Assembly: GCA_023474015.1 (NCBI GenBank) | Contig: JAMCYN010000101.1 | Location: 62,001-126,000, forward strand | Direction of reading: 5' to 3' | From: Armatimonadota bacterium | GTDB lineage: Bacteria; Armatimonadota; UBA5829 | DNA length: 64,000 nt | Shown: one piece after another, positions 1 through 64,000 of the stretch | Layout: each line of letters begins with the position of its first letter | Position numbering within the stretch: position 1 is the stretch's first letter | Program-made: the position numbers and the translations under genes | The notes under the pieces: generated by a model | The model's database searches: none | Seen by the model: the letters and a program-made list of their open reading frames with translations, nothing else | Told to the model about the DNA's origin: nothing

Positions 1-7
1 GACATAT

Positions 8-95
8 GAGTTCGGAGTTGGGAATGCGGAGTGCGGAATGGGGGAAGGTCCCTTCACTCCGCACTCCGCACTCATACACTCCACACTCCTTCTAA
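8..95. repeat. Heptamer palindrome, copy 1
   Basis: Tandem units of about 7 bp (GGAGTGC/GGAATGC type) on the left are mirrored by ACTCCGC units on the right, around the centre GGTCCCTTC. This is the first of many such elements in the window and lies just downstream of the ANTAR gene. Confidence 0.7.
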
Positions 96-667
96 ATCTC
101 GTGCGCGATGATAATGGCTTCCGCGATCTCTTTCATCGAGCGGCGCTGGTTCATGCTCTGCTGCTGAATGCGGCGGAAGGCGTCGGCCTCGCCCATTTTG
201 TATTTGTCCATCAGTATGCCCTTGGCGCGGTCGACGATCTTGCGGGTCTCCAGCTTCTGCTCGAGGTCGCCCAGGGTGGATTCGAGATCCTGCTGTTCGA
301 GATAGCGGGCTATGGCTATCTCGATAGCGGGCAGGAGGTCCGATTCCTGGAACGGCTTTACCAGATAGGCATAGACCCCGGCCTCCTTCGCGCGTTCGAT
401 GAGGTCTTTCTGGCTGTAGGCCGTGAGCAGCACGACGGGCGCGATCTTCTCCTCGGAGATGAGCTTAGCGGCGTCGAGGCCGTCCATCACCGGCATCTTG
501 ATGTCCATAATGACCACATCCGGCTTCAGCGAGCGCGTGAGATCAAGCGCCTTCTGGCCGTCGGCGGCTTCTCCCACGACCACATGCCCCATCTCCTCGA
601 TAAGGGCTTTCAAATCCATCCGTATAATCGACTCATCGTCGGCAATAACCAATCTCAACTGGCTCAT
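92..667 (-). CDS. ANTAR-domain response regulator (AmiR/NasT type)
   Basis: This 191-residue protein is a receiver fused to an RNA-binding ANTAR domain. The receiver shows the acidic pair D10/D11, the phospho-acceptor D55 in VVIMDIKMP and the switch lysine K104 in LVKPF. A coiled linker (about 120-135) leads to the ANTAR helices (about 135-190) with RAKGILMDKYKM and a terminal helical segment. Proteins of this family bind paired hexaloop hairpins in nascent RNA and prevent termination. The start at 667 has GGAG seven bases upstream. No cognate kinase is adjacent, so the signal and RNA targets are unknown. The 3' end runs into a heptamer palindrome. Confidence 0.92.
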   Translation of the reverse strand: MSQLRLVIADDESIIRMDLKALIEEMGHVVVGEAADGQKALDLTRSLKPDVVIMDIKMPVMDGLDAAKLISEEKIAPVVLLTAYSQKDLIERAKEAGVYAYLVKPFQESDLLPAIEIAIARYLEQQDLESTLGDLEQKLETRKIVDRAKGILMDKYKMGEADAFRRIQQQSMNQRRSMKEIAEAIIIAHEI

Positions 668-707
668 GAGCGTTCTCCAATCACATCACCCTTATTCTAC
701 CGTGTGG

Positions 708-713
708 TATAAT
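708..713 (+). promoter_or_regulatory. -10 box of the presenilin-like gene
   Basis: TATAAT with a GTG just upstream, followed by AGGAG at 731-735 and a TTG codon at 743. Transcription from this box would begin near 720, which rules out the longer TTG start at 716. Confidence 0.55.
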
Positions 714-742
714 CATTGTCAAAGGTCACCAGGAGCTTTCTA

Positions 743-1744
743 TTGTTCAAGAAGTCCCCATTACCGGGTCTGCTGCTTTCAATACTGGCCTATTTCGCCT
801 TGTGGCTGCTGGTCCCAAGGGCGACGTTTCTTCCTCATATCATCAGCATCATAGACGCGGGGATCCTGATCACTAAGGGACCTGCCGCGTTCTTGTTGAG
901 CCTCGGCGCCGTGGCTATCATGGCGCTACCCACCGTCGCGTTCATGGCAATCCAGATAGCCCTGGTCTATTTCTTCGCCAAGCTGAAACTCGACTTCTGG
1001 CGCGCGCTTTTGGCGCTGACGCTGTCGGTGGGGCTGATCGCGGGGATGCTCGCCATCGTGATCTTTCAGCACAGACTGCCCGCGCAACTGCATCACTATC
1101 CGACCCTTAAGGACCACCTCGATATAATGTCGATATACTACGGACCGCTCGCAATGCCGATGAATGTGCTCAAGGTGCTGGCGGCGGCGAGTATCGGCTG
1201 CCTGGTGGCCGTGCGGGTGCGGGACAAAAACCTGCTCCTGCCGGTGGTGATGATCGCCGCGTGTATCGACTTCTGGACGGTTTTCTTCGGTCCCGTGGCA
1301 GCCATGCTCAAGCACGCCCCAAACATCGCTCCCGCCGTAAGCGCGCCGATTCCGCAGGTCGGGACGGGCACATTCATGCCCATCACAATGATCGGGCCGG
1401 GAGATTTTCTGTTCATGGCGCTCGTGTTCGCGGCCGTTCACCAGCACAAGATGAACGGCGCGCGGAACTACCTGTTCGTGTTCTGCGCGATGAGCCTGGG
1501 GATGCTCGCGGTGATGTTCGGCCTGTGCAATTCGCTGCCGGCGCTGATCGTGCTGGCGGTGGCTGTTGTCTCGGCGAACTGGCGGGAGTTCCACCTGACC
1601 CGGCAGGAGAAGATTTCGGTGCTTATCGTCGCCGTGCTGCTGCTCGGGCTGATGACGGCCGCATGGTCCGTGCTGAAGGCTCGTGTGGAAAAGAACATGG
1701 ATCACAAGCCCAAGTCGGTATCCATGGCGATGCGCAAAATATAG
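743..1744 (+). CDS. Polytopic membrane protein with presenilin/SPP-like GxGD motifs
   Basis: The protein has 333 residues from TTG at 743, which has AGGAG seven bases upstream. It is almost entirely hydrophobic, with about nine membrane segments. Three motifs occur in the order and spacing of family A22 intramembrane aspartyl proteases: an Asp in a membrane helix (D176 in CIDFWTVFFG), a GPGD (218-221, D221) opening the next helix, and LPAL (265-268) at the start of a later helix. Signal peptide peptidases read YDIFWVFG, GLGD and PAL at these points. The tyrosine before the first Asp is Ile here and the GLGD leucine is Pro. By inference it cleaves membrane peptides. It could instead be an inactive relative or an unrelated membrane protein. 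It stands alone between divergent and convergent neighbours. Confidence 0.6.
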   Translation: MFKKSPLPGLLLSILAYFALWLLVPRATFLPHIISIIDAGILITKGPAAFLLSLGAVAIMALPTVAFMAIQIALVYFFAKLKLDFWRALLALTLSVGLIAGMLAIVIFQHRLPAQLHHYPTLKDHLDIMSIYYGPLAMPMNVLKVLAAASIGCLVAVRVRDKNLLLPVVMIAACIDFWTVFFGPVAAMLKHAPNIAPAVSAPIPQVGTGTFMPITMIGPGDFLFMALVFAAVHQHKMNGARNYLFVFCAMSLGMLAVMFGLCNSLPALIVLAVAVVSANWREFHLTRQEKISVLIVAVLLLGLMTAAWSVLKARVEKNMDHKPKSVSMAMRKI

Positions 1745-1766
1745 GAACGGCGCATTCCAGACAAGC

Positions 1767-1916
1767 CTACTCCACCACCAACCTCACATCCACGTTCCCC
1801 CGCCTCGCCTTGGAATAGGGACAGATCTTCTCATGCGCCTGCCTGACTATGTCTTCCGCCTCGGGCTTGGAGACTCCTGGCAGCTTGCAGTGCAGATCGA
1901 GGTTGCGGGAAGTCGG
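1767..1916 (-). pseudogene. C-terminal remnant of an Ohr/OsmC peroxidase
   Basis: About 47 residues match the end of organic hydroperoxide resistance protein: the LDLHCKLPGV strand, the helix with AEDIVRQAHEKICPYS (which includes the second redox cysteine), and the final RGNVDVRLVV strand. The N-terminal half with the peroxidatic cysteine is absent. The open frame extends to about 1988 but that part does not look like Ohr. The remnant sits immediately downstream of the phosphatase gene. It is a decayed gene that cannot encode an active dimeric enzyme. Confidence 0.7.
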
Positions 1917-2043
1917 ACTGTAACTCTCGTTCGGTATTACCAAATACGAGCGCACGTTGTTTTGCGCTTTCCGTGGGAGCGCCAACAAAGTGCTGTCGGA
2001 CGTGCATACTTGACACCGCTTCTAGAGAGCAAGGACAGCCGGC

Positions 2044-4320
2044 CTACCGGACCTTAACAACCACCATCACCACATCGTCGGCAATCCGCCCGTGGCCGAA
2101 CTCGAGCAGGGCGTCGTGGAGGCGGTCGGCTATCTGCTGAGCACTGAGGTGGGCGTTCGCGGCGACAAGCTCCATGGCCCTGTCCCTGCCGAACCGGAGA
2201 TTTGCGACGCTTGCCTCGACGAGGCCGTCCGTATACATTAGAAGTACGTCGCCCGAGGCAAGGTCCGCTTGCTGTTCGTCGTAGGACGTGCCAGGCTTGA
2301 TGCCCAAGAGCATCCCATCCGCCACGAGTAGCCGCGCGGTCTTGTCCGCCACTTTGTAGAGAATGGCGGGCTCGCAGCCGGCGTTGGCATAGGTCAACTT
2401 TCTTCTTGCAAGGTCGATGACGCCGTAGAACAGGCTGATGAACATCTCCGTGCGCGAATCTTCACAGACCATGTTGTTCGTCTTAGCAAGGACCTCGGCG
2501 GGCGAGGCGCACTCACGGGCGTAGGTCCGAAGCACATACTTGCCCATAGTCGTGTATTCGGCGGCCTCTACGTCACTCCCCGCCACATCCCCGACCACGA
2601 TCCCGATCTTCTCCGGCCCAACCTTGATGAAGTCGTAATAGTCCCCGCCGACCCCGTACGCGGGCAGGAACTTGTGGCCGATATCGAGCCCATCGGTCTG
2701 GGGAAGATCGGTCGGCGCCAGCTTCTGCTGGAGTATTTCGGCCATCTTGTACTTTTGGCGGTAGATCCTGGCGTTGTTGATGGCAACCCCGGCCAGGTCT
2801 CCGAGCGGTTTGATTATCGACTCCTGCGACCTGGCGAACCTCCGCCCCTGTCGCGAAAACCCCACGGCGACCGCCGTCAACCTGCCCCGGTTCTTGATAG
2901 GTATGCAGATGGCGCTTTTCAGGTCCTCGGACTTGGATATATCGGTGCGCAGCGACGGTGAGGCGGAGATATTGCGCACCACCAGCTTCGATCCGGTGTG
3001 CTTGACCCGCGCCGCGAACGGCGCAGCAAGGTCATAGTAGACATATTTGCGCCGCGTCTTCAGCCCGGATGCGTGCCCAAACCTGAACCGCTCGCTCAGC
3101 TCATCGACAAGCAGCAGCACGCACACATCCAACTGGAAAACTTTGCATATCTCATCGGAAAGCTGGCGAAGAACGTCGTCGAGGTTCAGCGTCGAGGTGA
3201 CGGTCTTGGATATCTGCAACAGACTCCCAAGCTGCTTGGTTCGCCTGTTCACGCTTGCATAGAGCCGCGCGTTCTCGATGGCGACGGCCATCTGGTTCGC
3301 GACCGTGCCGAGTATTTCCAGGTCCCGCTCGTCGAAAGCCCGGTCGGGCTGGACCGTGTTCACGTTCAATACGCCAATGACGGCGCCCTTCACCTTCAGC
3401 GGCACCGACGCTGCGGAATTGATGCTGTCGCGGTAGAACGGCATCCGGAACCGCACGTCCCTTCTTGCATCCGCGATCAGGGCACTCTCGCCGTGCTCGG
3501 CGACCCATCCAGCAATGCTCGATCCCACCTGCTGAGATGTTTTGCGAACGAAATTCGAGGCCAGCCCGCGTGACGCGACTATCTCGAGCCGGTTGGTCTC
3601 GTCATTGACGAGCATCAGCGAGCCTGCGTCCGCTCCGACAGCGGCCATGCTCTGCTCGAGAGCGATGTCGAGGAGTTTCTCGAGGTCCAGAGTGGAACTG
3701 ACGGCTTCGCTGACCCGGTTCACCAGTGAAAGCTCTTGAATCTTGCGGTCCGCAAGCCGGATAAGCTCGTCCTGGTCCTCCGGCGTGTTAACGTTTGGGA
3801 GCGATGCTCTCGCCTTCCATGCGGCCAGCGCTGCCTGGCTCGCCACCACATAGAGAAGTTGGACATCGGCCGGGCTGAAAACACGAGCATTCTCGCCGAT
3901 TGCCACTATCGCGCCGACGCTGACTTCGCCAACCCGCATCGGCAGTGCCAACGCCGAGGCGATTCCAGCCCTCTTCGCCAGTTCGGCAAGTTTGGAGGAC
4001 CTGAACGATGGGTGCGGATAGGTCACGGGGCCGGATGATCCAAGCGCGGCGCGAGCCACTTCCCGAGCGGCATCCTGAATATCCTGCTCCGTAGTGACTC
4101 CGACGCTTCCACCGACGGTCAACTGGCCGGAATCCTCGTGCAGAAACACGATGACCTTCGAGACGTGCAAAAGGGTCGCGCCCGCGTCCGCCGCTGCGGC
4201 AAAGGTCGAGTCGGCCTCCGCGCCGCTGAGCGTTTCAGACAGGTTGGCGAGCGCGACCACGATACCGTATTGATTCTCGGGAGAGTCGTTGTCGTCGGCT
4301 TTTGCTATGCCTCTGAGCAC
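2044..4320 (-). CDS. Multi-GAF PP2C (SpoIIE/RsbU-type) serine phosphatase
   Basis: This 758-residue soluble protein has three GAF-like sensor domains (about 20-170, 195-350, 365-515), a short helical linker with QKYKMAEILQQKL, and a SpoIIE-type PP2C phosphatase (about 545-758). Metal-site motifs are visible: GGDYYDF, VVGDVAG, MYTDGLVEA and ADDVVMVVV. Such enzymes dephosphorylate STAS-domain anti-anti-sigma factors in partner-switching pathways. No anti-sigma kinase is adjacent, but a STAS protein is encoded at 26658-27071. The ATG at 4320 has AGGAG ten bases upstream, and that AGGAG lies inside a tandem GTTAGGA-type repeat, so the repeat appears to supply the ribosome-binding site. Confidence 0.9.
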   Translation of the reverse strand: MLRGIAKADDNDSPENQYGIVVALANLSETLSGAEADSTFAAAADAGATLLHVSKVIVFLHEDSGQLTVGGSVGVTTEQDIQDAAREVARAALGSSGPVTYPHPSFRSSKLAELAKRAGIASALALPMRVGEVSVGAIVAIGENARVFSPADVQLLYVVASQAALAAWKARASLPNVNTPEDQDELIRLADRKIQELSLVNRVSEAVSSTLDLEKLLDIALEQSMAAVGADAGSLMLVNDETNRLEIVASRGLASNFVRKTSQQVGSSIAGWVAEHGESALIADARRDVRFRMPFYRDSINSAASVPLKVKGAVIGVLNVNTVQPDRAFDERDLEILGTVANQMAVAIENARLYASVNRRTKQLGSLLQISKTVTSTLNLDDVLRQLSDEICKVFQLDVCVLLLVDELSERFRFGHASGLKTRRKYVYYDLAAPFAARVKHTGSKLVVRNISASPSLRTDISKSEDLKSAICIPIKNRGRLTAVAVGFSRQGRRFARSQESIIKPLGDLAGVAINNARIYRQKYKMAEILQQKLAPTDLPQTDGLDIGHKFLPAYGVGGDYYDFIKVGPEKIGIVVGDVAGSDVEAAEYTTMGKYVLRTYARECASPAEVLAKTNNMVCEDSRTEMFISLFYGVIDLARRKLTYANAGCEPAILYKVADKTARLLVADGMLLGIKPGTSYDEQQADLASGDVLLMYTDGLVEASVANLRFGRDRAMELVAANAHLSAQQIADRLHDALLEFGHGRIADDVVMVVVKVR

Positions 4321-4328
4321 AGTTTTCT

Positions 4329-4367
4329 AACTCCTAACTCCCAACTCCTAACTTCTAACCCCTAACA
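4329..4367. repeat. Half heptamer element upstream of the phosphatase gene
   Basis: Tandem variants of CTAACTC/CCAACTC, without the mirrored half. On the minus strand it carries the probable ribosome-binding site of the phosphatase gene. Confidence 0.6.
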
Positions 4368-4484
4368 TATCATCGGGCGAGCCTACTGTCAAATGAAGGT
4401 TGTATTGAGCCCCTCAATGTGGTAATATACACATGGCAATTGAATGCGGTATGTTCAGGGCCCTGCGGTGTACGTGATTAGTCG

Positions 4485-4685
4485 AGGAAGTTTTGAGCCG
4501 ACACTCAAAATTGCAGGAATCCTTACTTGATTTTACCGAGTGGCAGTCCCGGCAACGGGAAATCGCGAGGGATTTCAGGGGATTCCGCCCTGGTTAGCTA
4601 GGGTTCAAAAACTCGGTAGGCACACGGCACATGCGGGGCTCTATCTATTGGTCAGGTTAACCTGGGAAAGCCCGCAATCAGGGAG
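4485..4685 (+). ncRNA. Candidate structured 5' leader
   Basis: The stretch 4368-4694 has no gene but several compact hairpins: TTTTGAG/CTCAAAA with a 6-base loop near 4491, TCCCG-GCAA-CGGGA (a GNRA tetraloop) near 4548, AAATC/GATTT near 4560, and a TGCGGG/CCCGCA stem enclosing CAGGTTAACCTG just before the small ORF at 4695. A clear terminator follows that ORF, so the whole unit looks transcribed. I do not recognise a known riboswitch class. Confidence 0.35.
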
Positions 4686-4694
4686 GTGTCGAAG

Positions 4695-4895
4695 ATGACA
4701 CAGACGAAGCTCTCGGGTGCGATTGTGAGGATGAAGACCAGGGATGAGTATGACGGAATGCTGGGAAAGGTTCTGGGCGAGGAAGACGGCGGAGAAACGC
4801 TCGTAATCAAGCACAGGCCGATAACATTCCCCCATCGAAGGAACACCATCCTCCACTGTTTCAAGTTGAATGAACTCGAGATATTGAGATGCTAG
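4695..4895 (+). CDS. Small hypothetical protein
   Basis: A 66-residue basic protein starting MTQTKLSGAIVRMKTRDEYD. The ATG at 4695 follows GGGAGG with good spacing; a GTG at 4686 is also in frame but abuts that site. It contains an acidic turn (EEDGGE) and a strand-like end (ILHCFKLNELEILRC). I do not recognise a family. It lies between a possibly structured leader and a strong terminator, which supports expression of the region, but the RNA rather than the protein could be the product. Confidence 0.45.
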   Translation: MTQTKLSGAIVRMKTRDEYDGMLGKVLGEEDGGETLVIKHRPITFPHRRNTILHCFKLNELEILRC

Positions 4896-4917
4896 CGGAT
4901 TAGTCCGCATGTGATAC

Positions 4918-4956
4918 ATAAGGGGCGCGTAACCGAAGGGTGGCGCGCCCTTTTGC
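4918..4956 (+). terminator. Rho-independent terminator of the small ORF
   Basis: AAGGGGCGCG pairs with CGCGCCCTTTT across a 14-base loop, ending in a T run on the plus strand. Confidence 0.8.
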
Positions 4957-5250
4957 TGCTTCAGCCCAGGGCTTTTCGCATGGACTGATATAGCTGGCGA
5001 TGTTCTGAAACTCGTTGGGCGGTCAACGACTTCATCACGCGTTCAACCTAACGCGCGGGGCCGGCGATAAGCTCGTAACTCTCCACCTCCGATGATGAAT
5101 TGGGCGAATCTATCCATGCCTCATGGAACAACTGACCGTGGCCGCTTAGGACAACTACAAACGATGCTCCTGTTTTTTTCCCGCTGAGCTGGTTCAATGC
5201 CTGGACAGCGTGGTATAATGAAGTAGCTTATTAATTAAGGGGCTTAAGCA
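4957..5250. other. Intergenic stretch with possible small ORF
   Basis: No confident gene. On the minus strand a frame from a TTG at 5197 to a stop at 5048 encodes 49 residues with plausible composition (ASFVVVLSGHGQLFHEAWID) but no good ribosome-binding site, so it could be a gene remnant. On the plus strand the MarR-gene promoter lies at its right end. Confidence 0.3.
5214..5247 (+). promoter_or_regulatory. -10 box and possible MarR operator
   Basis: TATAAT at 5214-5219 is followed by the palindrome TTAATTAA and then CTTAAG immediately before the TTG start at 5251. A dyad between promoter and start is where a MarR protein would repress its own operon. The -35 box is not clear. Confidence 0.45.
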
Positions 5251-5817
5251 TTGTCCGCGGAACACATCCCAGTGCCTCGAGATTCGGCCGAATACGCTGA
5301 GATGGTAGCAGAGGTCTTCGTCGAAACCGTTCGTAAGGCGGCGACCAAGGCTATGTGCTGCGAGTACGACAGCGAGGAGATCACACCCTCGCTGATGGAA
5401 TCGTTGCAATACGTCTATATCCACGGGCCGTCGCCGATTCGCGAAATCGCCTCGGGGATGGAAGTCAGCGTCTCGGCAACCAGCCAGCAGGTCGAAAAAC
5501 TTGTAAAAAAAGGCTTGGTAACCCGAAGCGAGAATGAATCGGACAGGCGGCTGAGCCGGATCGAACTGACCGTGGCGGGCCGCGAAGTTGTCAGGCAGAT
5601 GCGGGAGCGCAGGTCCGGCTGGTTCGGTTCGATAGTCAATGCAATGCCCGAAGCCAAGCGCAAGGCGTTCCTGGAAGGGCTCGAGAGCTTCCTGCGCTTA
5701 TCGTTGGCGGATGAAGAAAGTCTTGACCGCGCCTGCGTCAGGTGTGGAATGGAGCACGTTGCGTATTGCGTGGTCAGCAAAGTAAAGAATGAGCGCAAGC
5801 ATCATATCGAGGGGTGA
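5251..5817 (+). CDS. MarR-family regulator with Cys-rich tail
   Basis: A 188-residue winged-helix regulator. The HTH region (about 55-110) shows SPIREIASGMEVSVSATSQQ and the wing SDRRLSRIELT. The C-terminus carries C162xxC165 and C173, and C36-C37 lie near the N-terminus. These could bind an iron-sulfur cluster or act as redox switches, which fits the genes it precedes. The start is TTG, with AAGGGG upstream. Its stop overlaps the ribosome-binding region of iscU, so translation is probably coupled. The cysteine function is inference. Confidence 0.85.
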   Translation: MSAEHIPVPRDSAEYAEMVAEVFVETVRKAATKAMCCEYDSEEITPSLMESLQYVYIHGPSPIREIASGMEVSVSATSQQVEKLVKKGLVTRSENESDRRLSRIELTVAGREVVRQMRERRSGWFGSIVNAMPEAKRKAFLEGLESFLRLSLADEESLDRACVRCGMEHVAYCVVSKVKNERKHHIEG

Positions 5818-5822
5818 TTTCT

Positions 5823-6257
5823 ATGAATCAGAGCTATAGCACCAAGGTAATGGAGCACTTCGCCAGCCCGCACAATGTGGGAGAGATACCTGACGCGGAT
5901 GGGGTCGGGAAGGTCGGCAACCCCGTCTGCGGGGACATCATGAACATGTATATCAAGGTCCGGGACAACGTCATCACCGACGTTAAGTTTAAGACCTTCG
6001 GCTGCGGCGCCGCGATTGCCACCAGCAGCATGGCGACCGACATGATCATGGGTAAGACTATCGAAGAGGCGCTGGAGTTGACCAACGACGCGGTCGCCGA
6101 GGCGCTGGGCGGGCTGCCCAAGGTGAAGATGCACTGTTCGGTATTGGCCGAGCAGGCCGTAAGAGGCGCGATCGACGATTATCTCAGTAAGACGACCGGC
6201 AAGGGGCTGGAACTCAAGAAAGACGAAGAGCTCCACCACTGCGTGATCGAGAGTTGA
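5823..6257 (+). CDS. iscU: IscU/NifU-type iron-sulfur scaffold
   Basis: A 144-residue scaffold on which iron-sulfur clusters are assembled before transfer to target proteins. The three conserved cluster cysteines are present in GNPVCGD, TFGCGAAIATSS and MHCSVLAE, with the Asp next to the first. The C-terminal NifU domains are missing, so it is IscU-like in length. ATG at 5823 follows GAGGGG with eight bases between; a GTG at 5814 is less likely. It is the middle gene of a MarR-IscU-Nfu operon. No cysteine desulfurase is adjacent, so sulfur must come from an enzyme encoded elsewhere. Confidence 0.92.
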   Translation: MNQSYSTKVMEHFASPHNVGEIPDADGVGKVGNPVCGDIMNMYIKVRDNVITDVKFKTFGCGAAIATSSMATDMIMGKTIEEALELTNDAVAEALGGLPKVKMHCSVLAEQAVRGAIDDYLSKTTGKGLELKKDEELHHCVIES

Positions 6258-6276
6258 TATTCCAAGGAGCAAACAA

Positions 6277-6531
6277 ATGACCGAACAGACCAAAGATGAT
6301 CTCCGCCAGCGGGTGCAAGCGGCGCTGGAGCAAGTCAGACCGAACCTGCAGCGGGACGGCGGCGACGTCGAACTGCTGGATGTAGTTGACGGCGTGGCGA
6401 GGGTGAGGCTTCAGGGCGCGTGCCACGGCTGTCCGATGGCCGCGATGACCCTTCAGATGGGCGTCGAGAGAGTGCTGAAGAGCCAGGTCCCCGAGCTTAA
6501 GGGCGTGGAGAACGTTCCGGACGAGGAGTAG
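6277..6531 (+). CDS. Nfu-type (NifU C-terminal) iron-sulfur carrier
   Basis: An 84-residue single-domain protein of the NifU C-terminal family. It has the DGGDVELLDV core and the CHGCP CxxC pair that holds a cluster between two subunits. It would carry clusters from the upstream IscU to apoproteins. CAAGGAG lies just before the ATG, 19 bases after iscU. A perfect hairpin follows, closing the operon. Confidence 0.93.
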   Translation: MTEQTKDDLRQRVQAALEQVRPNLQRDGGDVELLDVVDGVARVRLQGACHGCPMAAMTLQMGVERVLKSQVPELKGVENVPDEE

Positions 6532-6555
6532 GCCGCCCGAACAACATGTCAAAAT

Positions 6556-6590
6556 GAGGACGCCCGGACGGGAACAGTCCGGGCGTCCTC
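6556..6590 (+). terminator. Hairpin ending the MarR-iscU-nfu operon
   Basis: GAGGACGCCCGGAC pairs perfectly with GTCCGGGCGTCCTC across a 7-base loop. The stem is strong but the T run after it is weak, so it may terminate transcription in both directions or work mainly to protect the 3' end. Confidence 0.6.
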
Positions 6591-6617
6591 GCGTCTGTCA
6601 ACTTCAGCCGGGCGATG

Positions 6618-6797
6618 CTAATTGAACCGCCCCGAAGATTGATGGCCCTGACGCGGCCGGGCACTTTTTTGGAGGTCCACTTTCGAGCGTCGGTCCGCGA
6701 AGTCTTCACGCAAGGCCCCGTCGAGAAGTTCCAGGATTCTCTGCTCGGCAAGCGCTGCTGTCTTCGCGTACTCGAACATGGCTTTTTTGCTCATCAT
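6618..6797 (-). CDS. Small hypothetical protein
   Basis: A 59-residue protein starting MMSKKAMFEYAKTAALAEQR. The helical N-terminal 35 residues are followed by a basic, low-complexity tail. The start is chosen because GGAGG lies six bases before the ATG at 6797; the same frame is open to 6968 but that part overlaps the lipoprotein gene. No family is recognised. It probably shares a transcript with the lipoprotein gene upstream. Confidence 0.5.
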   Translation of the reverse strand: MMSKKAMFEYAKTAALAEQRILELLDGALREDFADRRSKVDLQKSARPRQGHQSSGRFN

Positions 6798-6931
6798 GGC
6801 CGTCCTCCAGCGTTTTTTGAGCGGCAAACGAGTGTTGTATTTGCTCCCACATAGGATTTTCCACGCAATAAGACGGGGCGAACCCAGTAATTGTGCGAGT
6901 TCTTCGGGTGAAATGCCCAGGGGGAATCGCT

Positions 6932-7747
6932 CTACCTCGACGAAACCGTCTGCACGCTGACAGTCCATGAAACAATATCGAGATCAGGGTCGGTGAGCGT
7001 GAAGTTAGAGGCGTCGATGTCGTCGTCGCTGTATGTGCGGTCGGTGGTCGTGTCGATGGTGACGTAGTCCTGACCGCTGGGGCCGAGGCCGTCGATCTGG
7101 CGGTTCTCGACGATCTCATTGCCATTGGGCAGGCGATTGGTGGTGATGATATTGAGGTCCAGCTCGCGTATCTGATCAACGGGGATAGCCGCCGTGGCGA
7201 TCTGGCTGAAGTCGATGACGAACCTGATCGCGGTCCCACCTTCGAGGAGTTCGTAGCGAATCGGCGGCTGCGGGGGCGTACGGTTCAGGAAGAACGATCC
7301 CGGAAGGACGCCGTATATATATCCCTGGGGGTTCGCGGCATCGTATTCCAGGAACGAAGTCACACCTATGCTCCTCGCCGCATCCTGTGAAGTCACCCAC
7401 CCCGTTCCTCCATAGGGCGGGAACAGCGCCGCCAGCGGGCCGGTGTTGGAGTCCGCGTCGTTATCTATGGCAATAAAGTAGTAGCGGGTAGCGCTCGGAT
7501 CGGCGGGGTCGGTAGGCCTGATCGCCCCCCGAACCTTGAGCGTGACCACAAGCTGCTTGCCGGTGGTCGGCGCCGTGGTCGGAAACTTGGCACAGCCAGT
7601 GAGCGTAGATATGATAAGCAGAATTACAAGAATGAAGAATGATGAATGCAGAATGCAGAATGAAGGGAGCGCATGCCTAGGATTATTCTGCATTCTGCAT
7701 TCTGCATTCTTCATTCCGAACCGCCTTTTGACATACGTAATCCTCAT
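6932..7747 (-). CDS. Lipoprotein with repeat-derived signal peptide
   Basis: A 271-residue predicted lipoprotein with lipobox LTGC (C52) followed by a mature domain rich in beta structure. I do not recognise the mature domain. The signal peptide is unusual: its N-region and the start of its hydrophobic core (NAECRMQN, FCILHSSFFIL) are the literal translation of a heptamer palindrome at 7631-7717. The start could be ATG 7747 or ATG 7714, the latter inside the repeat. It is divergent from lnt, whose product acylates lipoproteins. The small ORF at 6618-6797 follows. Confidence 0.7.
   Translation of the reverse strand: MRITYVKRRFGMKNAECRMQNNPRHALPSFCILHSSFFILVILLIISTLTGCAKFPTTAPTTGKQLVVTLKVRGAIRPTDPADPSATRYYFIAIDNDADSNTGPLAALFPPYGGTGWVTSQDAARSIGVTSFLEYDAANPQGYIYGVLPGSFFLNRTPPQPPIRYELLEGGTAIRFVIDFSQIATAAIPVDQIRELDLNIITTNRLPNGNEIVENRQIDGLGPSGQDYVTIDTTTDRTYSDDDIDASNFTLTDPDLDIVSWTVSVQTVSSR
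7631..7717. repeat. Heptamer palindrome inside the lipoprotein gene
   Basis: GAATGCA-type units mirrored by ATTCTGC units around a centre containing AAGGGAGC. Part of the element is translated as the signal peptide of the lipoprotein. Confidence 0.75.
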
Positions 7748-7776
7748 ATCCTTGTGCTACAATTATAGCGCACCTG

Positions 7777-9240
7777 ATGCAAAAACGTAATCTCCTGTTG
7801 GCTACAATATCGGGTTTACTGTTGGCCCTGGCGATGCCGAAGCCTGGGATGTGGCCGCTCGCGTGGGTGGCGCTGGTTCCGCTGCTGGTTGTGATGCGCC
7901 GGTCCGGGCCTCGCGCCGCCGCCGTCTGCGGCTTCGTTACGGGGACGGTATACTTCGGAGTCATACTGTTCTGGCTGACTCTGTTCGGCCATCTGCCGTG
8001 GGTGGCGACGGTCTTTCTTCTCGGCGGATTGCCGATGGCCCTGTTCGCCGTAGTGGGTTGCCGATTGATGCCCGAGCGCATTGGGTGGTGGGGATATATC
8101 GCGATTCCAGCGGCGTGGACGGCCGTTCAGTGGCTGAGGTCTCTTGGGCCGCTCGGACTGCCCTGGGGGAGCATGGCGCATATCCATGCGAATGTCCTCG
8201 GCCTCATTCAGATATCATCGCTCACCGGCGCCTGGGGGATCGATTTCCTCGTATGCTTGTTCAACGTGGCTATAATAGGGACGCTGTCGGCAAAACGCGG
8301 GCGATGGCTGCCCCTTGGCCTCGTATGCGCGCTCACTGTTGCCACGTTCACGATCGGCACTTGGGCTGTCAGGAGCGCTCCTACACCCGCCGGGCGCGTA
8401 AGAGTAGCGATTATCCAAGGCAATCTTTCGCAAGATGTGAATGTCACCCCGGACTACCTCGGCTACGCATTCGACGACTACGAGTCGTTGAGCCGCGAAG
8501 CCGCGAAGTCCAGGCCCGATTTTATAGTATGGCCCGAAACCACGCTCCCCGCCGCGATCTCGCATACCGGCTGGGAGGCGGCAATCTCCAGACTCGCGCG
8601 CGAGACCGATGCGAACTACATCATCGGAGCGTGTGACTCATCCAATGCCCCATCCAATCGCCTCAACTACAACACCGCGCACTTCTACAGCCGCTCGGGC
8701 CTCAAGCTCGGCGTCTACCACAAGGTCCATCTTGTTCCTTACGGTGAATACGTGCCGCTGCGGGAGCAAATGCCGTTCCTGAAGCGTTACGGCATCCGCG
8801 AGCGGGACGTGCTGCCGGGCGATTCTCATAACCTAATCAATACGGAGATCGGCAAGCTCGGGGTCGGCATATGCTTCGAGTCACTGTTCTCTCAGATTTC
8901 GCGGCTTGAGACCAACGACGGCGCGGCAGTGCTGGTCGTAATCACAAACGACGGCTGGTTCCAGCGCTCCCAGGCCGCATATCAACACCTGATGATGGCC
9001 CGACTGCGTGCAGTGGAGAATAGGCGGTATGTGATCAGAGCGGCTGCAACGGGGATATCGGCCGTCATTGACCCCTACGGCAGGATTATCAGCGAACTGG
9101 GCATTTACCGGCGGGGAATAGTCGAGGCTAATATCGAACCCATGCGCGCGAAGACTCCATACACGCGCATGGGCGATGTCTTTGCATACATTTGCGTGGC
9201 TATCACCATCGCCGCATCAGTTGCTCCGAAACGGAAGTAA
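7777..9240 (+). CDS. lnt: Apolipoprotein N-acyltransferase
   Basis: A 487-residue inner-membrane enzyme that adds the third acyl chain to the N-terminal cysteine of lipoproteins. Six or so membrane helices (residues 5-200) precede a nitrilase-like domain (about 205-460) and a last helix. The catalytic Glu-Lys-Cys triad is visible as E254 (WPETTLP), K316 (YHKVHLVPYGEY) and C366 (GVGICFE). Length is normal for the family. It is transcribed divergently from a lipoprotein gene. Its presence supports a diderm envelope, although some monoderms have Lnt-like enzymes. Confidence 0.95.
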   Translation: MQKRNLLLATISGLLLALAMPKPGMWPLAWVALVPLLVVMRRSGPRAAAVCGFVTGTVYFGVILFWLTLFGHLPWVATVFLLGGLPMALFAVVGCRLMPERIGWWGYIAIPAAWTAVQWLRSLGPLGLPWGSMAHIHANVLGLIQISSLTGAWGIDFLVCLFNVAIIGTLSAKRGRWLPLGLVCALTVATFTIGTWAVRSAPTPAGRVRVAIIQGNLSQDVNVTPDYLGYAFDDYESLSREAAKSRPDFIVWPETTLPAAISHTGWEAAISRLARETDANYIIGACDSSNAPSNRLNYNTAHFYSRSGLKLGVYHKVHLVPYGEYVPLREQMPFLKRYGIRERDVLPGDSHNLINTEIGKLGVGICFESLFSQISRLETNDGAAVLVVITNDGWFQRSQAAYQHLMMARLRAVENRRYVIRAAATGISAVIDPYGRIISELGIYRRGIVEANIEPMRAKTPYTRMGDVFAYICVAITIAASVAPKRK

Positions 9241-9326
9241 ATGATGAATGCAGAATGCAGAGTGCAGAATGACCTATGATTAGAGGTCCCTTCATTCTGC
9301 ATTCTGCATTCATCATTCTGCATTGT
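9241..9326. repeat. Heptamer palindrome after lnt
   Basis: GAATGCA units, centre GACCTATGATTAGAGGTCCC, and mirrored ATTCTGC units. It begins directly after the lnt stop codon. The centre nearly matches those at 9603 and 51660. Confidence 0.8.
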
Positions 9327-9328
9327 AT

Positions 9329-9577
9329 CTACTTTCGCGCGGTCTGCTGAGTCAAGGTCTTCGAGAAGACTTTCTCAGGGAAACGGACGGCCATTGGAGT
9401 GAGGTTTTCGTCGTCCGCTATGCCTGCGACGATCTCGTCTGTCCTCTTTGCCAACTTCAGGGCGCTGTATACGGACAGCGCCGCCAGCAGAATAAGCCCA
9501 CCTACCGCGACAGCTATAATGAACACCATAATATCATCCCCCGGCGTCGATGACTTTCTTTTTCCCATCGGGGGCAA
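9329..9577 (-). CDS. Small single-span membrane protein
   Basis: Up to 82 residues, with a membrane helix (VFIIAVAVGGLILLAALSVY) and a short charged C-terminal tail. The start is uncertain: TTG 9577, ATG 9568 or ATG 9529 (just before the helix). I do not recognise a family. It lies between two heptamer palindromes, downstream of the ccm operon on the same strand. Confidence 0.45.
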   Translation of the reverse strand: MPPMGKRKSSTPGDDIMVFIIAVAVGGLILLAALSVYSALKLAKRTDEIVAGIADDENLTPMAVRFPEKVFSKTLTQQTARK

Positions 9578-9602
9578 TTGGCGAAACCGGGGCCAACAGA
9601 AG

Positions 9603-9693
9603 GGAATTGCAGATTGCAGAATGCAGATTGCAGATTGACCTATGATTGCAAGGTCCCTTCATTCTGCATTCTTAATTCTGCATTCTTCATTTC
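9603..9693. repeat. Heptamer palindrome at the end of the ccm operon
   Basis: Alternating GATTGCA/GAATGCA units, a centre with GACCTATGATTGCAAGGTCCC, and mirrored units. It overlaps the last codons of the downstream-most operon gene. Confidence 0.75.
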
Positions 9694-10322
9694 CTTCCCT
9701 GATGTTCCCGAATAAGATCGAGGGCAAGCCGGCGAGCGTCTTCTATCCGGTCCGCACGGATGAGGTCGAATATCTCCGAGTCGAGAAGCCGGTTGAACAG
9801 TGCCTCTCGCTCCGCCTGGGTGTCGAACTCCGCCTTGGTAATCTCCCTAAGCTCGCCCATAAGATCGACGAACACGCTGTATTCCTCGCCGTAGCTTTTC
9901 TCCAATTCGCGCCGGATCTTCTTGCTCAGCGCGGGGCTTTTGCCGGAAGTCGTAATGGCGATCAGAAGCCCGCCCCGACGCACGACCGCGGGAACGATGA
10001 ACGAGCAGAGTTCGGGGTCGTCAACCACGTTCACGGGGATATTGCCGCGCACGGCTTCGTTATATACGGCGGCGTTGACCGGGCGGTTGCCGGTGGCGGC
10101 GAATACCAGGACGTAACCGCTTGTATCGCCCGGCTGGTATTCGCGGCGGATGACGGTCAGGCCATCGTAGGACTCCATGCGCGGGTCGATCTCGGGGCTT
10201 ATCACAGTCACCACCGCCCCCGCCTCGCGAAGCGCGACCAGCTTTCGATACGCGACGTCTCCGCCGCCCACGATCAGGCAGGGCCTATCGGTCACATCGA
10301 CTGCTATCGGGTAGAATCCCAT
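9687..10322 (-). CDS. Precorrin-2 dehydrogenase / siroheme-type ferrochelatase
   Basis: A 211-residue Met8/SirC-like protein that oxidises precorrin-2 to sirohydrochlorin on the way to siroheme or alternative haem. The N-terminal NAD-binding fold shows PCLIVGGGDVAYRKL (about 13-27). The C-terminal part has TSGKSPALSKKIRRELE, typical of the dimerisation and catalytic domain. ATG at 10322 lies two bases after the ccmF stop, so it is the last gene of the ccm operon. The coupling of a tetrapyrrole step with cytochrome c maturation fits haem supply. The longer frame upstream overlaps ccmF and is not used. Confidence 0.88.
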   Translation of the reverse strand: MGFYPIAVDVTDRPCLIVGGGDVAYRKLVALREAGAVVTVISPEIDPRMESYDGLTVIRREYQPGDTSGYVLVFAATGNRPVNAAVYNEAVRGNIPVNVVDDPELCSFIVPAVVRRGGLLIAITTSGKSPALSKKIRRELEKSYGEEYSVFVDLMGELREITKAEFDTQAEREALFNRLLDSEIFDLIRADRIEDARRLALDLIREHQGRK

Positions 10323-10324
10323 CA

Positions 10325-12619
10325 CTATGCCTTGCTTTCCGCGCTTCTGCGCCAGGTCGCCACGAGTCCGCCCACGATCATCAGCACGGTCCCGACCCAC
10401 AATAGCCAGATCAGCGGCTTGGTGGTAACTTCGATGATCGCCGTCTCCTTGATGCCGGGACCCGCGACTGTCAGACTTGCTCCAACCGAGTTCCCCATAT
10501 GGCCTTCTTCCGAATCAGTAATATACCGCTCGAAGTTGAGCGCCAGGCCGTCGACCTCCACCGGGGCGCCCTGCGAGACGGTGATATGTTCGGTCGTGCC
10601 GTCGCTCTTAACGTAGTCCAAATCGACGGAGCGGGCCTCGACCTGCATCCCCGTGAGCCTGAGGGTCGCGCCCGTGCCGGGAATTTCCGCAGGCAGCGGA
10701 ACCAGTCCATCAGGACCAAATGACGCGGTGGGCGTGACGTTCGTGCCCTGTATCGCCGCCGGCGAGATGTATAGATCGGAGATCAGGGAGGACTTGATAT
10801 AGGGCCTGGAGACCGAGCCCCGGCGGTCCGCCTGCATAGTCAGCGGCGCGTCGAATGAGCGCCCGCCGCGCTCGACCCTGATTTGCATGATCTGCTCGTC
10901 GGCGCCGGACATTGCGGTTCCCTTGTAGGTAAATCCGTAGCCGTAAGCCTTCTTGGGCGCATCATTCAAAGGCAATGACAACGGAGTCTTTCCGCCGCTG
11001 CAGGAAAACACAATCCCAAGCAGTGTGAGAGCGACTCCGATATGCCCAATGTGCGCCCCGGCTCGGAGCGGAACGGCCTTCGCACACCTTGCCACGCTTA
11101 GCACCAGCGCCGCGATGCCCGACCCGATCAGCAGAATGATCGCCACCCGCGCGGCCAACCCGTCCGCGCCGCCTGGAAGCAGCCTCGCAAGTAATCCGTC
11201 CACAGCATTGGACACCGTCCCGGCGAAGGCCGCCACAATCGCAACCACGGCAACAACACCCAGCGCCCGCGCCAGGCCATTGGATTGACGTTGAGAAGGT
11301 TTGGGGAGGGCGAGACTCTCGCCGAGCTTCGTCTCTTCGGAGGCACAAGGCTCAGCAGGAGCTTCGCCATCCCGTGTTTGCACAGCTTTGGCGCTCCAGC
11401 CCAGCACGGTCGCGAATGCGATCAGAATCGCGGTCGCGATGGCAATCGGAGTGGCCATGTGGGTGTAAAACGTCGGGCTGGGGTTCGAGTTGGAGAATAT
11501 GGGGAATGAGGTCCCAATGACGACCGTGATGGCAAAAACGCTCATCACCACCGCGCCGCCGATTATCGCATAGTCCTTGGAGGCGATTTGTATTGGCTCG
11601 GATTCACTGGCCATCGAGTTCCATCGCCAGATCAGCATTCCCACGCAAAGAACGACGTAGAATATCATACCCGCGAGCAGGTAGCCATGCGTGCCGAGGT
11701 CAGCGAACGAATGGTTCGACACCTCGGAGAGCACTCCGCTGCGGGTGAGGAACGTGGCGTAGATTATCAGCAGAAACGTGCCGAACGCCAACATAAGGTT
11801 CGCGCGGGTCATCCTGCCCCGGTTTCGCTGAAGCAGCAGGCCGTGGACCAGCGCGGTGCCGGTCAGCCAGGGCACGAACGAGGCGTTCTCGACGGGGTCC
11901 CAGCCCCAGTAGCCACCCCAGCCGAGCACTTCGTAAGACCAGATCATCCCGAGTATCAGGCCCGCGCTCAGAGAGACCCATCCGAACAGCGCCCACGGCA
12001 GACAGGGCCGGACCCAGTCGCCGGTTTCACGCCTCACAATCGCCCGTATCGCATACGCCGCCGGCACGATCAACAGCGCATATCCGAGAAATACGACCGG
12101 CGGGTGGATCGCCATCCACGGGTTCTTGAGCAGTGGGTTGAGACCTCCGCCGACCATACCGGGCTGGTAGTTCGGCATTATCCTGAACGGGTCCGCCACC
12201 ACCAGCAGCACAGTGAAGAACGTCATCACCGAGCACCAAAAGGTCATGAACAACGAAACGTCTTCTCGCCGCCGACGCGCGAATGCCAGCCCGATGACAC
12301 CGACCATCAACGCCCAGAGGAGCATCGACCCCTCCTGGCCCGCCCAGAACGACGAAACGCGATAGATCAGCGCGTCCGCGGGGCCGCTGTAGTCGTGGAT
12401 ATACGCAATGTCGTATCTCTTCAGCGACAGAATCTGCTCGAGAAGATAGACCGAGGCATACGCAACCGCGACTACGCAAGTATAGTATGCGCCCCGGGCT
12501 ATGCGCGGCAGCCACTCCGGCCCGCGCTTCGCAAACGCGAGCACCAGATAGGCCGCAAGCGACACGACCGACGCAGCCAGCGCGATGTATATGGTGAAAT
12601 TGTCGGCTGATAGTTTCAT
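10325..12619 (-). CDS. ccmF: Cytochrome c haem lyase subunit CcmF
   Basis: A 764-residue, many-pass inner-membrane protein that transfers haem from CcmE to apocytochrome c. The WWD haem-handling motif is seen as WGGYWGWDPVENASFVPWL. ATG at 12619 overlaps the ccmE stop (TAATG). Around residues 415-442, between membrane segments, an insertion reading GEAPAEPCASEETKLGESL is encoded by a dispersed repeat that also occurs at 36616-36685. The frame is kept, so the protein is probably functional. No CcmH or CcmG gene is seen nearby. Confidence 0.94.
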   Translation of the reverse strand: MKLSADNFTIYIALAASVVSLAAYLVLAFAKRGPEWLPRIARGAYYTCVVAVAYASVYLLEQILSLKRYDIAYIHDYSGPADALIYRVSSFWAGQEGSMLLWALMVGVIGLAFARRRREDVSLFMTFWCSVMTFFTVLLVVADPFRIMPNYQPGMVGGGLNPLLKNPWMAIHPPVVFLGYALLIVPAAYAIRAIVRRETGDWVRPCLPWALFGWVSLSAGLILGMIWSYEVLGWGGYWGWDPVENASFVPWLTGTALVHGLLLQRNRGRMTRANLMLAFGTFLLIIYATFLTRSGVLSEVSNHSFADLGTHGYLLAGMIFYVVLCVGMLIWRWNSMASESEPIQIASKDYAIIGGAVVMSVFAITVVIGTSFPIFSNSNPSPTFYTHMATPIAIATAILIAFATVLGWSAKAVQTRDGEAPAEPCASEETKLGESLALPKPSQRQSNGLARALGVVAVVAIVAAFAGTVSNAVDGLLARLLPGGADGLAARVAIILLIGSGIAALVLSVARCAKAVPLRAGAHIGHIGVALTLLGIVFSCSGGKTPLSLPLNDAPKKAYGYGFTYKGTAMSGADEQIMQIRVERGGRSFDAPLTMQADRRGSVSRPYIKSSLISDLYISPAAIQGTNVTPTASFGPDGLVPLPAEIPGTGATLRLTGMQVEARSVDLDYVKSDGTTEHITVSQGAPVEVDGLALNFERYITDSEEGHMGNSVGASLTVAGPGIKETAIIEVTTKPLIWLLWVGTVLMIVGGLVATWRRSAESKA
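11293..11372. repeat. Dispersed repeat inserted in frame in ccmF
   Basis: Shares CCTCCGAAGAGAC and AAGCTCGGCG and CTCGCCCTCCC with the copy at 36616-36685. It adds a hydrophilic loop to CcmF without disrupting the frame. Confidence 0.6.
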
Positions 12620-12996
12620 TAGCTCTTCTTTCCCGCATACCTGGACGGGCACTTCAGCAGCACCTGGTCCGCGATGAACTCGTTCTTCTGATACGTTCCA
12701 CGCACGACGGCGCTGGGGGCGGTATCGTAGTTGGCCGGTTTCACACCCTTGTATCGGACCGGCAGGTAAACGCCCGCCTTGTCCTTAAGCGTGAAAACAA
12801 ACTCGCCGGTCTTGTCGTCATAGCGCGCCTTGGTGCGCAGAATCTTGCCCTGGAACTGCACCGGTCGATCACCGGCGGCTTGCACCTCGACGACCGTGGT
12901 GACATACTGCGCCTTGGTGTGCATGACTTCCTTCACGAACATGGCCGCGAACGCGACGATCACCAGCGCGCCGACAGCATATAGACCCTTATTCAA
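12619..12996 (-). CDS. ccmE: CcmE haem chaperone, CxxxY variant
   Basis: A 125-residue membrane-anchored haem chaperone that takes haem from the CcmABC complex and hands it to CcmF. One N-terminal helix (4-22) is followed by the OB-fold domain. The haem-binding site near the C-terminus reads CPSRY (C116, Y120) where most CcmE have HxxxY. The Cys variant is known from archaea and some sulfate reducers, in systems without CcmH. The start is TTG at 12996, because AGGAGG lies eight bases upstream; it overlaps the ccmC stop. The longer frame upstream is part of ccmC. Confidence 0.9.
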   Translation of the reverse strand: MNKGLYAVGALVIVAFAAMFVKEVMHTKAQYVTTVVEVQAAGDRPVQFQGKILRTKARYDDKTGEFVFTLKDKAGVYLPVRYKGVKPANYDTAPSAVVRGTYQKNEFIADQVLLKCPSRYAGKKS

Positions 12997-13667
12997 GGCT
13001 TGAGCCTCCTGATTTTGGAAACGCGAACTCGGAATATCCAAACATATAGCCACAGCAATCCCAGCATCGCTGAGCCCATGACGATCTTATACTGGGGAGC
13101 GAGACCTCCCTGGCTCGAAAGGGTATCGGTCGGATGCAGGCCGCCCATCAGGCGCGGCAGCACGAAAACAAGCGGGAACATCACCAGGCACGCCAGTATG
13201 TTATACACCGCGCTTACCTTGCCCCGAGGACTGGAGCCTGGAATGGCACTCCTGAGCGCGAAATAGGCCGCGTATACGATCAGCAGCATCAGGATGGTGG
13301 TCTGCCTGGGGTCCCAGTTCCACGCCGCGCCCCACTGGAGCTTCGCGAATATCATCCCTGAAACCGTGGCGAGGCCGGTGAATACGAACCCCAGCCCCGC
13401 CGAGGTCGCTGATTTAGCGTCGGTGATAGCCCTGCCGCTCCTCAGATAGCCGACGGCGTAGACAGTCGAGACGAGATATGCCACCACGGCCATCATCGCG
13501 CACGGCACGTGAAACAGCACGATCCTCGCCGACTCAGGGTCGGCGAATCCCACCGCTGGGGGCACGTAGAGAAACGCGGCGGCTATTACGCCGACCATCC
13601 AGATACCCCACCCCCATTTCAGAGGCGCGGGCATTACAACAGCCTGATTATTGTCTAATCTTCCCAT
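12993..13667 (-). CDS. ccmC: Haem-handling protein CcmC
   Basis: A 224-residue protein with six membrane helices that presents haem to CcmE. The tryptophan-rich motif reads WGAAWNWDPRQTT, and axial histidines are visible in LFHVP and GGLHP. It overlaps ccmB by 13 bases upstream and ccmE downstream, so the genes are translated from one transcript. Length is normal. Confidence 0.94.
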   Translation of the reverse strand: MGRLDNNQAVVMPAPLKWGWGIWMVGVIAAAFLYVPPAVGFADPESARIVLFHVPCAMMAVVAYLVSTVYAVGYLRSGRAITDAKSATSAGLGFVFTGLATVSGMIFAKLQWGAAWNWDPRQTTILMLLIVYAAYFALRSAIPGSSPRGKVSAVYNILACLVMFPLVFVLPRLMGGLHPTDTLSSQGGLAPQYKIVMGSAMLGLLWLYVWIFRVRVSKIRRLKP

Positions 13668-14383
13668 ATAAACCTAAACAACATTAGACTTGCGGTGATG
13701 ACTATCCCGCAGTAGTAGGCGAGCAGTCGAACATCGGCAAGTATCTCACCAACGGCCCCGCCGCGCATCGCCAGGTCCGACCCATGTATCGCAACCGCAA
13801 GCACGGGTATGAGCAACGGAAAACTGATAACTGCGAACAGCGCGCCCTTGGTGACGGCTCGAGCCACCATGCACGCGGCCATCGTCGCGCCCGCGCTCAA
13901 GCCTAAGCCGCCGAGCGTAAGAATAGCGATAAACAGCCCCCATCTCGCGACTGAGCATCCCGTCAGCAGCGCGAAGAGTGGGACGGTCACAATTTCGAGC
14001 GCGATCAGGGTCGCCCAGTTGAACGTCAACTTGCCCAAGTAAACACTATTGGGCCGCGCGGCAAGTTTGAGAGTCGCGGCGGTATAGGTCTCGTCCTCCC
14101 GCACGAACGACCGGCTCAGCCCGGACATCGCTGAGAAGTATATCACAATCCAGAGCATCGCGGACGCCACTGCGCTCTTGCTCCCCCACGCGCCAAGCCC
14201 GAAGGACACGGCCACTGTGCTCGTCACGGCGAAAAGCAATACGGCGCTGAGCGCCTGCCGCGCGCGAAGCTCGCATCTGAGGTCCTTGATCAGCACCGCC
14301 CAGGCGGACCTTGCGTAGTCCCCGATGCCGGGCTGGTGTATCCGATACGGCGAAACCGATGTGGCTCGTTCCACAGTGCTCAC
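13655..14383 (-). CDS. ccmB: Haem exporter permease CcmB
   Basis: A 242-residue permease with six hydrophobic segments and the family signature LIKDLRCELRARQ near the N-terminus, followed by SFVREDETYTAATLKL. With CcmA and CcmC it forms the complex that releases holo-CcmE. ATG at 14383 overlaps the ccmA stop (ATGA). No CcmD-like ORF was seen between the genes. Confidence 0.92.
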   Translation of the reverse strand: MSTVERATSVSPYRIHQPGIGDYARSAWAVLIKDLRCELRARQALSAVLLFAVTSTVAVSFGLGAWGSKSAVASAMLWIVIYFSAMSGLSRSFVREDETYTAATLKLAARPNSVYLGKLTFNWATLIALEIVTVPLFALLTGCSVARWGLFIAILTLGGLGLSAGATMAACMVARAVTKGALFAVISFPLLIPVLAVAIHGSDLAMRGGAVGEILADVRLLAYYCGIVITASLMLFRFIWED

Positions 14384-15000
14384 CGTTTCACCCCCAGATC
14401 GATCCGCGCGGCGCCAAGGGCCGCTTCATCGGCATCGTTCGTGGCGATCACGACCATGCCCGACTCCGACTGCCGCGCGATGACCTCACGAGTCATGCGG
14501 ATGCCATCCGCGTCCAGATTTGACGAGGGCTCATCCAGGAACAAGAGCGGTGGCCGATGCAGCAGTGCGGCGGCAAAACAAGCTCGCTGCCTCAACCCCG
14601 ACGAAAGCGCCCGTATAGGGTCATCCGCGCGCGCCGCAATACCGACTTCCTCCATAACCTCGTCTATCCGGCCCGCGCTGACTTTACAGGCGCGCGCATT
14701 AGCCAAAAACTGCAAGTTCTCCCGCGTCGTCAGCTCGCCGTAGAGCCGCACGTCAGGCGCGACAAGGCCGATGATACCGCGAGTGGAATCACGGGGGACA
14801 GGCGTGCCGTCGAGTGATATGACCACGCCGCCGTCCGTGGGGGTCAGCAGACCCGCAAGAACCCTCACGAGGGTGGACTTGCCCGAACCATTTGGACCGG
14901 TAATGGACATGCATCCGCCATCGAAAGCGAAGTCGATGGCCGAGAAGACAATTCTATCGTCAAACTCGTGCGTCAAGTCCGAAATCTGAATTGATACCAA
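14380..15000 (-). CDS. ccmA: Haem exporter ATP-binding protein CcmA
   Basis: A 206-residue ABC ATPase. Walker A is GPNGSGKST, the signature is ALSSGLRQR, and Walker B is LLFLDEPSSNLDADG. The signature has SSGL instead of the usual LSGGQ, as in other CcmA proteins. TTG at 15000 is preferred because GAGGAG lies five bases upstream; an ATG at 15039 gives 13 more residues. It is the first gene of the ccmABCEF operon, which runs on the minus strand to 9687. Confidence 0.92.
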   Translation of the reverse strand: MVSIQISDLTHEFDDRIVFSAIDFAFDGGCMSITGPNGSGKSTLVRVLAGLLTPTDGGVVISLDGTPVPRDSTRGIIGLVAPDVRLYGELTTRENLQFLANARACKVSAGRIDEVMEEVGIAARADDPIRALSSGLRQRACFAAALLHRPPLLFLDEPSSNLDADGIRMTREVIARQSESGMVVIATNDADEAALGAARIDLGVKR

Positions 15001-15197
15001 TGCGGCTCCTCGGTCGGCGGCGCGGGTTTCTATTACCAATTATCTCATCACTGCCGGGGAGCGTCAAGCTGAAGTGTTCGACGGCGACCTCCAACGGCGT
15101 TTGACACGTTCAATCCAGCCATTTATAATCTTTCTAGCCGCTCGCGCTAAGCGTGCGGACATATACGAAAAGTCACTCGCGCGAAAGGAGCTTTGTT

Positions 15198-15929
15198 ATG
15201 CTCAAACCTGAAGACTTTTTCGACCTGGAGGGCTTTGAGTTCAGGAGCCTGTTTGACGGCTGCCAGTATGTTTGGGAGGCGCTGTCGAGAGTCGGCAGGT
15301 TCGCGCTCGAGTATATTATGAACGTCGATGGTGATGACACGATCTTCGGGATCGTTATGAACGGCGCCCACATAGACGACCGCAACGCCGTCGTCATCGG
15401 AGAGGGGACCGTGGTCGAGCCGGGAGCGTTCATTCAGGGCCCGGCCATCATAGGCAAGAACTGCCAGATCAGGCACGGGGCCTATATTCGAGGGGATGTG
15501 GTCATCGGTAACGACTGCACGGTGGGCCATTCCTCCGAGCTCAAGAATGCAATTATGCTGGACACCGCGCAGTGCCCGCACTTCGCTTATGTCGGCGACA
15601 GTATTCTGGGGCGCAAGGTGAACCTCGGCGCGGGGACGAAGCTCTCGAACCTGCCGGTGGTGAGCGTGAAGGACGGCGACACGGGCAAGCGGCCTACGGT
15701 CAAACTGGAGATCGAGGGCAAAATATACGATACGGGCCTTGCGAAGTTCGGGGCGATTGTCGGGGACGGCGTGCAGACCGGCTGCAATACGGTGACTAAC
15801 CCCGGCTGCCTGATCGGGAAGAACACCCTGGTCTACCCCAACGTGTCGCTCAAGAAGGGCTACTATCCCCCGGACCGGATCATCAAGCTGCACCAGGAAC
15901 TGACTTCCATCATGAGGGAAGACAAGTAG
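15198..15929 (+). CDS. Left-handed beta-helix acyl/nucleotidyl-transferase-like protein
   Basis: A 243-residue protein made largely of hexapeptide repeats, e.g. VIGEGTVVEPGAFIQGPAIIG and YIRGDVVIGNDCTVG. It resembles the C-terminal half of GlmU-like UDP-sugar acetyltransferases without their nucleotidyltransferase half. The substrate is unknown. ATG at 15198 follows AAAGGAG. The 3' end overlaps the convergent pdxT by 20 bases. Confidence 0.8.
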   Translation: MLKPEDFFDLEGFEFRSLFDGCQYVWEALSRVGRFALEYIMNVDGDDTIFGIVMNGAHIDDRNAVVIGEGTVVEPGAFIQGPAIIGKNCQIRHGAYIRGDVVIGNDCTVGHSSELKNAIMLDTAQCPHFAYVGDSILGRKVNLGAGTKLSNLPVVSVKDGDTGKRPTVKLEIEGKIYDTGLAKFGAIVGDGVQTGCNTVTNPGCLIGKNTLVYPNVSLKKGYYPPDRIIKLHQELTSIMREDK

Positions 15930-16560
15930 CGGTCATCAAAACGAAATACTCGTGCACACGGCTGTCTGAAGTAAGCTCCGGGTGAAACGCGGCGGCGAGG
16001 CAATTGCCTTGGCGCGCCATTATGATCTCACCCTCGTCCAGCGAGGCCAGCACTTCGACACCAGGCCCCGCCTCGGTTATATAGGGCGCACGGATGAAGA
16101 CGGCTCTCAACCTGCCGCCGCGAATACCCTTCACCTCGATATCCGCCTCGAAGCTGTCCACCTGGCGACCGAAGGCGTTCCGGCGGATGGTGACATCCAT
16201 CAGCCCAAGCCTGTGCTGGTCGCTGTTCTCGATCTCCTTCGCGAGCAAGATCATGCCCGTGCAGGTGCCGAAAACGGTCATCCCCTGCCCCACGCGCCGC
16301 CTGATCGCCTCATCGACGCCGTATCGCGCCATCAGCTTGCCTACGGTCGTGCTCTCTCCGCCGGGAATGATCAGCCCGTCGCAGCGTTCGATCTGCTCGG
16401 GCGTGCGGACGGTTTGCGCCTCGACACCATCGATCAACTGGAGCATCTCGATGTGCTTCTGGAAATCGCCTTGGAGCGCGAGCACGCCAATATGGACCGT
16501 GGGGCGGCCCACAAGGCCCGCCCCACTAATCTTGATATCCTGTTGAGCCAATGCGCACAT
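15910..16560 (-). CDS. pdxT: Pyridoxal 5'-phosphate synthase glutaminase PdxT
   Basis: A 216-residue class I glutaminase that supplies ammonia to PdxS. The nucleophile elbow is GTCTGMI, the oxyanion region is IPGGEST, and the catalytic His-Glu lies in AAFHPEL. The N-terminal 20 residues before IGVLALQGDF are longer than usual, so a later start is possible. It begins 6 bases after pdxS and the pair form one operon. Confidence 0.95.
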   Translation of the reverse strand: MCALAQQDIKISGAGLVGRPTVHIGVLALQGDFQKHIEMLQLIDGVEAQTVRTPEQIERCDGLIIPGGESTTVGKLMARYGVDEAIRRRVGQGMTVFGTCTGMILLAKEIENSDQHRLGLMDVTIRRNAFGRQVDSFEADIEVKGIRGGRLRAVFIRAPYITEAGPGVEVLASLDEGEIIMARQGNCLAAAFHPELTSDSRVHEYFVLMTATCLPS

Positions 16561-16566
16561 CGCGAA

Positions 16567-17457
16567 CTACCAGCCCCTTGTCGCCATCAAATCCTTCTCA
16601 TCGAGCTGGCGGATATCCAGCCCCTCCATCGCCTTGCCCAGGCCCTTGGAGAGTTCCCCGATCAGCTTAGCGTCATCGAAGTGGGTGGTCGCATCGACTA
16701 TCGCCTTCGCGCGGCTTGCGGGGTCCTCGCTCTTGAAGATGCCCGATCCCACGAACACTGCCTCCGCGCCGAGTTGCATCATAAGGGACGCATCCGCCGG
16801 GGTCGCGATCCCACCCGCGGAGAAGTTCGGCACTGGGAGCTTGCCGGTGCGATGAATCTCCAGCACCAGGTCATACGGCGCGCCGAGGTTCTTGGCCTCG
16901 GACATCAACTCGTCCTCGCGCATGCACTGAATCTTGCGCATCTCGCTCATCACGGTGCGCATGTGCCTCACAGCCTCGACGATATTGCCCGACCCGGCCT
17001 CACCCTTGGTGCGAATCATGGCCGCGCCTTCGCCGATCCTCCTCAGCGCCTCACCCAGATCACGGCAGCCGCACACGAACGGCACCTTGAACTGGTGCTT
17101 GTCGATATGGAAAGACTCATCCGCGGGCGTCAGGACTTCGCTCTCATCGACATAATCGACGCCGAGCGCCTCCAGCACCTGAGCCTCCGCGAAATGCCCG
17201 ATGCGCGCCTTGGCCATGACGGGGATCGTGACAGCCTCCATAATCTCCTGGATCACCAGCGGGTCGGACATCCGCGCCACGCCGCCGTCCCGGCGTATAT
17301 CCGCGGGAACTCGCTCAAGCGCCATAACCGCGACCGCGCCCGCCTCTTGCGCGATCTTGGCCTGGTCGGCATTCGTCACGTCCATAATGACGCCACCCTT
17401 GAGCATCTCAGCCAATCCGACTTTAGTCCGCCACGTGGACTTCTCCTGATTTGTCAT
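16567..17457 (-). CDS. pdxS: Pyridoxal 5'-phosphate synthase PdxS
   Basis: A 296-residue TIM-barrel synthase that makes PLP from ribose 5-phosphate, glyceraldehyde 3-phosphate and ammonia from PdxT. Conserved blocks are [26 protein letters not shown] with the catalytic lysine, and [14 protein letters not shown] with the phosphate-binding loop. ATG at 17457 follows AAGGTGAT. The leader contains a terminator-like hairpin just upstream, so expression may be attenuated. Confidence 0.97.
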
Positions 17458-17482
17458 GCGAGGATCACCTTCTTTGCGTAAT

Positions 17483-17509
17483 AAAAACCGCCGCAACTGC
17501 CGACGGCGG
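17483..17509 (-). terminator. Terminator-like hairpin in the pdxS leader
   Basis: On the minus strand, CCGCCG pairs with CGGCGG and is followed by TTTTT, 25 to 30 bases before the pdxS start and about 25 bases after the probable transcription start. Its position suggests attenuation rather than ending an upstream gene. Confidence 0.6.
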
Positions 17510-17538
17510 CCTGATCTGACCAGTAGGAATACACTAAT

Positions 17539-17544
17539 ATTATA
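17539..17544 (-). promoter_or_regulatory. -10 box of pdxST
   Basis: TATAAT on the minus strand. Transcription would start near 17532, giving a leader of about 75 bases that includes the hairpin at 17483-17509. The -35 box is not clear. Confidence 0.5.
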
Positions 17545-17574
17545 GCAGATGCGGAGTATGGGCGCTACACGAAA

Positions 17575-17665
17575 TTCGTTTCGAGTTACGGGTTGGCGGG
17601 TTACGAGTTGAAGGAGACGCCTACCCAACCCGCAACTCGTAAACTCGCAAACCCGTAACTCCCGT
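17575..17665. repeat. Heptamer palindrome variant (GAGTTAC type)
   Basis: Units such as GAGTTAC and GGGTTGG on the left are mirrored by CAACCCG and GTAACTC on the right. The unit sequence differs from other copies but the architecture is the same. Confidence 0.65.
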
Positions 17666-17670
17666 TCTCT

Positions 17671-17862
17671 CTACTGACTAAAGCGGCTGCCGTGGTCGCC
17701 GTAGGTCTTCTCGGGTATGTGCCCGGCGTATTCCGAGGGGTCCCGCTCAAAGACTTGGCGGCAGCGTTCGGTGTCGAAATAGTATTTTTGCCCTCTGAAC
17801 TCAGCGCTCTGCGGGGCTTTGCGCTCGTCGAGTTCCCGAAGGCACACAGGATCAGTAACCAT
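17671..17862 (-). CDS. YHS-domain protein
   Basis: A 63-residue protein with the YHS fold: the MVTDPVCLREL start, GQKYYFDTERCRQVFERDPSEY core, and conserved cysteines at C7 and in the helix. YHS domains are found in metal-transport and monooxygenase proteins and probably bind metal. GGAGGTG lies just before the ATG. It follows the GH65 gene on the same strand, 31 bases downstream. Confidence 0.85.
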   Translation of the reverse strand: MVTDPVCLRELDERKAPQSAEFRGQKYYFDTERCRQVFERDPSEYAGHIPEKTYGDHGSRFSQ

Positions 17863-17893
17863 ATTTCACCTCCGGGAAGTGGTTCATGATATT

Positions 17894-19990
17894 TTACCCA
17901 CCATCGCGAGTGGGGGTAAGCGTGACCTTGTTCCCGCGCGTGACCGTCACATCGAAGCTCTTCCCGCGCCACCGCACGCCGGTAATATTGAGGCTCTTCC
18001 ACTTCCCCGGCAGGCAGGGGGCGAATTGGAGTTGGGCCGATTTTGGGTCTGCGAGGAAATAGTCCATCCTCGCGCCCGCCAGCCCGAACAGTGTCGCCTG
18101 GATCGGCCCCGCCGCGCCGGTGAGGAAACACGTGTTGTCCAGAAACCTGGAGCGTTTCTCATTGAAGTAGTTGAACGGCCCACGGAGGTACTGATCATAG
18201 CTCTTCACGAACTCACCGTACGCCCTCGGGCAGTCTCCGAGCCTTGCGGCTATCACAGAATGGGCGGAGGAGGTCATGGCGGGGCCGTTGGGCTGGACCC
18301 TTGGCGCGTAGAACTCGAACGTGTTCTTGTATATATCTGTCATAGTTTTATTGTTTATCTTATACTGCAACGGGTAGATCAGCAACTCGGTGTCGGCCTG
18401 CTTGGCATCGACCGCCACCTTCTTCGGATCGAACGCCGAGAATCCCGTGTAGCCATCGCGGGCGATGAACCGCTTGTTCTTTGGGTCAAATGGGATATAC
18501 ATCCTTGCCGCGACATCAGCCCACTTCGGATTTGCAACGTTACCCGTCAGCTTCGCGGCCTGCATCGCGATATTGAGATTCATCTGGGCGATGGCGTTCG
18601 TGTACACGCTATTATTTATAAGTTCGGCGTTTTCGTCCGGCGGAACGACCTTGAGTATTTCGTATCGGCCCTTCTCCGGCACGAACTTGACACGACTAGC
18701 CCAATAGTCCGCCGTGGCCTTGAGCACGGGCCAGCCCCGTGTCTTAAGCCAAGTCAGGTCGCCGGTCGCCAGATAATACTGCCATTGCGCCAGTGCCACA
18801 TCGCCGTTGATGTGCCTCTCGTGTCGATAAACGAGTCCCGGAGGGGTGTCCTCCTTGCCGGTATATCCGCTCTCCCACGCATACTGCGCCCCCGCGAAGC
18901 CGTCAGCCTTGGCATTGGCCATCGCGCCGGGAAGGGTGTTGAATCGATAGTCCACAATCGCCTTCGCAAGCTCGGGGTGCTGCAATATCAGCGCGGGGAA
19001 TATCCACAGATCGGCGTCCCAGAATATGTGTCCCTGGTAGGGATCGTTCGTCGACAGCCCCATCGGCGGCACGCTCCACTGGCTCCCCTCGCGGACGCTT
19101 TGGAGGAGGTAGAACATGCAACTATGTATAACTTGCTGGTCTTTTCTTGGACCATCGATAATGATGTCATGCTTCCAGAGTTTCGCCCAGGCGGACTTGT
19201 GGGCGGCAATGAGCTTATCTATATTCGAACAAGCGGAAACCAGTTCCCTAGAGGTAACATTCGCGTCGACCCCAGGTTGCGTTATAGCGACCACTGCCGG
19301 CACACTGAACTGCGAATTTGGCCTAACTCGGACCCTATCAGGCGCCAAAGATAAGTTGATATTCTTCCCAAGACCATATGAATATGCGATGCAAACACCT
19401 GAATGGAACTTGTAAGCCCGCACTGTAACAAACAGAGGGCCTACAGCATTCTGTTGATCTATGTTCAGTCTGTAGCTCAATGTGCCGCTATAATCGGAGG
19501 CCATTGTCGCCCTCAGTAGGGCTATGTTCGGCTCCGCCCGCGACACGATCACCTCAATCTTCCCCTTCAGCGTCTTATCGCCAGCCCGCCAGGTCGCGTA
19601 CGTGGTCAGGATGCCGGTCTTCATGTTCAGGGTCTGCTTATAGTCGGCGTCCTTGTCTATTGTAAATCGCGTCTTGCCATCATAGAACCGCAGGTCGCTC
19701 CACGTAGGCGTGGGAATCATCTTTTCGTCGTCATAAAGTCCCGTCATATAACATGGCAGCGGCCTGCCGTCCTGACTCCCGACGCCATCGCCCATTATCC
19801 GGGTCGATATGAACCCGTTCCCCAGATATGTCCCATATTTATTGTTCGGATCATAAGAGACCAGCACCCACGGGTCATCATTCGGCCCCGTGTGCTTCCT
19901 CTCAACCTTCTTCGGAATCGCAACCAGCGCCACGACCACGCCAACCGCTATCAAAATCAGCACTATTCCTCTAAGCACACTACGATTCAT
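17894..19990 (-). CDS. GH65-like glycoside hydrolase, membrane anchored
   Basis: A 698-residue protein with an uncleaved-looking N-terminal helix (8-26), an N-terminal beta domain and an alpha/alpha barrel. Family GH65 motifs include GHIFWDADLWIFPAL and PPDENAELINNSVYTN, where the Glu is the likely general acid. The pattern is closest to hydrolases such as glucosylgalactosyl-hydroxylysine glucosidase or acid trehalase rather than phosphorylases, but the substrate cannot be read from sequence. It would act outside the cytoplasmic membrane on alpha-linked glucosides. Confidence 0.82.
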   Translation of the reverse strand: MNRSVLRGIVLILIAVGVVVALVAIPKKVERKHTGPNDDPWVLVSYDPNNKYGTYLGNGFISTRIMGDGVGSQDGRPLPCYMTGLYDDEKMIPTPTWSDLRFYDGKTRFTIDKDADYKQTLNMKTGILTTYATWRAGDKTLKGKIEVIVSRAEPNIALLRATMASDYSGTLSYRLNIDQQNAVGPLFVTVRAYKFHSGVCIAYSYGLGKNINLSLAPDRVRVRPNSQFSVPAVVAITQPGVDANVTSRELVSACSNIDKLIAAHKSAWAKLWKHDIIIDGPRKDQQVIHSCMFYLLQSVREGSQWSVPPMGLSTNDPYQGHIFWDADLWIFPALILQHPELAKAIVDYRFNTLPGAMANAKADGFAGAQYAWESGYTGKEDTPPGLVYRHERHINGDVALAQWQYYLATGDLTWLKTRGWPVLKATADYWASRVKFVPEKGRYEILKVVPPDENAELINNSVYTNAIAQMNLNIAMQAAKLTGNVANPKWADVAARMYIPFDPKNKRFIARDGYTGFSAFDPKKVAVDAKQADTELLIYPLQYKINNKTMTDIYKNTFEFYAPRVQPNGPAMTSSAHSVIAARLGDCPRAYGEFVKSYDQYLRGPFNYFNEKRSRFLDNTCFLTGAAGPIQATLFGLAGARMDYFLADPKSAQLQFAPCLPGKWKSLNITGVRWRGKSFDVTVTRGNKVTLTPTRDGG

Positions 19991-20002
19991 CGGTTGACCT
20001 CT

Positions 20003-20100
20003 TGGATTTTATATTTTGTAATGGATATTTTATATTGGCTTGTTGTGCGGACCCCGTGCGGAAATCAAGCCAAATACTCATTATAAAATATAAAATGCTA
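20003..20100. repeat. Heptamer palindrome variant, AT-rich
   Basis: ATTTTATATTTT-type units mirrored by AAAATATAAAAT, with an inner GGCTTG/CAAGCC stem and a GC-rich centre. It separates the methyltransferase gene from the GH65 gene. Confidence 0.6.
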
Positions 20101-20859
20101 AATCTCGAGCCGTTTTCTCGCCACGAAAAACACCCTGTCCGACCGCCTCGTGGGCCTGCGGAACTTATATGCGTGGAATATCTCCAGCACGTCGAACCCG
20201 GCGTGGATCAGCATCATCGTAAGCTCCTCGATGCTGTGGCCGCGCTGGATATGGACCTCACGAAACTGCCTCGACTTGCCGTTCTCCATCACCTCGAAGG
20301 TCATGCTGACCGTGCAGATCCGGGTGGCGTGATCGTAATCGCTGTGCCAGACATACTTTGGGTAGCAGTCGCCGCCGATGCTGGCCTGGTCGAAGAAATG
20401 ATGCGAGAGGGCGTATTCGGTGTTGATATCGAAGATGAAGATTCCGCCGTCGACCAAGTGCTCCCCCACCCGCCTGATCCCCTCGGCAAGCTGGGCGACA
20501 TCGGTAATATAGTTCAGACTGTCGAACAGGCTTATCGCAAGGTCGAACCTGCGCCCCAAGTCAAGCTCGGCGATGTCCTGAACGTGATACTCGACATCGC
20601 TGCCCTTCGACTTTGCAACCTCGATCATATCCGCCGATATATCGACCCCCACCACCTCATAGCCCTTGTCCGCCATCAGCTCGCTCACATTGCCCGTGCC
20701 ACAGGCGACATCGAGGACGGTCAGCGGGTGGTAGTCGATCCGATTCAGGAGGCCTTCGATATACTGGACCCAAAGGTTATACGGGACCCCGGCCATCAGG
20801 CGGTCGTAGTGGACGGCAATGAGCTTGAATTGAGAATCGCTGGTTTCGGGGTTCGGCAT
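20098..20859 (-). CDS. Class I SAM-dependent methyltransferase
   Basis: A 253-residue methyltransferase of the Methyltransf_25 type. Motif I is VLDVACGTGNVSE, the acidic loop after strand 2 is VGVDISADMI, and motif IV-like DLAISLFDSLNYI follows. The substrate is unknown. ATG at 20859 has GGAG nine bases upstream; a GTG at 20874 is also in frame. A TATAAT box lies 20 bases upstream. Confidence 0.85.
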   Translation of the reverse strand: MPNPETSDSQFKLIAVHYDRLMAGVPYNLWVQYIEGLLNRIDYHPLTVLDVACGTGNVSELMADKGYEVVGVDISADMIEVAKSKGSDVEYHVQDIAELDLGRRFDLAISLFDSLNYITDVAQLAEGIRRVGEHLVDGGIFIFDINTEYALSHHFFDQASIGGDCYPKYVWHSDYDHATRICTVSMTFEVMENGKSRQFREVHIQRGHSIEELTMMLIHAGFDVLEIFHAYKFRRPTRRSDRVFFVARKRLEI

Positions 20860-20879
20860 GTTTCTATTCTCCACTGAAG

Positions 20880-20885
20880 ATTATA
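20880..20885 (-). promoter_or_regulatory. -10 box of the methyltransferase gene
   Basis: TATAAT on the minus strand, placing the transcription start near 20872, just ahead of the chosen ATG at 20859. Confidence 0.5.
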
Positions 20886-20963
20886 GCCGAATAGAGGGGC
20901 CCTCGACAAATGGGGGCTGCGCTTCTTGCCACAGCCCCCAAACACTGAAAGGAAGGAGAGAAG

Positions 20964-21126
20964 GAAGATGATGAGTATGAAGTTATCTATGATCACACGC
21001 CGGCGCCAGATTTGTCCGAATATCCGCGGTGTGCTGGCAGGTCACTTAGTCGCTTATAGACTCGTCTGGTCAGAGAACAACTCTGCGGGCAGGCAGATTC
21101 TTGGGATCGTTGTTCTCATCGGTTGA
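20964..21126 (+). CDS. Possible small basic peptide before selB
   Basis: About 53 residues starting MMSMKLSMITRRRQICPN, with the purine-rich AAGGAG...AAGGAAG run directly upstream (within 20950-20966). It overlaps the structured element at 21018-21149, so RNA structure could explain the region instead. No family is recognised. Confidence 0.3.
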
Positions 21127-21149
21127 ATCGCATGGCTTTTCGGATATTC
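21018..21149. ncRNA. Nested inverted repeats upstream of selB
   Basis: GAATATCCG (21018-21026) pairs perfectly with CGGATATTC (21141-21149), and inside it GAGAACAAC (21073-21081) pairs with GTTGTTCTC (21109-21117). The nested perfect stems over 132 bases suggest a folded RNA or a small mobile element. It is not a recognisable tRNA-Sec. The rest of 20860-21426 has no confident gene besides the small ORF noted and a palindrome at 21304. Confidence 0.35.
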
Positions 21150-21303
21150 CGCCTCAGTTCCGAGCGGCCATACCATTCGCCCACCGGCTAGTATAAGCAT
21201 ACCCGAATATATACCTGTCTACAATTGCTATTACGGCGTATTTTGAGGTGATACCTCAGTAGTAAGGCCACGTAGTTCCTTAGTATTACATGAGCATTGC
21301 AGA

Positions 21304-21384
21304 GTGATGAATGCAGAATGCAGAATCGAAGGGACCCGTGAAACGGCAAGTCATTCTGCATTCTGCATTCTGCACTCTGCATTA
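21304..21384. repeat. Heptamer palindrome upstream of selB
   Basis: GAATGCA units, a centre containing AAGGGACC, and mirrored ATTCTGC units ending about 40 bases before selB. Confidence 0.75.
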
Positions 21385-21426
21385 CCTTGACCTGGGCCCC
21401 AATCTCCAACTACCATGTGCTTACAG

Positions 21427-23343
21427 ATGAAACCCGAGGTTCAAACCAAGCATCTCATACTCGGCACGGCGGGGCACGTCGATCACGGCAAGACGACTCT
21501 CGTCCGCGCGCTCACCGGCATCAACACCGACCGCCTCAAGGAAGAGCAGGTCCGGGGTTTGACAATCGACCTCGGTTTCGCCCACCTCAAGCTGCCGAGC
21601 GGCCTTGTGATGGGGATAGTGGATGTGCCGGGGCACGAGAAGTTCCTCAAGAATATGCTCGCCGGGGCGAGCGGCGTCGATATCGCCATGCTGGTGGTCG
21701 CGGCGGACGAGGGCGTGATGCCCCAGACCAGGGAGCACCTGGAAATCCTCGAAATCCTCGAAACCAGGCTCGGCGTAGTGGCGCTTACGAAAGTCGATAT
21801 GGTCGAGCATGACTGGCTGGAAATCGTCGAGGACGACCTTCGCGGGTTCCTCAAGGGCACGTTCCTCGATAACGCGAATATAATCCGAGTATCCGGCACG
21901 ACCGGCCAGGGCATCCCCGATCTAGTAGCGGAACTCGACCGACTCGCCGACGCCGCGCGCCAGCGGTCCATCGAGGGGCCGTTCAGGCTGCCGGTGGACC
22001 GAGTATTTACCGTAACCGGCTTCGGGACGGTCGTCACCGGCACTCTCACCTCCGGGACCCTGCGCCTGGGCGACCCGGTGAGCATCCTCCCGCAGAAGAT
22101 CGACTCGCGCGTCCGCCAGATCGAGGTGCATGGCGCAAAGCAGGAAACCGTATACGCGGGGACTCGCGTGGCGGTGAACCTGGCGGGAGTGGACGTGCCG
22201 GATATGCAGCGCGGGAGCGTGGTGGTTCCGCCGGGCTACTTGCAGCCGACCAGGGCTATCGACGCCGCCGTGAACGTCCTAAGGGACTCCCCCAGGCCGC
22301 TCACCAACCGCGCCCGAATCAGGCTCCACATCGGAACAGTCGAGGCCATAGGCAGGGCAATCGTCCTGGGCCAAGAGGAAATCGAGCCGGGCGGCAAGGG
22401 ATTCGTGCACCTCAGACTCGAACAACCGATAGTGGCCGCGCGGGGGGATAGATTCGTGCTGCGGTTCTACTCGCCGAGCCACCTGCTGGGCGGAGGAGTC
22501 GTGCTGGACCCCGCCGGAGGCAAGCGAAAGCGCGGCGACAAGGCTCTAATTACACGCCTCGAGCGCACCCTTAAGGGCGAGCCGAGGGATGTCGTCGAAG
22601 ATGCTATGTCGATCTCCGAGATGGGCCTCGTGAAAAAAGACATCCCCCAGCGCACCGGCCTCACCCAGCCGCAGGTGGACGCGGCGCTGGACGAGTTGGT
22701 GTCGGAGGGCCTTGTTGTTGAAGTTTCAACTCAATTCTTGCACAAAGCTGCACTGGATATGATCTCCACCAGGGTCAAGGCCGCCCTAGCCGCCTATCAT
22801 ACGATCTACCCCATGCGCCCAGGGATGCCCAAGGAAGAACTAAGAGTATCGCTCGGCCCCAGGACCGATCAGAAGGGCTTTCAGGCGGTGCTCGGCAAGA
22901 TGGCGTCGGACGGCGAGGTAATCATCGCCGAGGCTACAGTCCGCATGCCCGATCACCAACCCACCCTTAACGACCGCCAGCAGCAGTTGCTCGACCGCAT
23001 CGACCGTGATTACGCCGATTCAGCCTGCAACCCGCCCCTGCTGCCCGATGTCGAGAAGAAATACGGCCCCGAAACCAAAGAAATCGTCGCGACGCTCGCG
23101 GAGCGCGGCGAACTAGTCCGAATCGCCCCCGACCTCCTCTTCCATAGAACCGCCCTTGAACACGCCGAACAGTCGATCACCGCCTACCTGCAATCGCAAG
23201 ACGGAATCACTGTCGCCCAGTTCCGCGACTTGATCAACTCCAGCCGGAAATACGTCGTCCCCCTGCTCGAATACCTCGACGACAAGCGAGTGACTCGGAG
23301 GGAGGGGGATTTGAGGGTGCTGTATGGAAAGCGGGGGCGGTGA
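21427..23343 (+). CDS. selB: Selenocysteine-specific elongation factor SelB
   Basis: A 638-residue translation GTPase that delivers Sec-tRNA to recoded UGA codons. G motifs: GHVDHGKTT (G1), GLTIDLGF (G2), DVPGHE (G3) and TKVD (G4). Domains 2 and 3 follow (about 175-350), then winged-helix repeats (about 390-638) that bind the SECIS hairpin. ATG 21427 is chosen because [19 protein letters not shown] is the usual distance from G1; ATG 21415 is also possible and no clear ribosome-binding site decides. selA, selD and tRNA-Sec are not in the window. Confidence 0.95.
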
Positions 23344-23404
23344 GGCGCCGCGACCTGTCCCCATTGTGCACATTCCGCACGGTCAGAATTCACCATTTTG
23401 AAGG

Positions 23405-23450
23405 AACGAACTCGTGCTCAGCTTGAGCGTGGGAAGGAGTTCGTTTTGCG
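23405..23450 (+). terminator. Probable terminator after selB
   Basis: AACGAACTC pairs with GAGTTCGTT and an inner GCTCA/TGAGC stem extends it; TTTTG follows. It lies 62 bases after the selB stop. Confidence 0.6.
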
Positions 23451-24352
23451 GAATCAATTTGTTTTCATGTTCCTCTCCACGGTTATTGAATCGCTGAGAC
23501 GCGGAATGGGAGGAGACACTGAAGGGAATTAGGCATAAGGTTGGCTGAGAGTTTCAGCGTCTCATCCGGCTTCCGCGTTTCAGCGATTCTGGGAAAGACA
23601 CGCTCAGAAAAAATTTCCCTTCCATAATTATAAGACGACAAGTGGGCCATTCCGTCATAAGTATTGGCGGTATATTTCAGTAAATGTTGTTCACGGGTTG
23701 TTAATAGGGCGAATTTGAGCGTGGCGAGGGGTCTTGAATCGCGCATTTCGCGGAAGGCTTGGACCATGCAAACGCACGTAAGTGCATATTCGTTACGTAT
23801 GCTCTCGTGACCTGCGGTCACGGCTCCGGCTGCAGGCAACCGAAGCAACGAAACCCAAGAAGTGACGGCAAGGAGACGCCCTGGGCCTCGTGAACTTGGT
23901 CTGCAGGAAGGTATCTGCCACGTAGCCAATGAATCCATCATTAGCTCTTGTTCGGGGAGCAAGCGCCGTCCCAAAGCGGCAAGAATTGCGAAGAAGATGA
24001 GGTCGACATGGCGAAAAGCTCAAGGGATATGTCTGCATCGACGCGACCCATCATATCGTGACCCCGAATACCTTGAAGGCGCGTACTTTGTCCGCACGGT
24101 ACATCGCAGAGACGAGGGCAAGAACCGCTACTGAACCCGCCTCGAAAACAACCGTTTCGTTGCTTCGGTTGCATGCAGCCAAAATGGCGGATTCAGCCGA
24201 CCTCGCATCTTGTACCGCAGTGGGCAGGACGTTACCTCAGCCGCGATGTCTCTTCTTCGCGGTTATGTGGCGAGCTGCGGGAACTTACGTCAGCGCCGTA
24301 GACAGCTTTGTGGAGACCGACGTTCCCGCAGCATCAATGAGTTCTTCGCATA
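23451..24352. other. Gene-free, repeat-rich region
   Basis: About 0.9 kb with no credible gene; open frames here are short and have no family features. It holds an 18-bp inverted repeat with one mismatch (about 23488-23505 and 23570-23587), a segment near 23745-23790 that recurs at 35163-35205, two copies of the CCGAAGC palindrome family (23821-23850, 24157-24180), and an 11-bp inverted repeat (GCTGCGGGAAC) near 24272-24331. It looks like decayed mobile DNA. Confidence 0.6.
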
Positions 24353-26164
24353 CTAGCCTGCAGGTTTCGCTTCCTTCGGCGGCTCGTATTTGGGCGTGGT
24401 GAACGACCAGACTATCGGGTCCAGTCCGTTGCTGGTCGTTGCCGTGAAGGTGTACTTGAACTGCGTTCCCTGCTGAACACACTCCCCACACAGCACGATC
24501 GCGGCGTCGGGGTTAAGCAGAAAACCGGCATTGCGGCCGGTGATTGAGCGTTCCATAGCGGCAAGTCGGTCTGGCGGAAGATCGCGGATGCTCAAGCCTG
24601 ACGGTGAAAACAGTCTGTCGCGCTCGTCTTGTGTCAGCGCCGCGTATGCCCGAAGTATGTCTCGATTACGCGCTATGGAGAATTCGCCGGACTGGCGGTC
24701 ATCGAGGACTTCGTCCCCTTGGATATTGACCTTGATTTGCTCTTGAGTGAGATCAGCGATCTGTGCCAGTTGCGCTATATTCAGAGTCCCATTCTTCACA
24801 AATGCCTGTCGCCAAGCCTCGATTCGGGACTCGGGAATCTGATCTGATCGCTTCTTGAACCAGCTTCGGTCACGGAATTCGAGCACCGACTTGTATTTGT
24901 TCCAGTTGTAGTGGCTGGATTTCGCGATTTTATCGAGCAGCGTCTTGATTTCAGCCTCGTCCTTGCGAACACGACCTGAGCACTCAGTCTTGCCGAAACT
25001 GTCCGAAACCACGGCAAATCCAGAGGATTTCGCCAGGGCTGATTGAATATCCACGAGCAGCCTGCTATCCGTCTCGATCTTCGCTTTGGCGAGCAAGGAG
25101 GGATCGTCCGGGTGTTCAGTCAAAGGCTCACCTGGGTCGAACTCTTCCATCCCTGCGGAGGCGGCCTCGCGAATTTCGGACAGCTGAGCCTCGGAGAAAT
25201 CCTTGATCGATCTCTTTCCATCTTCCGCATACACGAAAGCCAGCCCGAAGAACCGTGCCAAGTTCCCATCCGGGTTCGGGATGTCCATTTTATTGTTGCG
25301 CCCGTTGTGACGGATGTTGAAACAGCCAAGTGTCGGGGAATTGACGGTGTCGGGATCTTCGTTGACTATCAGTGTCGCCGCTCCAAAGTCCGTGGAGAGA
25401 TCCGTCTTAGGTTCGTCTCCCAGAATCGAAAGGAACTTGTCGAAGCCAAGCATCATTTGGCGCACGCCCTCCTGTCCATCTGGAGACAGTTGCGAGGCGC
25501 TGATTGCCAACTCTTGACCTGTGGCCAACGCTTCGGCAAGATATGGAACCTCTTTGATGAGTTTCCCCAATCCCCCCGCGATTCCCGTGGACGCCATCAT
25601 ATACATATACGGCCTGTCCGTCTTCATCACGGCCAAGTCCTGCTCGGAGATGGAGTCTGCAGTCTTAAACTCATCAATCACTTTCTTGCGTTTTTCGGCC
25701 TTCAGCTTCAGGATTCGCTCGTCGTTGCGGGCCTTTTGAGCATCGGCGTCCAGCAGGGTCTTTCTATCCATGAACAGCCGGTAGGTCTTCACCCCATCCT
25801 TCTGCCCAATCTCCCACTTGAACTTCATAACTCTGGCAATCGAACTCATAAGCTGGGCCAGAGGCAGATCCTTGGCGAAGATGTTCATCTTGCGGTCGCG
25901 AACCTGCCAATCCTTTTCGTTCCAACCCGCTCTGAGTTTGACGCCTGTCGCGCCGGAAAGATCGGCGAGGATGGCGGAGACAGTCTTTCGCTTCGCCTCG
26001 TAAGTCACTTTCTGAGCAAGCCGCTCGTCTTTCTCCGGCTCCGCCTTTGTTGCTTGAACGCCGGGGACATTCGGATCGACTGTGATCTTGCCGACTGCTC
26101 CTACTTGGGCCGCAACCAACGTTAGGGCCAAGGTACCGATTACTGCCAGCGTCAAAACTCGCAT
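24353..26164 (-). CDS. Secreted protein with STN-like N-terminal domain
   Basis: A 603-residue exported protein with a signal peptide (1-23, LALTLVAAQVGAVG). Residues 50-130 (KVTYEAKRKTVSAILADLS and KDLPLAQLMSSIARVMKFKWEI) resemble an STN/secretin N-terminal domain, in which a short beta-alpha module repeats. The remaining 450 residues are not recognised. A CGEC pair lies near the end. A similar pattern recurs around 370-430 (ALAKSSGFAVVSDSF to HYNWNKYKSVLEFRD), suggesting two related modules. It is likely periplasmic and its role is unknown. Confidence 0.7.
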   Translation of the reverse strand: MRVLTLAVIGTLALTLVAAQVGAVGKITVDPNVPGVQATKAEPEKDERLAQKVTYEAKRKTVSAILADLSGATGVKLRAGWNEKDWQVRDRKMNIFAKDLPLAQLMSSIARVMKFKWEIGQKDGVKTYRLFMDRKTLLDADAQKARNDERILKLKAEKRKKVIDEFKTADSISEQDLAVMKTDRPYMYMMASTGIAGGLGKLIKEVPYLAEALATGQELAISASQLSPDGQEGVRQMMLGFDKFLSILGDEPKTDLSTDFGAATLIVNEDPDTVNSPTLGCFNIRHNGRNNKMDIPNPDGNLARFFGLAFVYAEDGKRSIKDFSEAQLSEIREAASAGMEEFDPGEPLTEHPDDPSLLAKAKIETDSRLLVDIQSALAKSSGFAVVSDSFGKTECSGRVRKDEAEIKTLLDKIAKSSHYNWNKYKSVLEFRDRSWFKKRSDQIPESRIEAWRQAFVKNGTLNIAQLAQIADLTQEQIKVNIQGDEVLDDRQSGEFSIARNRDILRAYAALTQDERDRLFSPSGLSIRDLPPDRLAAMERSITGRNAGFLLNPDAAIVLCGECVQQGTQFKYTFTATTSNGLDPIVWSFTTPKYEPPKEAKPAG

Positions 26165-26254
26165 TATCTATTCCTCTCCACATACGCTCATGCTGCTTGC
26201 CCTGTATTATAACACGTATTCAAGACGTGAAAAAATCATAGTTATTTCCCGGGC

Positions 26255-26526
26255 GCGTGTCAACTCTGGGGAATGCCCGCTGAAGTAAGTAATCCCCGTA
26301 CACCGTAAGCCCTGAGTAGGTCCTGAGTAGGCCGTAGGCCGTACCGAAGGGCCGTATCGAAGGGCGGCTGCGAAGGTATAGGCCTTCGTGCAGATTTCCC
26401 CGGCCCTTCGATACGCCCACCAGACCTAATCAAGAATATACAAATCCCACTGGGCTACTCAGGGCCTACGGAGTGCTTCTATTCTCCTTTCGCGATAAGA
26501 AAGAGCATTCCCCACATTTGACACGC
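26255..26526. mobile_element. MITE-like element
   Basis: A 272-bp unit bounded by 22-bp terminal inverted repeats (26255-26276 and 26505-26526) that match at 20 of 22 positions and begin GCGTGTCAA. A second inverted pair, GCCCTGAGTAG (26309-26319) with CTACTCAGGGC (26455-26465), and GGCCCTTCGAT-type repeats lie inside. There is no transposase. The rest of 26165-26657 shows no gene. Confidence 0.55.
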
Positions 26527-26657
26527 ATCCTCATCCCCATTCCGGCGGGGCCACCACGAAATGGCGAAGCTGTTCTACAGCATCGGGCATATTCGGCCAA
26601 TAATTACAAGTGGAATTGGCCGGAGCCGACCAGGCGAGGCCGTCGAAGGAGCAAACC

Positions 26658-27071
26658 ATGAACACGTCCGAGTTGTCGATTACTGTCGGTGAACTGCTGA
26701 GCATACCCAAAGTCACACTCAGCGGCCGTATGGAGCGTTGGCACGATCAGGCGGTTATGGGCGTGTTCAAGGGCTTCCGTGACCAGGGCTGCAACTCGCT
26801 CGTGCTGGACATTGCGGGGCTGAACCTGGCAGAGACCGAGGGCTTCGTCGGCCTGATCAACGTGCTGCGGCTCACGGGTCCCGATATCTGCATCCACGTC
26901 GTCACGTCGCCCGCATCCAGCGGCCTCCTTCAGCGCGCGAGGCTGGGGCCGTGCGTGAGGCTCTATTCCTCGACCGACGAGATCGCGGAATACGTCAATC
27001 CCGAAGAGTATCTCACCTCGCGCTATGTCGCCCCCGGGACCGAGGACTCGGAGATGCCGATGGCGGCCTGA
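26658..27071 (+). CDS. STAS-domain protein with Glu at the phosphorylation site
   Basis: A 137-residue anti-sigma-factor-antagonist-like protein. The strand LVLDIAGLNLA is followed by ETEGF (59-63) where SpoIIAA-type proteins have DSSGL. The serine that kinases phosphorylate is therefore Glu61, which may lock the protein in a phospho-like state, or mark a STAS domain with another role. ATG 26658 follows GAAGGA. Its 3' end overlaps the convergent acyl-CoA synthetase gene by 49 bases. The GAF-PP2C phosphatase at 2044-4320 is a possible pathway partner. Confidence 0.75.
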   Translation: MNTSELSITVGELLSIPKVTLSGRMERWHDQAVMGVFKGFRDQGCNSLVLDIAGLNLAETEGFVGLINVLRLTGPDICIHVVTSPASSGLLQRARLGPCVRLYSSTDEIAEYVNPEEYLTSRYVAPGTEDSEMPMAA

Positions 27072-28615
27072 TTAGAGGTTAGAGGTTCGAGGTTAGAAGG
27101 GTCCTCGGCAGGTATTAGAGACTCTTCCCGAAGTTGGCGGCGGACCACCTTGCCCAGCATGTTCTTCGGCAATTCGTCTCGAATGATGATCGACCGAGGC
27201 GCTTTGTAACTCGCCAGTCTCTCGCGACAGAACGCTTGCAACTCTCTTTCGCCCGCGCTCATCCCCGGACGCATTACGACCGCCGCCCACACGGCTTCAC
27301 CTCGGGAGCGATCGGGAACGCCGAAAGCCGCGGCCTCCATGACCGACGGGTGCTCCAGCAGCACTCGCTCCACCTCACCGGGGTAAACGTTCAGCCCGCC
27401 GACGATTATCAGCTCTTTCTTCCGGCCCACGATGTAGAGATATCCGTCCTTGTCCATCTTCGCCAGGTCGCCGGTGAAGAGCCAGCCGTCGCGAAGCACG
27501 CGCGCGGTGTCCTCGGGCTTGCCGAGGTAGCCTTTCATCACGTTATCGCCCCGAACAATCAACTCGCCCACGTCGCCCGGCTCGACGGCTTCTTCGTGAT
27601 CGTCCACTATCTTGACCTCGACGCCCGGAACCGCCGGCCCGATGCTTCCGAGCTTGCGAACGCCGAAAGGCGGATTGACGGCGACCACGGGCGACGCCTC
27701 CGTAAGCCCGTATCCCTCGGCCACCTTCGTGTCGAAAGTCTCCTCGAACGCGCGGCATACCTCGGGGGGCAGAGCCGCGCCGCCGCTAATGCAGATGCGC
27801 AGGCCCGAGAGATTGGGGCGCGCCTCGCTTGCCGCCTGAAGCATCAGGCCGTACATGCTCGGCACTCCGCCGAAGATGGTCGCGCCCGAGGTTTCCATCA
27901 GCGCGAGAGTGGTCGCCGGCATGAACCGCTCCATAAGCTGCGCCCGCGACCCCACCATCACCGGCAGCACCAGGAAGACCATCGCGGCGAATGAGTGGAA
28001 CAGCGGCAGAGCGGACAGGAAGCAGTCCTCCGCGCTCACAGGCAGCGCCCCCGTGCAGGAGATCGCGTTGGCGATGAGGTTGCGATGTGTGAGCACGGCT
28101 CCGTTCGGGCGGCCGGTGGTGCCGGAGGTATAGAGAATGACCGCCTCGTCTTCATTCGCCGCCGGTTCGCACCGCGCCGGTCCGTGCGTGCACATCGCTT
28201 GGAACCCCAGTTCGTCGGCTTGGGTGTCGCCGCCGACCATAATCACGTGCTTCAAATTCGGCAGATGCGGCCTGATGGCTTGGACGAGCGGGCGAAACGG
28301 CTCGACGGTGATGAGCGCCTGGGCGCGGGAGTCCTCAAGAATATGCTGGGCTTCGTCGGGCCGATACAACACGTTCATCGGCACTACCGACGCCCCGGCG
28401 CGGCCCGCGCCAAGATAGCTGATGACGAACGGCAGGCAGTTGGGCAGCATCAGGGCAACACGCGCGCCCTTGGCAATGCCTATGGACGCCAGCCCGCCCG
28501 CGAACGCCTCCGCCGCGCCGCTAAGCTCGCCGTAGGTGGTGGTCTGGCCGCAGCAGATCGCGGGCGCGTCCGGATTCCTCGCGGCGCTCTCTTGGAGCAA
28601 ATCGAAGAGTATCAC
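27023..28615 (-). CDS. Long-chain acyl-CoA synthetase (AMP-forming)
   Basis: A 530-residue member of the ANL superfamily that activates fatty acids with ATP and CoA. Motifs: YTSGTTGRPNG (P-loop, with Asn where Lys is usual), GYGLTEASPV, FTGDLAKMDKDGYLYIVGRKKE and the C-terminal catalytic lysine in NMLGKVVRR. The last 25 residues (SNLEPLTSNQ) come from a half heptamer repeat at 27070-27098, so the gene seems to have gained a new stop within repeat DNA. The substrate chain length is unknown. Confidence 0.88.
   Translation of the reverse strand: MILFDLLQESAARNPDAPAICCGQTTTYGELSGAAEAFAGGLASIGIAKGARVALMLPNCLPFVISYLGAGRAGASVVPMNVLYRPDEAQHILEDSRAQALITVEPFRPLVQAIRPHLPNLKHVIMVGGDTQADELGFQAMCTHGPARCEPAANEDEAVILYTSGTTGRPNGAVLTHRNLIANAISCTGALPVSAEDCFLSALPLFHSFAAMVFLVLPVMVGSRAQLMERFMPATTLALMETSGATIFGGVPSMYGLMLQAASEARPNLSGLRICISGGAALPPEVCRAFEETFDTKVAEGYGLTEASPVVAVNPPFGVRKLGSIGPAVPGVEVKIVDDHEEAVEPGDVGELIVRGDNVMKGYLGKPEDTARVLRDGWLFTGDLAKMDKDGYLYIVGRKKELIIVGGLNVYPGEVERVLLEHPSVMEAAAFGVPDRSRGEAVWAAVVMRPGMSAGERELQAFCRERLASYKAPRSIIIRDELPKNMLGKVVRRQLREESLIPAEDPSNLEPLTSNQAAIGISESSVPGAT
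27070..27098. repeat. Half heptamer element in an acyl-CoA synthetase tail
   Basis: Tandem GAGGTTA/GAGGTTC units, translated on the minus strand as the C-terminal tail of the synthetase. Confidence 0.55.
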
Positions 28616-28777
28616 TCGAACCCCCAGGGGGCCACCGAAATATGTCAGCGGCCTTAAACTTGCTGATAGTCTATCACGTCAGGGCATATGCGGCAAGGAG
28701 GTAGAACGAGCACGCCTGTAGAATAGGACGCTGGATGGTGACAACGAAGCTCCATCTGTCGGAAAGGTGCGCGATTA

Positions 28778-29560
28778 GTGGATAAGATTGTAATGGCCGC
28801 AGCCGCCCATCCCGATGACATCGAGTTCATGATGTCGGGCACGCTTATGCTGCTGGGCGACGCGGGCTACAGGCTGCATTATATGAACATAGCAAACGGC
28901 TGCTGTGGGTCCGTTACCATGTCGAGAGAGAAGACCGTCTCGACCCGGACCGAAGAAGCCCGCCGCGCCGCCGAGCGGATCGGGGCGGAGTATCACTATC
29001 CGCTCGTGGACGACATTATGCTGTTCTATGAGGACAGCCTGATCCGCAAGTTGTGCGCGATAGTGCGAAAGGTGAACCCCGAGATACTGCTCCTGCCTTC
29101 GCCCCAGGATTATATGGAAGACCATATGAACGCTTCCCGGGTGATGGTCACGGCTGCCTTTTGCCGGAATATGCCGAATTATCCGACGGACCCCCCGACG
29201 GACCACATCGACAGCAGCATGTGCATATACCATGCGTTGCCCTACGGACTTATGGACCAGCTCAGGCGTCCGATACGCCCGGATTTCTTCGTGGATATCG
29301 GCTCCGTTATGGACAAGAAGCGCGACATGCTCGCGTGTCACAAGAGCCAGAAAGATTGGCTGGACCAGAGCCAGGGGCAGGATAACTACATCAAGACGAT
29401 GGATGCCCAATGCCTGCGGGCGGGCGATCTTTCCGGCAGCTTCGAGTACGCCGAAGGCTGGAGGAGGCATTCTCACATGGGCTTTAGCGCCGAGGAGTTT
29501 GACCCTCTCGGCGAAGTTCTCGGCAAATATATAATACACAGCAATCAAGGAGACAACTAA
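28778..29560 (+). CDS. PIG-L family deacetylase
   Basis: A 260-residue zinc deacetylase of the PIG-L/LmbE type, which removes N-acetyl groups from GlcNAc-containing substrates. The zinc motif is [10 protein letters not shown] (H11, D13, D14) and a further likely ligand is in [10 protein letters not shown]. The start is GTG at 28778 with GGAAAGG upstream. Its stop overlaps the start of the NagB-like gene (TAATG), so the two act together, perhaps by deacetylating an amino sugar that the next enzyme isomerises. Confidence 0.87.
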
Positions 29561-30489
29561 TGGCAAGACCCCTAAGCAAGATCGCCCCGGACTGGTGGGA
29601 CTATACGACTCTTGATAAGGAAATTCTCGACGATGCCGCCAAGCTTACGCCCCAGGACATGCTGGCGCTCTCCCGCGACGGCTTCGAGGTGGTCTTCTAT
29701 GATACACTCGAGGACTTCTACTGCGCGGAGGCCCTGGAGTATGTCGAGGCCTGGAAGCGGTCCACTCCGGACAATCCGGTGGGCATCTGCGGGCCGATTG
29801 GCCCGACCGAGCAGCTCCCGCTGGTCGCTCGTATCGTGAACGCCATCGGGCTTAATTTGAAGGACTCTCACTTCTGGGGGATGGATGAATGGGTGATCGG
29901 CGGCAAGGAAGTCCCCGAGGACCATCCGCTCTCTTTCGCGAAGGCGGACCGGGAGATGTGCTTTAACCGAATCCGGCCCGAGCTTGCCATGCCCAGGGCT
30001 AACATGCACTTCCCCAAGGCCGACCCGGCGGAATACGTCAGGAGTTGGGATGGGGCCAGGTGCGCGGTGATGCAGGGGGGCCAGGGCGACATCAAGCATT
30101 GGGCGTTCAATGACCCAGTGAGGCGCGAGGGAGCATACAAGGACAACCCTCCGACCCCCGAGGAATACACAAAGCTCTCCACGCGCGTGGTGGACCTCCA
30201 CCCGGTCACCATTATGCAGAACGCCAGAACGTCGGGCGGGGGCAAGGTGGACTTGGTCCCGAACCAGGCGGTGACTGTCGGCCCGGCGCAGACCTGGAAA
30301 GCCGAAAGAGTCTCGATATGGCAGGCTGGGACCCACGACAACGCGTTTGGCCAAAGGCTGACCACGCTGATGATTGCAAAGAAGCTCGCGGACAGCGCGG
30401 TCCCGATGTCGCTGCTGGGCCTGCATCCGAACGTGCGGTTCAACTTCTACAGGGGCGGCATCGGCACTTGTCAGATCGAGATGCACTAA
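29560..30489 (+). CDS. NagB-like glucosamine-6-phosphate isomerase
   Basis: A 309-residue sugar-phosphate isomerase-fold protein. Conserved features include [16 protein letters not shown] (phosphate-binding loop), [15 protein letters not shown] and a [14 protein letters not shown] helix. The active-site region reads [15 protein letters not shown], where NagB has the GIGxxGHIAFN loop. It is longer than classical NagB (about 260), so the substrate may differ. It follows the PIG-L gene directly with AAGGAG six bases before the ATG. Confidence 0.8.
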
Positions 30490-30511
30490 GTAAAGCACTT
30501 TGGTCGATGTA

Positions 30512-30631
30512 ATGAGAATAAGCAAGGCGTTCGGCGGAGTGCGGGCGCTGCTGATTATGGATGAGCCCACTGCCTTGCTCTCCACGCGCGAAACTGAGTC
30601 GAGGGATATGCTGTGCACTAAAGGATCCTAA
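30512..30631 (+). pseudogene. Gutted RbsA-like sugar ABC transporter ATPase
   Basis: The 39-codon frame MRISKAFGGVRAL joins directly to LLIMDEPTALLSTRETE. In intact sugar ABC ATPases these blocks (the start of the first domain, and Walker B) lie some 150 residues apart. An internal deletion has therefore removed Walker A and the signature motif, leaving a non-functional fusion. It follows the amino-sugar genes, hinting that a transporter was once part of this locus. Confidence 0.75.
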
Positions 30632-30706
30632 TTATGACGAGGGGATCGGGACAGCGTCCTGCCCGGCGAAGAATTCCATCAAACCGATCTGATATAAGTT
30701 TGCCCC

Positions 30707-30736
30707 TTGACAAATCGCGGTACACGTTCATATACT
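30707..30736 (+). promoter_or_regulatory. Promoter of the S1-domain gene
   Basis: TTGACA (30707-30712), an 18-base spacer, and TATACT (30731-30736), about 70 bases upstream of the start codon. Confidence 0.7.
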
Positions 30737-30807
30737 GAGGCATGCGTAAGACTGGTTAACTTGGCGTTTCGTTCGGAAAGCAACCAGGAGGAATTCGCCG
30801 GAGTACC

Positions 30808-31251
30808 ATGACCATCGAAGTGGGAAGCACTGTGAAGGGCACCGTGCTGAAGGTTGCGGACTACGGAGCAATCGTGCGCCTTGCTGGTGGAGAGACCGGA
30901 CTGATACACATCTCTGAGATCGCGGACACATACGTGCGGGATGTCAGGGAGTATGTGAAAGAAGAAGATGAAGTCACGGTCAAGGTTCTCCGCCTGAGCG
31001 CGAAGGGGCGTTACGAGCTCTCCTTGAAGCAATGCGATGCGGCGACGTTATCGGTCAGCCGGAAGCCCGAAGTCGTAGGAGTGGGTGGAGCGCGGCATCT
31101 TCCATCACGTCCATCGCGATACGAAGAAGATCCCTCATCACCCAGACTCCCAGTCAACTTTGAGGACCGCTTGAGCAGGTTCCTCAAAGACAGCGAAGAA
31201 CGTCAGCATGATCTGAAGCGTCACATCGAGTCGAAGCGGGGCAAACGATAG
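30808..31251 (+). CDS. S1 RNA-binding domain protein
   Basis: A 147-residue protein with one S1 domain (3-75: GSTVKGTVLKVADYGAIVRL, GLIHISEIAD, DEVTVKVLRL) and a basic, probably disordered tail ending in a charged helix. It resembles YabR/general stress protein 13 proteins that bind RNA or the small ribosomal subunit. GGAG lies just before the ATG and a stronger AGGAGG lies further upstream. Confidence 0.87.
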   Translation: MTIEVGSTVKGTVLKVADYGAIVRLAGGETGLIHISEIADTYVRDVREYVKEEDEVTVKVLRLSAKGRYELSLKQCDAATLSVSRKPEVVGVGGARHLPSRPSRYEEDPSSPRLPVNFEDRLSRFLKDSEERQHDLKRHIESKRGKR

Positions 31252-31263
31252 GTAGCGGACGAA

Positions 31264-31297
31264 TCCAAAATCTAAAATCCAAAATCCGCAATTCCCT
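31264..31297. repeat. Half heptamer element (CCAAAAT type)
   Basis: Tandem units of AATCCAAA/AATCTAAA between two convergent genes. Confidence 0.45.
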
Positions 31298-31854
31298 TAG
31301 AGTTTGTCTGCCCGCTCTTTCAGGTCGTCGAGCATCTGATGGTATCGCTCGTGCACGCCCGGCCCGATCTTGCGCTCCTCGATCTCATCGAACGCCTTTA
31401 TGAGCCGCTCGTTGTCCTCGTCCGACAGGACGCCCGACGCCATTACGAACAGCGCTTGGTCCTCCTTGGCGATGTGGCTCCTGAGCAGATTGGCGTAACC
31501 ATTCAGTTCCTGCGCGAGCGGGGTTCGGGCGGAGTAGTCCCCCGCGGTCCAGGCGTCGAGGTGTTTGTTGATGCACTTGATGAAGTGCCTGCCCTCGTCG
31601 TGCTCGTGGAGCATAACGCCTATCGGGCCGCCGTCACGGGGTATCCCGCGCTCCTGCAGAAGCGGGAACAGGACTTCTTCTTCCTTGGCATGGTGGCATT
31701 TGTCCGCGAAACCCATGGCGAAGTCCAGGCAGTCTTCGACGAATGACCGGTCCACCTCCTCGCCGGACTCGAGCCGCGCGGCGGCTTTCTCCATTGCGTA
31801 GAGCACGATTTCGATGGCTCTGTGTTCGTGGCTCAGGATGTCTGTAGCTGACAT
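31297..31854 (-). CDS. Hemerythrin HHE-domain protein
   Basis: A 185-residue four-helix bundle with the di-iron ligands of hemerythrin-like proteins: ILSHEHRAIE, DKCHHAKEEEVLFP, MLHEHDEGRHF and LRSHIAKEDQALF. These proteins bind oxygen, nitric oxide or sense iron and redox state. The ATG at 31854 follows GGAGG with seven bases between; the longer frame upstream is not needed. Confidence 0.9.
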   Translation of the reverse strand: MSATDILSHEHRAIEIVLYAMEKAAARLESGEEVDRSFVEDCLDFAMGFADKCHHAKEEEVLFPLLQERGIPRDGGPIGVMLHEHDEGRHFIKCINKHLDAWTAGDYSARTPLAQELNGYANLLRSHIAKEDQALFVMASGVLSDEDNERLIKAFDEIEERKIGPGVHERYHQMLDDLKERADKL

Positions 31855-32034
31855 TGTGTTTCCTCCCAGTGGGTGTGCTGAAGATAGCATACCCATCTTT
31901 GTGGCATTGCCGAACCGGCATAGTACATTGTGTCATGTTCTCGGCAATTGCTCCCGGAGGCATCAGGCTCCTTGGAATACTCGACAAGCCTTTCAGGGCA
32001 GCGGGAGAGCCGATGGACGATGTAAGCCTCCTGC

Positions 32035-32056
32035 TGGATGAGTTCGGACGCAGGGT
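32035..32056 (+). repeat. Left 22-bp direct repeat around the PIN cassette
   Basis: Identical over 22 bp (begins TGGATGAGTTCGG, ends CGCAGGGT) to 32934-32955. The two copies bracket the PIN gene pair and nothing else. Confidence 0.65.
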
Positions 32057-32120
32057 CACCGGGGACAAAGCGGCGGATCACGCCACTGTCCACGCGGGGG
32101 GTGGCGGGTAGGCTGGGCTC

Positions 32121-32149
32121 TTGCAGAATTAATTTCCAGCGGGTATACT
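32121..32149 (+). promoter_or_regulatory. Promoter giving a leaderless PIN transcript
   Basis: TTGCAG (32121-32126), 17-base spacer, TATACT (32144-32149). The predicted start of transcription falls at or near the GTG at 32156, and there is no ribosome-binding site, so the mRNA is probably leaderless. Confidence 0.6.
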
Positions 32150-32155
32150 GCCTAT

Positions 32156-32608
32156 GTGACTAAGCTGCATATCTATCTGGACACGTCAATAATCAGCGCG
32201 TACAACGATGCCCGTGCGCCTGAACGGATGGCGGATACGCGCGATTTCTGGCTACGGCTTGGTGAGTACGAGGTTTCAGTTTCCAGCCTGGTCAGGGAAG
32301 AGGTAGAGCAGACTGTCGACCTGAGCCGAAAACGAGAGATGATAGGTCTCCTAGCTGGTTTGCCCGTGCACGTCGTTAATGCGGAGATGGGGGAGTTGGC
32401 GTATCGCTACATCGATGCGGGTCTCTTTACCGTACCGATGTTCAATGATGCGCTCCACGTTGCCGTCGCGGTGCTGACTCGACAGGACGTGCTGTTGTCG
32501 TGGAACTTCAAGCATTTGGTTAACAGGCGCAAGCGGGCGGAGGTCAATCAGGTGAATATATCTCTTGGTTTACCGCTCGTGGAAATTCTAGCACCAACAG
32601 AGCTTTGA
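32156..32608 (+). CDS. PIN-domain protein (VapC-like)
   Basis: A 150-residue PIN nuclease-like protein. Acidic residues typical of the active site appear in IYLDTSIISAYND (first Asp), in the EEVEQT region, and in FNDALHVAVAV (third Asp). VapC toxins cut tRNA or rRNA. The start is GTG. The next gene begins in the stop codon (TTGA), so toxin would come before antitoxin, the reverse of most vapBC pairs. Confidence 0.75.
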   Translation: MTKLHIYLDTSIISAYNDARAPERMADTRDFWLRLGEYEVSVSSLVREEVEQTVDLSRKREMIGLLAGLPVHVVNAEMGELAYRYIDAGLFTVPMFNDALHVAVAVLTRQDVLLSWNFKHLVNRRKRAEVNQVNISLGLPLVEILAPTEL

Positions 32609-32817
32609 GAGATGCGAATATGATCTACTTTGACTACAAGACCATAGCCGAGCAAGCTGGTATTTCTGATGCGGACTTGGCGTTGATCCAGGAACTTATG
32701 CAGCGCGAGTTTCCGCACGATGAAATGATGCGAGACTTGCATATCCTGCGCGCGTGTATGGCGGTTAGGGATGGCCGGGTTACTCTGGATCAGGTTATGA
32801 ACCGTAGGGCTGCGTAG
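32605..32817 (+). CDS. Small partner of the PIN protein, possible antitoxin
   Basis: A 70-residue acidic, helical protein (MIYFDYKTIAEQAGISDADLALIQELM). The start is TTG at 32605, overlapping the PIN stop, or ATG 32620. I do not see an AbrB, RHH or Phd DNA-binding motif, so an antitoxin role rests only on gene position. Confidence 0.55.
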   Translation: MRDANMIYFDYKTIAEQAGISDADLALIQELMQREFPHDEMMRDLHILRACMAVRDGRVTLDQVMNRRAA

Positions 32818-32868
32818 TCTGGATTCGGGGTGTAAATCAGCTTTCACTTCGGCCTCGTGACCTGCGGT

Positions 32869-32893
32869 ACCCTTCGACCGCGCTCAGGACATG
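32869..32893. repeat. CCCTTCGAC...GCTCAGGACA repeat, copy 1
   Basis: A short element shared with 36643-36667 and, inverted, with 51066-51090. Confidence 0.55.
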
Positions 32894-32920
32894 CTTCGGC
32901 TGCGTGCAACCGAAGCAACC
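32891..32920. repeat. CCGAAGC palindrome
   Basis: GCTTCGGCTGC mirrored by GCAACCGAAGC. The same palindrome occurs near 23821, 24157, 34224, 48147 and 48191. Confidence 0.65.
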
Positions 32921-32933
32921 AACGATAGCGCTT

Positions 32934-32955
32934 TGGATGAGTTCGGACGCAGGGT
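32934..32955 (+). repeat. Right 22-bp direct repeat at the rsgA stop
   Basis: Second copy of the 22-bp sequence at 32035-32056. Its last base belongs to the rsgA stop codon (minus strand), so the rsgA 3' end may be the insertion site of the PIN cassette. Confidence 0.6.
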
Positions 32956-34007
32956 TATCTCCGGTCGCGCTTGTTAAAGTCCCGCGCCATCTTGTGTATC
33001 TTCTTCCACTTCGTTCTCTCCGCAACCGCGGCGCCCGTATCCTGTTTGCGCTCGATGTAAAGAAGCTCGCGTTTCATCTTGAGATAGTTCTCGAATCGAT
33101 CCTTATCGAGCACTCCTTTCTCAAGAGCTTTGGCGACCGCGCATTCAGGCTCGCCCTCGTGACTGCAATCGGCGAACCGGCAGTTTCTCGCGATCTCCTC
33201 GATATCAATAAACGCGCCCGCAAGGCCGCCGTCCGCGTCTGTAAGACCCAGCTCGCGCATACCCGGCGTGTCGATAACGCTGGCTCCCGACGGCAGCACA
33301 AAGAGCTGGCGCGAGGTGGTTGTGTGGCGGCCCCTTCCATCGAAATCGCGCACCTCCTGAACCCGCTGAATGTCATTTCCCAGCAGTTGATTGGCGAGGG
33401 TCGACTTCCCGACTCCCGACGAGCCTAAGAGCGCAACCGTAGCGTTTGCCTGCAGATGTTCTGAGAGGTCGCCAAGGCCGATGCCGGTATACGTGCTTAT
33501 CGCGTAAACCGGCCATTCTGCCGCCGAGGCCCGCACGGCCTCGATTTTCTCCTCAACATCATCACAAATGTCCGCCTTCGTGAGAACGATTACCGGTTGT
33601 GCGCCGCCTTCAAGTGACAGGGTGAGATAGCGCTCGATCCGCCTTACGCTGAAATTGGCATCGAGTCCGCAGACGATAAACACCGTGTCGATATTTGCCG
33701 CAATTGGCTGCGCGCCTGTGCGCTTTCCCGCCTCTTTGCGTGCAAACAGGCTCTTTCGCGGCAGGACCGACGTTATGATCGCATGCGGCGGGTCTTCATC
33801 GAGAATTCTGATCTCGACCATATCGCCTACCACCGGCATTCCATCGGGGCCGGGATCGTAATACATCCGGCCGACCGGCATTGCCGGCATCTCGCCTTGC
33901 TCGGTGATTACTACATAGTGGCTTCTGTGTTCTAGTGATACTCGCCCTACCGAGATCGAGTCGATTATTGTCCGTTCGTCAGGCAACAACGCAATATCCT
34001 CCAACAC
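32955..34007 (-). CDS. rsgA: Ribosome small-subunit GTPase RsgA
   Basis: A 350-residue circularly permuted GTPase that helps mature the 30S subunit. The order of motifs shows the permutation: G4 (LTKAD) precedes G1 (GSSGVGKST) and G3 (DTPG). An N-terminal OB domain and a C-terminal zinc module (CRFADCSHEGEPEC) complete the family layout. The C-terminus is basic. Its own promoter probably lies at 34171-34199, with a short ORF in the leader. Confidence 0.95.
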   Translation of the reverse strand: MLEDIALLPDERTIIDSISVGRVSLEHRSHYVVITEQGEMPAMPVGRMYYDPGPDGMPVVGDMVEIRILDEDPPHAIITSVLPRKSLFARKEAGKRTGAQPIAANIDTVFIVCGLDANFSVRRIERYLTLSLEGGAQPVIVLTKADICDDVEEKIEAVRASAAEWPVYAISTYTGIGLGDLSEHLQANATVALLGSSGVGKSTLANQLLGNDIQRVQEVRDFDGRGRHTTTSRQLFVLPSGASVIDTPGMRELGLTDADGGLAGAFIDIEEIARNCRFADCSHEGEPECAVAKALEKGVLDKDRFENYLKMKRELLYIERKQDTGAAVAERTKWKKIHKMARDFNKRDRR

Positions 34008-34081
34008 ATTCGAAAATTAACGTGACGAAGGGATCAGCGCCGTGCGACGGAACAATAGGTGGTTTACAAGAGAAGTGTCAG

Positions 34082-34141
34082 CTAATCGACGGAGCGCGAC
34101 ACCGATCCCGATATTTTGAATATGTCATACACAGTGACCAT
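34082..34141 (-). CDS. Short leader ORF before rsgA
   Basis: A 19-residue frame (MVTVYDIFKISGSVSRSVD) with AGGAGG six bases before its ATG at 34141. It is strongly placed for translation but has no family. It could be a leader peptide that affects rsgA expression or the start of a truncated gene. Confidence 0.4.
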   Translation of the reverse strand: MVTVYDIFKISGSVSRSVD

Positions 34142-34170
34142 GTTGCGCCTCCTTGAGGTGTAATGATCTG

Positions 34171-34199
34171 ATTATACCCCATCGCGGGCGGGCTAGCAA
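34171..34199 (-). promoter_or_regulatory. Promoter of the rsgA leader
   Basis: On the minus strand, TTGCTA, a 17-base spacer and TATAAT. It reads through the short ORF into rsgA. The gap 34008-34320 otherwise holds only the CCGAAGC palindrome at 34224-34254. Confidence 0.65.
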
Positions 34200-34223
34200 G
34201 AGGTCGCTTCGTGGTTTCGGTTA

Positions 34224-34254
34224 GTTGCTTCAGTTGCACGCAGCCGAAGCAACC
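34224..34254. repeat. CCGAAGC palindrome
   Basis: GTTGCTTCAGTTGC mirrored by GCAGCCGAAGCAAC. Member of the family listed at 32891. Confidence 0.55.
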
Positions 34255-34320
34255 AACCAAATTGACTGACCAGGCGTTGTATGCTAGCATGCTTATCATA
34301 GGAGCGGGCCTGACGCACAG

Positions 34321-34758
34321 ATGAACGCCTTCTTGATAGCTATTTCCGCATTCGCGAATATCTTTACGATTGCAGCCTCGGGGATTGCCATTTACGTGTT
34401 TTTGCGTAATCGGCAAGCTATAGCATCGGCAATTCGCGTCCTCCTGAATTACTCGTCCCAACTCGCTCTCAACGATCTGCGAGTTAGACTAGAACGTCTC
34501 AACGATCTGACGGCGGGCGATCCAGAACAAAGGGCTGAAGTAGTAAACATTCTTAATGACATCCTTGGTCAAGTGCGTGGCAATAAGACTCTTTGTCGCC
34601 ATTGTAGTGAGCTGCTTCCCAATCTCAAATCCCTTGCAGAGAACCCAGATAAACGTTTGACAGAACCAAGGAAGAGGGCTGTCGTTAGTGAGCTTCGAGA
34701 ACTTCTTCGTCACGTTACATTAGAGGATTATCGCGATCTGATGGGAGAGAAACAATGA
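34321..34758 (+). CDS. Unknown membrane-anchored protein
   Basis: A 145-residue protein with one N-terminal helix (5-27, FANIFTIAASGIAIYVFL) and a mainly helical cytoplasmic part containing LCRHCSELLPNL and two lysine/arginine-rich helices. The CRHC pair could bind metal. I do not recognise it. Its base composition appears more AT-rich than its neighbours'. It overlaps the next gene by ATGA and forms a two-gene operon in a repeat-rich, probably acquired region. Confidence 0.6.
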   Translation: MNAFLIAISAFANIFTIAASGIAIYVFLRNRQAIASAIRVLLNYSSQLALNDLRVRLERLNDLTAGDPEQRAEVVNILNDILGQVRGNKTLCRHCSELLPNLKSLAENPDKRLTEPRKRAVVSELRELLRHVTLEDYRDLMGEKQ

Positions 34759-35123
34759 GCAAGATTGTATCAGCCGTGAATGCGATGATATCCAACATAG
34801 ATAAGGTGTCGGAGGTGCGCACCGGAACCGACAAGAAGGAGTTGTTCTTCTGCTATGACGGTAAGTACAACTGGTCTATAAGTCACAACGAAAAAGAAGA
34901 CGTGTATTACCTCTTCTATTATCCGGGTGATTACACCACTGCTCAACTGGCTGCTCTTTCTGCAGGGGATTGGCAGACGCTGCAATATCTGGCATACAAT
35001 ACTGAAGAGTTGAAGACGCGTGAGGCAAAGGAGTCTTTCGCTGAACTGTATACCACAATGAGCGAGAAGATGTATAGTGTAGACGACGTCTTGGATGACA
35101 TCATATCTGATATGCAAACATGA
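34755..35123 (+). CDS. Unknown soluble partner protein
   Basis: A 122-residue acidic protein with aromatic-rich strands (LFFCYDGKYNWSI, DVYYLFYYPGDYTT) and a long C-terminal helix. It has no recognisable catalytic motif. Translation is coupled to the membrane protein upstream (ATGA overlap), so the two probably form a complex. Function unknown; a defence or toxin-immunity role is only a guess from context. Confidence 0.6.
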   Translation: MSKIVSAVNAMISNIDKVSEVRTGTDKKELFFCYDGKYNWSISHNEKEDVYYLFYYPGDYTTAQLAALSAGDWQTLQYLAYNTEELKTREAKESFAELYTTMSEKMYSVDDVLDDIISDMQT

Positions 35124-35162
35124 GGGGGTCCAGCACACGTAACGAACAGGCACTTACATGCT

Positions 35163-35205
35163 GTCTGCATGGTCCAAGCCTTCCGCGAAATCCGCGACGT
35201 TCAAC
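35163..35205. repeat. Segment shared with 23745-23790
   Basis: GCATGGTCCAAGCCTTCCGC followed by GAAAT and CGCGA occurs in both places, inverted relative to each other. The rest of 35124-35374 shows no gene. Confidence 0.45.
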
Positions 35206-35374
35206 CTCAGTTTCGGTACGGACGTAGCCCATGTGGAGTGCGGGCGCTTGAGACCGCTTTGTCTTGCGCTGACAGAGATGGTCGTGCTAGCGAAGACTAC
35301 GCTGTAATCGAAAGACAAAGCGGCGTCGAGCCCGCCGCACTCCAAAATTCACGCCGTCAGGTGAAGTAATGAGA

Positions 35375-35429
35375 TGGCTGACCGTCTAAGGATGCGTTAG
35401 ACAATCAAAACCTTAGAGGAGGTCAGCCA
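35375..35429 (+). ncRNA. Structured leader of the IS110 transposase
   Basis: TGGCTGACC (35375-35383) pairs with GGTCAGCCA (35421-35429), enclosing a GTCTAA/TTAGAC hairpin (35384-35402) and a competing CTAAGG/CCTTAG pair. The transposase ribosome-binding site GAGGAGG lies partly in the outer stem. IS110 elements carry a bridge RNA in a non-coding end. This could be part of one, or a translational control. Confidence 0.4.
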
Positions 35430-35431
35430 AA

Positions 35432-36439
35432 ATGAAATACGGCGGTTTGGACGTGCACAAGTCATTCATCCAGGTATGTATTCTGGACCGTGAGTTGGAA
35501 TCCTGCGAGGATTTCAAGATCGACAGCAGTCGGGAATCTCTTAAGGAGTTGGAGCAACTGCTCTCGGAGACCGAATGCATAGCTTTGGAGGCTTCAAGCC
35601 ACTGGGGATGGGTGGTCGACGAACTTGACGATATGGGTGTTGAGGTTGTGCTTTCGCATCCATCGAAGACGAAAGCTATCGGCTGCGCGAAGATCAAAAC
35701 TGACAAGATAGATGCCCGTATGCTAGCCTACCTGCTATCGGCGGGTTTGTTGCCTCAGGCCCACATTCCGTGCCGTGAGGTAAGGGAAAAACGTTCATAT
35801 TTGCGCTATCGGTTTATTCTTGTGACAGCCAGGACTGCATTTAAGAACCGGATACATGCCATACTTGCGGGTTATGGTTTGCATTCGCCTTACAAGGATG
35901 TATTTTGCAAGAGCGGGGTCAAGTGGCTTGGGGCACGGAAGTTAGGTGAACTGCACCGCGAGCAGATCGACGGTTATCTTGAGATAATCAAGACACTCGA
36001 TGGGCTAATTGCTAAAGTGGACGAGTGGTTAAAACCGGCTGCTGAGCAAGATGCTCAGGCAAGATTATTGATGAGTATTAAGGGCATCAGCTACTATTCG
36101 GCCTTGTTGATTCTGGCTGAGATCGATGGCTCGTGGCGGTTCTCATCGGCTAAACATCTTGTCAGCTACGCCGGCCTTTGTCCGAGCACGCGGTCATCTG
36201 GTGGCAAGTTGCGTCATGGTCACATCACGCGCTGCGGCTCGGGGTTCCTTAGATGGGTGTTGATACAGGCGGCTCAGAAAGCGACCTGGAAGTCCAATCC
36301 GATGCACAAGTTCTATACTCGCATAAAGAACAAGAAAGGACATGCCGTGGCGAAGACGGCGGTGGCCAGGAAGCTGTTGGAGTCGATCTACCAGATGCTC
36401 AAACAAGGTGTGAAGTTCGATGCCCGCGCCTGGGCGTAA
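35432..36439 (+). CDS. IS110-family transposase
   Basis: A 335-residue DEDD recombinase. The N-terminal RuvC-like site shows D7 (GGLDVHK), E53 (ALEASS), D91 and D94 (KTDKIDARMLAYLL). The C-terminal serine domain reads VSYAGLCPSTRSSGGK and GFLRWVLIQAA. Length and motifs are intact, so this copy may be active. Element ends are not defined because the family lacks long inverted repeats. Confidence 0.93.
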   Translation: MKYGGLDVHKSFIQVCILDRELESCEDFKIDSSRESLKELEQLLSETECIALEASSHWGWVVDELDDMGVEVVLSHPSKTKAIGCAKIKTDKIDARMLAYLLSAGLLPQAHIPCREVREKRSYLRYRFILVTARTAFKNRIHAILAGYGLHSPYKDVFCKSGVKWLGARKLGELHREQIDGYLEIIKTLDGLIAKVDEWLKPAAEQDAQARLLMSIKGISYYSALLILAEIDGSWRFSSAKHLVSYAGLCPSTRSSGGKLRHGHITRCGSGFLRWVLIQAAQKATWKSNPMHKFYTRIKNKKGHAVAKTAVARKLLESIYQMLKQGVKFDARAWA

Positions 36440-36526
36440 GATATGGGGTAGCCTCTCCGAAACACAGGTCACGAGCCTCTTTCTGGTGAATAGGCGCCCC
36501 AGACAAGTTGCAGCCGACGCTCAGGT

Positions 36527-36603
36527 GTTTCGGGATTTGAGGAGCGGGCACTGGCGTATGACAATGAGATAAGAGTCCTAATCCGCTCCGGAAATCCCGA
36601 AAC
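36527..36603. repeat. Inverted repeat downstream of IS110
   Basis: GTTTCGGGATTT (36527-36538) is mirrored by AAATCCCGAAAC (36592-36603), with AGCG/CGCT also paired. It belongs to the loose GGATTT/AAATCC family seen near 42724 and 44283. The gap 36440-36802 holds no gene. Confidence 0.55.
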
Positions 36604-36615
36604 GAACCTGATCTA

Positions 36616-36685
36616 CCTCCGAAGAGACAAAGCTCGGCGGGAGCCCTTCGACCTTGCTCAGGACAAGCCTCGCCCTCCCTTCTCG
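36616..36685. repeat. Composite repeat (copy of the ccmF insert)
   Basis: CCTCCGAAGAGAC and AAGCTCGGCG, as in ccmF, but interrupted at 36643-36667 by the CCCTTCGAC...GCTCAGGACA element before CTCGCCCTCCC resumes. One repeat has therefore inserted into another. Confidence 0.55.
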
Positions 36686-36754
36686 CGTCATTCGTCCCCC
36701 TGCGCGCGATTCGCGATTCAAAACGCCGGACGTGATTAGAAAAACAGTTTCTGC

Positions 36755-36760
36755 TATACT
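36755..36760 (+). promoter_or_regulatory. -10 box of the DRE-TIM/PDC gene
   Basis: TATACT about 42 bases before the ATG, followed by AAAGGAG near 36786. Confidence 0.45.
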
Positions 36761-36802
36761 ATACGTGGTAACGCCGGAGGCTAGAAAGGAGCGCGAGCTT
36801 CT

Positions 36803-38611
36803 ATGATTTCCAAAGACCCAAGATGGGGACTGCTGCATGCGGTAACAAGGCGCGAGGTCCTCGACATTCCCGAGCCGAACCTGCTGCGGGAGATGTTCCC
36901 ATATGTGGAAGTGCCCAGGATCATCTTCGACGGCAAGAGCGTGCCGATGGAGCCCGCACGAGACATATTCATCACGGACACCACGTTCCGCGATGGTCAG
37001 CAGGCGCGCCCTCCATACACGGTGGAGCAGATGGTGCGCATCTACGACATGTTGAGCAGGCTGGGCGGGCCGAACGGAGTCATCCGCGCGAGCGAGTTCT
37101 TTCTCTACAGCGAAAAGGACAAGGAAGCCGTGCGCCGGTGCATGGAGCTCGGGCACAGGTACCCGGAGGTCACCGGCTGGATCAGGGCCACCAAGGAAGA
37201 TTTTCAGATCGTCAAGAGCATGGGCCTTAAGGAAACCGGCATCCTCACCTCGGCGTCGGACTACCACATATTTCTGAAGTTCAAGAAGACAAGGGCGCAG
37301 ATATTGCATCAGTATCTCGACCTGGTTACTACGGCGCTCGATGCCGGCCTGGACTCGGTGAGATGCCACCTGGAAGACATCACGCGCGCCGACTTCCCCG
37401 GCTTCATCATTCCCTTCGTTCAGAAGCTAATGGACCTGGCGAAAGAGTCCGGCAAGGTGATCAAAGTAAGGCTGTGCGACACCATGGGCTATGGCCTACC
37501 GTATGCCGAGGCGGCGCTGCCTCGAAGCATACCAAAAATGATATACGCCATGACCCACGAATGCGGCGTGCCAAGCGAATGGCTGGAATGGCACGGGCAC
37601 AACGACTTCCACAAGGTCCTCGTCAACTCGACAACGGCCTGGCTGTATGGCTGCGGCGCGGCGAACTGCGCCCTCCTCGGCTTCGGCGAGCGAACCGGCA
37701 ACCCGCCGCTCGAAGGCGCGATCATGGACTACATCGCCTTGAAGGGCGACACGAACGGCATCGACACCCGGGTAATCACGGAGATAGCGGATTACTTCAG
37801 AAGCGAAATCGATACGGACATTCCGCCGGGGTATCCGTTCATCGGCACCAATTTCAATGTGACCAGCGCGGGGATTCATGCGGACGGCATGATGAAGAAC
37901 GAAGAGATTTACAACATCTTCGATACGAACAAGATACTCAGCCGCCCCGCGCGCGTCAACGTGACCGATAAGTCCGGCGTCGCGGGAATCGCTCACTGGG
38001 TCAACAGCTATCTCGGCCTGAAGTTCGAGGTGGCGCTGGACAAGCGTCACGTCGGCCTCATCGCGATAAACGAGTGGGTCCGCGACCAGTATTCAGCCGG
38101 GCGGGTAACATCAATCTCCGATGAAGAGATGCTGATGCAGGCCCGTATGCACCTGCACGAATACTTCAAGAGCGACTTCGACAAGCTCCGGGAGCACGCG
38201 CTGGACCTCTCAGAGAAGATCGTCAAGCGGTTGGCGGACGACGCGCGCATCCAGGGCATGGACCACGAGAAAATCGAGCCGGTGCTAGAGACAGCACTGG
38301 AGCAGTTGCCGTTCGTCCAGTTTATCTATGTCACCGACATCAACGGCAGGCGCATCACAAAGAACGTCACGCAGCCTCAATACCGGGAGGAATACGAAGC
38401 CCTCAGGCCGAACGAGGACCTCTCCGACAGGGAGTGGTTCCACGGGGCGCTCAACTCCGGAGGCGACGTATTCATCACCGACTTCTACAAGTCTCGAATT
38501 ACCGGTATACTCTGCATCACGGTCGCGGCCACGATTATGAACAGCGATGGCGAATCTGTCGGCGTGATCGGCGCGGACCTCAAGTTCGAGGAACTGGCCA
38601 GGATGCTCTAG
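36803..38611 (+). CDS. DRE-TIM carboligase fused to a PDC/Cache-like domain
   Basis: A 602-residue protein. Residues 55-400 form an HMGL-like barrel of the isopropylmalate/homocitrate synthase superfamily, with DTTFRDGQQ (R63-D64) and the metal site WHGHNDFH. The LeuA allosteric domain is absent. After a helical linker, residues from about 495 resemble a PDC-type sensor: YVTDINGRRIT, DLSDREWF, and ITDFYKSRITGILCITVAA with GVIGADLKFEEL. PDC domains normally sit outside the membrane in receptors. Here no signal or membrane helix is seen, so a small molecule may control a cytoplasmic enzyme. The acyl substrate is unknown. Confidence 0.75.
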   Translation: MISKDPRWGLLHAVTRREVLDIPEPNLLREMFPYVEVPRIIFDGKSVPMEPARDIFITDTTFRDGQQARPPYTVEQMVRIYDMLSRLGGPNGVIRASEFFLYSEKDKEAVRRCMELGHRYPEVTGWIRATKEDFQIVKSMGLKETGILTSASDYHIFLKFKKTRAQILHQYLDLVTTALDAGLDSVRCHLEDITRADFPGFIIPFVQKLMDLAKESGKVIKVRLCDTMGYGLPYAEAALPRSIPKMIYAMTHECGVPSEWLEWHGHNDFHKVLVNSTTAWLYGCGAANCALLGFGERTGNPPLEGAIMDYIALKGDTNGIDTRVITEIADYFRSEIDTDIPPGYPFIGTNFNVTSAGIHADGMMKNEEIYNIFDTNKILSRPARVNVTDKSGVAGIAHWVNSYLGLKFEVALDKRHVGLIAINEWVRDQYSAGRVTSISDEEMLMQARMHLHEYFKSDFDKLREHALDLSEKIVKRLADDARIQGMDHEKIEPVLETALEQLPFVQFIYVTDINGRRITKNVTQPQYREEYEALRPNEDLSDREWFHGALNSGGDVFITDFYKSRITGILCITVAATIMNSDGESVGVIGADLKFEELARML

Positions 38612-38623
38612 CAAAAATACCAA

Positions 38624-38652
38624 TTGCCAGCAGTCAATCTCTGCTGTATAAT
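38624..38652 (+). promoter_or_regulatory. Promoter of the SigH-like gene
   Basis: TTGCCA (38624-38629), 17-base spacer, TATAAT (38647-38652), 84 bases before the ATG. Confidence 0.7.
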
Positions 38653-38736
38653 TCAGGTATACGGCAAAAAGTTGTACAGTGCTTGTCGGGCTTTCTTTGC
38701 GGAACCTGGACAAGCATAGACTCGACGGAGGATAGG

Positions 38737-39378
38737 ATGAAAACGCCAGGATGCCTGGCCGGCTCCTATTATGACCGCCTCCCCGATCAGATGGTGGTGA
38801 GCCTGGCACAAGCGGGCGATGCTTCCGCGACGGAGCACTTGCTCTATAAATATCGCAGCCTCGTGCGGACCAAGATCCGCTCCTACTTCCTGATGGGAGC
38901 GGAGAAAGACGATTTGCTGCAGGTCGGAATGATCGGTTTGTGGCAGTCCGTGATGGACTACTCCGCCGAGAAGGACATATCGTTCCTTTCGTTCGCCCGA
39001 ATCTGCATAGAGCGTCACGTCATCACCGCCATCAAAACGGCTACCCGGCAAAAGCAAGCTCCGCTCAACAGCGCCATCTCACTCGACTACTGCATGGAAG
39101 AAGCCGACTCCGACTTCAACCTCGAGGAAGTCCTGATTTCCGGCGTTGAGCTTGATCCCGAGGAGATGATGCTGCGCAGGGAGGACGCGCGCAAGCTGCG
39201 GAACTCTCTCAAACGACTCCTCTCCACATTTGAATGGGAAGTCCTCAAACTATACCACCTCGGCAAATCCTATCGTGAGATCGCGGTAGACCTCGAATGC
39301 AACGCGAAGTCGGTCGACAACGCCCTGGGCCGGATCAAACGCAAAGTCGCCATTAGCCCCGAGATGATACTACACTAA
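38737..39378 (+). CDS. SigH-like sigma-70 family factor
   Basis: A 213-residue alternative sigma factor. Region 2 includes LLYKYRSLVRTKIRSYFL, DLLQVGMIGLW and SFARICIERHVITAIK; region 4 includes EWEVLKLYHLGKSYREIAVDL with the helix-turn-helix and NAKSVDNALGRIKRK. It most resembles the sporulation/stationary-phase SigH group, but sporulation cannot be inferred. The ATG has GGAGGATAGG upstream. No anti-sigma gene is adjacent. Confidence 0.87.
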   Translation: MKTPGCLAGSYYDRLPDQMVVSLAQAGDASATEHLLYKYRSLVRTKIRSYFLMGAEKDDLLQVGMIGLWQSVMDYSAEKDISFLSFARICIERHVITAIKTATRQKQAPLNSAISLDYCMEEADSDFNLEEVLISGVELDPEEMMLRREDARKLRNSLKRLLSTFEWEVLKLYHLGKSYREIAVDLECNAKSVDNALGRIKRKVAISPEMILH

Positions 39379-39379
39379 G

Positions 39380-39469
39380 AAGGGAATTATAAATTAGGAA
39401 TTTTGAATTATGAATTGAAGGGAGGGCCCCTTCCCCAATTCAAAATTCATAATTCACAATTCAAAATGT
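39380..39469. repeat. Heptamer palindrome variant (GAATTATGAA type)
   Basis: GAATTAT/GAATTTT units mirrored by AATTCAAAA/AATTCATAA around GGGAGGGCCCC. It lies between the sigma gene and the DNA methyltransferase gene and encodes the latter's last residues. Confidence 0.7.
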
Positions 39470-40302
39470 CCCGCGTTGCCGTTATTCCGAAACACGAGTA
39501 TATACTGGTGGTGTATGTTCGAGACAAACGCGAACGGCAGGCCATAGGGGTAGAGGTTCTTGTTGTCCTGCACCAGGACCGTGATCCCCTCCAGCGTGAA
39601 TCCCACTGACTCCATCACCCGGCTGATGTCCGCGTGATACGCCACGAAGCGCGACTTGTGCCGGAAATCCGAGACAACCACGCACATGTAGCTCTTCTTC
39701 TTCAATACACGGCGGCATTCACCGAAGACCCTGCCTAGCTCGGCCAGGAAATCGTCGTAGGATTCGAGGTTCCCGAGGTCGTTGATCTCATCGCTGTAGC
39801 GCGTGTTCAGGCCCTTGCTCTTGCGCTCGGCCTTGACCTTGTGGTCCCAGTCCTTACGCAGGATCATCCAATATGGCGGGCTGGTAACGATGAAGTCGAA
39901 CGCGGAATCGTCGAGTTCAGACATCACCTCGCGGGCATCGCCGGTGAGCACGGCCTGCTCCAGCGCGGGGTTCTCGGCGGACGAGCGTTTGCGGGCCACA
40001 TCCGCCCAATAGTCGACAAGCTCGATACCAGTCCCCTGCCTGCCGCATTGGGCGCATGCGACAAGCGTCGAGCCGCTTCCGACAAACGGATCGAGCACGT
40101 GCCCGCCGGGCTTGGTGAAGAAGTCGATCAGCCGGACGATATCCGATTCGGCGAACGTGGCGGGGTGCTGCGCTTTGAGCTTGTCGCGCTGAGGGGGCCG
40201 GCTGAACCACACGCTCTTGGTCTCGATCATCCATTCCGTGTTGGTCAGCTCGTTGAGCGAATTTCTGGAGTCAACTGACGATTCGATAGTGCCTGACATC
40301 AC
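39454..40302 (-). CDS. DNA N4/N6 methyltransferase, apparently orphan
   Basis: A 282-residue adenine or cytosine-N4 methyltransferase. The SAM-binding motif LDPFVGSGST precedes the catalytic TSPPYW, the order of gamma-type enzymes. No restriction nuclease or specificity gene is adjacent, so it may act in regulation or be a remnant of a system. The C-terminus (GNAGHFEL) lies in a heptamer palindrome. Confidence 0.85.
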   Translation of the reverse strand: MMSGTIESSVDSRNSLNELTNTEWMIETKSVWFSRPPQRDKLKAQHPATFAESDIVRLIDFFTKPGGHVLDPFVGSGSTLVACAQCGRQGTGIELVDYWADVARKRSSAENPALEQAVLTGDAREVMSELDDSAFDFIVTSPPYWMILRKDWDHKVKAERKSKGLNTRYSDEINDLGNLESYDDFLAELGRVFGECRRVLKKKSYMCVVVSDFRHKSRFVAYHADISRVMESVGFTLEGITVLVQDNKNLYPYGLPFAFVSNIHHQYILVFRNNGNAGHFEL

Positions 40303-40350
40303 AGATTAGTTAGTCACGTGAGCGGCACTTCCCTTCTGTTCCCTACCCGA

Positions 40351-41331
40351 CTAATCCATCAGGAACGTCACATTCCAACCTGCCAGGAAATGGCTTTTTT
40401 GCTCCTCGGCGAGGATGGTTTCGCCGTCCGAGTCGGATATCACCGCTATGTTCCTCGCATTGCCGTCCACACGCACGGCCTTGACCTCCAACGGCCTGCT
40501 TCCGGTGCGCTTTGCGTTCGCGATGTCGGTTACAAACCCAGCTATGCCATGGTCCTCCATGAACTCTATAGTAGGCAGCTTCTTGGGATCGGGATAGACA
40601 TTGTCCCCACCCTCGCTGGTGATGGCCGGACTCATGCACCGCCTCAGGCCCAGCCCTCGGCAATCGACAAGAAGGCCGGTATAGCCGTCAGTGACGACCC
40701 GATCGGTCGGATCGGTCGGCTGGGTCGGAGTGGTGGGAGCAGTCGGGGCGCCCGTGGGCGCGAGGCACTTGGCCAATACTCCCGCAAGCTCGGACCGGGT
40801 GATTGGGTCCATAGGACGGAGATTCGGTTCGGCTTCCACGTAGCCGTGGTCGACTGCGAACGCGATGCACTTCACCCCCCAAACCGGGATCGACTTCGTA
40901 TCGCCGTACCTGGCCAGTATGCTGTCGGTGTCGCTCACCGATTCCATGGCTAGCTTGTCCGCCGCACTGCGAACTATGAGCATAATGGCACGGATTCGCG
41001 AGAGACCCTGCTTGGGTTTATCGGCCTTGAAGTCGGTCTTGGACATATTCGGGCAGGCGATCAGTAGGCGCTCCAAGACCTTCGCAAACGATTCCTCGTT
41101 CACCGGATCGGCCGGTCGGAAGTTGCCGTCCGGAAACGGTTGCATAATACGTCGGTCGATCACGCGCTCGATCTCAAGCCTGCGCGAGTCGCCGTCGATG
41201 TCCTTGGCGACCGGCCCGGCGACGGCGGCCTCCGGCTTCGGTGGCTCTTCATCCAAGCCTGAGAACGCGATACCCGGAAGGCACAGCGCAATACCAATAA
41301 CTAACAGAGCAACAACCCCGGTTCGTGACAT
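40351..41331 (-). CDS. Secreted SLH-domain protein
   Basis: A 326-residue exported protein. A signal peptide (about 1-24) is followed by two SLH-like repeats (IMQPFPDGNFRPADPVNEES and GYVEAEPNLRPMDPITRSE), a Thr/Pro linker with TAPTTPTQPT, and a C-terminal domain with GLLVDCRGLGLRRCMSPAI, seen in some envelope proteins. SLH domains anchor proteins to cell-wall polymers. ATG 41331 has AGGAGG eight bases upstream. Confidence 0.82.
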   Translation of the reverse strand: MSRTGVVALLVIGIALCLPGIAFSGLDEEPPKPEAAVAGPVAKDIDGDSRRLEIERVIDRRIMQPFPDGNFRPADPVNEESFAKVLERLLIACPNMSKTDFKADKPKQGLSRIRAIMLIVRSAADKLAMESVSDTDSILARYGDTKSIPVWGVKCIAFAVDHGYVEAEPNLRPMDPITRSELAGVLAKCLAPTGAPTAPTTPTQPTDPTDRVVTDGYTGLLVDCRGLGLRRCMSPAITSEGGDNVYPDPKKLPTIEFMEDHGIAGFVTDIANAKRTGSRPLEVKAVRVDGNARNIAVISDSDGETILAEEQKSHFLAGWNVTFLMD

Positions 41332-41404
41332 AGCAGCCACCTCCTATCGAAATTATGCCACATATTAGCAGCGGGGCATAACATTGTCAATCGAAAAGAC
41401 AGCA

Positions 41405-41560
41405 GAAGGGAATTTACCACGAAAACCCGAAAGGACGAAAACCCGAAATGGGAAGGGAGGGATTCGGAAATCCGGACGAACGCACACTTCCCTTCTGTTC
41501 CCTGTTCCCTCTTCCCTATTCCCTATTCCCTGTTCCCTACTGTTGCCTGTTGCCTCCCCT
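41405..41560. repeat. Long heptamer element upstream of the kinase
   Basis: Units of CGAAAACC and GTTCCCT/ATTCCCT types on either side of a GGGAAGGGAG core. Its right end supplies the -35 box of the kinase promoter. Confidence 0.6.
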
Positions 41561-41572
41561 AAGCTATATAAT
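41543..41572 (+). promoter_or_regulatory. Kinase promoter with repeat-derived -35 box
   Basis: TTGCCT (41543-41548), 18-base spacer, TATAAT (41567-41572). The -35 box is part of the heptamer repeat. Transcription would start near 41579, excluding upstream start codons. Confidence 0.55.
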
Positions 41573-41603
41573 GCTGTTGTCGAATCGAGAGGACACTATC
41601 ATA

Positions 41604-42707
41604 ATGGCCACACTGAGTAACGTCGAATCCCCGGAACGCGGGGTCATACTTCTGGGTAAGGACTACAGGATAGCCTTCGCGAACAGGCGCGCCGCTGAGG
41701 TATTTAACATCCCAGTCGAGAGTCTGATCGGCTCGGAGGTTCCGGGTTCGGTCGAGCGTCGGGCGCCGGATGACACGGAAGTCGTGGAGGAGGTGCTGGA
41801 CTCCCTCGGTGAAGGATCTATCTTCCATCGCTACTCCGCCCCGGTCTATTCATCGGATGGCAGGCTCGGGGGAAGAGTCGAGATATATAGCGACATCACC
41901 GCCAGGCGGCAGCTCGAACAGGAGATACTTGAGCAGAATCGCGAGCTTGCCGATCTGAACGCCCAGCTCGAGGAAGCCCAGGAGCAACTGATCCATTCGG
42001 AGAGGCTGCGCACCCTTGGCGAGATGGCGGCGGGGGTCGCTCACGACATCAACAACGTCCTCGGGATTATATTGGGTAACGCGCAGATTGCACGGCGCAA
42101 GCTCGGCGACGACGCACCGGTGCTCAAGAGCATCGACGCCATCGAGCTTGCGGCGAAGGATGCGGCTGAGACGGTCCGCCGGCTTCGCGAGATCGGCAAG
42201 CCGGTCGACGGCTCGGGCTATCTGCCGGTCAACCTGAGCGATATCGTTGAGGACGTGATTCACGGCGCGGTGCCCGCGTGGAACGAATACGGCCCGCGCG
42301 ACGCCGAGGGGGTATCGGTTGAGACCAGTCTTGCCCCCGGCTGTATCGTGACGGGAAACGCCTCGGAACTAAGAGAGGCTCTGGCGAACGTGATGCTCAA
42401 CGCCGCCCAAGCCATCGAGGCCTCGGGCAAGATAGCTGTGATCACGACCCACGACGACATCCACGCCGACCTGATCGTGCGGGACAACGGCGTCGGTATG
42501 AGCGAGGAGACAAAGGCCAGGCTCTTCGACCCGTTCTTCACCACTCGCGGCGCGCAGGGCACGGGCCTCGGGATGAGTATGGTCGATGCAATCGCAATAA
42601 GACACCGAGGAAAAGTGATGGTCGACTCCGAAGAAGGTAAAGGAACCACGGTGACCCTGCGGTTTCCGTTGTATAATGCAGAATGCAGATTGCAGAATGC
42701 AGAATAA
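41604..42707 (+). CDS. PAS-domain sensor histidine kinase
   Basis: A 367-residue soluble kinase. A PAS domain (about 8-110) is joined by a coiled coil (EQNRELADLNAQLEEAQEQL) to an NtrB-like transmitter: H box GVAHDINNVLG (His about 146), N box LANVMLNAAQA, G1 VRDNGVGMS, F box LFDPFFTT and G2 GTGLGMSMV. It probably phosphorylates the NtrC-type regulator that follows. ATG 41604 has GAGAGGA upstream. The last ten residues (LYNAECRLQNAE) come from a half heptamer repeat. Confidence 0.9.
   Translation: MATLSNVESPERGVILLGKDYRIAFANRRAAEVFNIPVESLIGSEVPGSVERRAPDDTEVVEEVLDSLGEGSIFHRYSAPVYSSDGRLGGRVEIYSDITARRQLEQEILEQNRELADLNAQLEEAQEQLIHSERLRTLGEMAAGVAHDINNVLGIILGNAQIARRKLGDDAPVLKSIDAIELAAKDAAETVRRLREIGKPVDGSGYLPVNLSDIVEDVIHGAVPAWNEYGPRDAEGVSVETSLAPGCIVTGNASELREALANVMLNAAQAIEASGKIAVITTHDDIHADLIVRDNGVGMSEETKARLFDPFFTTRGAQGTGLGMSMVDAIAIRHRGKVMVDSEEGKGTTVTLRFPLYNAECRLQNAE
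42676..42704. repeat. Half heptamer element at the kinase C-terminus
   Basis: Tandem AATGCAG/ATTGCAG units that supply the kinase's C-terminal codons and stop. Confidence 0.6.
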
Positions 42708-42723
42708 ATGGAGCGCACGTTGG

Positions 42724-42860
42724 TCCGGATATGTTATCCGGGACCTCCCCGGCAATCTCGGGATTTGAAATCCCGCTAGCCTTCACTCTGTGCGAGGGGA
42801 TCACAGATCCCCAGATTGCCCCACCGTCCCGGATTACAAATCCGGACGAACGGGGCACTT
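42724..42860. repeat. GGATTT-type palindromes
   Basis: TCCGGATA/TATCCGGGA, GGGATTTGAAATCCC and GGATTACAAATCC palindromes in series between the kinase and regulator genes. Similar palindromes occur at 44283-44343. Confidence 0.55.
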
Positions 42861-42869
42861 CCGAACGGT

Positions 42870-44255
42870 ATGCAATTGACTGACAGCAAAACCATCCTGA
42901 TAATCGATGACGAAGCGGGGATGCGCGATATGATATCGCGGCTCTTCTCCGACGCCGGCTGCGAGACGTCGACGGCTCCCGACGGCTCCTCGGGCCTCGC
43001 CACGGCCAAAGATGGCAACTTCGATCTGGTAGTGCTGGATATGAGTCTGCCGAAGATGAGTGGGCTGGAGGTCCTGAACGGCATCAAGGAGATCAAGCCG
43101 GACCTGCCGGTCATCATCATCACGGCTTACGGGAGCACCCAAACCGCCATTGAAGCCCTCAGACTGGGCGCGTATGATTACATCACCAAGCCGTTCGATG
43201 TCGATGAGCTTCAGATGATCGCCGAGCGCGCGCTCGAACAGAAACACATCATCGACGAAAACCGCTTCCTGCGCGGCGAGCTCAAAAAAAAGTTCGGGTT
43301 CGACAATATCGTCGGCTCGAACCCTGACGTGCAGCGAGCCTACGTGATGGCGGCGCAGGTCGCCCCGACCAACGCCGCCGTCCTCGTCACCGGCGAAACC
43401 GGCACCGGCAAGGAATACCTGGCGCGAACAATCCATTATCAGAGTAACCGCGCGAGCGGGCCGTTCGTCAAGGTCAACTGCGCGGCGCTCTCGGAAAGCC
43501 TGCTGGAGAGCGAGTTGTTCGGCCATGAGAAGGGCGCGTTCACGCACGCGGTAGCCAGGCACATCGGGCGGTTCGAGGTGGCGGACAGGGGCACGATCTT
43601 CCTCGACGAAATCGGGGAGATTAGCCCGGCGGTCCAAACCAAGCTGCTGCGCGTGCTGCAAGAGAAGCAGTTCGAGAGGGTCGGCGGAAGCGAAACTATC
43701 ACTGTGGATGTGCGAGTCATCGCCGCCACCAACCGCGACCTGCCCCAGGCCATCAAGGACAAGGAGTTCCGCGACGACCTCTACTACCGGCTCAACGTCA
43801 TCACTCTCAGGCTCCCGCCGATACGCGAGCGCGGGGATGACATCGAGGTCTTCGCCAATCACTTCCTGGCAAACTATGCCGAGGAGACCGGAAAGCGGGT
43901 CAGATTCTTCTCGGACGAGGCGATGGACGATCTCAAACACCACGACTGGCCGGGGAACATCCGCGAACTGGAGAATGCCATCGAGCGCGCGGTCATCTTG
44001 TGCAATGGCGAGACGATCCGGCCCGAGCATCTGATGCTAAACGGTGCCCACTCCCCCACCCCCTCCACCTCGGCAACCGTGTCCGGTGTGCGCGAGATCC
44101 CCATCACAGCCACTCTGCGCGACATCGAAAAGATCCACATCGAACGAGTTCTCGAACACAGGAAGTGGAACCAGTCCAGCGCCGCCCAGGCCCTCGGCAT
44201 CGACCGCAAGACGCTGCGCAATAAGATCAGAGAGTTCAAGCTGGAGAAGAAGTGA
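42870..44255 (+). CDS. NtrC-family sigma-54 activator
   Basis: A 461-residue response regulator: receiver (1-120; VVLDMSLPKMSG and TKPFDVDE), AAA+ domain (about 135-375) and Fis-type HTH (RKWNQSSAAQALGIDRKTLRNKI). Walker A is GETGTGKE, Walker B is IFLDEIGEI, and the arginine finger region is NWPGNIRELENA. The sigma-54 contact loop reads GAFTHA, where GAFTGA is usual. The kinase upstream and RpoN at 56640 supply the rest of the pathway. Confidence 0.92.
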   Translation: MQLTDSKTILIIDDEAGMRDMISRLFSDAGCETSTAPDGSSGLATAKDGNFDLVVLDMSLPKMSGLEVLNGIKEIKPDLPVIIITAYGSTQTAIEALRLGAYDYITKPFDVDELQMIAERALEQKHIIDENRFLRGELKKKFGFDNIVGSNPDVQRAYVMAAQVAPTNAAVLVTGETGTGKEYLARTIHYQSNRASGPFVKVNCAALSESLLESELFGHEKGAFTHAVARHIGRFEVADRGTIFLDEIGEISPAVQTKLLRVLQEKQFERVGGSETITVDVRVIAATNRDLPQAIKDKEFRDDLYYRLNVITLRLPPIRERGDDIEVFANHFLANYAEETGKRVRFFSDEAMDDLKHHDWPGNIRELENAIERAVILCNGETIRPEHLMLNGAHSPTPSTSATVSGVREIPITATLRDIEKIHIERVLEHRKWNQSSAAQALGIDRKTLRNKIREFKLEKK

Positions 44256-44282
44256 GGGGGAAGTGCACTGGTACCTCCTTGA

Positions 44283-44343
44283 TCGCACGCGATTTGAAAT
44301 CGCGTGCGAAACAGAAGAAGGGGATTTCAAATCCCCAGAGTTC
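44283..44343. repeat. GATTTGAAATC palindromes
   Basis: GCACGCGATTTGAAATCGCG and GGGGATTTCAAATCCCC in series, between convergent genes. Same family as 42724-42860. Confidence 0.55.
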
Positions 44344-44401
44344 CGTTTCGGGCGTCATTGCAAATAACGCCCGATCTTTGCACACCGTGGGCCAGACACC
44401 G

Positions 44402-45484
44402 CTACGCCGTCTTCCCCCCGCGCCCCTTCGCCGCCTTCATCACAGCCTCGTGGATTGCGTCGGGGATTCTGGTCAGTGGAGAGACTTTGTCGACGACTCC
44501 GGACTCAATCGCCGCCCGAGGCATACCGTAAACGACGCAACTGGATTCATGTTCCGCGATAACTATACCGCCCGACTCCTTGATCAGTCGGGCGCCATTT
44601 GCCCCGTCACGCCCCATGCCTGTCAGCACCACGCCCACCAGTCTCTGCCCGAACACCGGAATGGCTGAGACTATCGTAACGTCCGCGGCGGGCCGCACGC
44701 CCCAAAGCGGCGGGTCGGTGGTAATCCGCACCTTGCCCTGGCGGTCGAAAATCGTATGATATCCTGCTTTCGCGAATATGGCGTCGCCCGCTCGGAGCGA
44801 GTCGCCATCGGATGATTCGCGCAGGTTAAGGTCCGTCAGATTATTCAAGTCGCGGGCCAGGGCCGCACTGAACCCCACCGGTAGGTGTTGAACCAGCACG
44901 TATGCGCATCCGGCGGCGGTCGTAAGTTCCGGAACTATCGTCCGCAAGGCTCTCGGCCCACCCGTCGACGACGCGATCATGACCACCGGAAACGACGTGC
45001 TGACCGGGATGCTGGGTTGGACTCTGACGCGCGGCCTCGGATTGCCAATGGGAAGCAAATGGGAGACCTGAACGCTCGCCGCCGCCAGAACCTTGGCTAT
45101 CAGTTCATCTTTTTGGGTATTGAGGCCGAGGCTGTGGCTGCCGTGCGGCTTAGCCATTACGTCGACGGCGCCAAGTCTGAGAGCTTCCATGCTCTCATTG
45201 GCGCCGGTCTCAGTGAGCGAACTCAGCATCAGCACGGGAGTGGGATGCTCTTTCATCAACCGTCGGAGCGTCTCGATGCCGTTGAGACGCGGCATCTCGA
45301 CGTCCAACGTAATCACGTCCGGCTTGAGTGTCTCGACCATGACCAGGGCAACCAAGCCATCGTTGGCGACGCCCACTATCTCGAGCCTTGGAGAGCTTGA
45401 CAGGATATCCGATACTATCTTTCGCGCAAATACCGAGTCGTCAACGATCAGTACGCGCTTCTTTTCGGTCGAGACGGCAGCCAT
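44402..45484 (-). CDS. cheB: Chemotaxis methylesterase CheB
   Basis: A 360-residue protein: receiver (8-130, VITLDVEMPRLNG) and methylesterase domain (about 170-355). The catalytic triad is visible as ASSTGGP (Ser), LVQHLPVGF (His) and GMGRDGANG (Asp). It removes methyl groups from receptors when phosphorylated by CheA. It is the last gene of the chemotaxis operon. Confidence 0.95.
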   Translation of the reverse strand: MAAVSTEKKRVLIVDDSVFARKIVSDILSSSPRLEIVGVANDGLVALVMVETLKPDVITLDVEMPRLNGIETLRRLMKEHPTPVLMLSSLTETGANESMEALRLGAVDVMAKPHGSHSLGLNTQKDELIAKVLAAASVQVSHLLPIGNPRPRVRVQPSIPVSTSFPVVMIASSTGGPRALRTIVPELTTAAGCAYVLVQHLPVGFSAALARDLNNLTDLNLRESSDGDSLRAGDAIFAKAGYHTIFDRQGKVRITTDPPLWGVRPAADVTIVSAIPVFGQRLVGVVLTGMGRDGANGARLIKESGGIVIAEHESSCVVYGMPRAAIESGVVDKVSPLTRIPDAIHEAVMKAAKGRGGKTA

Positions 45485-45497
45485 GTGCTCCTACCCC

Positions 45498-45995
45498 TTA
45501 AGAGGTGAGTTTGGCGAGAAGTCTCGCTGTGCCGCCGGCTTGCTTGACCATGACTTCGCCGGTTGCGGCATCAAGTACTATTGTGCGGCCGGACCTGCCG
45601 CCGACTTCCTCCGCGACCAGCTTCAGCCTCATGATTGAGAGGAGCGACTTCACGGCCTCCGTATTACGCTTGCCCACATCGAGGCGGCTTTCGGATCCTT
45701 CAAAAGAGAATAGCTGAGCGCCGCCCGCGATAGCCACGCGCATTCTTGATTGCTGAGCGCCCTTGGCGGTCATTTGCTTGACCACGTAGGGCAGGGCCGT
45801 GTCGGCGTACTTGCCCACATCGGGCGTATTCGCCAACTTGGCCTCCGGCAGTACGATATGGGCAACGCACCCAAGTTTCACTCCGGGATCATATACACAC
45901 AATCCTATGCACGAGCCGAGACCCAGGGCTCGCAGCTCGGTTAAGTTTGGGCCGGAAAACACTACCTGGCCCATCCGGGCTATGCCGTCATCCAA
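45498..45995 (-). CDS. cheD: Chemoreceptor deamidase CheD
   Basis: A 165-residue deamidase with the catalytic Cys in GLGSCIGL and His in VAHIVLP. It deamidates receptor glutamines and in Firmicutes interacts with CheC, which is encoded next to it. TTG at 45995 is the start because GGAGGG lies eight bases upstream; an ATG at 45974 is also possible. Confidence 0.92.
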   Translation of the reverse strand: MDDGIARMGQVVFSGPNLTELRALGLGSCIGLCVYDPGVKLGCVAHIVLPEAKLANTPDVGKYADTALPYVVKQMTAKGAQQSRMRVAIAGGAQLFSFEGSESRLDVGKRNTEAVKSLLSIMRLKLVAEEVGGRSGRTIVLDAATGEVMVKQAGGTARLLAKLTS

Positions 45996-46010
45996 AGTAC
46001 GAACCCTCCA

Positions 46011-46601
46011 TTACAATGTCGTAAGGACTTCAGGGATATACATGAAGAAACCTCGCAGAGAGCGGGTGGTGCCGGCGAACTTGGTGACCACGCTGATCGT
46101 ATCTTCCTCGAAACGCCCCGTATTCAAAAGGACACTGTCCACAACAGCGGCCGCCATATCAATAGCGAGGCTCGGCGGGCTGGGCAAAAGTTGACACCTG
46201 TAATAATCCGACAATGCGTTCAAATAGGAAGCTGTCACGATATTCCCAACTTCCTGGATCACCGACTCCTCCATCTCGTCAACGTGCTTGGTGGCGCCCA
46301 GGGTCTTGCCGGTGATCATGTCTATAAGCAGCATGGCGCTGTCGTAGGGAAACAACAGGAGCGCGTGGCCCGGCATCTCCCCGCTAACCCTGATATACAC
46401 TCCGATCACCAGGTCTTCCGGGTTTCCAGCGACCTCCGACAGCCTCGAGGTCGGGGCAACACCCGCGGAGATGACTTCTAACCTGACCGCGCTGGCCGAC
46501 ATGGTGCGCAGTGACTGAGCCGCCTTCTTCACTCCCGATTTGGCCACAGTCAGGAAGTTGCCGAGAGCAACATCGACTTTATTATCGCTTGATGTAACCA
46601 T
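46011..46601 (-). CDS. cheC: CheY-P phosphatase CheC
   Basis: A 196-residue CheC/FliY-type protein. The second active site ExxN is intact (VIQEVGNIVTASYLNAL). At the first site the sequence is DVALGNFLTVAK, so the Glu appears replaced. The N-terminus is not followed by a FliN domain. ATG 46601 has AGGAG upstream; the longer frame lies inside fliM. Confidence 0.85.
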   Translation of the reverse strand: MVTSSDNKVDVALGNFLTVAKSGVKKAAQSLRTMSASAVRLEVISAGVAPTSRLSEVAGNPEDLVIGVYIRVSGEMPGHALLLFPYDSAMLLIDMITGKTLGATKHVDEMEESVIQEVGNIVTASYLNALSDYYRCQLLPSPPSLAIDMAAAVVDSVLLNTGRFEEDTISVVTKFAGTTRSLRGFFMYIPEVLTTL

Positions 46602-46630
46602 TGTATAATCTCCTATGCCAAAGCGCCGGA

Positions 46631-47620
46631 TCACGGCGCACTCCCAAAGGCGTTGCCATCCAACGACCCGGCGATCTTGATCGCAATGTTCTTTCCCGAA
46701 AGCCCCAGGACCCCCGCGAACGCGGCCACCTCCCCGACCCATAGCTCGGCGCAGCCATTCTGACGAGTGGGCAGCCGGATCAGGTCTCCCACCTCCAGGT
46801 CCGCAATTTCTCCCAGGGTTATCGGCGCCCTGCCCAATACCGCCCGGCACTCCAGGGCAACTTCCTCGAAGTTCCTCATGAGCGCAGGGTCCATCGACTC
46901 CCGGCCCCGGCCCATGGAGTTCAGAGTCCTGCCCAATGTGAGCGCCGGCAGCACGGGCTCGATTGCCGACGCGGGCAGGCAGATGCTCATCATACTCACG
47001 CTCTCGCCCAGGCTGACCTCGTAGCCGCACACCAGCACGGCCTCCGACGGCAGCAATATCTGGCGCATGGTTGACTCAGTGCTCATACTCACTATGGTCG
47101 GCTTGAGCTCAAGGCAACATGCCCACGCCTCATGGTACTGCTTCAGCGCAAGCTCCACTATCGGCTTGACGATTGCCTTATCGATATCGGATATAAACGC
47201 CGATGCCGCGCCCGATACCGGCGAACCCCCGGCCAGCAGATCGACACACGTCGATACCAGCACCGGATTGAACTCAAAAATGGCGGTCGATGTGAGTGGC
47301 TTCAGTTCGACTTCAACGAAGAGCGTGCCGTCGGGAACGGAAGCACAGTATTCCCGGTACATGAGCTGGTCCAGGGCCAGCAGATCGGCGCGGGTCTGGA
47401 CGCGCAACAGAGCCGCCAGGGCCGCCGCGAACGAGGCGCCGTGCTTCGAGTGAATGGAGTTCAGCGATCTCAGGTGATCCTTGGAAAACTTGTCCGGCCT
47501 GGCGAAGTCATACAACTTCACCTGCCTCTCGGCGCCCCTCGCTCCCTCGATCTGCCCGCCCGTGGACTTGAACGTTTCCATCAGGGCGTTGATTTCGTCT
47601 TGATTAAGCATATCCGCCAT
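46631..47620 (-). CDS. fliM: Flagellar switch protein FliM
   Basis: A 329-residue C-ring protein. The N-terminal MLNQDEINALM is the CheY-P binding segment, the middle domain (about 40-230) has GASFAAALAALLRVQ, and the C-terminal SpoA/FliN-like domain includes ITLGEIADLEVGDLIRLP. Its place inside a chemotaxis operon shows that the Che system controls flagellar rotation. FliN is not nearby. Confidence 0.93.
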   Translation of the reverse strand: MADMLNQDEINALMETFKSTGGQIEGARGAERQVKLYDFARPDKFSKDHLRSLNSIHSKHGASFAAALAALLRVQTRADLLALDQLMYREYCASVPDGTLFVEVELKPLTSTAIFEFNPVLVSTCVDLLAGGSPVSGAASAFISDIDKAIVKPIVELALKQYHEAWACCLELKPTIVSMSTESTMRQILLPSEAVLVCGYEVSLGESVSMMSICLPASAIEPVLPALTLGRTLNSMGRGRESMDPALMRNFEEVALECRAVLGRAPITLGEIADLEVGDLIRLPTRQNGCAELWVGEVAAFAGVLGLSGKNIAIKIAGSLDGNAFGSAP

Positions 47621-48101
47621 TTTTATATGCCGCCTTGCGCATCGCGTTCTCGGTGAGGGCCACGTTGATCTCGATAGCCCCGTGCTCCGTCTGAACGGGG
47701 ACCACGAGCGCCGCGGTCCGGGTGGAAACCTCGACGTTCGCCCCCCTTATGACGGAGGGCGGAGTGATGTCCACTTGGAAGCCATTCTGTGAGAGCATGG
47801 TTGTAGCGCTTCCCGTGATCATATTGCCCAGCTCACAGATGGCGCTGGAGGCCATTTCGTCCAATTCAGCCACGGGCGACCCCATCATTGCCGACGCAAT
47901 CTTCGTGGCCGTGCTCATCGACATCCCATACAACGCGGCCCCCTCGACATCACCGTTGACCCCCGCCATTATGGTAACCTGCTGGGTGGTGAACGTTGTA
48001 TTCCTGAGCGCCAACTTGCCTCGCTCCGGCTTATCGCCGACCACCGCCTCCAGCACGGTATAGACCGACTTCACAAAAGGTTCGATAAACTCGACTTTCA
48101 T
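47604..48101 (-). CDS. cheX: CheX phosphatase
   Basis: A 165-residue CheX-type CheY-P phosphatase. The active motif SAICELGNMITG (ExxN) lies in the central helix. It overlaps fliM by 17 bases. Having both CheX and CheC suggests fine control of CheY-P. Confidence 0.88.
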   Translation of the reverse strand: MKVEFIEPFVKSVYTVLEAVVGDKPERGKLALRNTTFTTQQVTIMAGVNGDVEGAALYGMSMSTATKIASAMMGSPVAELDEMASSAICELGNMITGSATTMLSQNGFQVDITPPSVIRGANVEVSTRTAALVVPVQTEHGAIEINVALTENAMRKAAYKNGGYA

Positions 48102-48146
48102 CTATGTACTGCCCCCCAAGTTGGTTTCATTGCACCCTAAGACCGA

Positions 48147-48220
48147 TGCTTCGGCTGCATGCAACCGAAGCAACCGAACGCTGCTGACAGACGCTTCGGC
48201 TGCGTGCAACCGAAGCAACC
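48147..48220. repeat. Tandem CCGAAGC palindromes
   Basis: Two copies (48147-48175 and 48191-48220) of GCTTCGGCTGC...GCAACCGAAGC between cheX and cheY. Confidence 0.65.
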
Positions 48221-48243
48221 GTCGCCCACGCGGGCGCGGCTCG

Positions 48244-48612
48244 TCAGGCTACGCCGAGCGCCTTTCCCACGCCTTCGAGCACGCGCTCGGGCTGGAACGG
48301 CTTCACGATGTAGTCCTTGACACCCGCCTTTATGGCGTCTATGACCATGCCCTGCTGCCCCAGCGCAGTGCACATCAAGACAACCGCCTTGGGGTCCGTT
48401 TGTAGTATGGCCTTCGCGGCCGAAATCCCATCCATGACAGGCATCGTAATGTCCATCAACACGGCATCGGGCCTCAGTTCCCCATACCGCTGCACGGCGA
48501 GCTGGCCGTTTTCGGCCTCGCCGGCCACTTCGTATCCAGCCTGTTCCAAGATGCGTTTCACGGTGGCTCTCATGAACATCGCGTCGTCCACCACCAGAAT
48601 GCGCTTCGCCAT
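48244..48612 (-). CDS. cheY: Chemotaxis response regulator CheY
   Basis: A 122-residue stand-alone receiver. Acidic pair VDD, acceptor Asp in AVLMDITMPVMDG, Thr in MCTALG and lysine in IVKPF. GGAGG lies upstream of the ATG at 48612. It would carry the signal from CheA to FliM. Confidence 0.93.
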   Translation of the reverse strand: MAKRILVVDDAMFMRATVKRILEQAGYEVAGEAENGQLAVQRYGELRPDAVLMDITMPVMDGISAAKAILQTDPKAVVLMCTALGQQGMVIDAIKAGVKDYIVKPFQPERVLEGVGKALGVA

Positions 48613-48625
48613 TAGCCTGGCCTCC

Positions 48626-49435
48626 TCAGTTCGTATGTGGTTTCTTGTAGAAGAATGGAACTCTGCTCTCGAAACCGATCTCGATGTAGTCGCTGATGCG
48701 TTCGGTGCCGCCGACGAACAGGTAACCCCCCGGGCGGAGCGAATCGCGAAACCGTCTGTAAAGGACGGATTTGGCATCGTCGGTAAAATAGATCACCACG
48801 TTCCTGCACGCTATCAGGTCGAACCCCGTTCTGAAACGAGACTCGAGCAGGTTGTGTTTCTGGAAACTGATCGGCGTCTTCAGTATCTCCTTAGCCGCGA
48901 AGCCCTCGGGCACTTTGTCGAAGTATCTGACCAGACGCGCCCTGGATACGCCTCGCACCTCCTGCTCCTGAAACACGCCGGCCTGCGCCCTCGCCAGCAT
49001 TCTATCATCGATGTCGGTAGCCAGTATGCTGTGTCGCTGGCTGGGAGCCAGTTCATTGAGCAACACGCTGAGTGTATACGCCTCGGCGCCGTAGGAGCAG
49101 CCCGCGGACCAAACCGTCAGTGCCTTGCGCTCGCGCAGCAGTTCCGGAAGGATCCGGGTTCGCAGGACCTCGAACTGGTCCGGGTTCCGAAACAACTCCG
49201 AGACATTGATCGTTACCCGATCCAAAAACTCATCCGCCAGAGCCTTGCTGCGCTGCATCAGCGTATAATACTGTTGGAACGTGCCGGCTCCGCACTTCTC
49301 CATATTGGCGCGCAGCCTGCGCTCCATCTGCGCACGTTTATACGCGTCGAGGTCAAGCCCGTATGTGGCCTTGACCTTGCGTTTGAATATGGTGAAGTCC
49401 ATTTCGGACAGCGCATCTTGCTGATTCAAACTCAT
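48626..49435 (-). CDS. cheR: Chemoreceptor methyltransferase CheR
   Basis: A 269-residue SAM-dependent methyltransferase. The N-terminal helical domain recognises receptors; the catalytic domain has SAGCSYGAEAYTL (motif I), ILATDIDDRML, and FDLIACRNVVIYF. It methylates receptor glutamates. Confidence 0.95.
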   Translation of the reverse strand: MSLNQQDALSEMDFTIFKRKVKATYGLDLDAYKRAQMERRLRANMEKCGAGTFQQYYTLMQRSKALADEFLDRVTINVSELFRNPDQFEVLRTRILPELLRERKALTVWSAGCSYGAEAYTLSVLLNELAPSQRHSILATDIDDRMLARAQAGVFQEQEVRGVSRARLVRYFDKVPEGFAAKEILKTPISFQKHNLLESRFRTGFDLIACRNVVIYFTDDAKSVLYRRFRDSLRPGGYLFVGGTERISDYIEIGFESRVPFFYKKPHTN

Positions 49436-49456
49436 GCTTAGCCCAGCCCGGAGCCG

Positions 49457-51523
49457 CTATGCCGCTACTCGGTCGAGCCTCCTCCTGTTGACAAGCTTGC
49501 CCAGTGAGCCTACGTCCACGATCAGCGCGACGCGCCCATCACCGAGGATCGTCGCGCCGGCTATGCCGTCGATGTCGCCGAAGAAGGCTCCAAGGGGTTT
49601 GATGACAACCTCCTGCTCGCCTATCAGCCTATCGACCACCAAGCCGACCTTCAGCCCGCCGGTGCGCACCACGACAAATGTGACCCAATCATCCGCCTCA
49701 CTGCTGTCGGCGCTCCGCATCTCTTCGCCGTGCCCGAATAGGGAGGCCAGCCTGACCAGGTGGAGCACGGAGCCGCGGAAGTTGATGGCCGGATTGCCGT
49801 CGATATAGTGCATCTCGTCGGCCCGGCAGCGGAACGTCTCCGCGACCGCGCTAAGCGGAATCACATACACCATATCGTTCACGCCGGTAACCAGCGACTG
49901 GATGATCGCGAGCGTGAGCGGAAGGTTGATCCTAAAGGTCGTGCCCTTGCCGGGCTCACTATGGACCTCCACGGTCCCCGAGAGGCCCTGGATATTGCTG
50001 CGGACCACGTCCATACCGACGCCGCGCCCGGAAACATCTGTAACTTTCTCGGCCGTGCTGACCCCCGAGGCAAATATCAACTGGAGCGCTTCCTCGTCAG
50101 ACATCCGGGACAGCGTCTCCTCGCCGATGGCGCCCTGTTTGAGGGCCGCGGCCTTTACCTTCTCTATAGATATTCCACGCCCTTCATCACGGACTTCGAT
50201 GATAATTCGGTTCTCTTCCTGCTTCGCGGCCAATAGCACTCTTGCCCGCGCGGGCTTACCGGCGGCCTTGCGCGTTTCGGGTGTTTCGGTGCCGTGATCG
50301 ACGGCATTGCGAAGTAGATGGGTGATCGGATCGACGATTTCTTCCAGAATGGAGCGGTCCAGCTCAGTCTCCTGACCTTCCATCACGAATTCGATATCCT
50401 TGCCGGCCTTGTGTGCCAGGTCCCGCACCATCCTCGGGAAGCGGCTGAAGACCTGTTCGACGGGCAGCAGCCTGACTTTCATTATGTGCTCCTGAAGCTC
50501 GGTCACGACCCTGCCTATATGCACGCCCGTCTCGTTAAGGCCCTGGATCAGCTCCTCGTTCTCATACTTCAGTCCGAGGTCGCTGGAAATCTGGTTCATT
50601 CTCGTACGGTCGATGACCAGCTCCGCCACCAGGTTCATGAGGGTGTCCAGGCGGTCCACGCCGACGCGGACTGTCTGGATAGCCTTAGCAGCGGGTTCAG
50701 CGCCACCTTCAGTATTGGAACCGGCAGACGGCTTCTTCGCGACCCCTTTCGGTGTGCTCCCCACTTCGGCGGCTTGAGGCTTCCTGAGCGACTCATCCGA
50801 ATCCGGCAGCGTGAAGTTTATCAGTTCGATCTCGGAGAGGCTCTTCATAGCCGCAATGATGGCGCTGGAGTCCTGATTCGGCTCGAAGACGATGTTGATA
50901 TCCTGGCCAGCCTGCACGTCGTCGATCTGTTCTTCAGGCGGATCGGATGATACAATATCGCCCAGGCCCGACAGGGCATTATAGATCATGAACGCGCGGA
51001 CGGACGGCATCAGGCAGTTGTCGGCTATCTTCAGTCTAAGCGCAATCCCATCGGTCTGTTCTCTGCCTGTCCTGAGTGAAGTCGAAGGGCCTGTTCCCTG
51101 TTCCCTGTTCCCTGTTGCCTGTTCCCCCGACGCCCCCGCGCAGACGGCCTTGAGACCTTCGAGAAGCTCTTCGGTGTCCACGTTCATGGCCTCCCCTCGG
51201 CTCACCTGGCCGATGAGGGTGCGCAGGAAATCGGTCCCGGCAAGGAGAAGGTCGATGACTTCCGGAGTCGCGACAAGGGTCTCGCTACGAAGCTGATCGA
51301 GGAGGTTCTCCATCGCGTGGGTGAGGTTGGCGATCTCGGTCAGTCCCATGGTCGCCGATGAGCCCTTGAGAGTATGCGCCGCCCTGAACACTTCTTTCAG
51401 GGTCTCAATGTCGCTGGGATCCTTCTCAAGCTGCAGAAACCCATCATCGAGCTTGAGCAACTGTTCCTCGGCCTCTTCCAGGAATAAGGCAAGGAAGTCT
51501 GACATTTCCATACCGGAGCTCAT
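49457..51523 (-). CDS. cheA: Chemotaxis histidine kinase CheA
   Basis: A 688-residue kinase. P1 phosphotransfer domain with H50 (RAAHTLKGSS), a P2-like domain (about 160-250), P3 dimerisation, P4 ATPase (HLLRNAVDHG, GRGVGMDVV, GKGTTFRINLPL) and P5 regulatory domain. The P1-P2 linker (residues 132-155, ATGNREQGTG and STSLRTG) is encoded by a half heptamer repeat and a CCCTTCGAC element, kept in frame. Confidence 0.95.
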   Translation of the reverse strand: MSSGMEMSDFLALFLEEAEEQLLKLDDGFLQLEKDPSDIETLKEVFRAAHTLKGSSATMGLTEIANLTHAMENLLDQLRSETLVATPEVIDLLLAGTDFLRTLIGQVSRGEAMNVDTEELLEGLKAVCAGASGEQATGNREQGTGPSTSLRTGREQTDGIALRLKIADNCLMPSVRAFMIYNALSGLGDIVSSDPPEEQIDDVQAGQDINIVFEPNQDSSAIIAAMKSLSEIELINFTLPDSDESLRKPQAAEVGSTPKGVAKKPSAGSNTEGGAEPAAKAIQTVRVGVDRLDTLMNLVAELVIDRTRMNQISSDLGLKYENEELIQGLNETGVHIGRVVTELQEHIMKVRLLPVEQVFSRFPRMVRDLAHKAGKDIEFVMEGQETELDRSILEEIVDPITHLLRNAVDHGTETPETRKAAGKPARARVLLAAKQEENRIIIEVRDEGRGISIEKVKAAALKQGAIGEETLSRMSDEEALQLIFASGVSTAEKVTDVSGRGVGMDVVRSNIQGLSGTVEVHSEPGKGTTFRINLPLTLAIIQSLVTGVNDMVYVIPLSAVAETFRCRADEMHYIDGNPAINFRGSVLHLVRLASLFGHGEEMRSADSSEADDWVTFVVVRTGGLKVGLVVDRLIGEQEVVIKPLGAFFGDIDGIAGATILGDGRVALIVDVGSLGKLVNRRRLDRVAA
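51066..51130. repeat. Repeats forming the CheA linker
   Basis: An inverted CCCTTCGAC...AGGACA element (51066-51090) followed by tandem TTCCCTG units (to about 51130), both inside the cheA frame. Confidence 0.65.
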
Positions 51524-51659
51524 AAGGAAACCTTTCTCCCACGATACTCAGCTAAATATATTCTGGCGTTTGCGGCGAGCGTTCATTAGCCCATTTCGGG
51601 TGAAGGGCGGTAATAATCAGTGTTACCATTGAGCGCGGGGGCGGCACGGTGGGGGAAGA

Positions 51660-51742
51660 GATATTGCAGAATGCAGAATGCAGATTGACCTAGCATTGTG
51701 AGGTCCCTTCATTCTGCATTCTGCAATCTGCATTCTTCATTT
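51660..51742. repeat. Heptamer palindrome between cheA and cheW
   Basis: GAATGCA/GATTGCA units, centre GACCTAGCATTGTGAGGTCCC, and mirrored ATTCTGC units. Confidence 0.8.
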
Positions 51743-51759
51743 CCCTTCTGTTTGCAATG

Positions 51760-52287
51760 CTACGCCGCCTGAGCCGCGGGCTCCTCGGCTTCTTTCCTCG
51801 CCCGCTTCTCGATCTTGCCCAGGGACTCTATTTCCCTCGCTGTCAGGACTTTGTCGAGGTCGAGCAGGATGAACAGCCTGTTGTCCTGCTTGCCCACGCC
51901 TCGCAGATAGTCTGAGTCCACCGAGGTGATCACCGGTGACGGAGGCTCTATTGCATCCGCCGGCAGACGCAGGGTCTCGGCAACCGCGTCGACCACCATA
52001 CCTATCATCTGGCCTCCGGCTTCCACCACTACTATTCTCGATGATTTGGTAGCTTCGCTGACCGTAAGGCCGAATCGCTTTCGCAGGTCGATCACCGGGA
52101 CGATACTGCCTCGCAGGTTGATCACGCCCTCCACGAAATCGGGAGTGCGTGGAATCTCGGTGACTTCCTGCATCCTGATGATCGTGTTCACAGCCGCGAT
52201 ATCCACCCCGTAGTATTCCTTTGCCAGCTCGAAGACTACAAGCTGCTCCGACTCGTCCGCGGTGTTCTCAAGCACTTCGTTACTCAT
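51760..52287 (-). CDS. cheW: Chemotaxis coupling protein CheW
   Basis: A 175-residue adaptor linking receptors to CheA. It has the CheW beta-barrel features EYYGVDIAAVNTIIRMQEVT, GVINLRGSIVPVIDLRKRF and YLRGVGKQDNRLFILLDLDKVL. ATG 52287 follows GGAGAG; the longer frame lies in mcp. The C-terminal 20 residues are charged and Ala-rich. Confidence 0.93.
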   Translation of the reverse strand: MSNEVLENTADESEQLVVFELAKEYYGVDIAAVNTIIRMQEVTEIPRTPDFVEGVINLRGSIVPVIDLRKRFGLTVSEATKSSRIVVVEAGGQMIGMVVDAVAETLRLPADAIEPPSPVITSVDSDYLRGVGKQDNRLFILLDLDKVLTAREIESLGKIEKRARKEAEEPAAQAA

Positions 52288-52309
52288 AATTTGAACTCTC
52301 CATTCATCA

Positions 52310-54436
52310 TTAAGCCGCCTTGCGCTGCTTCCGTGCTGTAACCTCGGCGGAGACGTCACGCACGTTGGAGGCGCTGTCGGCTCTGACCTTGAACTGGGCC
52401 ACCAACTGCTGCATGTTCTCAGCCATTGTGGCAAGTTCCTCGGAGGAGGCCGTCAGTTCCTCGGCGGCGGCGTTCTGCTCTTGGGTGGTCGCCGATACTT
52501 CCTCGGCGGATGCGGCGTTTTCTTCGCTTACAGCCGCGACCTGCTCGATCTGCCTGGTCACCTCTGTGCTCGATGCCGCCATCTCTTCGGTGGCAGCCGT
52601 GCTCTCCTCGGTTATGGCTGATACGTTCTCGATAGCCTTGATGACCTCGGCGCTCGAACCGCTCATCTGCTGGGCCGAAGCAGCCATGCCTTGAATCTGG
52701 CCGACTATGCCCGCAACCGCCTCCTGAATGCTCTTCAGGGCCTCGCTCGCTTGAGCGGAGAGATCGGTTCCCTCGGCCACCTCTTTGCTGCCGATGCTCA
52801 TGGCCTCGACGGCCTGGTTGATCATGTGCTGCATGTTGGTGATCAGGTCCGCGATCTCGCCGGTGGCCTTGGAGCTTCGCTCGGCGAGCTTTCTGACCTC
52901 ATCGGCGACCACTGCGAACCCCTTGCCATGCTCTCCGGCTCTTGCAGCCTCGATGGCGGCGTTAAGAGCAAGAAGGTTGGTCTGCTCGGCAATATCGTCG
53001 ATTGTCTCGACGATCGCGCCTATTTGCTGAGAGCTTTCGCCCAACTGGCCTACCATGCCGCCGACCTTGTCCGTGGCCTCCTTGATTCTCCCCATGCCAT
53101 CGACCGATCTGGCCACCTGCTGGCCACCGGTATTGGCGACTTCGCTTACCTGCTGAGAAGTTTCGCCGGCGGTCTGGGCCGCCTGAGCGACCTGGTCGAT
53201 AGCGGCGGTGATTTGCTGAATCAATGCGACAGTCTCGTCGACTGTTCTAGCCTGAGTCTGAGATCCCTTGGCTACTTCCTCTATCGCTCGTGAGAGCTGC
53301 TCCATGGCCTCGGTGCCCGCCAGAACGGTCTTAGACTGCTCCTGCGAGCCGGCCGCCACCTGACCAACGGTTTCGGCTATCTGCTGCGAGGCCTTGCCTA
53401 CCTGCTCCGCGCTGGCGGTCACATCCTGAGATGACTGCGCCACCATATCGGCGGAGTTTTTCACCTCGATCAGCGCGTGCTCCAGAGCTTCGAGCAAGCT
53501 GTTGATGTTGTTCTTCATCTTGTCGTATGCGCCTTGATACTCGCGCTGCACTCTCGCTGTAAGGTCCTTGTTCGCGGCGTCCTCGAGCGCCTTGCCGCCA
53601 TCTTCCTCAATCAGGGCACGCAAGGTACTTGCCATTGTGTTCATGGATTTCGACAGGTCACCGATCTCATCCGTGGTCGTTATTTCGAGCGCCACGTTGA
53701 CGTCACCAGCGGCCAGCTTGTCCGCCGCCTCCGTCATCTTGGTCATCGGTATGGATATGGAGCGGGATAACAGCACGCCTATGACGACCGCCGACACGAA
53801 ACCCAGCAACGAAACTACCACCGCCAACGTTCTGCTCGAGCTCTGAGACGCGTCGGACTCCTCCATGGCCGACGCAAGTTCGGCGCCTACTGCTTCCTCC
53901 AGTTTGTGCAGGTCCGCAAGGCCTTGCTCGCTGACCTCGTCCGCCACCGCCATGCTTGCGCGGGCCCTGGCGGCCGCTCCGGAGGTTCCCGCAAGAGCCT
54001 GTTGGTGATGCCGCATCAGCTCTTTCACACTTCGCTCAAATGTCGCGTGCTGCTCGCCCGCCTCTTCGGCCAGCTTGCGGACCTCATCGCTATCGGTGGC
54101 GATGATCTTGATGTCTCCGACCGTCCCGCCCTTGACGATGCCCGCAATGAAATCGTCGAACGTCTTGACCGTCTCGTCGAATTGCCGCTCTATCTCGGGC
54201 AGCTTGGCCGGATCATCTTGCAGCAGATATTCCGCCGCCGCGTCCCGACCGGTGAGCAGCGCTATCTGCACTTCCATCGACGCATCGGCTAGTGGAAATT
54301 CGTTCTCCAGCATGGCATCACCGGCTTTTCCCGTCTTCGATATTCCGCTTATGCCGATGACTCCGACTACAGCGGCGATGATCGCCACGACGACGAACCC
54401 GCCTATGAGCTTGGGTCCTAACTTGAGTTTATTCAT
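52310..54436 (-). CDS. Methyl-accepting chemotaxis protein
   Basis: A 708-residue receptor: membrane helix (8-30), periplasmic four-helix bundle (about 35-190), second helix ([20 protein letters not shown]), HAMP, and a long cytoplasmic coiled coil with the kinase-contact hairpin [20 protein letters not shown]. It is the first gene of the chemotaxis operon. The ligand is unknown. ATG 54436 is chosen; the upstream in-frame codons add six residues. Confidence 0.93.
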
Positions 54437-54716
54437 TGTCTTTTGTCCCCCCATGATCTAATACTGCCAACGGCGTATATCCCAAAGGCGGCCAACTACC
54501 GGAGCCACCTCCACCGCGAAGCGTATCGCTTCCGGCGGGCCTGTCGCCGGCATTCAGGGCCGGCAACCAAGTCAACACCTCCTTAGCAACGTTGAAATAC
54601 AGGCCAAGGTAAACGCCATTGCACGCTCCGATGAACACTATCTACATAGGGATCATCGGGGGCGCGACCTGGTAATTGTGTCAGGGTGGAACACTGAATT
54701 GGGTGTTGGATGAGGG
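54437..54716 (-). promoter_or_regulatory. Leader of the chemotaxis operon
   Basis: No gene. On the minus strand it holds several hairpins: GCCGGC/GCCGGC, GCGA/TCGC and GGAG/CTCC within about 54490-54570. I looked for a c-di-GMP riboswitch, which often precedes receptor genes, and did not see its conserved bases. Confidence 0.35.
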
Positions 54717-55388
54717 TTAATTACGGGCAGAATGAGAGAGGCTGCCGCAAATTACGAAATGGAGTGAATAGATTATGTCCTCGCCGGGAACGTTGGGATA
54801 TTCGACGCCGGCAAGTACGCTGTAACGATCGCTCACGACGTAGTTTGCGCCGACGGACCAATAGTTCTCGCGGCCGCTGGTGTAGTCGGCCATGAGCGTC
54901 CATCGGTCGCTTATGGGGCGATCAACTCCGGCGAACCAGCGAGTGGCTGTGTCCGTGCGCAGCGCCCCCAGGCTGAGTCTGCCGAACCCGAAGGTTTGGC
55001 CCACAACACCGTAGGTGGCGCTCTTGAGGTTCTGACTCATGTTATACGAACCGATTGCGACGGGCAGCTTGGTCCCGCCGCCCAACTCGAAGGCATACTT
55101 GATATTGCCGATAGCATCGGTGTCAGCGGTGGGGCTGGCGTCAACGTCGAATCCGAGTTCCAGCCCTCGGCTGATCCCGTACTCGGTGTTGAACAGGGTC
55201 GCGCGGTTGTCTCGGGTAATGGGAGTGGAAAAGTCGTTCTGGTATTCCATGGAGTACTCGCCCCTACCCACCACATCGGTCGTGGGAATCAGCAGCAGAC
55301 CGCTGTAGCAGGCAAAGGCGGCGCACATCGAAAACGCGCCCAGGATTGCTACGTAGAGAACAATATACTGCCAAACTAAACGCTTCAA
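54717..55388 (-). CDS. Putative outer-membrane beta-barrel protein
   Basis: A 223-residue exported protein with an N-terminal hydrophobic segment (7-25) and alternating-pattern strands such as EYSMEYQNDF, GLELGFDVDA and RWTLMADYTSGRENYWSVGANYVV. This suggests a small beta barrel or a periplasmic beta protein. No family is recognised. It ends in a short unstructured tail. Confidence 0.6.
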   Translation of the reverse strand: MKRLVWQYIVLYVAILGAFSMCAAFACYSGLLLIPTTDVVGRGEYSMEYQNDFSTPITRDNRATLFNTEYGISRGLELGFDVDASPTADTDAIGNIKYAFELGGGTKLPVAIGSYNMSQNLKSATYGVVGQTFGFGRLSLGALRTDTATRWFAGVDRPISDRWTLMADYTSGRENYWSVGANYVVSDRYSVLAGVEYPNVPGEDIIYSLHFVICGSLSHSARN

Positions 55389-55866
55389 ATGTTAGCCTCC
55401 CGGTGCCCTCTCTCGCGCTTGCCTTATGAGCAGCCACTCGGAATCTTCGGCGGACGGATGCTCCATCTTATCAGGGGAAAACCCTTAAAAATCGACGTGG
55501 AGAGACTTCCCGAAAATGTCAGAGTTTGCCGCCTTGCTGTGTCTATGCAGTCCTTTGCTAATTCCGCCGGTAACAACCTGAACATTTCCACGCCATTTGT
55601 CGATAATAAATGCTTGACGGGTAGCTCGCATCCTGATACGCTATGGTAGCTTGATAATAACCACCGGCGAACCCGTTTCAACAAACGTGCGAGCGGCGCC
55701 CGCGCTCCAAAAACAGGCGCGGTTAGCGCCTAATAAAGCGAAGCACCTCACAGCACTGAGGCTGTGAACGGAATGATCTGTAATGCCGGTCCCGATGTAA
55801 GATCGGGCCGGTCATGGACTAAGATTTCCGTTTCCTGAGAGGCAATCCGAATGTGAGGTAAGGCTA
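55389..55866. other. Gene-free stretch with three strong hairpins
   Basis: No gene. Hairpins: GGCGC/GCGCC with CCGCGC/GCGCGG (55695-55730), TCACAGC/GCTGTGA (55748-55767), and CCGG-CCCGAT/ATCGGG-CCGG (55786-55811). They lie 55 to 170 bases before the regulator gene. None is followed by a T run on the plus strand, so they look more like a folded leader than terminators. Confidence 0.45.
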
Positions 55867-56547
55867 GTGGGTAGTTGTGGTAATACAGCATCCAAAGTAC
55901 TGATCGTGGAAGAGCACCCCGTCACCAGATGGGGACTCCAACACTTCCTCGAGACAACAAAAGACATTCGGATCGTCGGAGAGGCGAGCTGCCTTGCCGA
56001 AGCGTTCGATCAGATCCAGCGCCACGACCCCGATGTCATCATCATGGATATAGTCTTTCCCGACGGCGATGGAATTGAGGCCGTGAGGGAGATCATGCGC
56101 GAGAAACCGCGATGCGTGCTCGCATTCAGCGCCCACGATACCTGGGACTGCGTGCAGAAGTTCGTTAAGGCAGGCGGCTTGGGCTTTGTGACCAAGCGTT
56201 GTCCGCCGGACGAACTGCTTTGTGCCATCGAGGCCGTCTCCCGCGGCCGCCGGTGGATTTCCCCGAGCGTGCGCAGAGTCGGTCCCGCTCCCGCTCGAAG
56301 GAGTGGAGACGACCACAGTCGGCTCTCACCCAGGGAGATCGAAGTGGCCGCGCTGGTCGCAAGGGGCTTGACCAGCAGGCAGATCGCCGACCAACTCTGC
56401 GTGAGCCTCAAGACCATAGAAACCCACCGCTACAGGATTTTCAAAGGGCTTCAGATCAAGAGCCGCGCGCAGCTAGTCAACTACGCTATCCGCCACGGAC
56501 TGCTGGGCAACTACGCGAGCGAAAGCAGCGGCGCGCCCCCCGCCTGA
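55867..56547 (+). CDS. NarL/LuxR-type response regulator
   Basis: A 226-residue regulator. The receiver has IVEEHP (EE in place of DD), acceptor Asp in VIIMDIVFPDGDG and lysine in FVTKRC; the C-terminal LuxR HTH reads SPREIEVAALVARGLTSRQIA and SLKTIETHRYRIFKGL. The start is GTG. It lies 92 bases upstream of rpoN on the same strand, so it may be co-expressed. Confidence 0.88.
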   Translation: MGSCGNTASKVLIVEEHPVTRWGLQHFLETTKDIRIVGEASCLAEAFDQIQRHDPDVIIMDIVFPDGDGIEAVREIMREKPRCVLAFSAHDTWDCVQKFVKAGGLGFVTKRCPPDELLCAIEAVSRGRRWISPSVRRVGPAPARRSGDDHSRLSPREIEVAALVARGLTSRQIADQLCVSLKTIETHRYRIFKGLQIKSRAQLVNYAIRHGLLGNYASESSGAPPA

Positions 56548-56639
56548 TACCATTCGACCTAAGGAACCGGACGGCCTTTCCCTATAATAATGCAGGCATT
56601 ATCTCGAGCATTATCCGCCGAAGAGCGGAATGGAAAGGT

Positions 56640-58058
56640 ATGGTTGGTAGAATGCAAGGTCCCGTGCTTGCGCAGAGGCAGCAGCTTCGCGCGATCCCCG
56701 TCCAGATTCAGGCGAACGCCATCCTCAACATGAGCCTGCTGGAACTGCGGCAGTTCATCGAAACGGAAGCCATGGAAAACCCCGCGCTGTGCATTGACGA
56801 GGGATATCGATGCCCGATCTGCGGGTTCACGACCGGCGCCCCGGCATGCCCCGTTTGCGGAGCCTCCATGACAAGGACCGAGACCGCCAAGCCGGACAGG
56901 TTCGAGGAGCGCGACTACCTCGAAAGAGCATTCGCCGCCGCGGACAGCGAGATGGTGTTCGACCCGTTCCGCACGGTGGCCCGCGTGATGGACCTCCGCG
57001 ACTACCTCAAGGGTCAGGCCCGGATGGTTCTTGGCGGGAGAAAGCTCAGGATCGCCGAATACCTCATAGACTCGCTCGACAATGACGGGTTCTTCAGGGA
57101 GTCGCTGTTCGAGACCGCCGAAGAGTTCGCGACAGCCGTGCCGGAGATCGAGGCCGTGCTTTCCATACTGCAATCATTCGACCCGCCCGGGATCGCCGCG
57201 CGGGACCTACGCGAGAGCCTGCTGATCCAGCTCAGGCACCTCGGCTCATCCGGGACCACGTCCGCCAACACGGAACGTATCCTGCTCGACCATTGGGAAG
57301 ACTTCTCACGAATGAAGCTGAAATCGATAGCGAAGGCGATGGATGTGACGCTCGGCGTGATCACGGAGGCCTGCGAGTTCATTCGAGACAACCTCACCCC
57401 CCACCCCGCCGCCATGTATCGCGCGCCGTTCGAGGAACTCAGCCCCAGAGACACCGCCGCGATTGTGCCGGATGTGATCGTCCACAGGGTCGGGGATTCG
57501 CTGACGGCGGAGGTTGTCGATTGCCACGGCAGCTTTGCTCGCATCGACCAAACGTACGGGGATACCTATAAATCGATCAAGAGCGGCGACTGCGCCCTGG
57601 GCGAGGACGACGTCCGGCACATCAGGGAACACGTCGAGCGGGTGAAGTGCGTCCTGGACGCTATCGGCCTGAGGAAGAAAACCTTGGCCCGTGTCGCCAC
57701 ATTCCTGATCGAATACCAGAAGGACTTCCTCCTGCACGGCCCATCCCACCTCAAGCCGCTCCGCCAGAAGGACGTGGCGAAGGCGCTCGAGGTCCACGAA
57801 TCGACAATCTGCCGCGCGCTTGCCGGCAAATACTGCCGAACACCCTCAGCCGAGGTCATCTCATTCGAGATATTCTTCGATTCAGCCCTACCGATCCGCA
57901 ACATGATCAGCCAGTTGGTGGCCCGCTCCGTCGAACCACTGTCCGACGGCGAGATCGCCAAACGCCTCGCCGAGAACGGGGTCACGATAGCCCGCCGGAC
58001 GGTGGCGAAGTATCGCGAACAGTTAAAGATGCTGCCGTATCAGCTTAGGGTGGCTTAG
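56640..58058 (+). CDS. rpoN: RNA polymerase sigma-54 factor with zinc-ribbon insertion
   Basis: A 472-residue sigma-54. Region I (about 9-50) is rich in Gln and Leu; the core-binding domain and HTH follow, and the RpoN box ARRTVAKYRE near the end is intact. Between region I and the core domain, CPICGFTTGAPACPVC (C58, C61, C70, C73) forms an apparent zinc ribbon not found in typical RpoN. It would work with the NtrC-type activator at 42870. ATG 56640 is the start, or ATG 56652. Confidence 0.9.
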   Translation: MVGRMQGPVLAQRQQLRAIPVQIQANAILNMSLLELRQFIETEAMENPALCIDEGYRCPICGFTTGAPACPVCGASMTRTETAKPDRFEERDYLERAFAAADSEMVFDPFRTVARVMDLRDYLKGQARMVLGGRKLRIAEYLIDSLDNDGFFRESLFETAEEFATAVPEIEAVLSILQSFDPPGIAARDLRESLLIQLRHLGSSGTTSANTERILLDHWEDFSRMKLKSIAKAMDVTLGVITEACEFIRDNLTPHPAAMYRAPFEELSPRDTAAIVPDVIVHRVGDSLTAEVVDCHGSFARIDQTYGDTYKSIKSGDCALGEDDVRHIREHVERVKCVLDAIGLRKKTLARVATFLIEYQKDFLLHGPSHLKPLRQKDVAKALEVHESTICRALAGKYCRTPSAEVISFEIFFDSALPIRNMISQLVARSVEPLSDGEIAKRLAENGVTIARRTVAKYREQLKMLPYQLRVA

Positions 58059-59296
58059 TAGCCCCGCGCGAGACCGAAGAGCCACATGACGGTCATGATC
58101 ATCAGCGCGACCGCCATTGCCCAGACGGCGATGTTATAGACCTTGGAATTGGTGTATTTGCCCATCACGTCCGGCCTGTTTATGAGCTTCAGCATGAAGA
58201 CCAGAATGACCGGCAGCAGGATGCCGTTGATGGCCTGGGCGTTGATCATGGTGTCGATCAGGTGGAGCTTCGGCATTAGGACGACGAGCACGCCGAATAG
58301 GATGCTGAATGTGTAGATGCTGTAAAATATGGGGGCTTCGCTGAACTTGCGTGAAATCCCGATCTCCCAGCCGAACGCCTCGCTGTAGGTGTAGGCGGTT
58401 GAAAGAGGCAGCACCGCGGCGGCCAGCAGAGAGGCATTGAACAACCCTATAGCAAACAGCGCTTCCGCGTATCGACCGGCGACAGGCTCCAGCGCCTTCG
58501 CCACCTGCGCGGCGTCCTTCACGTGCTGGCCGTGGATGGTTCCGTAGACCGTCGCCCCCGCCGCGACGATGATGAAGAACGAAACCAAATCCGTCAGCAA
58601 CGAGCCGATGTATACGTCCCACTTCTGATAAGTGTAGTTCTCCAGACGCACGCCCTTTTCCACAACCGTCGCCTGCAGGAAGAACTGCATCCATGGCGTG
58701 ATGGTAGTCCCGATTACGGCTATAGCCAAAAAAATGAAGTTGGGGGTCAGGTTCAGCTTCGGCACGAACGTGGCGTGCGCGACCTCCGACCAGTTCGGGT
58801 GCGCCATAATGCCCGATACGACGTATGTGGCGTAGATGAGCGTAAGCGCAAGAAATACGCGCTCGACCGTCCTGAACGACCCCTTCACTACCAGCAGCCA
58901 GATGCCGATGGCGGCAATTGGGACCGTGATATAGCGCGTGATTCCGAAGATTTCCAGGCTCGCCGCGAGGCCGGCGAACTCCGCGGTGGTGGTGGCGAGG
59001 TTAGCGACTAACAGCGTGCCCAGGGCGAACATGGTCCATTTGACGCCGAAGTTCTCCCGGATAAGCTCCCCGAGGCCCTTCTGCGTGACCACGCCCATCC
59101 GCGCGCACATCTCCTGGATCATCGCCAGCACGAATGTGATGATTACTATGACCCAAAGGAGGTCGTAGCGATATAACGCGCCCGCCACGGAATACGTGGT
59201 TATGCCGCCCGCGTCGTTGTCCGCCGCGGCGGTGATCACTCCCGGCCCGATGAATGCAAACAGCATCAGCAGCCGGTTGCGGCCGAGTCGCCTCAT
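58055..59296 (-). CDS. Nramp-like metal transporter
   Basis: A 413-residue transporter with about eleven helices. The first helix has PGVITAAADNDAGGI where Nramp has the DPGN motif, and the sixth reads TPWMQFFLQ where Nramp has the methionine-containing metal site. The changed site suggests a substrate other than Mn or Fe, perhaps magnesium. ATG 59296 has AGGAGG eight bases upstream; a GTG at 59305 is in frame. It follows the PRC/MgtE-N/CBS gene on the same strand. Confidence 0.8.
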   Translation of the reverse strand: MRRLGRNRLLMLFAFIGPGVITAAADNDAGGITTYSVAGALYRYDLLWVIVIITFVLAMIQEMCARMGVVTQKGLGELIRENFGVKWTMFALGTLLVANLATTTAEFAGLAASLEIFGITRYITVPIAAIGIWLLVVKGSFRTVERVFLALTLIYATYVVSGIMAHPNWSEVAHATFVPKLNLTPNFIFLAIAVIGTTITPWMQFFLQATVVEKGVRLENYTYQKWDVYIGSLLTDLVSFFIIVAAGATVYGTIHGQHVKDAAQVAKALEPVAGRYAEALFAIGLFNASLLAAAVLPLSTAYTYSEAFGWEIGISRKFSEAPIFYSIYTFSILFGVLVVLMPKLHLIDTMINAQAINGILLPVILVFMLKLINRPDVMGKYTNSKVYNIAVWAMAVALMIMTVMWLFGLARGY

Positions 59297-59314
59297 ACCG
59301 CTCACCTCCTTTCA

Positions 59315-59440
59315 CTTGAGATTGTAGATTGTAGATTGCGGATTGCAGATTGCAAGGGTTCGGCACGTCGCCCTGTTGGTCTCCGTCTTCTTCTTGCTCT
59401 CTGCTTTCCACTTTCCGCTTTCCGCTTTCCACTTTAGCTT
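59315..59440. repeat. Heptamer palindrome between transporter and regulator genes
   Basis: GATTGTA/GATTGCA units on the left and TTTCCACT/TTTCCGCT units on the right. The two arms differ in sequence more than in other copies, so it may be two half-elements. Confidence 0.5.
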
Positions 59441-60696
59441 CAGCTCCAGATTTTGGGGATGCGCCGACGGCGGCCCTCGGGCATAATTTCCTCGAGGGCA
59501 TCGTCCACCGTGACTATCCCCTGCAGCCTGTTCTCGTCGTCCACCACCGGCAGAGCGAGCAGGTTATAATCGCTCATGGCCCGGGCGACTTCCTCCACTC
59601 CGGCGTCCAGGTGGACATGTATAACGTTCGTAACCATGAAATCTTCTATGGGAGTGTAGGGCTTCGCGATTATGAGGTCTCGAAGCGACAGCACCCCCAC
59701 CAGGTGCTCGGATGAGTCCACAACATAAAGATAATATATGGTCTCCGCGCTGGGCTCCAGCTCGCGAATGGTATCAATCGCCTGCTGGGCCGTTTTCTCG
59801 CGCGAGATGGCGACGTATTCGGTGGTCATAAGCCCGCCGGCGGACTGGTCTTCGTAGACCAATAGCTCCTTGACGTCCTCCGCCTCCTCGGGTTCCATCT
59901 CCTCCAATATGTCTTCGCGGCGGTCCGCGCTGATGTCCCCGAGCACGTCCGCGGCCTCGTCAGGCTCCATCTCCTCGAGGATATCGGCGGCGCGTTCGTC
60001 CTCGAGGTTCTCGACAATCGACGCCTGCACCTCCGGGTGGACCTCGGTAAGGACCTCCGCGGCGGTCTCGATATCGAGCGACTCCATAACCTCCGTGCGC
60101 TGATCCGGGTCGAGTTCGTTAAGGATTCGAGCGATGTCCGACGGGTGCAGCGCGCTCAGGCGCTCGGCCGAGACCTTCAGCTTGAGCCTGCCGACTCCCC
60201 GCTCGAACGCCTCGACATCGTGCCACGCGATGACCTGCGAACTCGGCCTGATTTTGAACAACCTCCCGAGCGCGTCCGCGACGTGCATAAGCCCCATTCG
60301 CCGCAGCAGGCCGCGCATGCCGGTATCGACCCCCACCAGATACAGCCTGTCCCCCGACGGCTCGATGCGCACATCGTTCACCCGCACGACCCGATAGTCG
60401 TGCACGTCCACGATCTGCTTGTCCATCATGTTCGTCTTCAGGAGCAGGTCTTCATCGGTAAAGCTATACTCGACGGTCTGGTCCACGGGAACGGCGAGCG
60501 AGAACCGCTCGGTGTCCGCGTCGTAACCGATAGACTCCCACGCCACATTGCGCGCCTGCCCCCTGCCGACCCGCACGACGACAGCCGATATGACAGGCAG
60601 ATGCGGCGCCGGGGACGCAACCAAATCCTCCAGCTTCCCCAACTCCCTGCCGTCAGGGTCCTTTATCGATTGTCCCAGCACGTAGGATAGGTACAT
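59440..60696 (-). CDS. PRC-barrel/MgtE-N/CBS protein without membrane domain
   Basis: A 418-residue soluble protein. A PRC-barrel-like N-terminus (1-90) is followed by a MgtE N domain of helical repeats (LSALHPSDIARILNELDPDQR, EEMEPDEAADVL) and two CBS motifs (YEDQSAGGLMTTEYVAI and EDFMVTNVIHVHLDAG). In MgtE these domains sense magnesium and close the channel. The MgtE membrane domain is absent, and the Nramp-like transporter follows 143 bases downstream, so this protein may gate it. Confidence 0.85.
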   Translation of the reverse strand: MYLSYVLGQSIKDPDGRELGKLEDLVASPAPHLPVISAVVVRVGRGQARNVAWESIGYDADTERFSLAVPVDQTVEYSFTDEDLLLKTNMMDKQIVDVHDYRVVRVNDVRIEPSGDRLYLVGVDTGMRGLLRRMGLMHVADALGRLFKIRPSSQVIAWHDVEAFERGVGRLKLKVSAERLSALHPSDIARILNELDPDQRTEVMESLDIETAAEVLTEVHPEVQASIVENLEDERAADILEEMEPDEAADVLGDISADRREDILEEMEPEEAEDVKELLVYEDQSAGGLMTTEYVAISREKTAQQAIDTIRELEPSAETIYYLYVVDSSEHLVGVLSLRDLIIAKPYTPIEDFMVTNVIHVHLDAGVEEVARAMSDYNLLALPVVDDENRLQGIVTVDDALEEIMPEGRRRRIPKIWS

Positions 60697-60828
60697 AGCG
60701 ATGCACTACTGTCATGCTGAACTTGATTCAGCATCTCGTTTCTTCGGTTCCATCGGGGCCGAAGCCTTGTATAGTTTAGTGCTCGGAGGGAGGGATGTCA
60801 ATTGATTGCAGATTTTGGACTGCACCGA

Positions 60829-63243
60829 TTACCGCGCGATAGCCGCAAGCTGAGCGGCGTAATCGTCAACGCCCAGAAGAGCGAAAACACACCTGCCATT
60901 GCTGCGCTCAGCCCACAGACGACCAAGAGCCTCTTTTTCACGAGTGTCATCACCCATGAGATGGCCTCCCTTATACTCAACTACAAGGACGCGTCCATCG
61001 TTTAACATGACCACAAAGTCGGGGTAGAACTTGTCGGTTGGGGTTTGGAGCCAGAACGACGACTCAGAGCGACGCTCAAGATTGCGTACCCAGTAGCGGA
61101 CGTTGGGCAGTGTATCAATTCTCTGGGCACACCGCGCCTCTTCATCGTTCATATCGCCAATCGCCGGGTAATAGTGCTTGTCATAGCGTATGGAGCCGCC
61201 ATAGCGGGGATTAGCGGGGTAAGCCAGCGGGTCGAACTTGAACACGCGGTCGGCGGTAACCTCGATCTCCACAGGCGGCACGCCATAGAGCATGTGCTGA
61301 TAGGCGCTCTTTACCACATCCTGCCGATGAGAGTTGATCTTAGCCTCGGCAGCTTGGCAGAGGCGCAGCCTGTCACGGGCGAGGTCGGGGACCGAATAGC
61401 CGCGCTTCTCGGTCAAATGCTCCACTAAGTGCAGGAGGAACAGCATGGATTGGACCTGGGTAACGTCCGGATGCGATATCCGCTTATCAAGCCAGAGAGC
61501 CAACTGTTCGGGTGACGTTATGTCGGAGGGCACGATCATCGCAAGCTGGCGCTGCATCGTCGAGATGGCGCGCGATTGCGCTTTGCCCGCCTGGTCAATA
61601 TCCACTTCGTACGTGTCGGATTCGGCTGACTCCAATGAGTATTCGGTCTCGGCTAGTGCCGGGGCGCATTCGGCAAGGTTCCACTGAGCTTGCAGGAAGA
61701 AGAAGTTGTCATCCAGTGGTTCAAGTTCGCCGTCCACCCACAAGCAGAGTTGTGGCACCGGGAATGGCTCGCCGCGCTCCGCCGGGGACAGTTCGGCCAG
61801 TTCAGGCCGGAAAAGGCCGCCGTATCCGGGGTCCATGGGAAGCGCGGGCTGGATTGCCCGATCCGCTTCGAATTTGGTAAAGCCGTTTCCTTCGAGGGCT
61901 TGCTTCAGTACGTCAAGAGTATGCGCGGTCTCGGCGAATTGCAGGGAGGTGACGAAGGCATAAGCCATGTTGAGATCGGGATGCTCCCTCCGCTCGGCCT
62001 CGGGCATTCGAAGAACCCTGCCTAGGATCTGCTCAACCGCCGTGCGCGAACCTATGTCGCGGACGGAACACAGCACATAGGCAAAGGCACAATCCCAGCC
62101 TTCGCGCAGTTTGTCCACGGTAATTATGTAGCGGACAGGACACTCAGGAGAGAATAGGTTTATGCCGTTCAGGTCCGATTGGTAGCCGGTTTCAATCGCG
62201 ATCTGAGATTCCGGCACGCCCATTTCATTCTTGAGGCAATTGTAGACAACCTCCACCGTCTGTTCCTCGTTCTTCTTCTGCGCCTGCAGGAGCATGATTG
62301 GGCGGATGTAGGAACCCCCAGCAGCGCGTTCCTGCTCGGCTATGCGCTCCAGTTCGTCGCGCTTGTTGCGCGCGGACAGGACGGTTTGCTGCCACTGGGT
62401 GCAAGTCTCCAGGCGGATGGGGAGCTTTATCATCTGTTCCGCTTTGAGTTCGGCTGCGCAGACCGGGTAGAGCACGTTGCTCGGCGAAGGTGGCTGGGTG
62501 GCTGGTGTCGCCGTGAACTCAATTATGCAAGATGGGCTGAACCTCGCAAGCGTCTCAAATGACAGTTCGGTGCGAGCGTTGTGGGCCTCGTCCATGATGA
62601 CTATCGGCCAGCGGGCGCAGATGACATTGGCAAGAGATGGGATCGGCTTATCGGTGCCCTCGTATTTCTCCAGCTTGTCGATAATCTCCCGGGCCATGCC
62701 ATCGAATGGGGACCCGAGGTTGCCGTTTTGATCGTATAGTTTGCGTTTGTCCGTGTCGCCGATGCGCGGAGCGGCGAGAGTCGACACAATGATAACCGTG
62801 TCGCTGTCGAGCACCGCGCGTCGGATGTGCAGCGCCTCATCCACGTCCATTATGCTGACCCGCCCGTCGAACGCGAAGTCGAGAGTTTGCCTGTAGGGAT
62901 GATTTCGGTCGCGCAGCGCCGCCAGGGTTTGATCTTTGATCGTGTTGGTCGGAACAAGCCAGAGCACAAGCGCGTGTTCCTGGTGCAGGAAATCCGAGGC
63001 CGCGATGCCTACCGCGTGGCAGGCCATCAGCGTCTTGCCACCGCCCGTGGGCACTCGAAGGCAGACGTACGGCGGTTCGGGAAGTTGCGGCACGGGCTGG
63101 TATGCGATTCCGCGCCCGAGAATCCGCTTCGTGGTTTCATAAAACGCTGAGTCGGCGTCATTGCGAGCGGACGCAAGGCGGAAGTAGTCCCGCAACGCTT
63201 CCAAAGACCGTTCCTGGTATCCTTTGAGGGGAAGTGCGCTCAA
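60829..63243 (-). CDS. Type III restriction enzyme Res subunit
   Basis: An 804-residue SF2 translocase-nuclease. Motif I is PTGGGKT, II is DEAH, III is TAT, VI is QILGRVLRMP. A PD-(D/E)xK nuclease near the C-terminus reads PDFVVMLNDGRVLVVEYKGG. With the Mod protein it cleaves DNA with unmethylated head-to-head sites. Its ATG overlaps the stop of mod (ATGA), so the two are co-translated. Confidence 0.92.
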   Translation of the reverse strand: MSALPLKGYQERSLEALRDYFRLASARNDADSAFYETTKRILGRGIAYQPVPQLPEPPYVCLRVPTGGGKTLMACHAVGIAASDFLHQEHALVLWLVPTNTIKDQTLAALRDRNHPYRQTLDFAFDGRVSIMDVDEALHIRRAVLDSDTVIIVSTLAAPRIGDTDKRKLYDQNGNLGSPFDGMAREIIDKLEKYEGTDKPIPSLANVICARWPIVIMDEAHNARTELSFETLARFSPSCIIEFTATPATQPPSPSNVLYPVCAAELKAEQMIKLPIRLETCTQWQQTVLSARNKRDELERIAEQERAAGGSYIRPIMLLQAQKKNEEQTVEVVYNCLKNEMGVPESQIAIETGYQSDLNGINLFSPECPVRYIITVDKLREGWDCAFAYVLCSVRDIGSRTAVEQILGRVLRMPEAERREHPDLNMAYAFVTSLQFAETAHTLDVLKQALEGNGFTKFEADRAIQPALPMDPGYGGLFRPELAELSPAERGEPFPVPQLCLWVDGELEPLDDNFFFLQAQWNLAECAPALAETEYSLESAESDTYEVDIDQAGKAQSRAISTMQRQLAMIVPSDITSPEQLALWLDKRISHPDVTQVQSMLFLLHLVEHLTEKRGYSVPDLARDRLRLCQAAEAKINSHRQDVVKSAYQHMLYGVPPVEIEVTADRVFKFDPLAYPANPRYGGSIRYDKHYYPAIGDMNDEEARCAQRIDTLPNVRYWVRNLERRSESSFWLQTPTDKFYPDFVVMLNDGRVLVVEYKGGHLMGDDTREKEALGRLWAERSNGRCVFALLGVDDYAAQLAAIAR

Positions 63244-64000
63244 TTTGTTTTCACCTCATACGGAATCTGCTTGAATGTCACTCCGGCGCGCTTCAGGCGG
63301 TCGCGGCCCAAGCGGCAGCCTTCGCCGAACACGACGCGCGGGCCGTCGTGCGGCGGAAGAGTCTTGAGCAGCGCCCCGGTGAGGACATTTCCGCCGCTGA
63401 CGCTCTTGTCGCCGAGAATGCCATTGAAGAGAAGATAGTATGCAGCACCGTTGTGGACTCCTATCAACGGCGAGCCATAATCGAAGCCGTCCGCCTGCGG
63501 TTCCCCGGTCTCGGTAAAGAACACGTGCCGCGCGAGGTCTGCGAACCGGACCCCGGAGCGTATGTGCCCCTGCTCGTCAAACAATGGGTCGCCAAGCTTG
63601 CAGTAGCGGAAGCCGCCGCCGAGGCCTTCGTTTTCGCCATAACCCTGAATAACGCGACGCAGGCGTTCGGCAGTTATCTCGCGGCTGATTTGCGGCTCCA
63701 TCTCGACGAGGATGAAGCGGCGGTTTCCTCCGTCTTCCTTGTTTAACTGCATAATGGCGTGGCCCGTAGTACCGCTTCCGGCGAATGAATCGAGTACCAA
63801 ACAGTCTTTGTCAGAAATGAGTTCCAAGATGCGAGTAATGAGGCCCACAGGTTTCGGTTTAGCAAAAGCTTTCTTCTCAAAGCCAAGGGCTACAAACTGC
63901 TCTGTACCTCGTTCGCTGTTGAATTCCCTGTTCGTCCAGGCTGTTGTGGGCTTTACCCTTTCATCTGGCTTGAGGTAGTCCTTCTCAAATACGGTCCAGA
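63240..64000 (-). CDS. Type III modification methyltransferase Mod (partial)
   Basis: The frame is open to the right window edge, so at least 253 C-terminal residues are seen and the start lies outside. SAM-binding motif LDSFAGSGTTGHA comes late, as in beta-type enzymes whose DPPY-like motif is upstream (outside the window). It is followed by the type III C-terminal region. It provides target recognition and protective methylation for the system. Confidence 0.9.
   Translation of the reverse strand, partial: WTVFEKDYLKPDERVKPTTAWTNREFNSERGTEQFVALGFEKKAFAKPKPVGLITRILELISDKDCLVLDSFAGSGTTGHAIMQLNKEDGGNRRFILVEMEPQISREITAERLRRVIQGYGENEGLGGGFRYCKLGDPLFDEQGHIRSGVRFADLARHVFFTETGEPQADGFDYGSPLIGVHNGAAYYLLFNGILGDKSVSGGNVLTGALLKTLPPHDGPRVVFGEGCRLGRDRLKRAGVTFKQIPYEVKTN

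What the first reader, a model, noticed from the sequence alone, without database searches (positions are those of the whole stretch)
743..1744. Bacterial presenilin/signal-peptide-peptidase-like intramembrane protease candidate
Seen: an intramembrane Asp in CIDFWTVFFG, GPGD at a helix start, and LPAL before a later helix, in a nine-helix protein. Known: family A22 proteases use two membrane Asp residues in YD and GxGD plus a PAL motif in this order, and are mostly eukaryotic or archaeal. Inferred: this is a divergent bacterial member.
Basis: partly seen in the sequence, partly recalled or inferred. Interest (0 to 1): 0.7.

Follow-up and report, generated by a model that had tools for sequence, protein, structure and literature searches.

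The report
Bacterial presenilin-like membrane protease family
This bacterial gene belongs to a widespread but unnamed family in one bacterial phylum whose sequence motifs and predicted shape match presenilin and signal peptide peptidase, membrane-cutting enzymes known so far from eukaryotes and archaea, so it could give a simple model and an evolutionary relative for the enzyme involved in Alzheimer's disease.

The parts
743..1744 (+). CDS of the presenilin/SPP-like membrane protein, 333 aa, TTG start
   Evidence: relatives
1268..1270 (+). codon of D176, proposed first catalytic Asp (TM6-equivalent helix, residues 162-181)
   Evidence: invariant 157/157; helix
1394..1405 (+). GPGD (residues 218-221), second proposed catalytic Asp D221 at start of TM7-equivalent helix
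   Evidence: G218 and D221 157/157, G220 131/157 (Ala in 26)
1535..1546 (+). LPAL (residues 265-268), PAL motif before the TM9-equivalent helix
   Evidence: PAL 122/157, P266 154/157
1607..1609 (+). codon of E289, invariant Glu after the PAL helix; not an A22 signature that I know of
   Evidence: 157/157
708..735 (+). TATAAT (708-713) and AGGAG (731-735) upstream of the start; read by eye, the promoter scan listed no + strand site
92..667 (-). divergent ANTAR response regulator; a response regulator of this cluster lies near the family gene in other lineages too
2044..4320 (-). three GAF domains plus SpoIIE phosphatase, convergent downstream neighbour

Best explanation
The gene encodes a bacterial aspartyl intramembrane protease homologous to presenilin, signal peptide peptidase (SPP) and archaeal PSH: a separate sister branch, present in most sampled genomes of its phylum and mostly single-copy. 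Mechanism (inferred from homology): D176 and D221, on two adjacent membrane helices, activate a water and cut a peptide bond of a substrate helix; the PAL segment and short strands before the GPGD helix hold the unfolded substrate. Orientation (predicted from charge): N terminus inside, active-site loop and PAL outside, as in SPP, so substrates should be type II (N-in) helices such as spent signal peptides, N-terminal anchors or anchored regulators. Shown here: family, motifs, predicted fold match, charge pattern. Inferred: catalysis, substrates, cellular role.
Against: The window protein alone finds no A22 relative; profiles A1 and A2 find no A22 chain in the PDB, nor does L076 alone; A4 ranks SPPL2a first but at E 0.088 among unrelated hits. 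L076 is the best of 186 genomes with members, so its E-value is worth about 3e-3 after counting them. The archaeal SPP model PF06550 lands on no family locus (0 of 21 rows). Tyr before the first Asp is absent in 155 of 157; 26 of 157 have GxAD. In one search the three best presenilin rows lie elsewhere, and that model rings weakly in 7 of 14 control genomes. Foldseek E-values are weak (best 3.0e-3 and 2.4e-2). No enzymatic evidence exists.
Confidence: 0.78

Rival explanations
1. An A22-fold protein that is not a protease: a scaffold, substrate-binding pseudoprotease or channel that kept the presenilin fold.
For: No activity shown; the second glycine of GxGD is Ala in 26 of 157, Tyr of YD is missing in 155 of 157; E289, not a known A22 signature, is as conserved as the two Asp residues.
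Against: Both Asp residues are invariant in 157 of 157, including the GxAD sequences; PAL is exact in 122 and its Pro kept in 154. Pseudoproteases usually lose catalytic residues (general knowledge).
Confidence: 0.14
2. A prepilin/preflagellin peptidase (family A24, PilD/FlaK type), the other GxGD membrane aspartyl peptidases.
For: GxGD motif and two membrane Asp residues are shared in kind (general knowledge of A24).
Against: Pfam A24 is over cut-off in 182 of 201 genomes, and no listed row lies on a listed family locus (compared by eye; both lists truncated); no A24 match for the protein; the fold matches are presenilins; PAL has no place in A24 (recalled).
Confidence: 0.02
3. An unrelated permease or other polytopic membrane protein that has the motifs by chance.
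For: Sequence searches with the single protein find nothing, nor do profiles A1 and A2; helical membrane models often give middling Z (notes).
Against: The motif Asp and Gly columns are among the few invariant ones; A22 models land on the family's loci; presenilins rank first with two profiles; Z stands above the next rows in two models.
Confidence: 0.04
4. A sub-case of the best explanation, not exclusive of it: an active protease dedicated to one regulated cleavage (release of a membrane-bound regulator tied to the neighbouring ANTAR two-component system) rather than general signal-peptide or anchor clearance.
For: A response regulator and/or GAF protein of the same clusters lies near the gene in several lineages, down to about 30% identity; checked examples are ANTAR regulators and GAF histidine kinases.
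Against: The link is absent in most loci; other lineages have leuS, queA, glycosyltransferase-like or unknown neighbours. Near-universal presence fits housekeeping.
Confidence: 0.25

Closest known systems
Human presenilin-1 / gamma-secretase catalytic subunit (MEROPS A22A, PF01080)
   Different: 7-13% identity over the fold for the window protein; no Tyr before first Asp; only 45 residues from D176 to D221, without presenilin's large loop (recalled); predicted opposite membrane orientation (presenilin and SPP orientations from passages of PMC7768045); extra helices at both ends; PF01080 cut-off reached in 0 of 201 genomes.
Signal peptide peptidase / SPPL2a (MEROPS A22B, PF04258)
   Different: Window protein itself below detection; no YD; first Asp in the fifth long helix, not the sixth (recalled); a further helix after the PAL helix.
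Archaeal presenilin/SPP homologue PSH (MCMJR1; PF06550)
   Different: PF06550 does not land on the family (0 of 21 rows); MCMJR1 has YD but no obvious PAL, this family has PAL but no YD.
Prepilin/preflagellin peptidases (A24, PF01478)
   Same: GxGD-type membrane aspartyl peptidase (general knowledge).
   Different: Separate genes in the same genomes; no sequence match; no PAL (recalled).

Membership tests
A22 superfamily (presenilin/SPP/PSH) | Homology detectable by profile | tested here: met
   Profile A3 hits only presenilins among PDB sequences, best E 4.7e-4 (14 of 30 rows selected); profile A5 without these ranks presenilin-1 first, E 0.047; L076 over A22B cut-off. Not met for the window protein alone nor profiles A1, A2.
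A22 superfamily (presenilin/SPP/PSH) | Presenilin fold | tested here: met
A22 superfamily (presenilin/SPP/PSH) | Two invariant Asp residues in adjacent membrane helices | tested here: met
   D176 and D221 157/157; helices 162-181 and 219-234.
A22 superfamily (presenilin/SPP/PSH) | Tyr before the first Asp (YD) | tested here: not met
   Ile in the window protein; YD in 2 of 157.
A22 superfamily (presenilin/SPP/PSH) | GxGD | tested here: met
   GPGD here; GxGD 131, GxAD 26 of 157.
A22 superfamily (presenilin/SPP/PSH) | PAL before last core helix | tested here: met
   PAL here; 122 of 157, PGL 14, PLL 12. Not obvious in characterised PSH MCMJR1 (passage).
A22A presenilin (PF01080) | Pfam cut-off reached | tested here: not met
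   0 of 201 genomes over cut-off.
A22B SPP (PF04258) | Pfam cut-off reached | tested here: not met
   Not for the window protein; 1 of 201 genomes over cut-off, at a family locus.
A22B SPP (PF04258) | Active site oriented to cleave type II helices | tested here: inconclusive
   Only the positive-inside charge pattern.
Archaeal SPP/PSH (PF06550) | Pfam cut-off reached | tested here: not met
   0 of 201 genomes over cut-off; 0 of 21 rows on a family locus.
A22 superfamily (presenilin/SPP/PSH) | Proteolysis that depends on both Asp residues | not testable with these tools
   Needs biochemistry.
A24 prepilin peptidase (PF01478) | A24 profile match | tested here: not met
   None for the protein; listed A24 rows lie elsewhere (list truncated).

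The most novel reading that the evidence does not exclude
A whole bacterial phylum carries, as a core gene, an active presenilin/SPP-type protease of its own branch, oriented like SPP, which does a basic job such as clearing spent signal peptides or type II anchors; the clan then predates or crossed the split between bacteria and the archaeal/eukaryotic line, and a branch with natural GxAD works with what is a disease change (G384A, recalled) in human presenilin-1.
Probability: 0.4. Interest if true: 0.82.

Novelty: new variant of a known kind. Interest (0 to 1): 0.68.

Why it matters
Presenilin and SPP are described from eukaryotes and, as PSH, from archaea (PMC2947513, passages). A compact bacterial branch, mostly about 270-350 residues and nearly universal in the sampled genomes of one phylum, bears on where gamma-secretase came from and offers small single-chain enzymes for structure and inhibitor work. 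It also gives natural variants (GxAD, PGL, PLL, no YD) to test which signature residues matter, and a possible answer to how this phylum clears signal peptides, since the S49/SppA family is over cut-off in only 97 of 201 genomes.

Tried and rejected
Sequence searches that found no A22: the single protein in Pfam, NCBIfam and PDB; profile A1 no PDB hit; A2 two unrelated hits; L076 alone none; A4 SPPL2a first (E 0.088) mixed with unrelated chains, presenilin-1 at 0.81. Pfam scans of the 91 and 60 members singly: no A22 family among the 25 of 35 families shown, PF01080 in 2 of 60, best E 0.11 (25 of 26 families shown).

Selection: 14 of the 20 regions were fetched because PF04258 or PF01080 rows lay on them, and all 14 are rows of A3 (13 in A4). 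As a control I made A5, 37 members without these 14 and without the GxAD branch except for a few rows: presenilin-1 comes first at E 0.047, before an acetylcholine receptor chain at 0.073 and four weaker unrelated hits.

Members outside the phylum: three protein searches returned 120, 134 (120 listed) and 23 proteins; every listed name that gives an organism is Armatimonadota/Armatimonadetes, Fimbriimonadaceae or just 'bacterium'. The plasmid collection gave one chance-like match. In the viral structure library nothing was strong; a Megaviridae 'signal peptide peptidase' at E 0.21 was second.

From the aligned range (model 56-284 on PSEN1 73-451) helix 47-79 should match TM1; which of TM2-TM5 are missing is open.

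SppA (S49) was checked as a hint on role: 107 of 201 genomes match at E 0.001, 97 over cut-off, including the ten genomes with the best family matches, so the two do not exclude each other.

Literature: 'Armatimonadetes' with 'presenilin' 0 papers; five phrases for bacterial or prokaryotic presenilin 1 paper, a review that calls a presenilin homologue bacterial in passing (passage); a six-term search with Armatimonadota names: 69 papers, 15 listed, none of the 15 holds 'presenilin'; general searches listed 25 of 48, 11 of 11 and 12 of 283, none on bacterial A22 by title and start of abstract. Apart from listings I read only the passages.

Rows dropped: A1 holds 90 of the 120 hits plus the window protein (short, partial or near-copy hits left out by hand), 73 HMM hits became 51 distinct sequences; L064 (near-copy of L063) was left out of A2 and of the neighbourhood set; A3 is 30 chosen sequences; L086, L090, L091, L094 were left out of A4; the ORF caller missed the family gene in 8 of 62 loci and called an antisense ORF over the window's own ANTAR gene.

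Full report
What is there. The ORF at 743-1744 (+) is as described: 333 aa from a TTG at 743 with AGGAG at 731-735, D176 in CIDFWTVFFG, GPGD at 218-221, LPAL at 265-268. It lies divergent from an ANTAR response regulator (92-667, -) and convergent with a GAF-GAF-GAF-SpoIIE protein (2044-4320, -). The protein matches nothing in Pfam, only noise in NCBIfam (E 0.23) and two unrelated chains in the PDB by sequence (E 0.11 and 0.19).

A family. A search of 5.8 billion proteins gave 120 relatives, from 100% down to about 31% identity; those whose name gives an organism are from Armatimonadetes/Armatimonadota, Fimbriimonadaceae or 'bacterium'. No whole genome is held for the window, so I used the genome of a relative (L001, 54% identity) as centre. 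A profile of 91 sequences (A1) matches 186 of 201 genomes drawn from that phylum, usually one locus each. That the phylum is Armatimonadota is inferred from the names of relatives. I fetched 60 regions besides the loci and extracted members.

What is conserved. Over 157 distinct sequences (91 of them A1) D176, G218 and D221 never vary, nor do G152, P167 and E289; these six are the only columns that all list as invariant. P266 is 154, N279 154, L268 152, PAL exact 122, PGL 14, PLL 12; G220 is 131 with Ala in the other 26. The residue before D176 is Ile 90, Val 31, Phe 13, Ala 10, and Tyr only 2. In the 51 phylum-wide sequences, D176, G218, D221 are 51 of 51 and G220 is Gly 28, Ala 23.

Kinship by sequence. 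The A22 models were run over the 201 genomes without any selection. PF04258 (A22B): 15 rows at E 10 or better, 7 of them on family loci (G157, G184, G092, G187, G070, G144, G012), among them the two best and the only one over cut-off; the two rows whose genomes had no family place listed, G081 and G192, are not family loci. PF01080 (presenilin): 68 rows, at least 11 on family loci (G086, G169, G112, G165, G003, G080, G107, G011, G149, G061, G157), matched at profile 330-392 in nine and at 179-205 in two; none over cut-off, the three best rows lie elsewhere, and 7 of 14 control genomes ring weakly. A family locus is about 1 kb in several Mb, so such overlaps are not expected by chance, though I made no formal test. 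PF06550, the archaeal model: 21 rows, none on a family locus (G118 and G047 checked; G195 has no family match). A24 (PF01478): over cut-off in 182 of 201 genomes, no listed row on a listed family locus. The member in G157 (L076), which the family HMM finds at E 2.7e-59 although no G157 sequence was in that HMM, scores 25.0 bits for Peptidase_A22B against a curated 23.3, E 1.8e-5, across residues 155-258 which hold both Asp residues; it is the best of 186, so about 3e-3 after counting them. A further relative carries a precomputed PF04258 (P0148).

Against PDB sequences, profile A3 of 30 members gave six hits at E 10 or better among 177,635, all presenilin-1 or presenilin-2, best E 4.7e-4, with GLGD of human presenilin-1 on the family's GxGD and its LPAL on the family's LPAL. 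But 14 of the 30 rows had been fetched because an A22 model touched their loci. A control profile without them (A5, 37 members) again ranks presenilin-1 first, at E 0.047, ahead of five unrelated hits starting at 0.073. Profiles A1 and A2 found no A22 chain; A4 found SPPL2a first at E 0.088.

Topology. Loop by loop, Lys+Arg per residue over 157 sequences is 0.197 (N terminus), 0.062, 0.270, 0.093, 0.348, 0.058 (loop between the Asp helices), 0.252, 0.022 (loop before PAL), 0.278, and 0.172 (C terminus). By the positive-inside rule the N terminus is inside and both the loop between the Asp helices and the PAL loop are outside. SPP/SPPL have the inverted orientation relative to presenilins and cleave type II helices, presenilins type I (passages of PMC7768045, and PMC7366577). 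The family should thus work on type II helices. It has four long helices before the first Asp helix, against five in presenilin (recalled), and one after the PAL helix; the aligned range starts in helix 47-79, on presenilin TM1, so one hairpin of TM2-TM5 seems to be missing and a helix has been added at each end (inference).

Role. There is no constant partner gene. Over 62 loci, 54 of them with the family gene called, a response-regulator cluster is found in 14 (12 directly divergent), a GAF cluster in 19 (13 of them second in the divergent direction), leuS in 13 (11 directly downstream), and one lineage has glycosyltransferase-, queA- and HMG-CoA-lyase-like neighbours (names other than those are by eye). 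Checked examples are ANTAR regulators (3 of 3) and GAF-GAF-HisKA_2-HATPase kinases (4 of 5; the fifth, L081, is a SpoIIE protein). The pair recurs in lineages at about 30% identity to the window protein, so a regulatory tie is possible but not general. Near-universal, mostly single-copy occurrence fits a housekeeping task; clearing signal peptides or type II anchors is my guess. S49 (SppA-type) peptidases are over cut-off in 97 of the same 201 genomes, including close relatives that carry this gene, so this is a hint only.

Known or new. MCMJR1, the characterised archaeal enzyme, has no obvious PAL but has YD, and both its Asp residues are needed (passages of PMC2947513); this family has PAL and lacks YD. 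My searches listed no paper on presenilin- or SPP-like proteases in this phylum nor on bacterial ones (listings), within an open-access library only. Pfam already reaches a few members, so databases half-know it, but the names given are 'hypothetical protein'. I call it a new variant of a known kind: a bacterial sister branch of the A22 superfamily, filed neither under A22A nor A22B.

Noticed in passing
L067:4738-5688 and 5713-6618 (+): Two family members in tandem; the first has AAL, the second PAL.
   Followed up: no
L079:4710-6221, L094:3666-5201: Members with an extra C-terminal part of very roughly 150-200 residues after the last helix.
   Followed up: no
family-wide: 26 of 157 sequences have GxAD in place of GxGD; the same Gly-to-Ala change in human presenilin-1 (G384A) is a disease mutation (recalled).
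   Followed up: partly
L077:1851-2192 (-), L082:5977-6312 (-): Unnamed 112-114 aa protein directly upstream of the family gene in 8 loci; the two examples scanned have no Pfam match.
   Followed up: partly
window 1767-1988 (-): 73-aa ORF that by eye recalls the C-terminal end of an Ohr/OsmC protein, perhaps a remnant; Pfam finds nothing.
   Followed up: partly
window 36803-38611 (+): HMGL-like enzyme domain fused to a C-terminal dCache sensor domain, an odd pair.
   Followed up: no
window 10325-14383 (-), 7777-9240 (+), 15910-17628 (-), 21415-23343 (+): Cytochrome c assembly genes (CcmF-like, a second Cytochrom_C_asm protein, CcmB), apolipoprotein N-acyltransferase, SNO/SNZ (PdxT/PdxS-like) pair, SelB: ordinary.
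   Followed up: no
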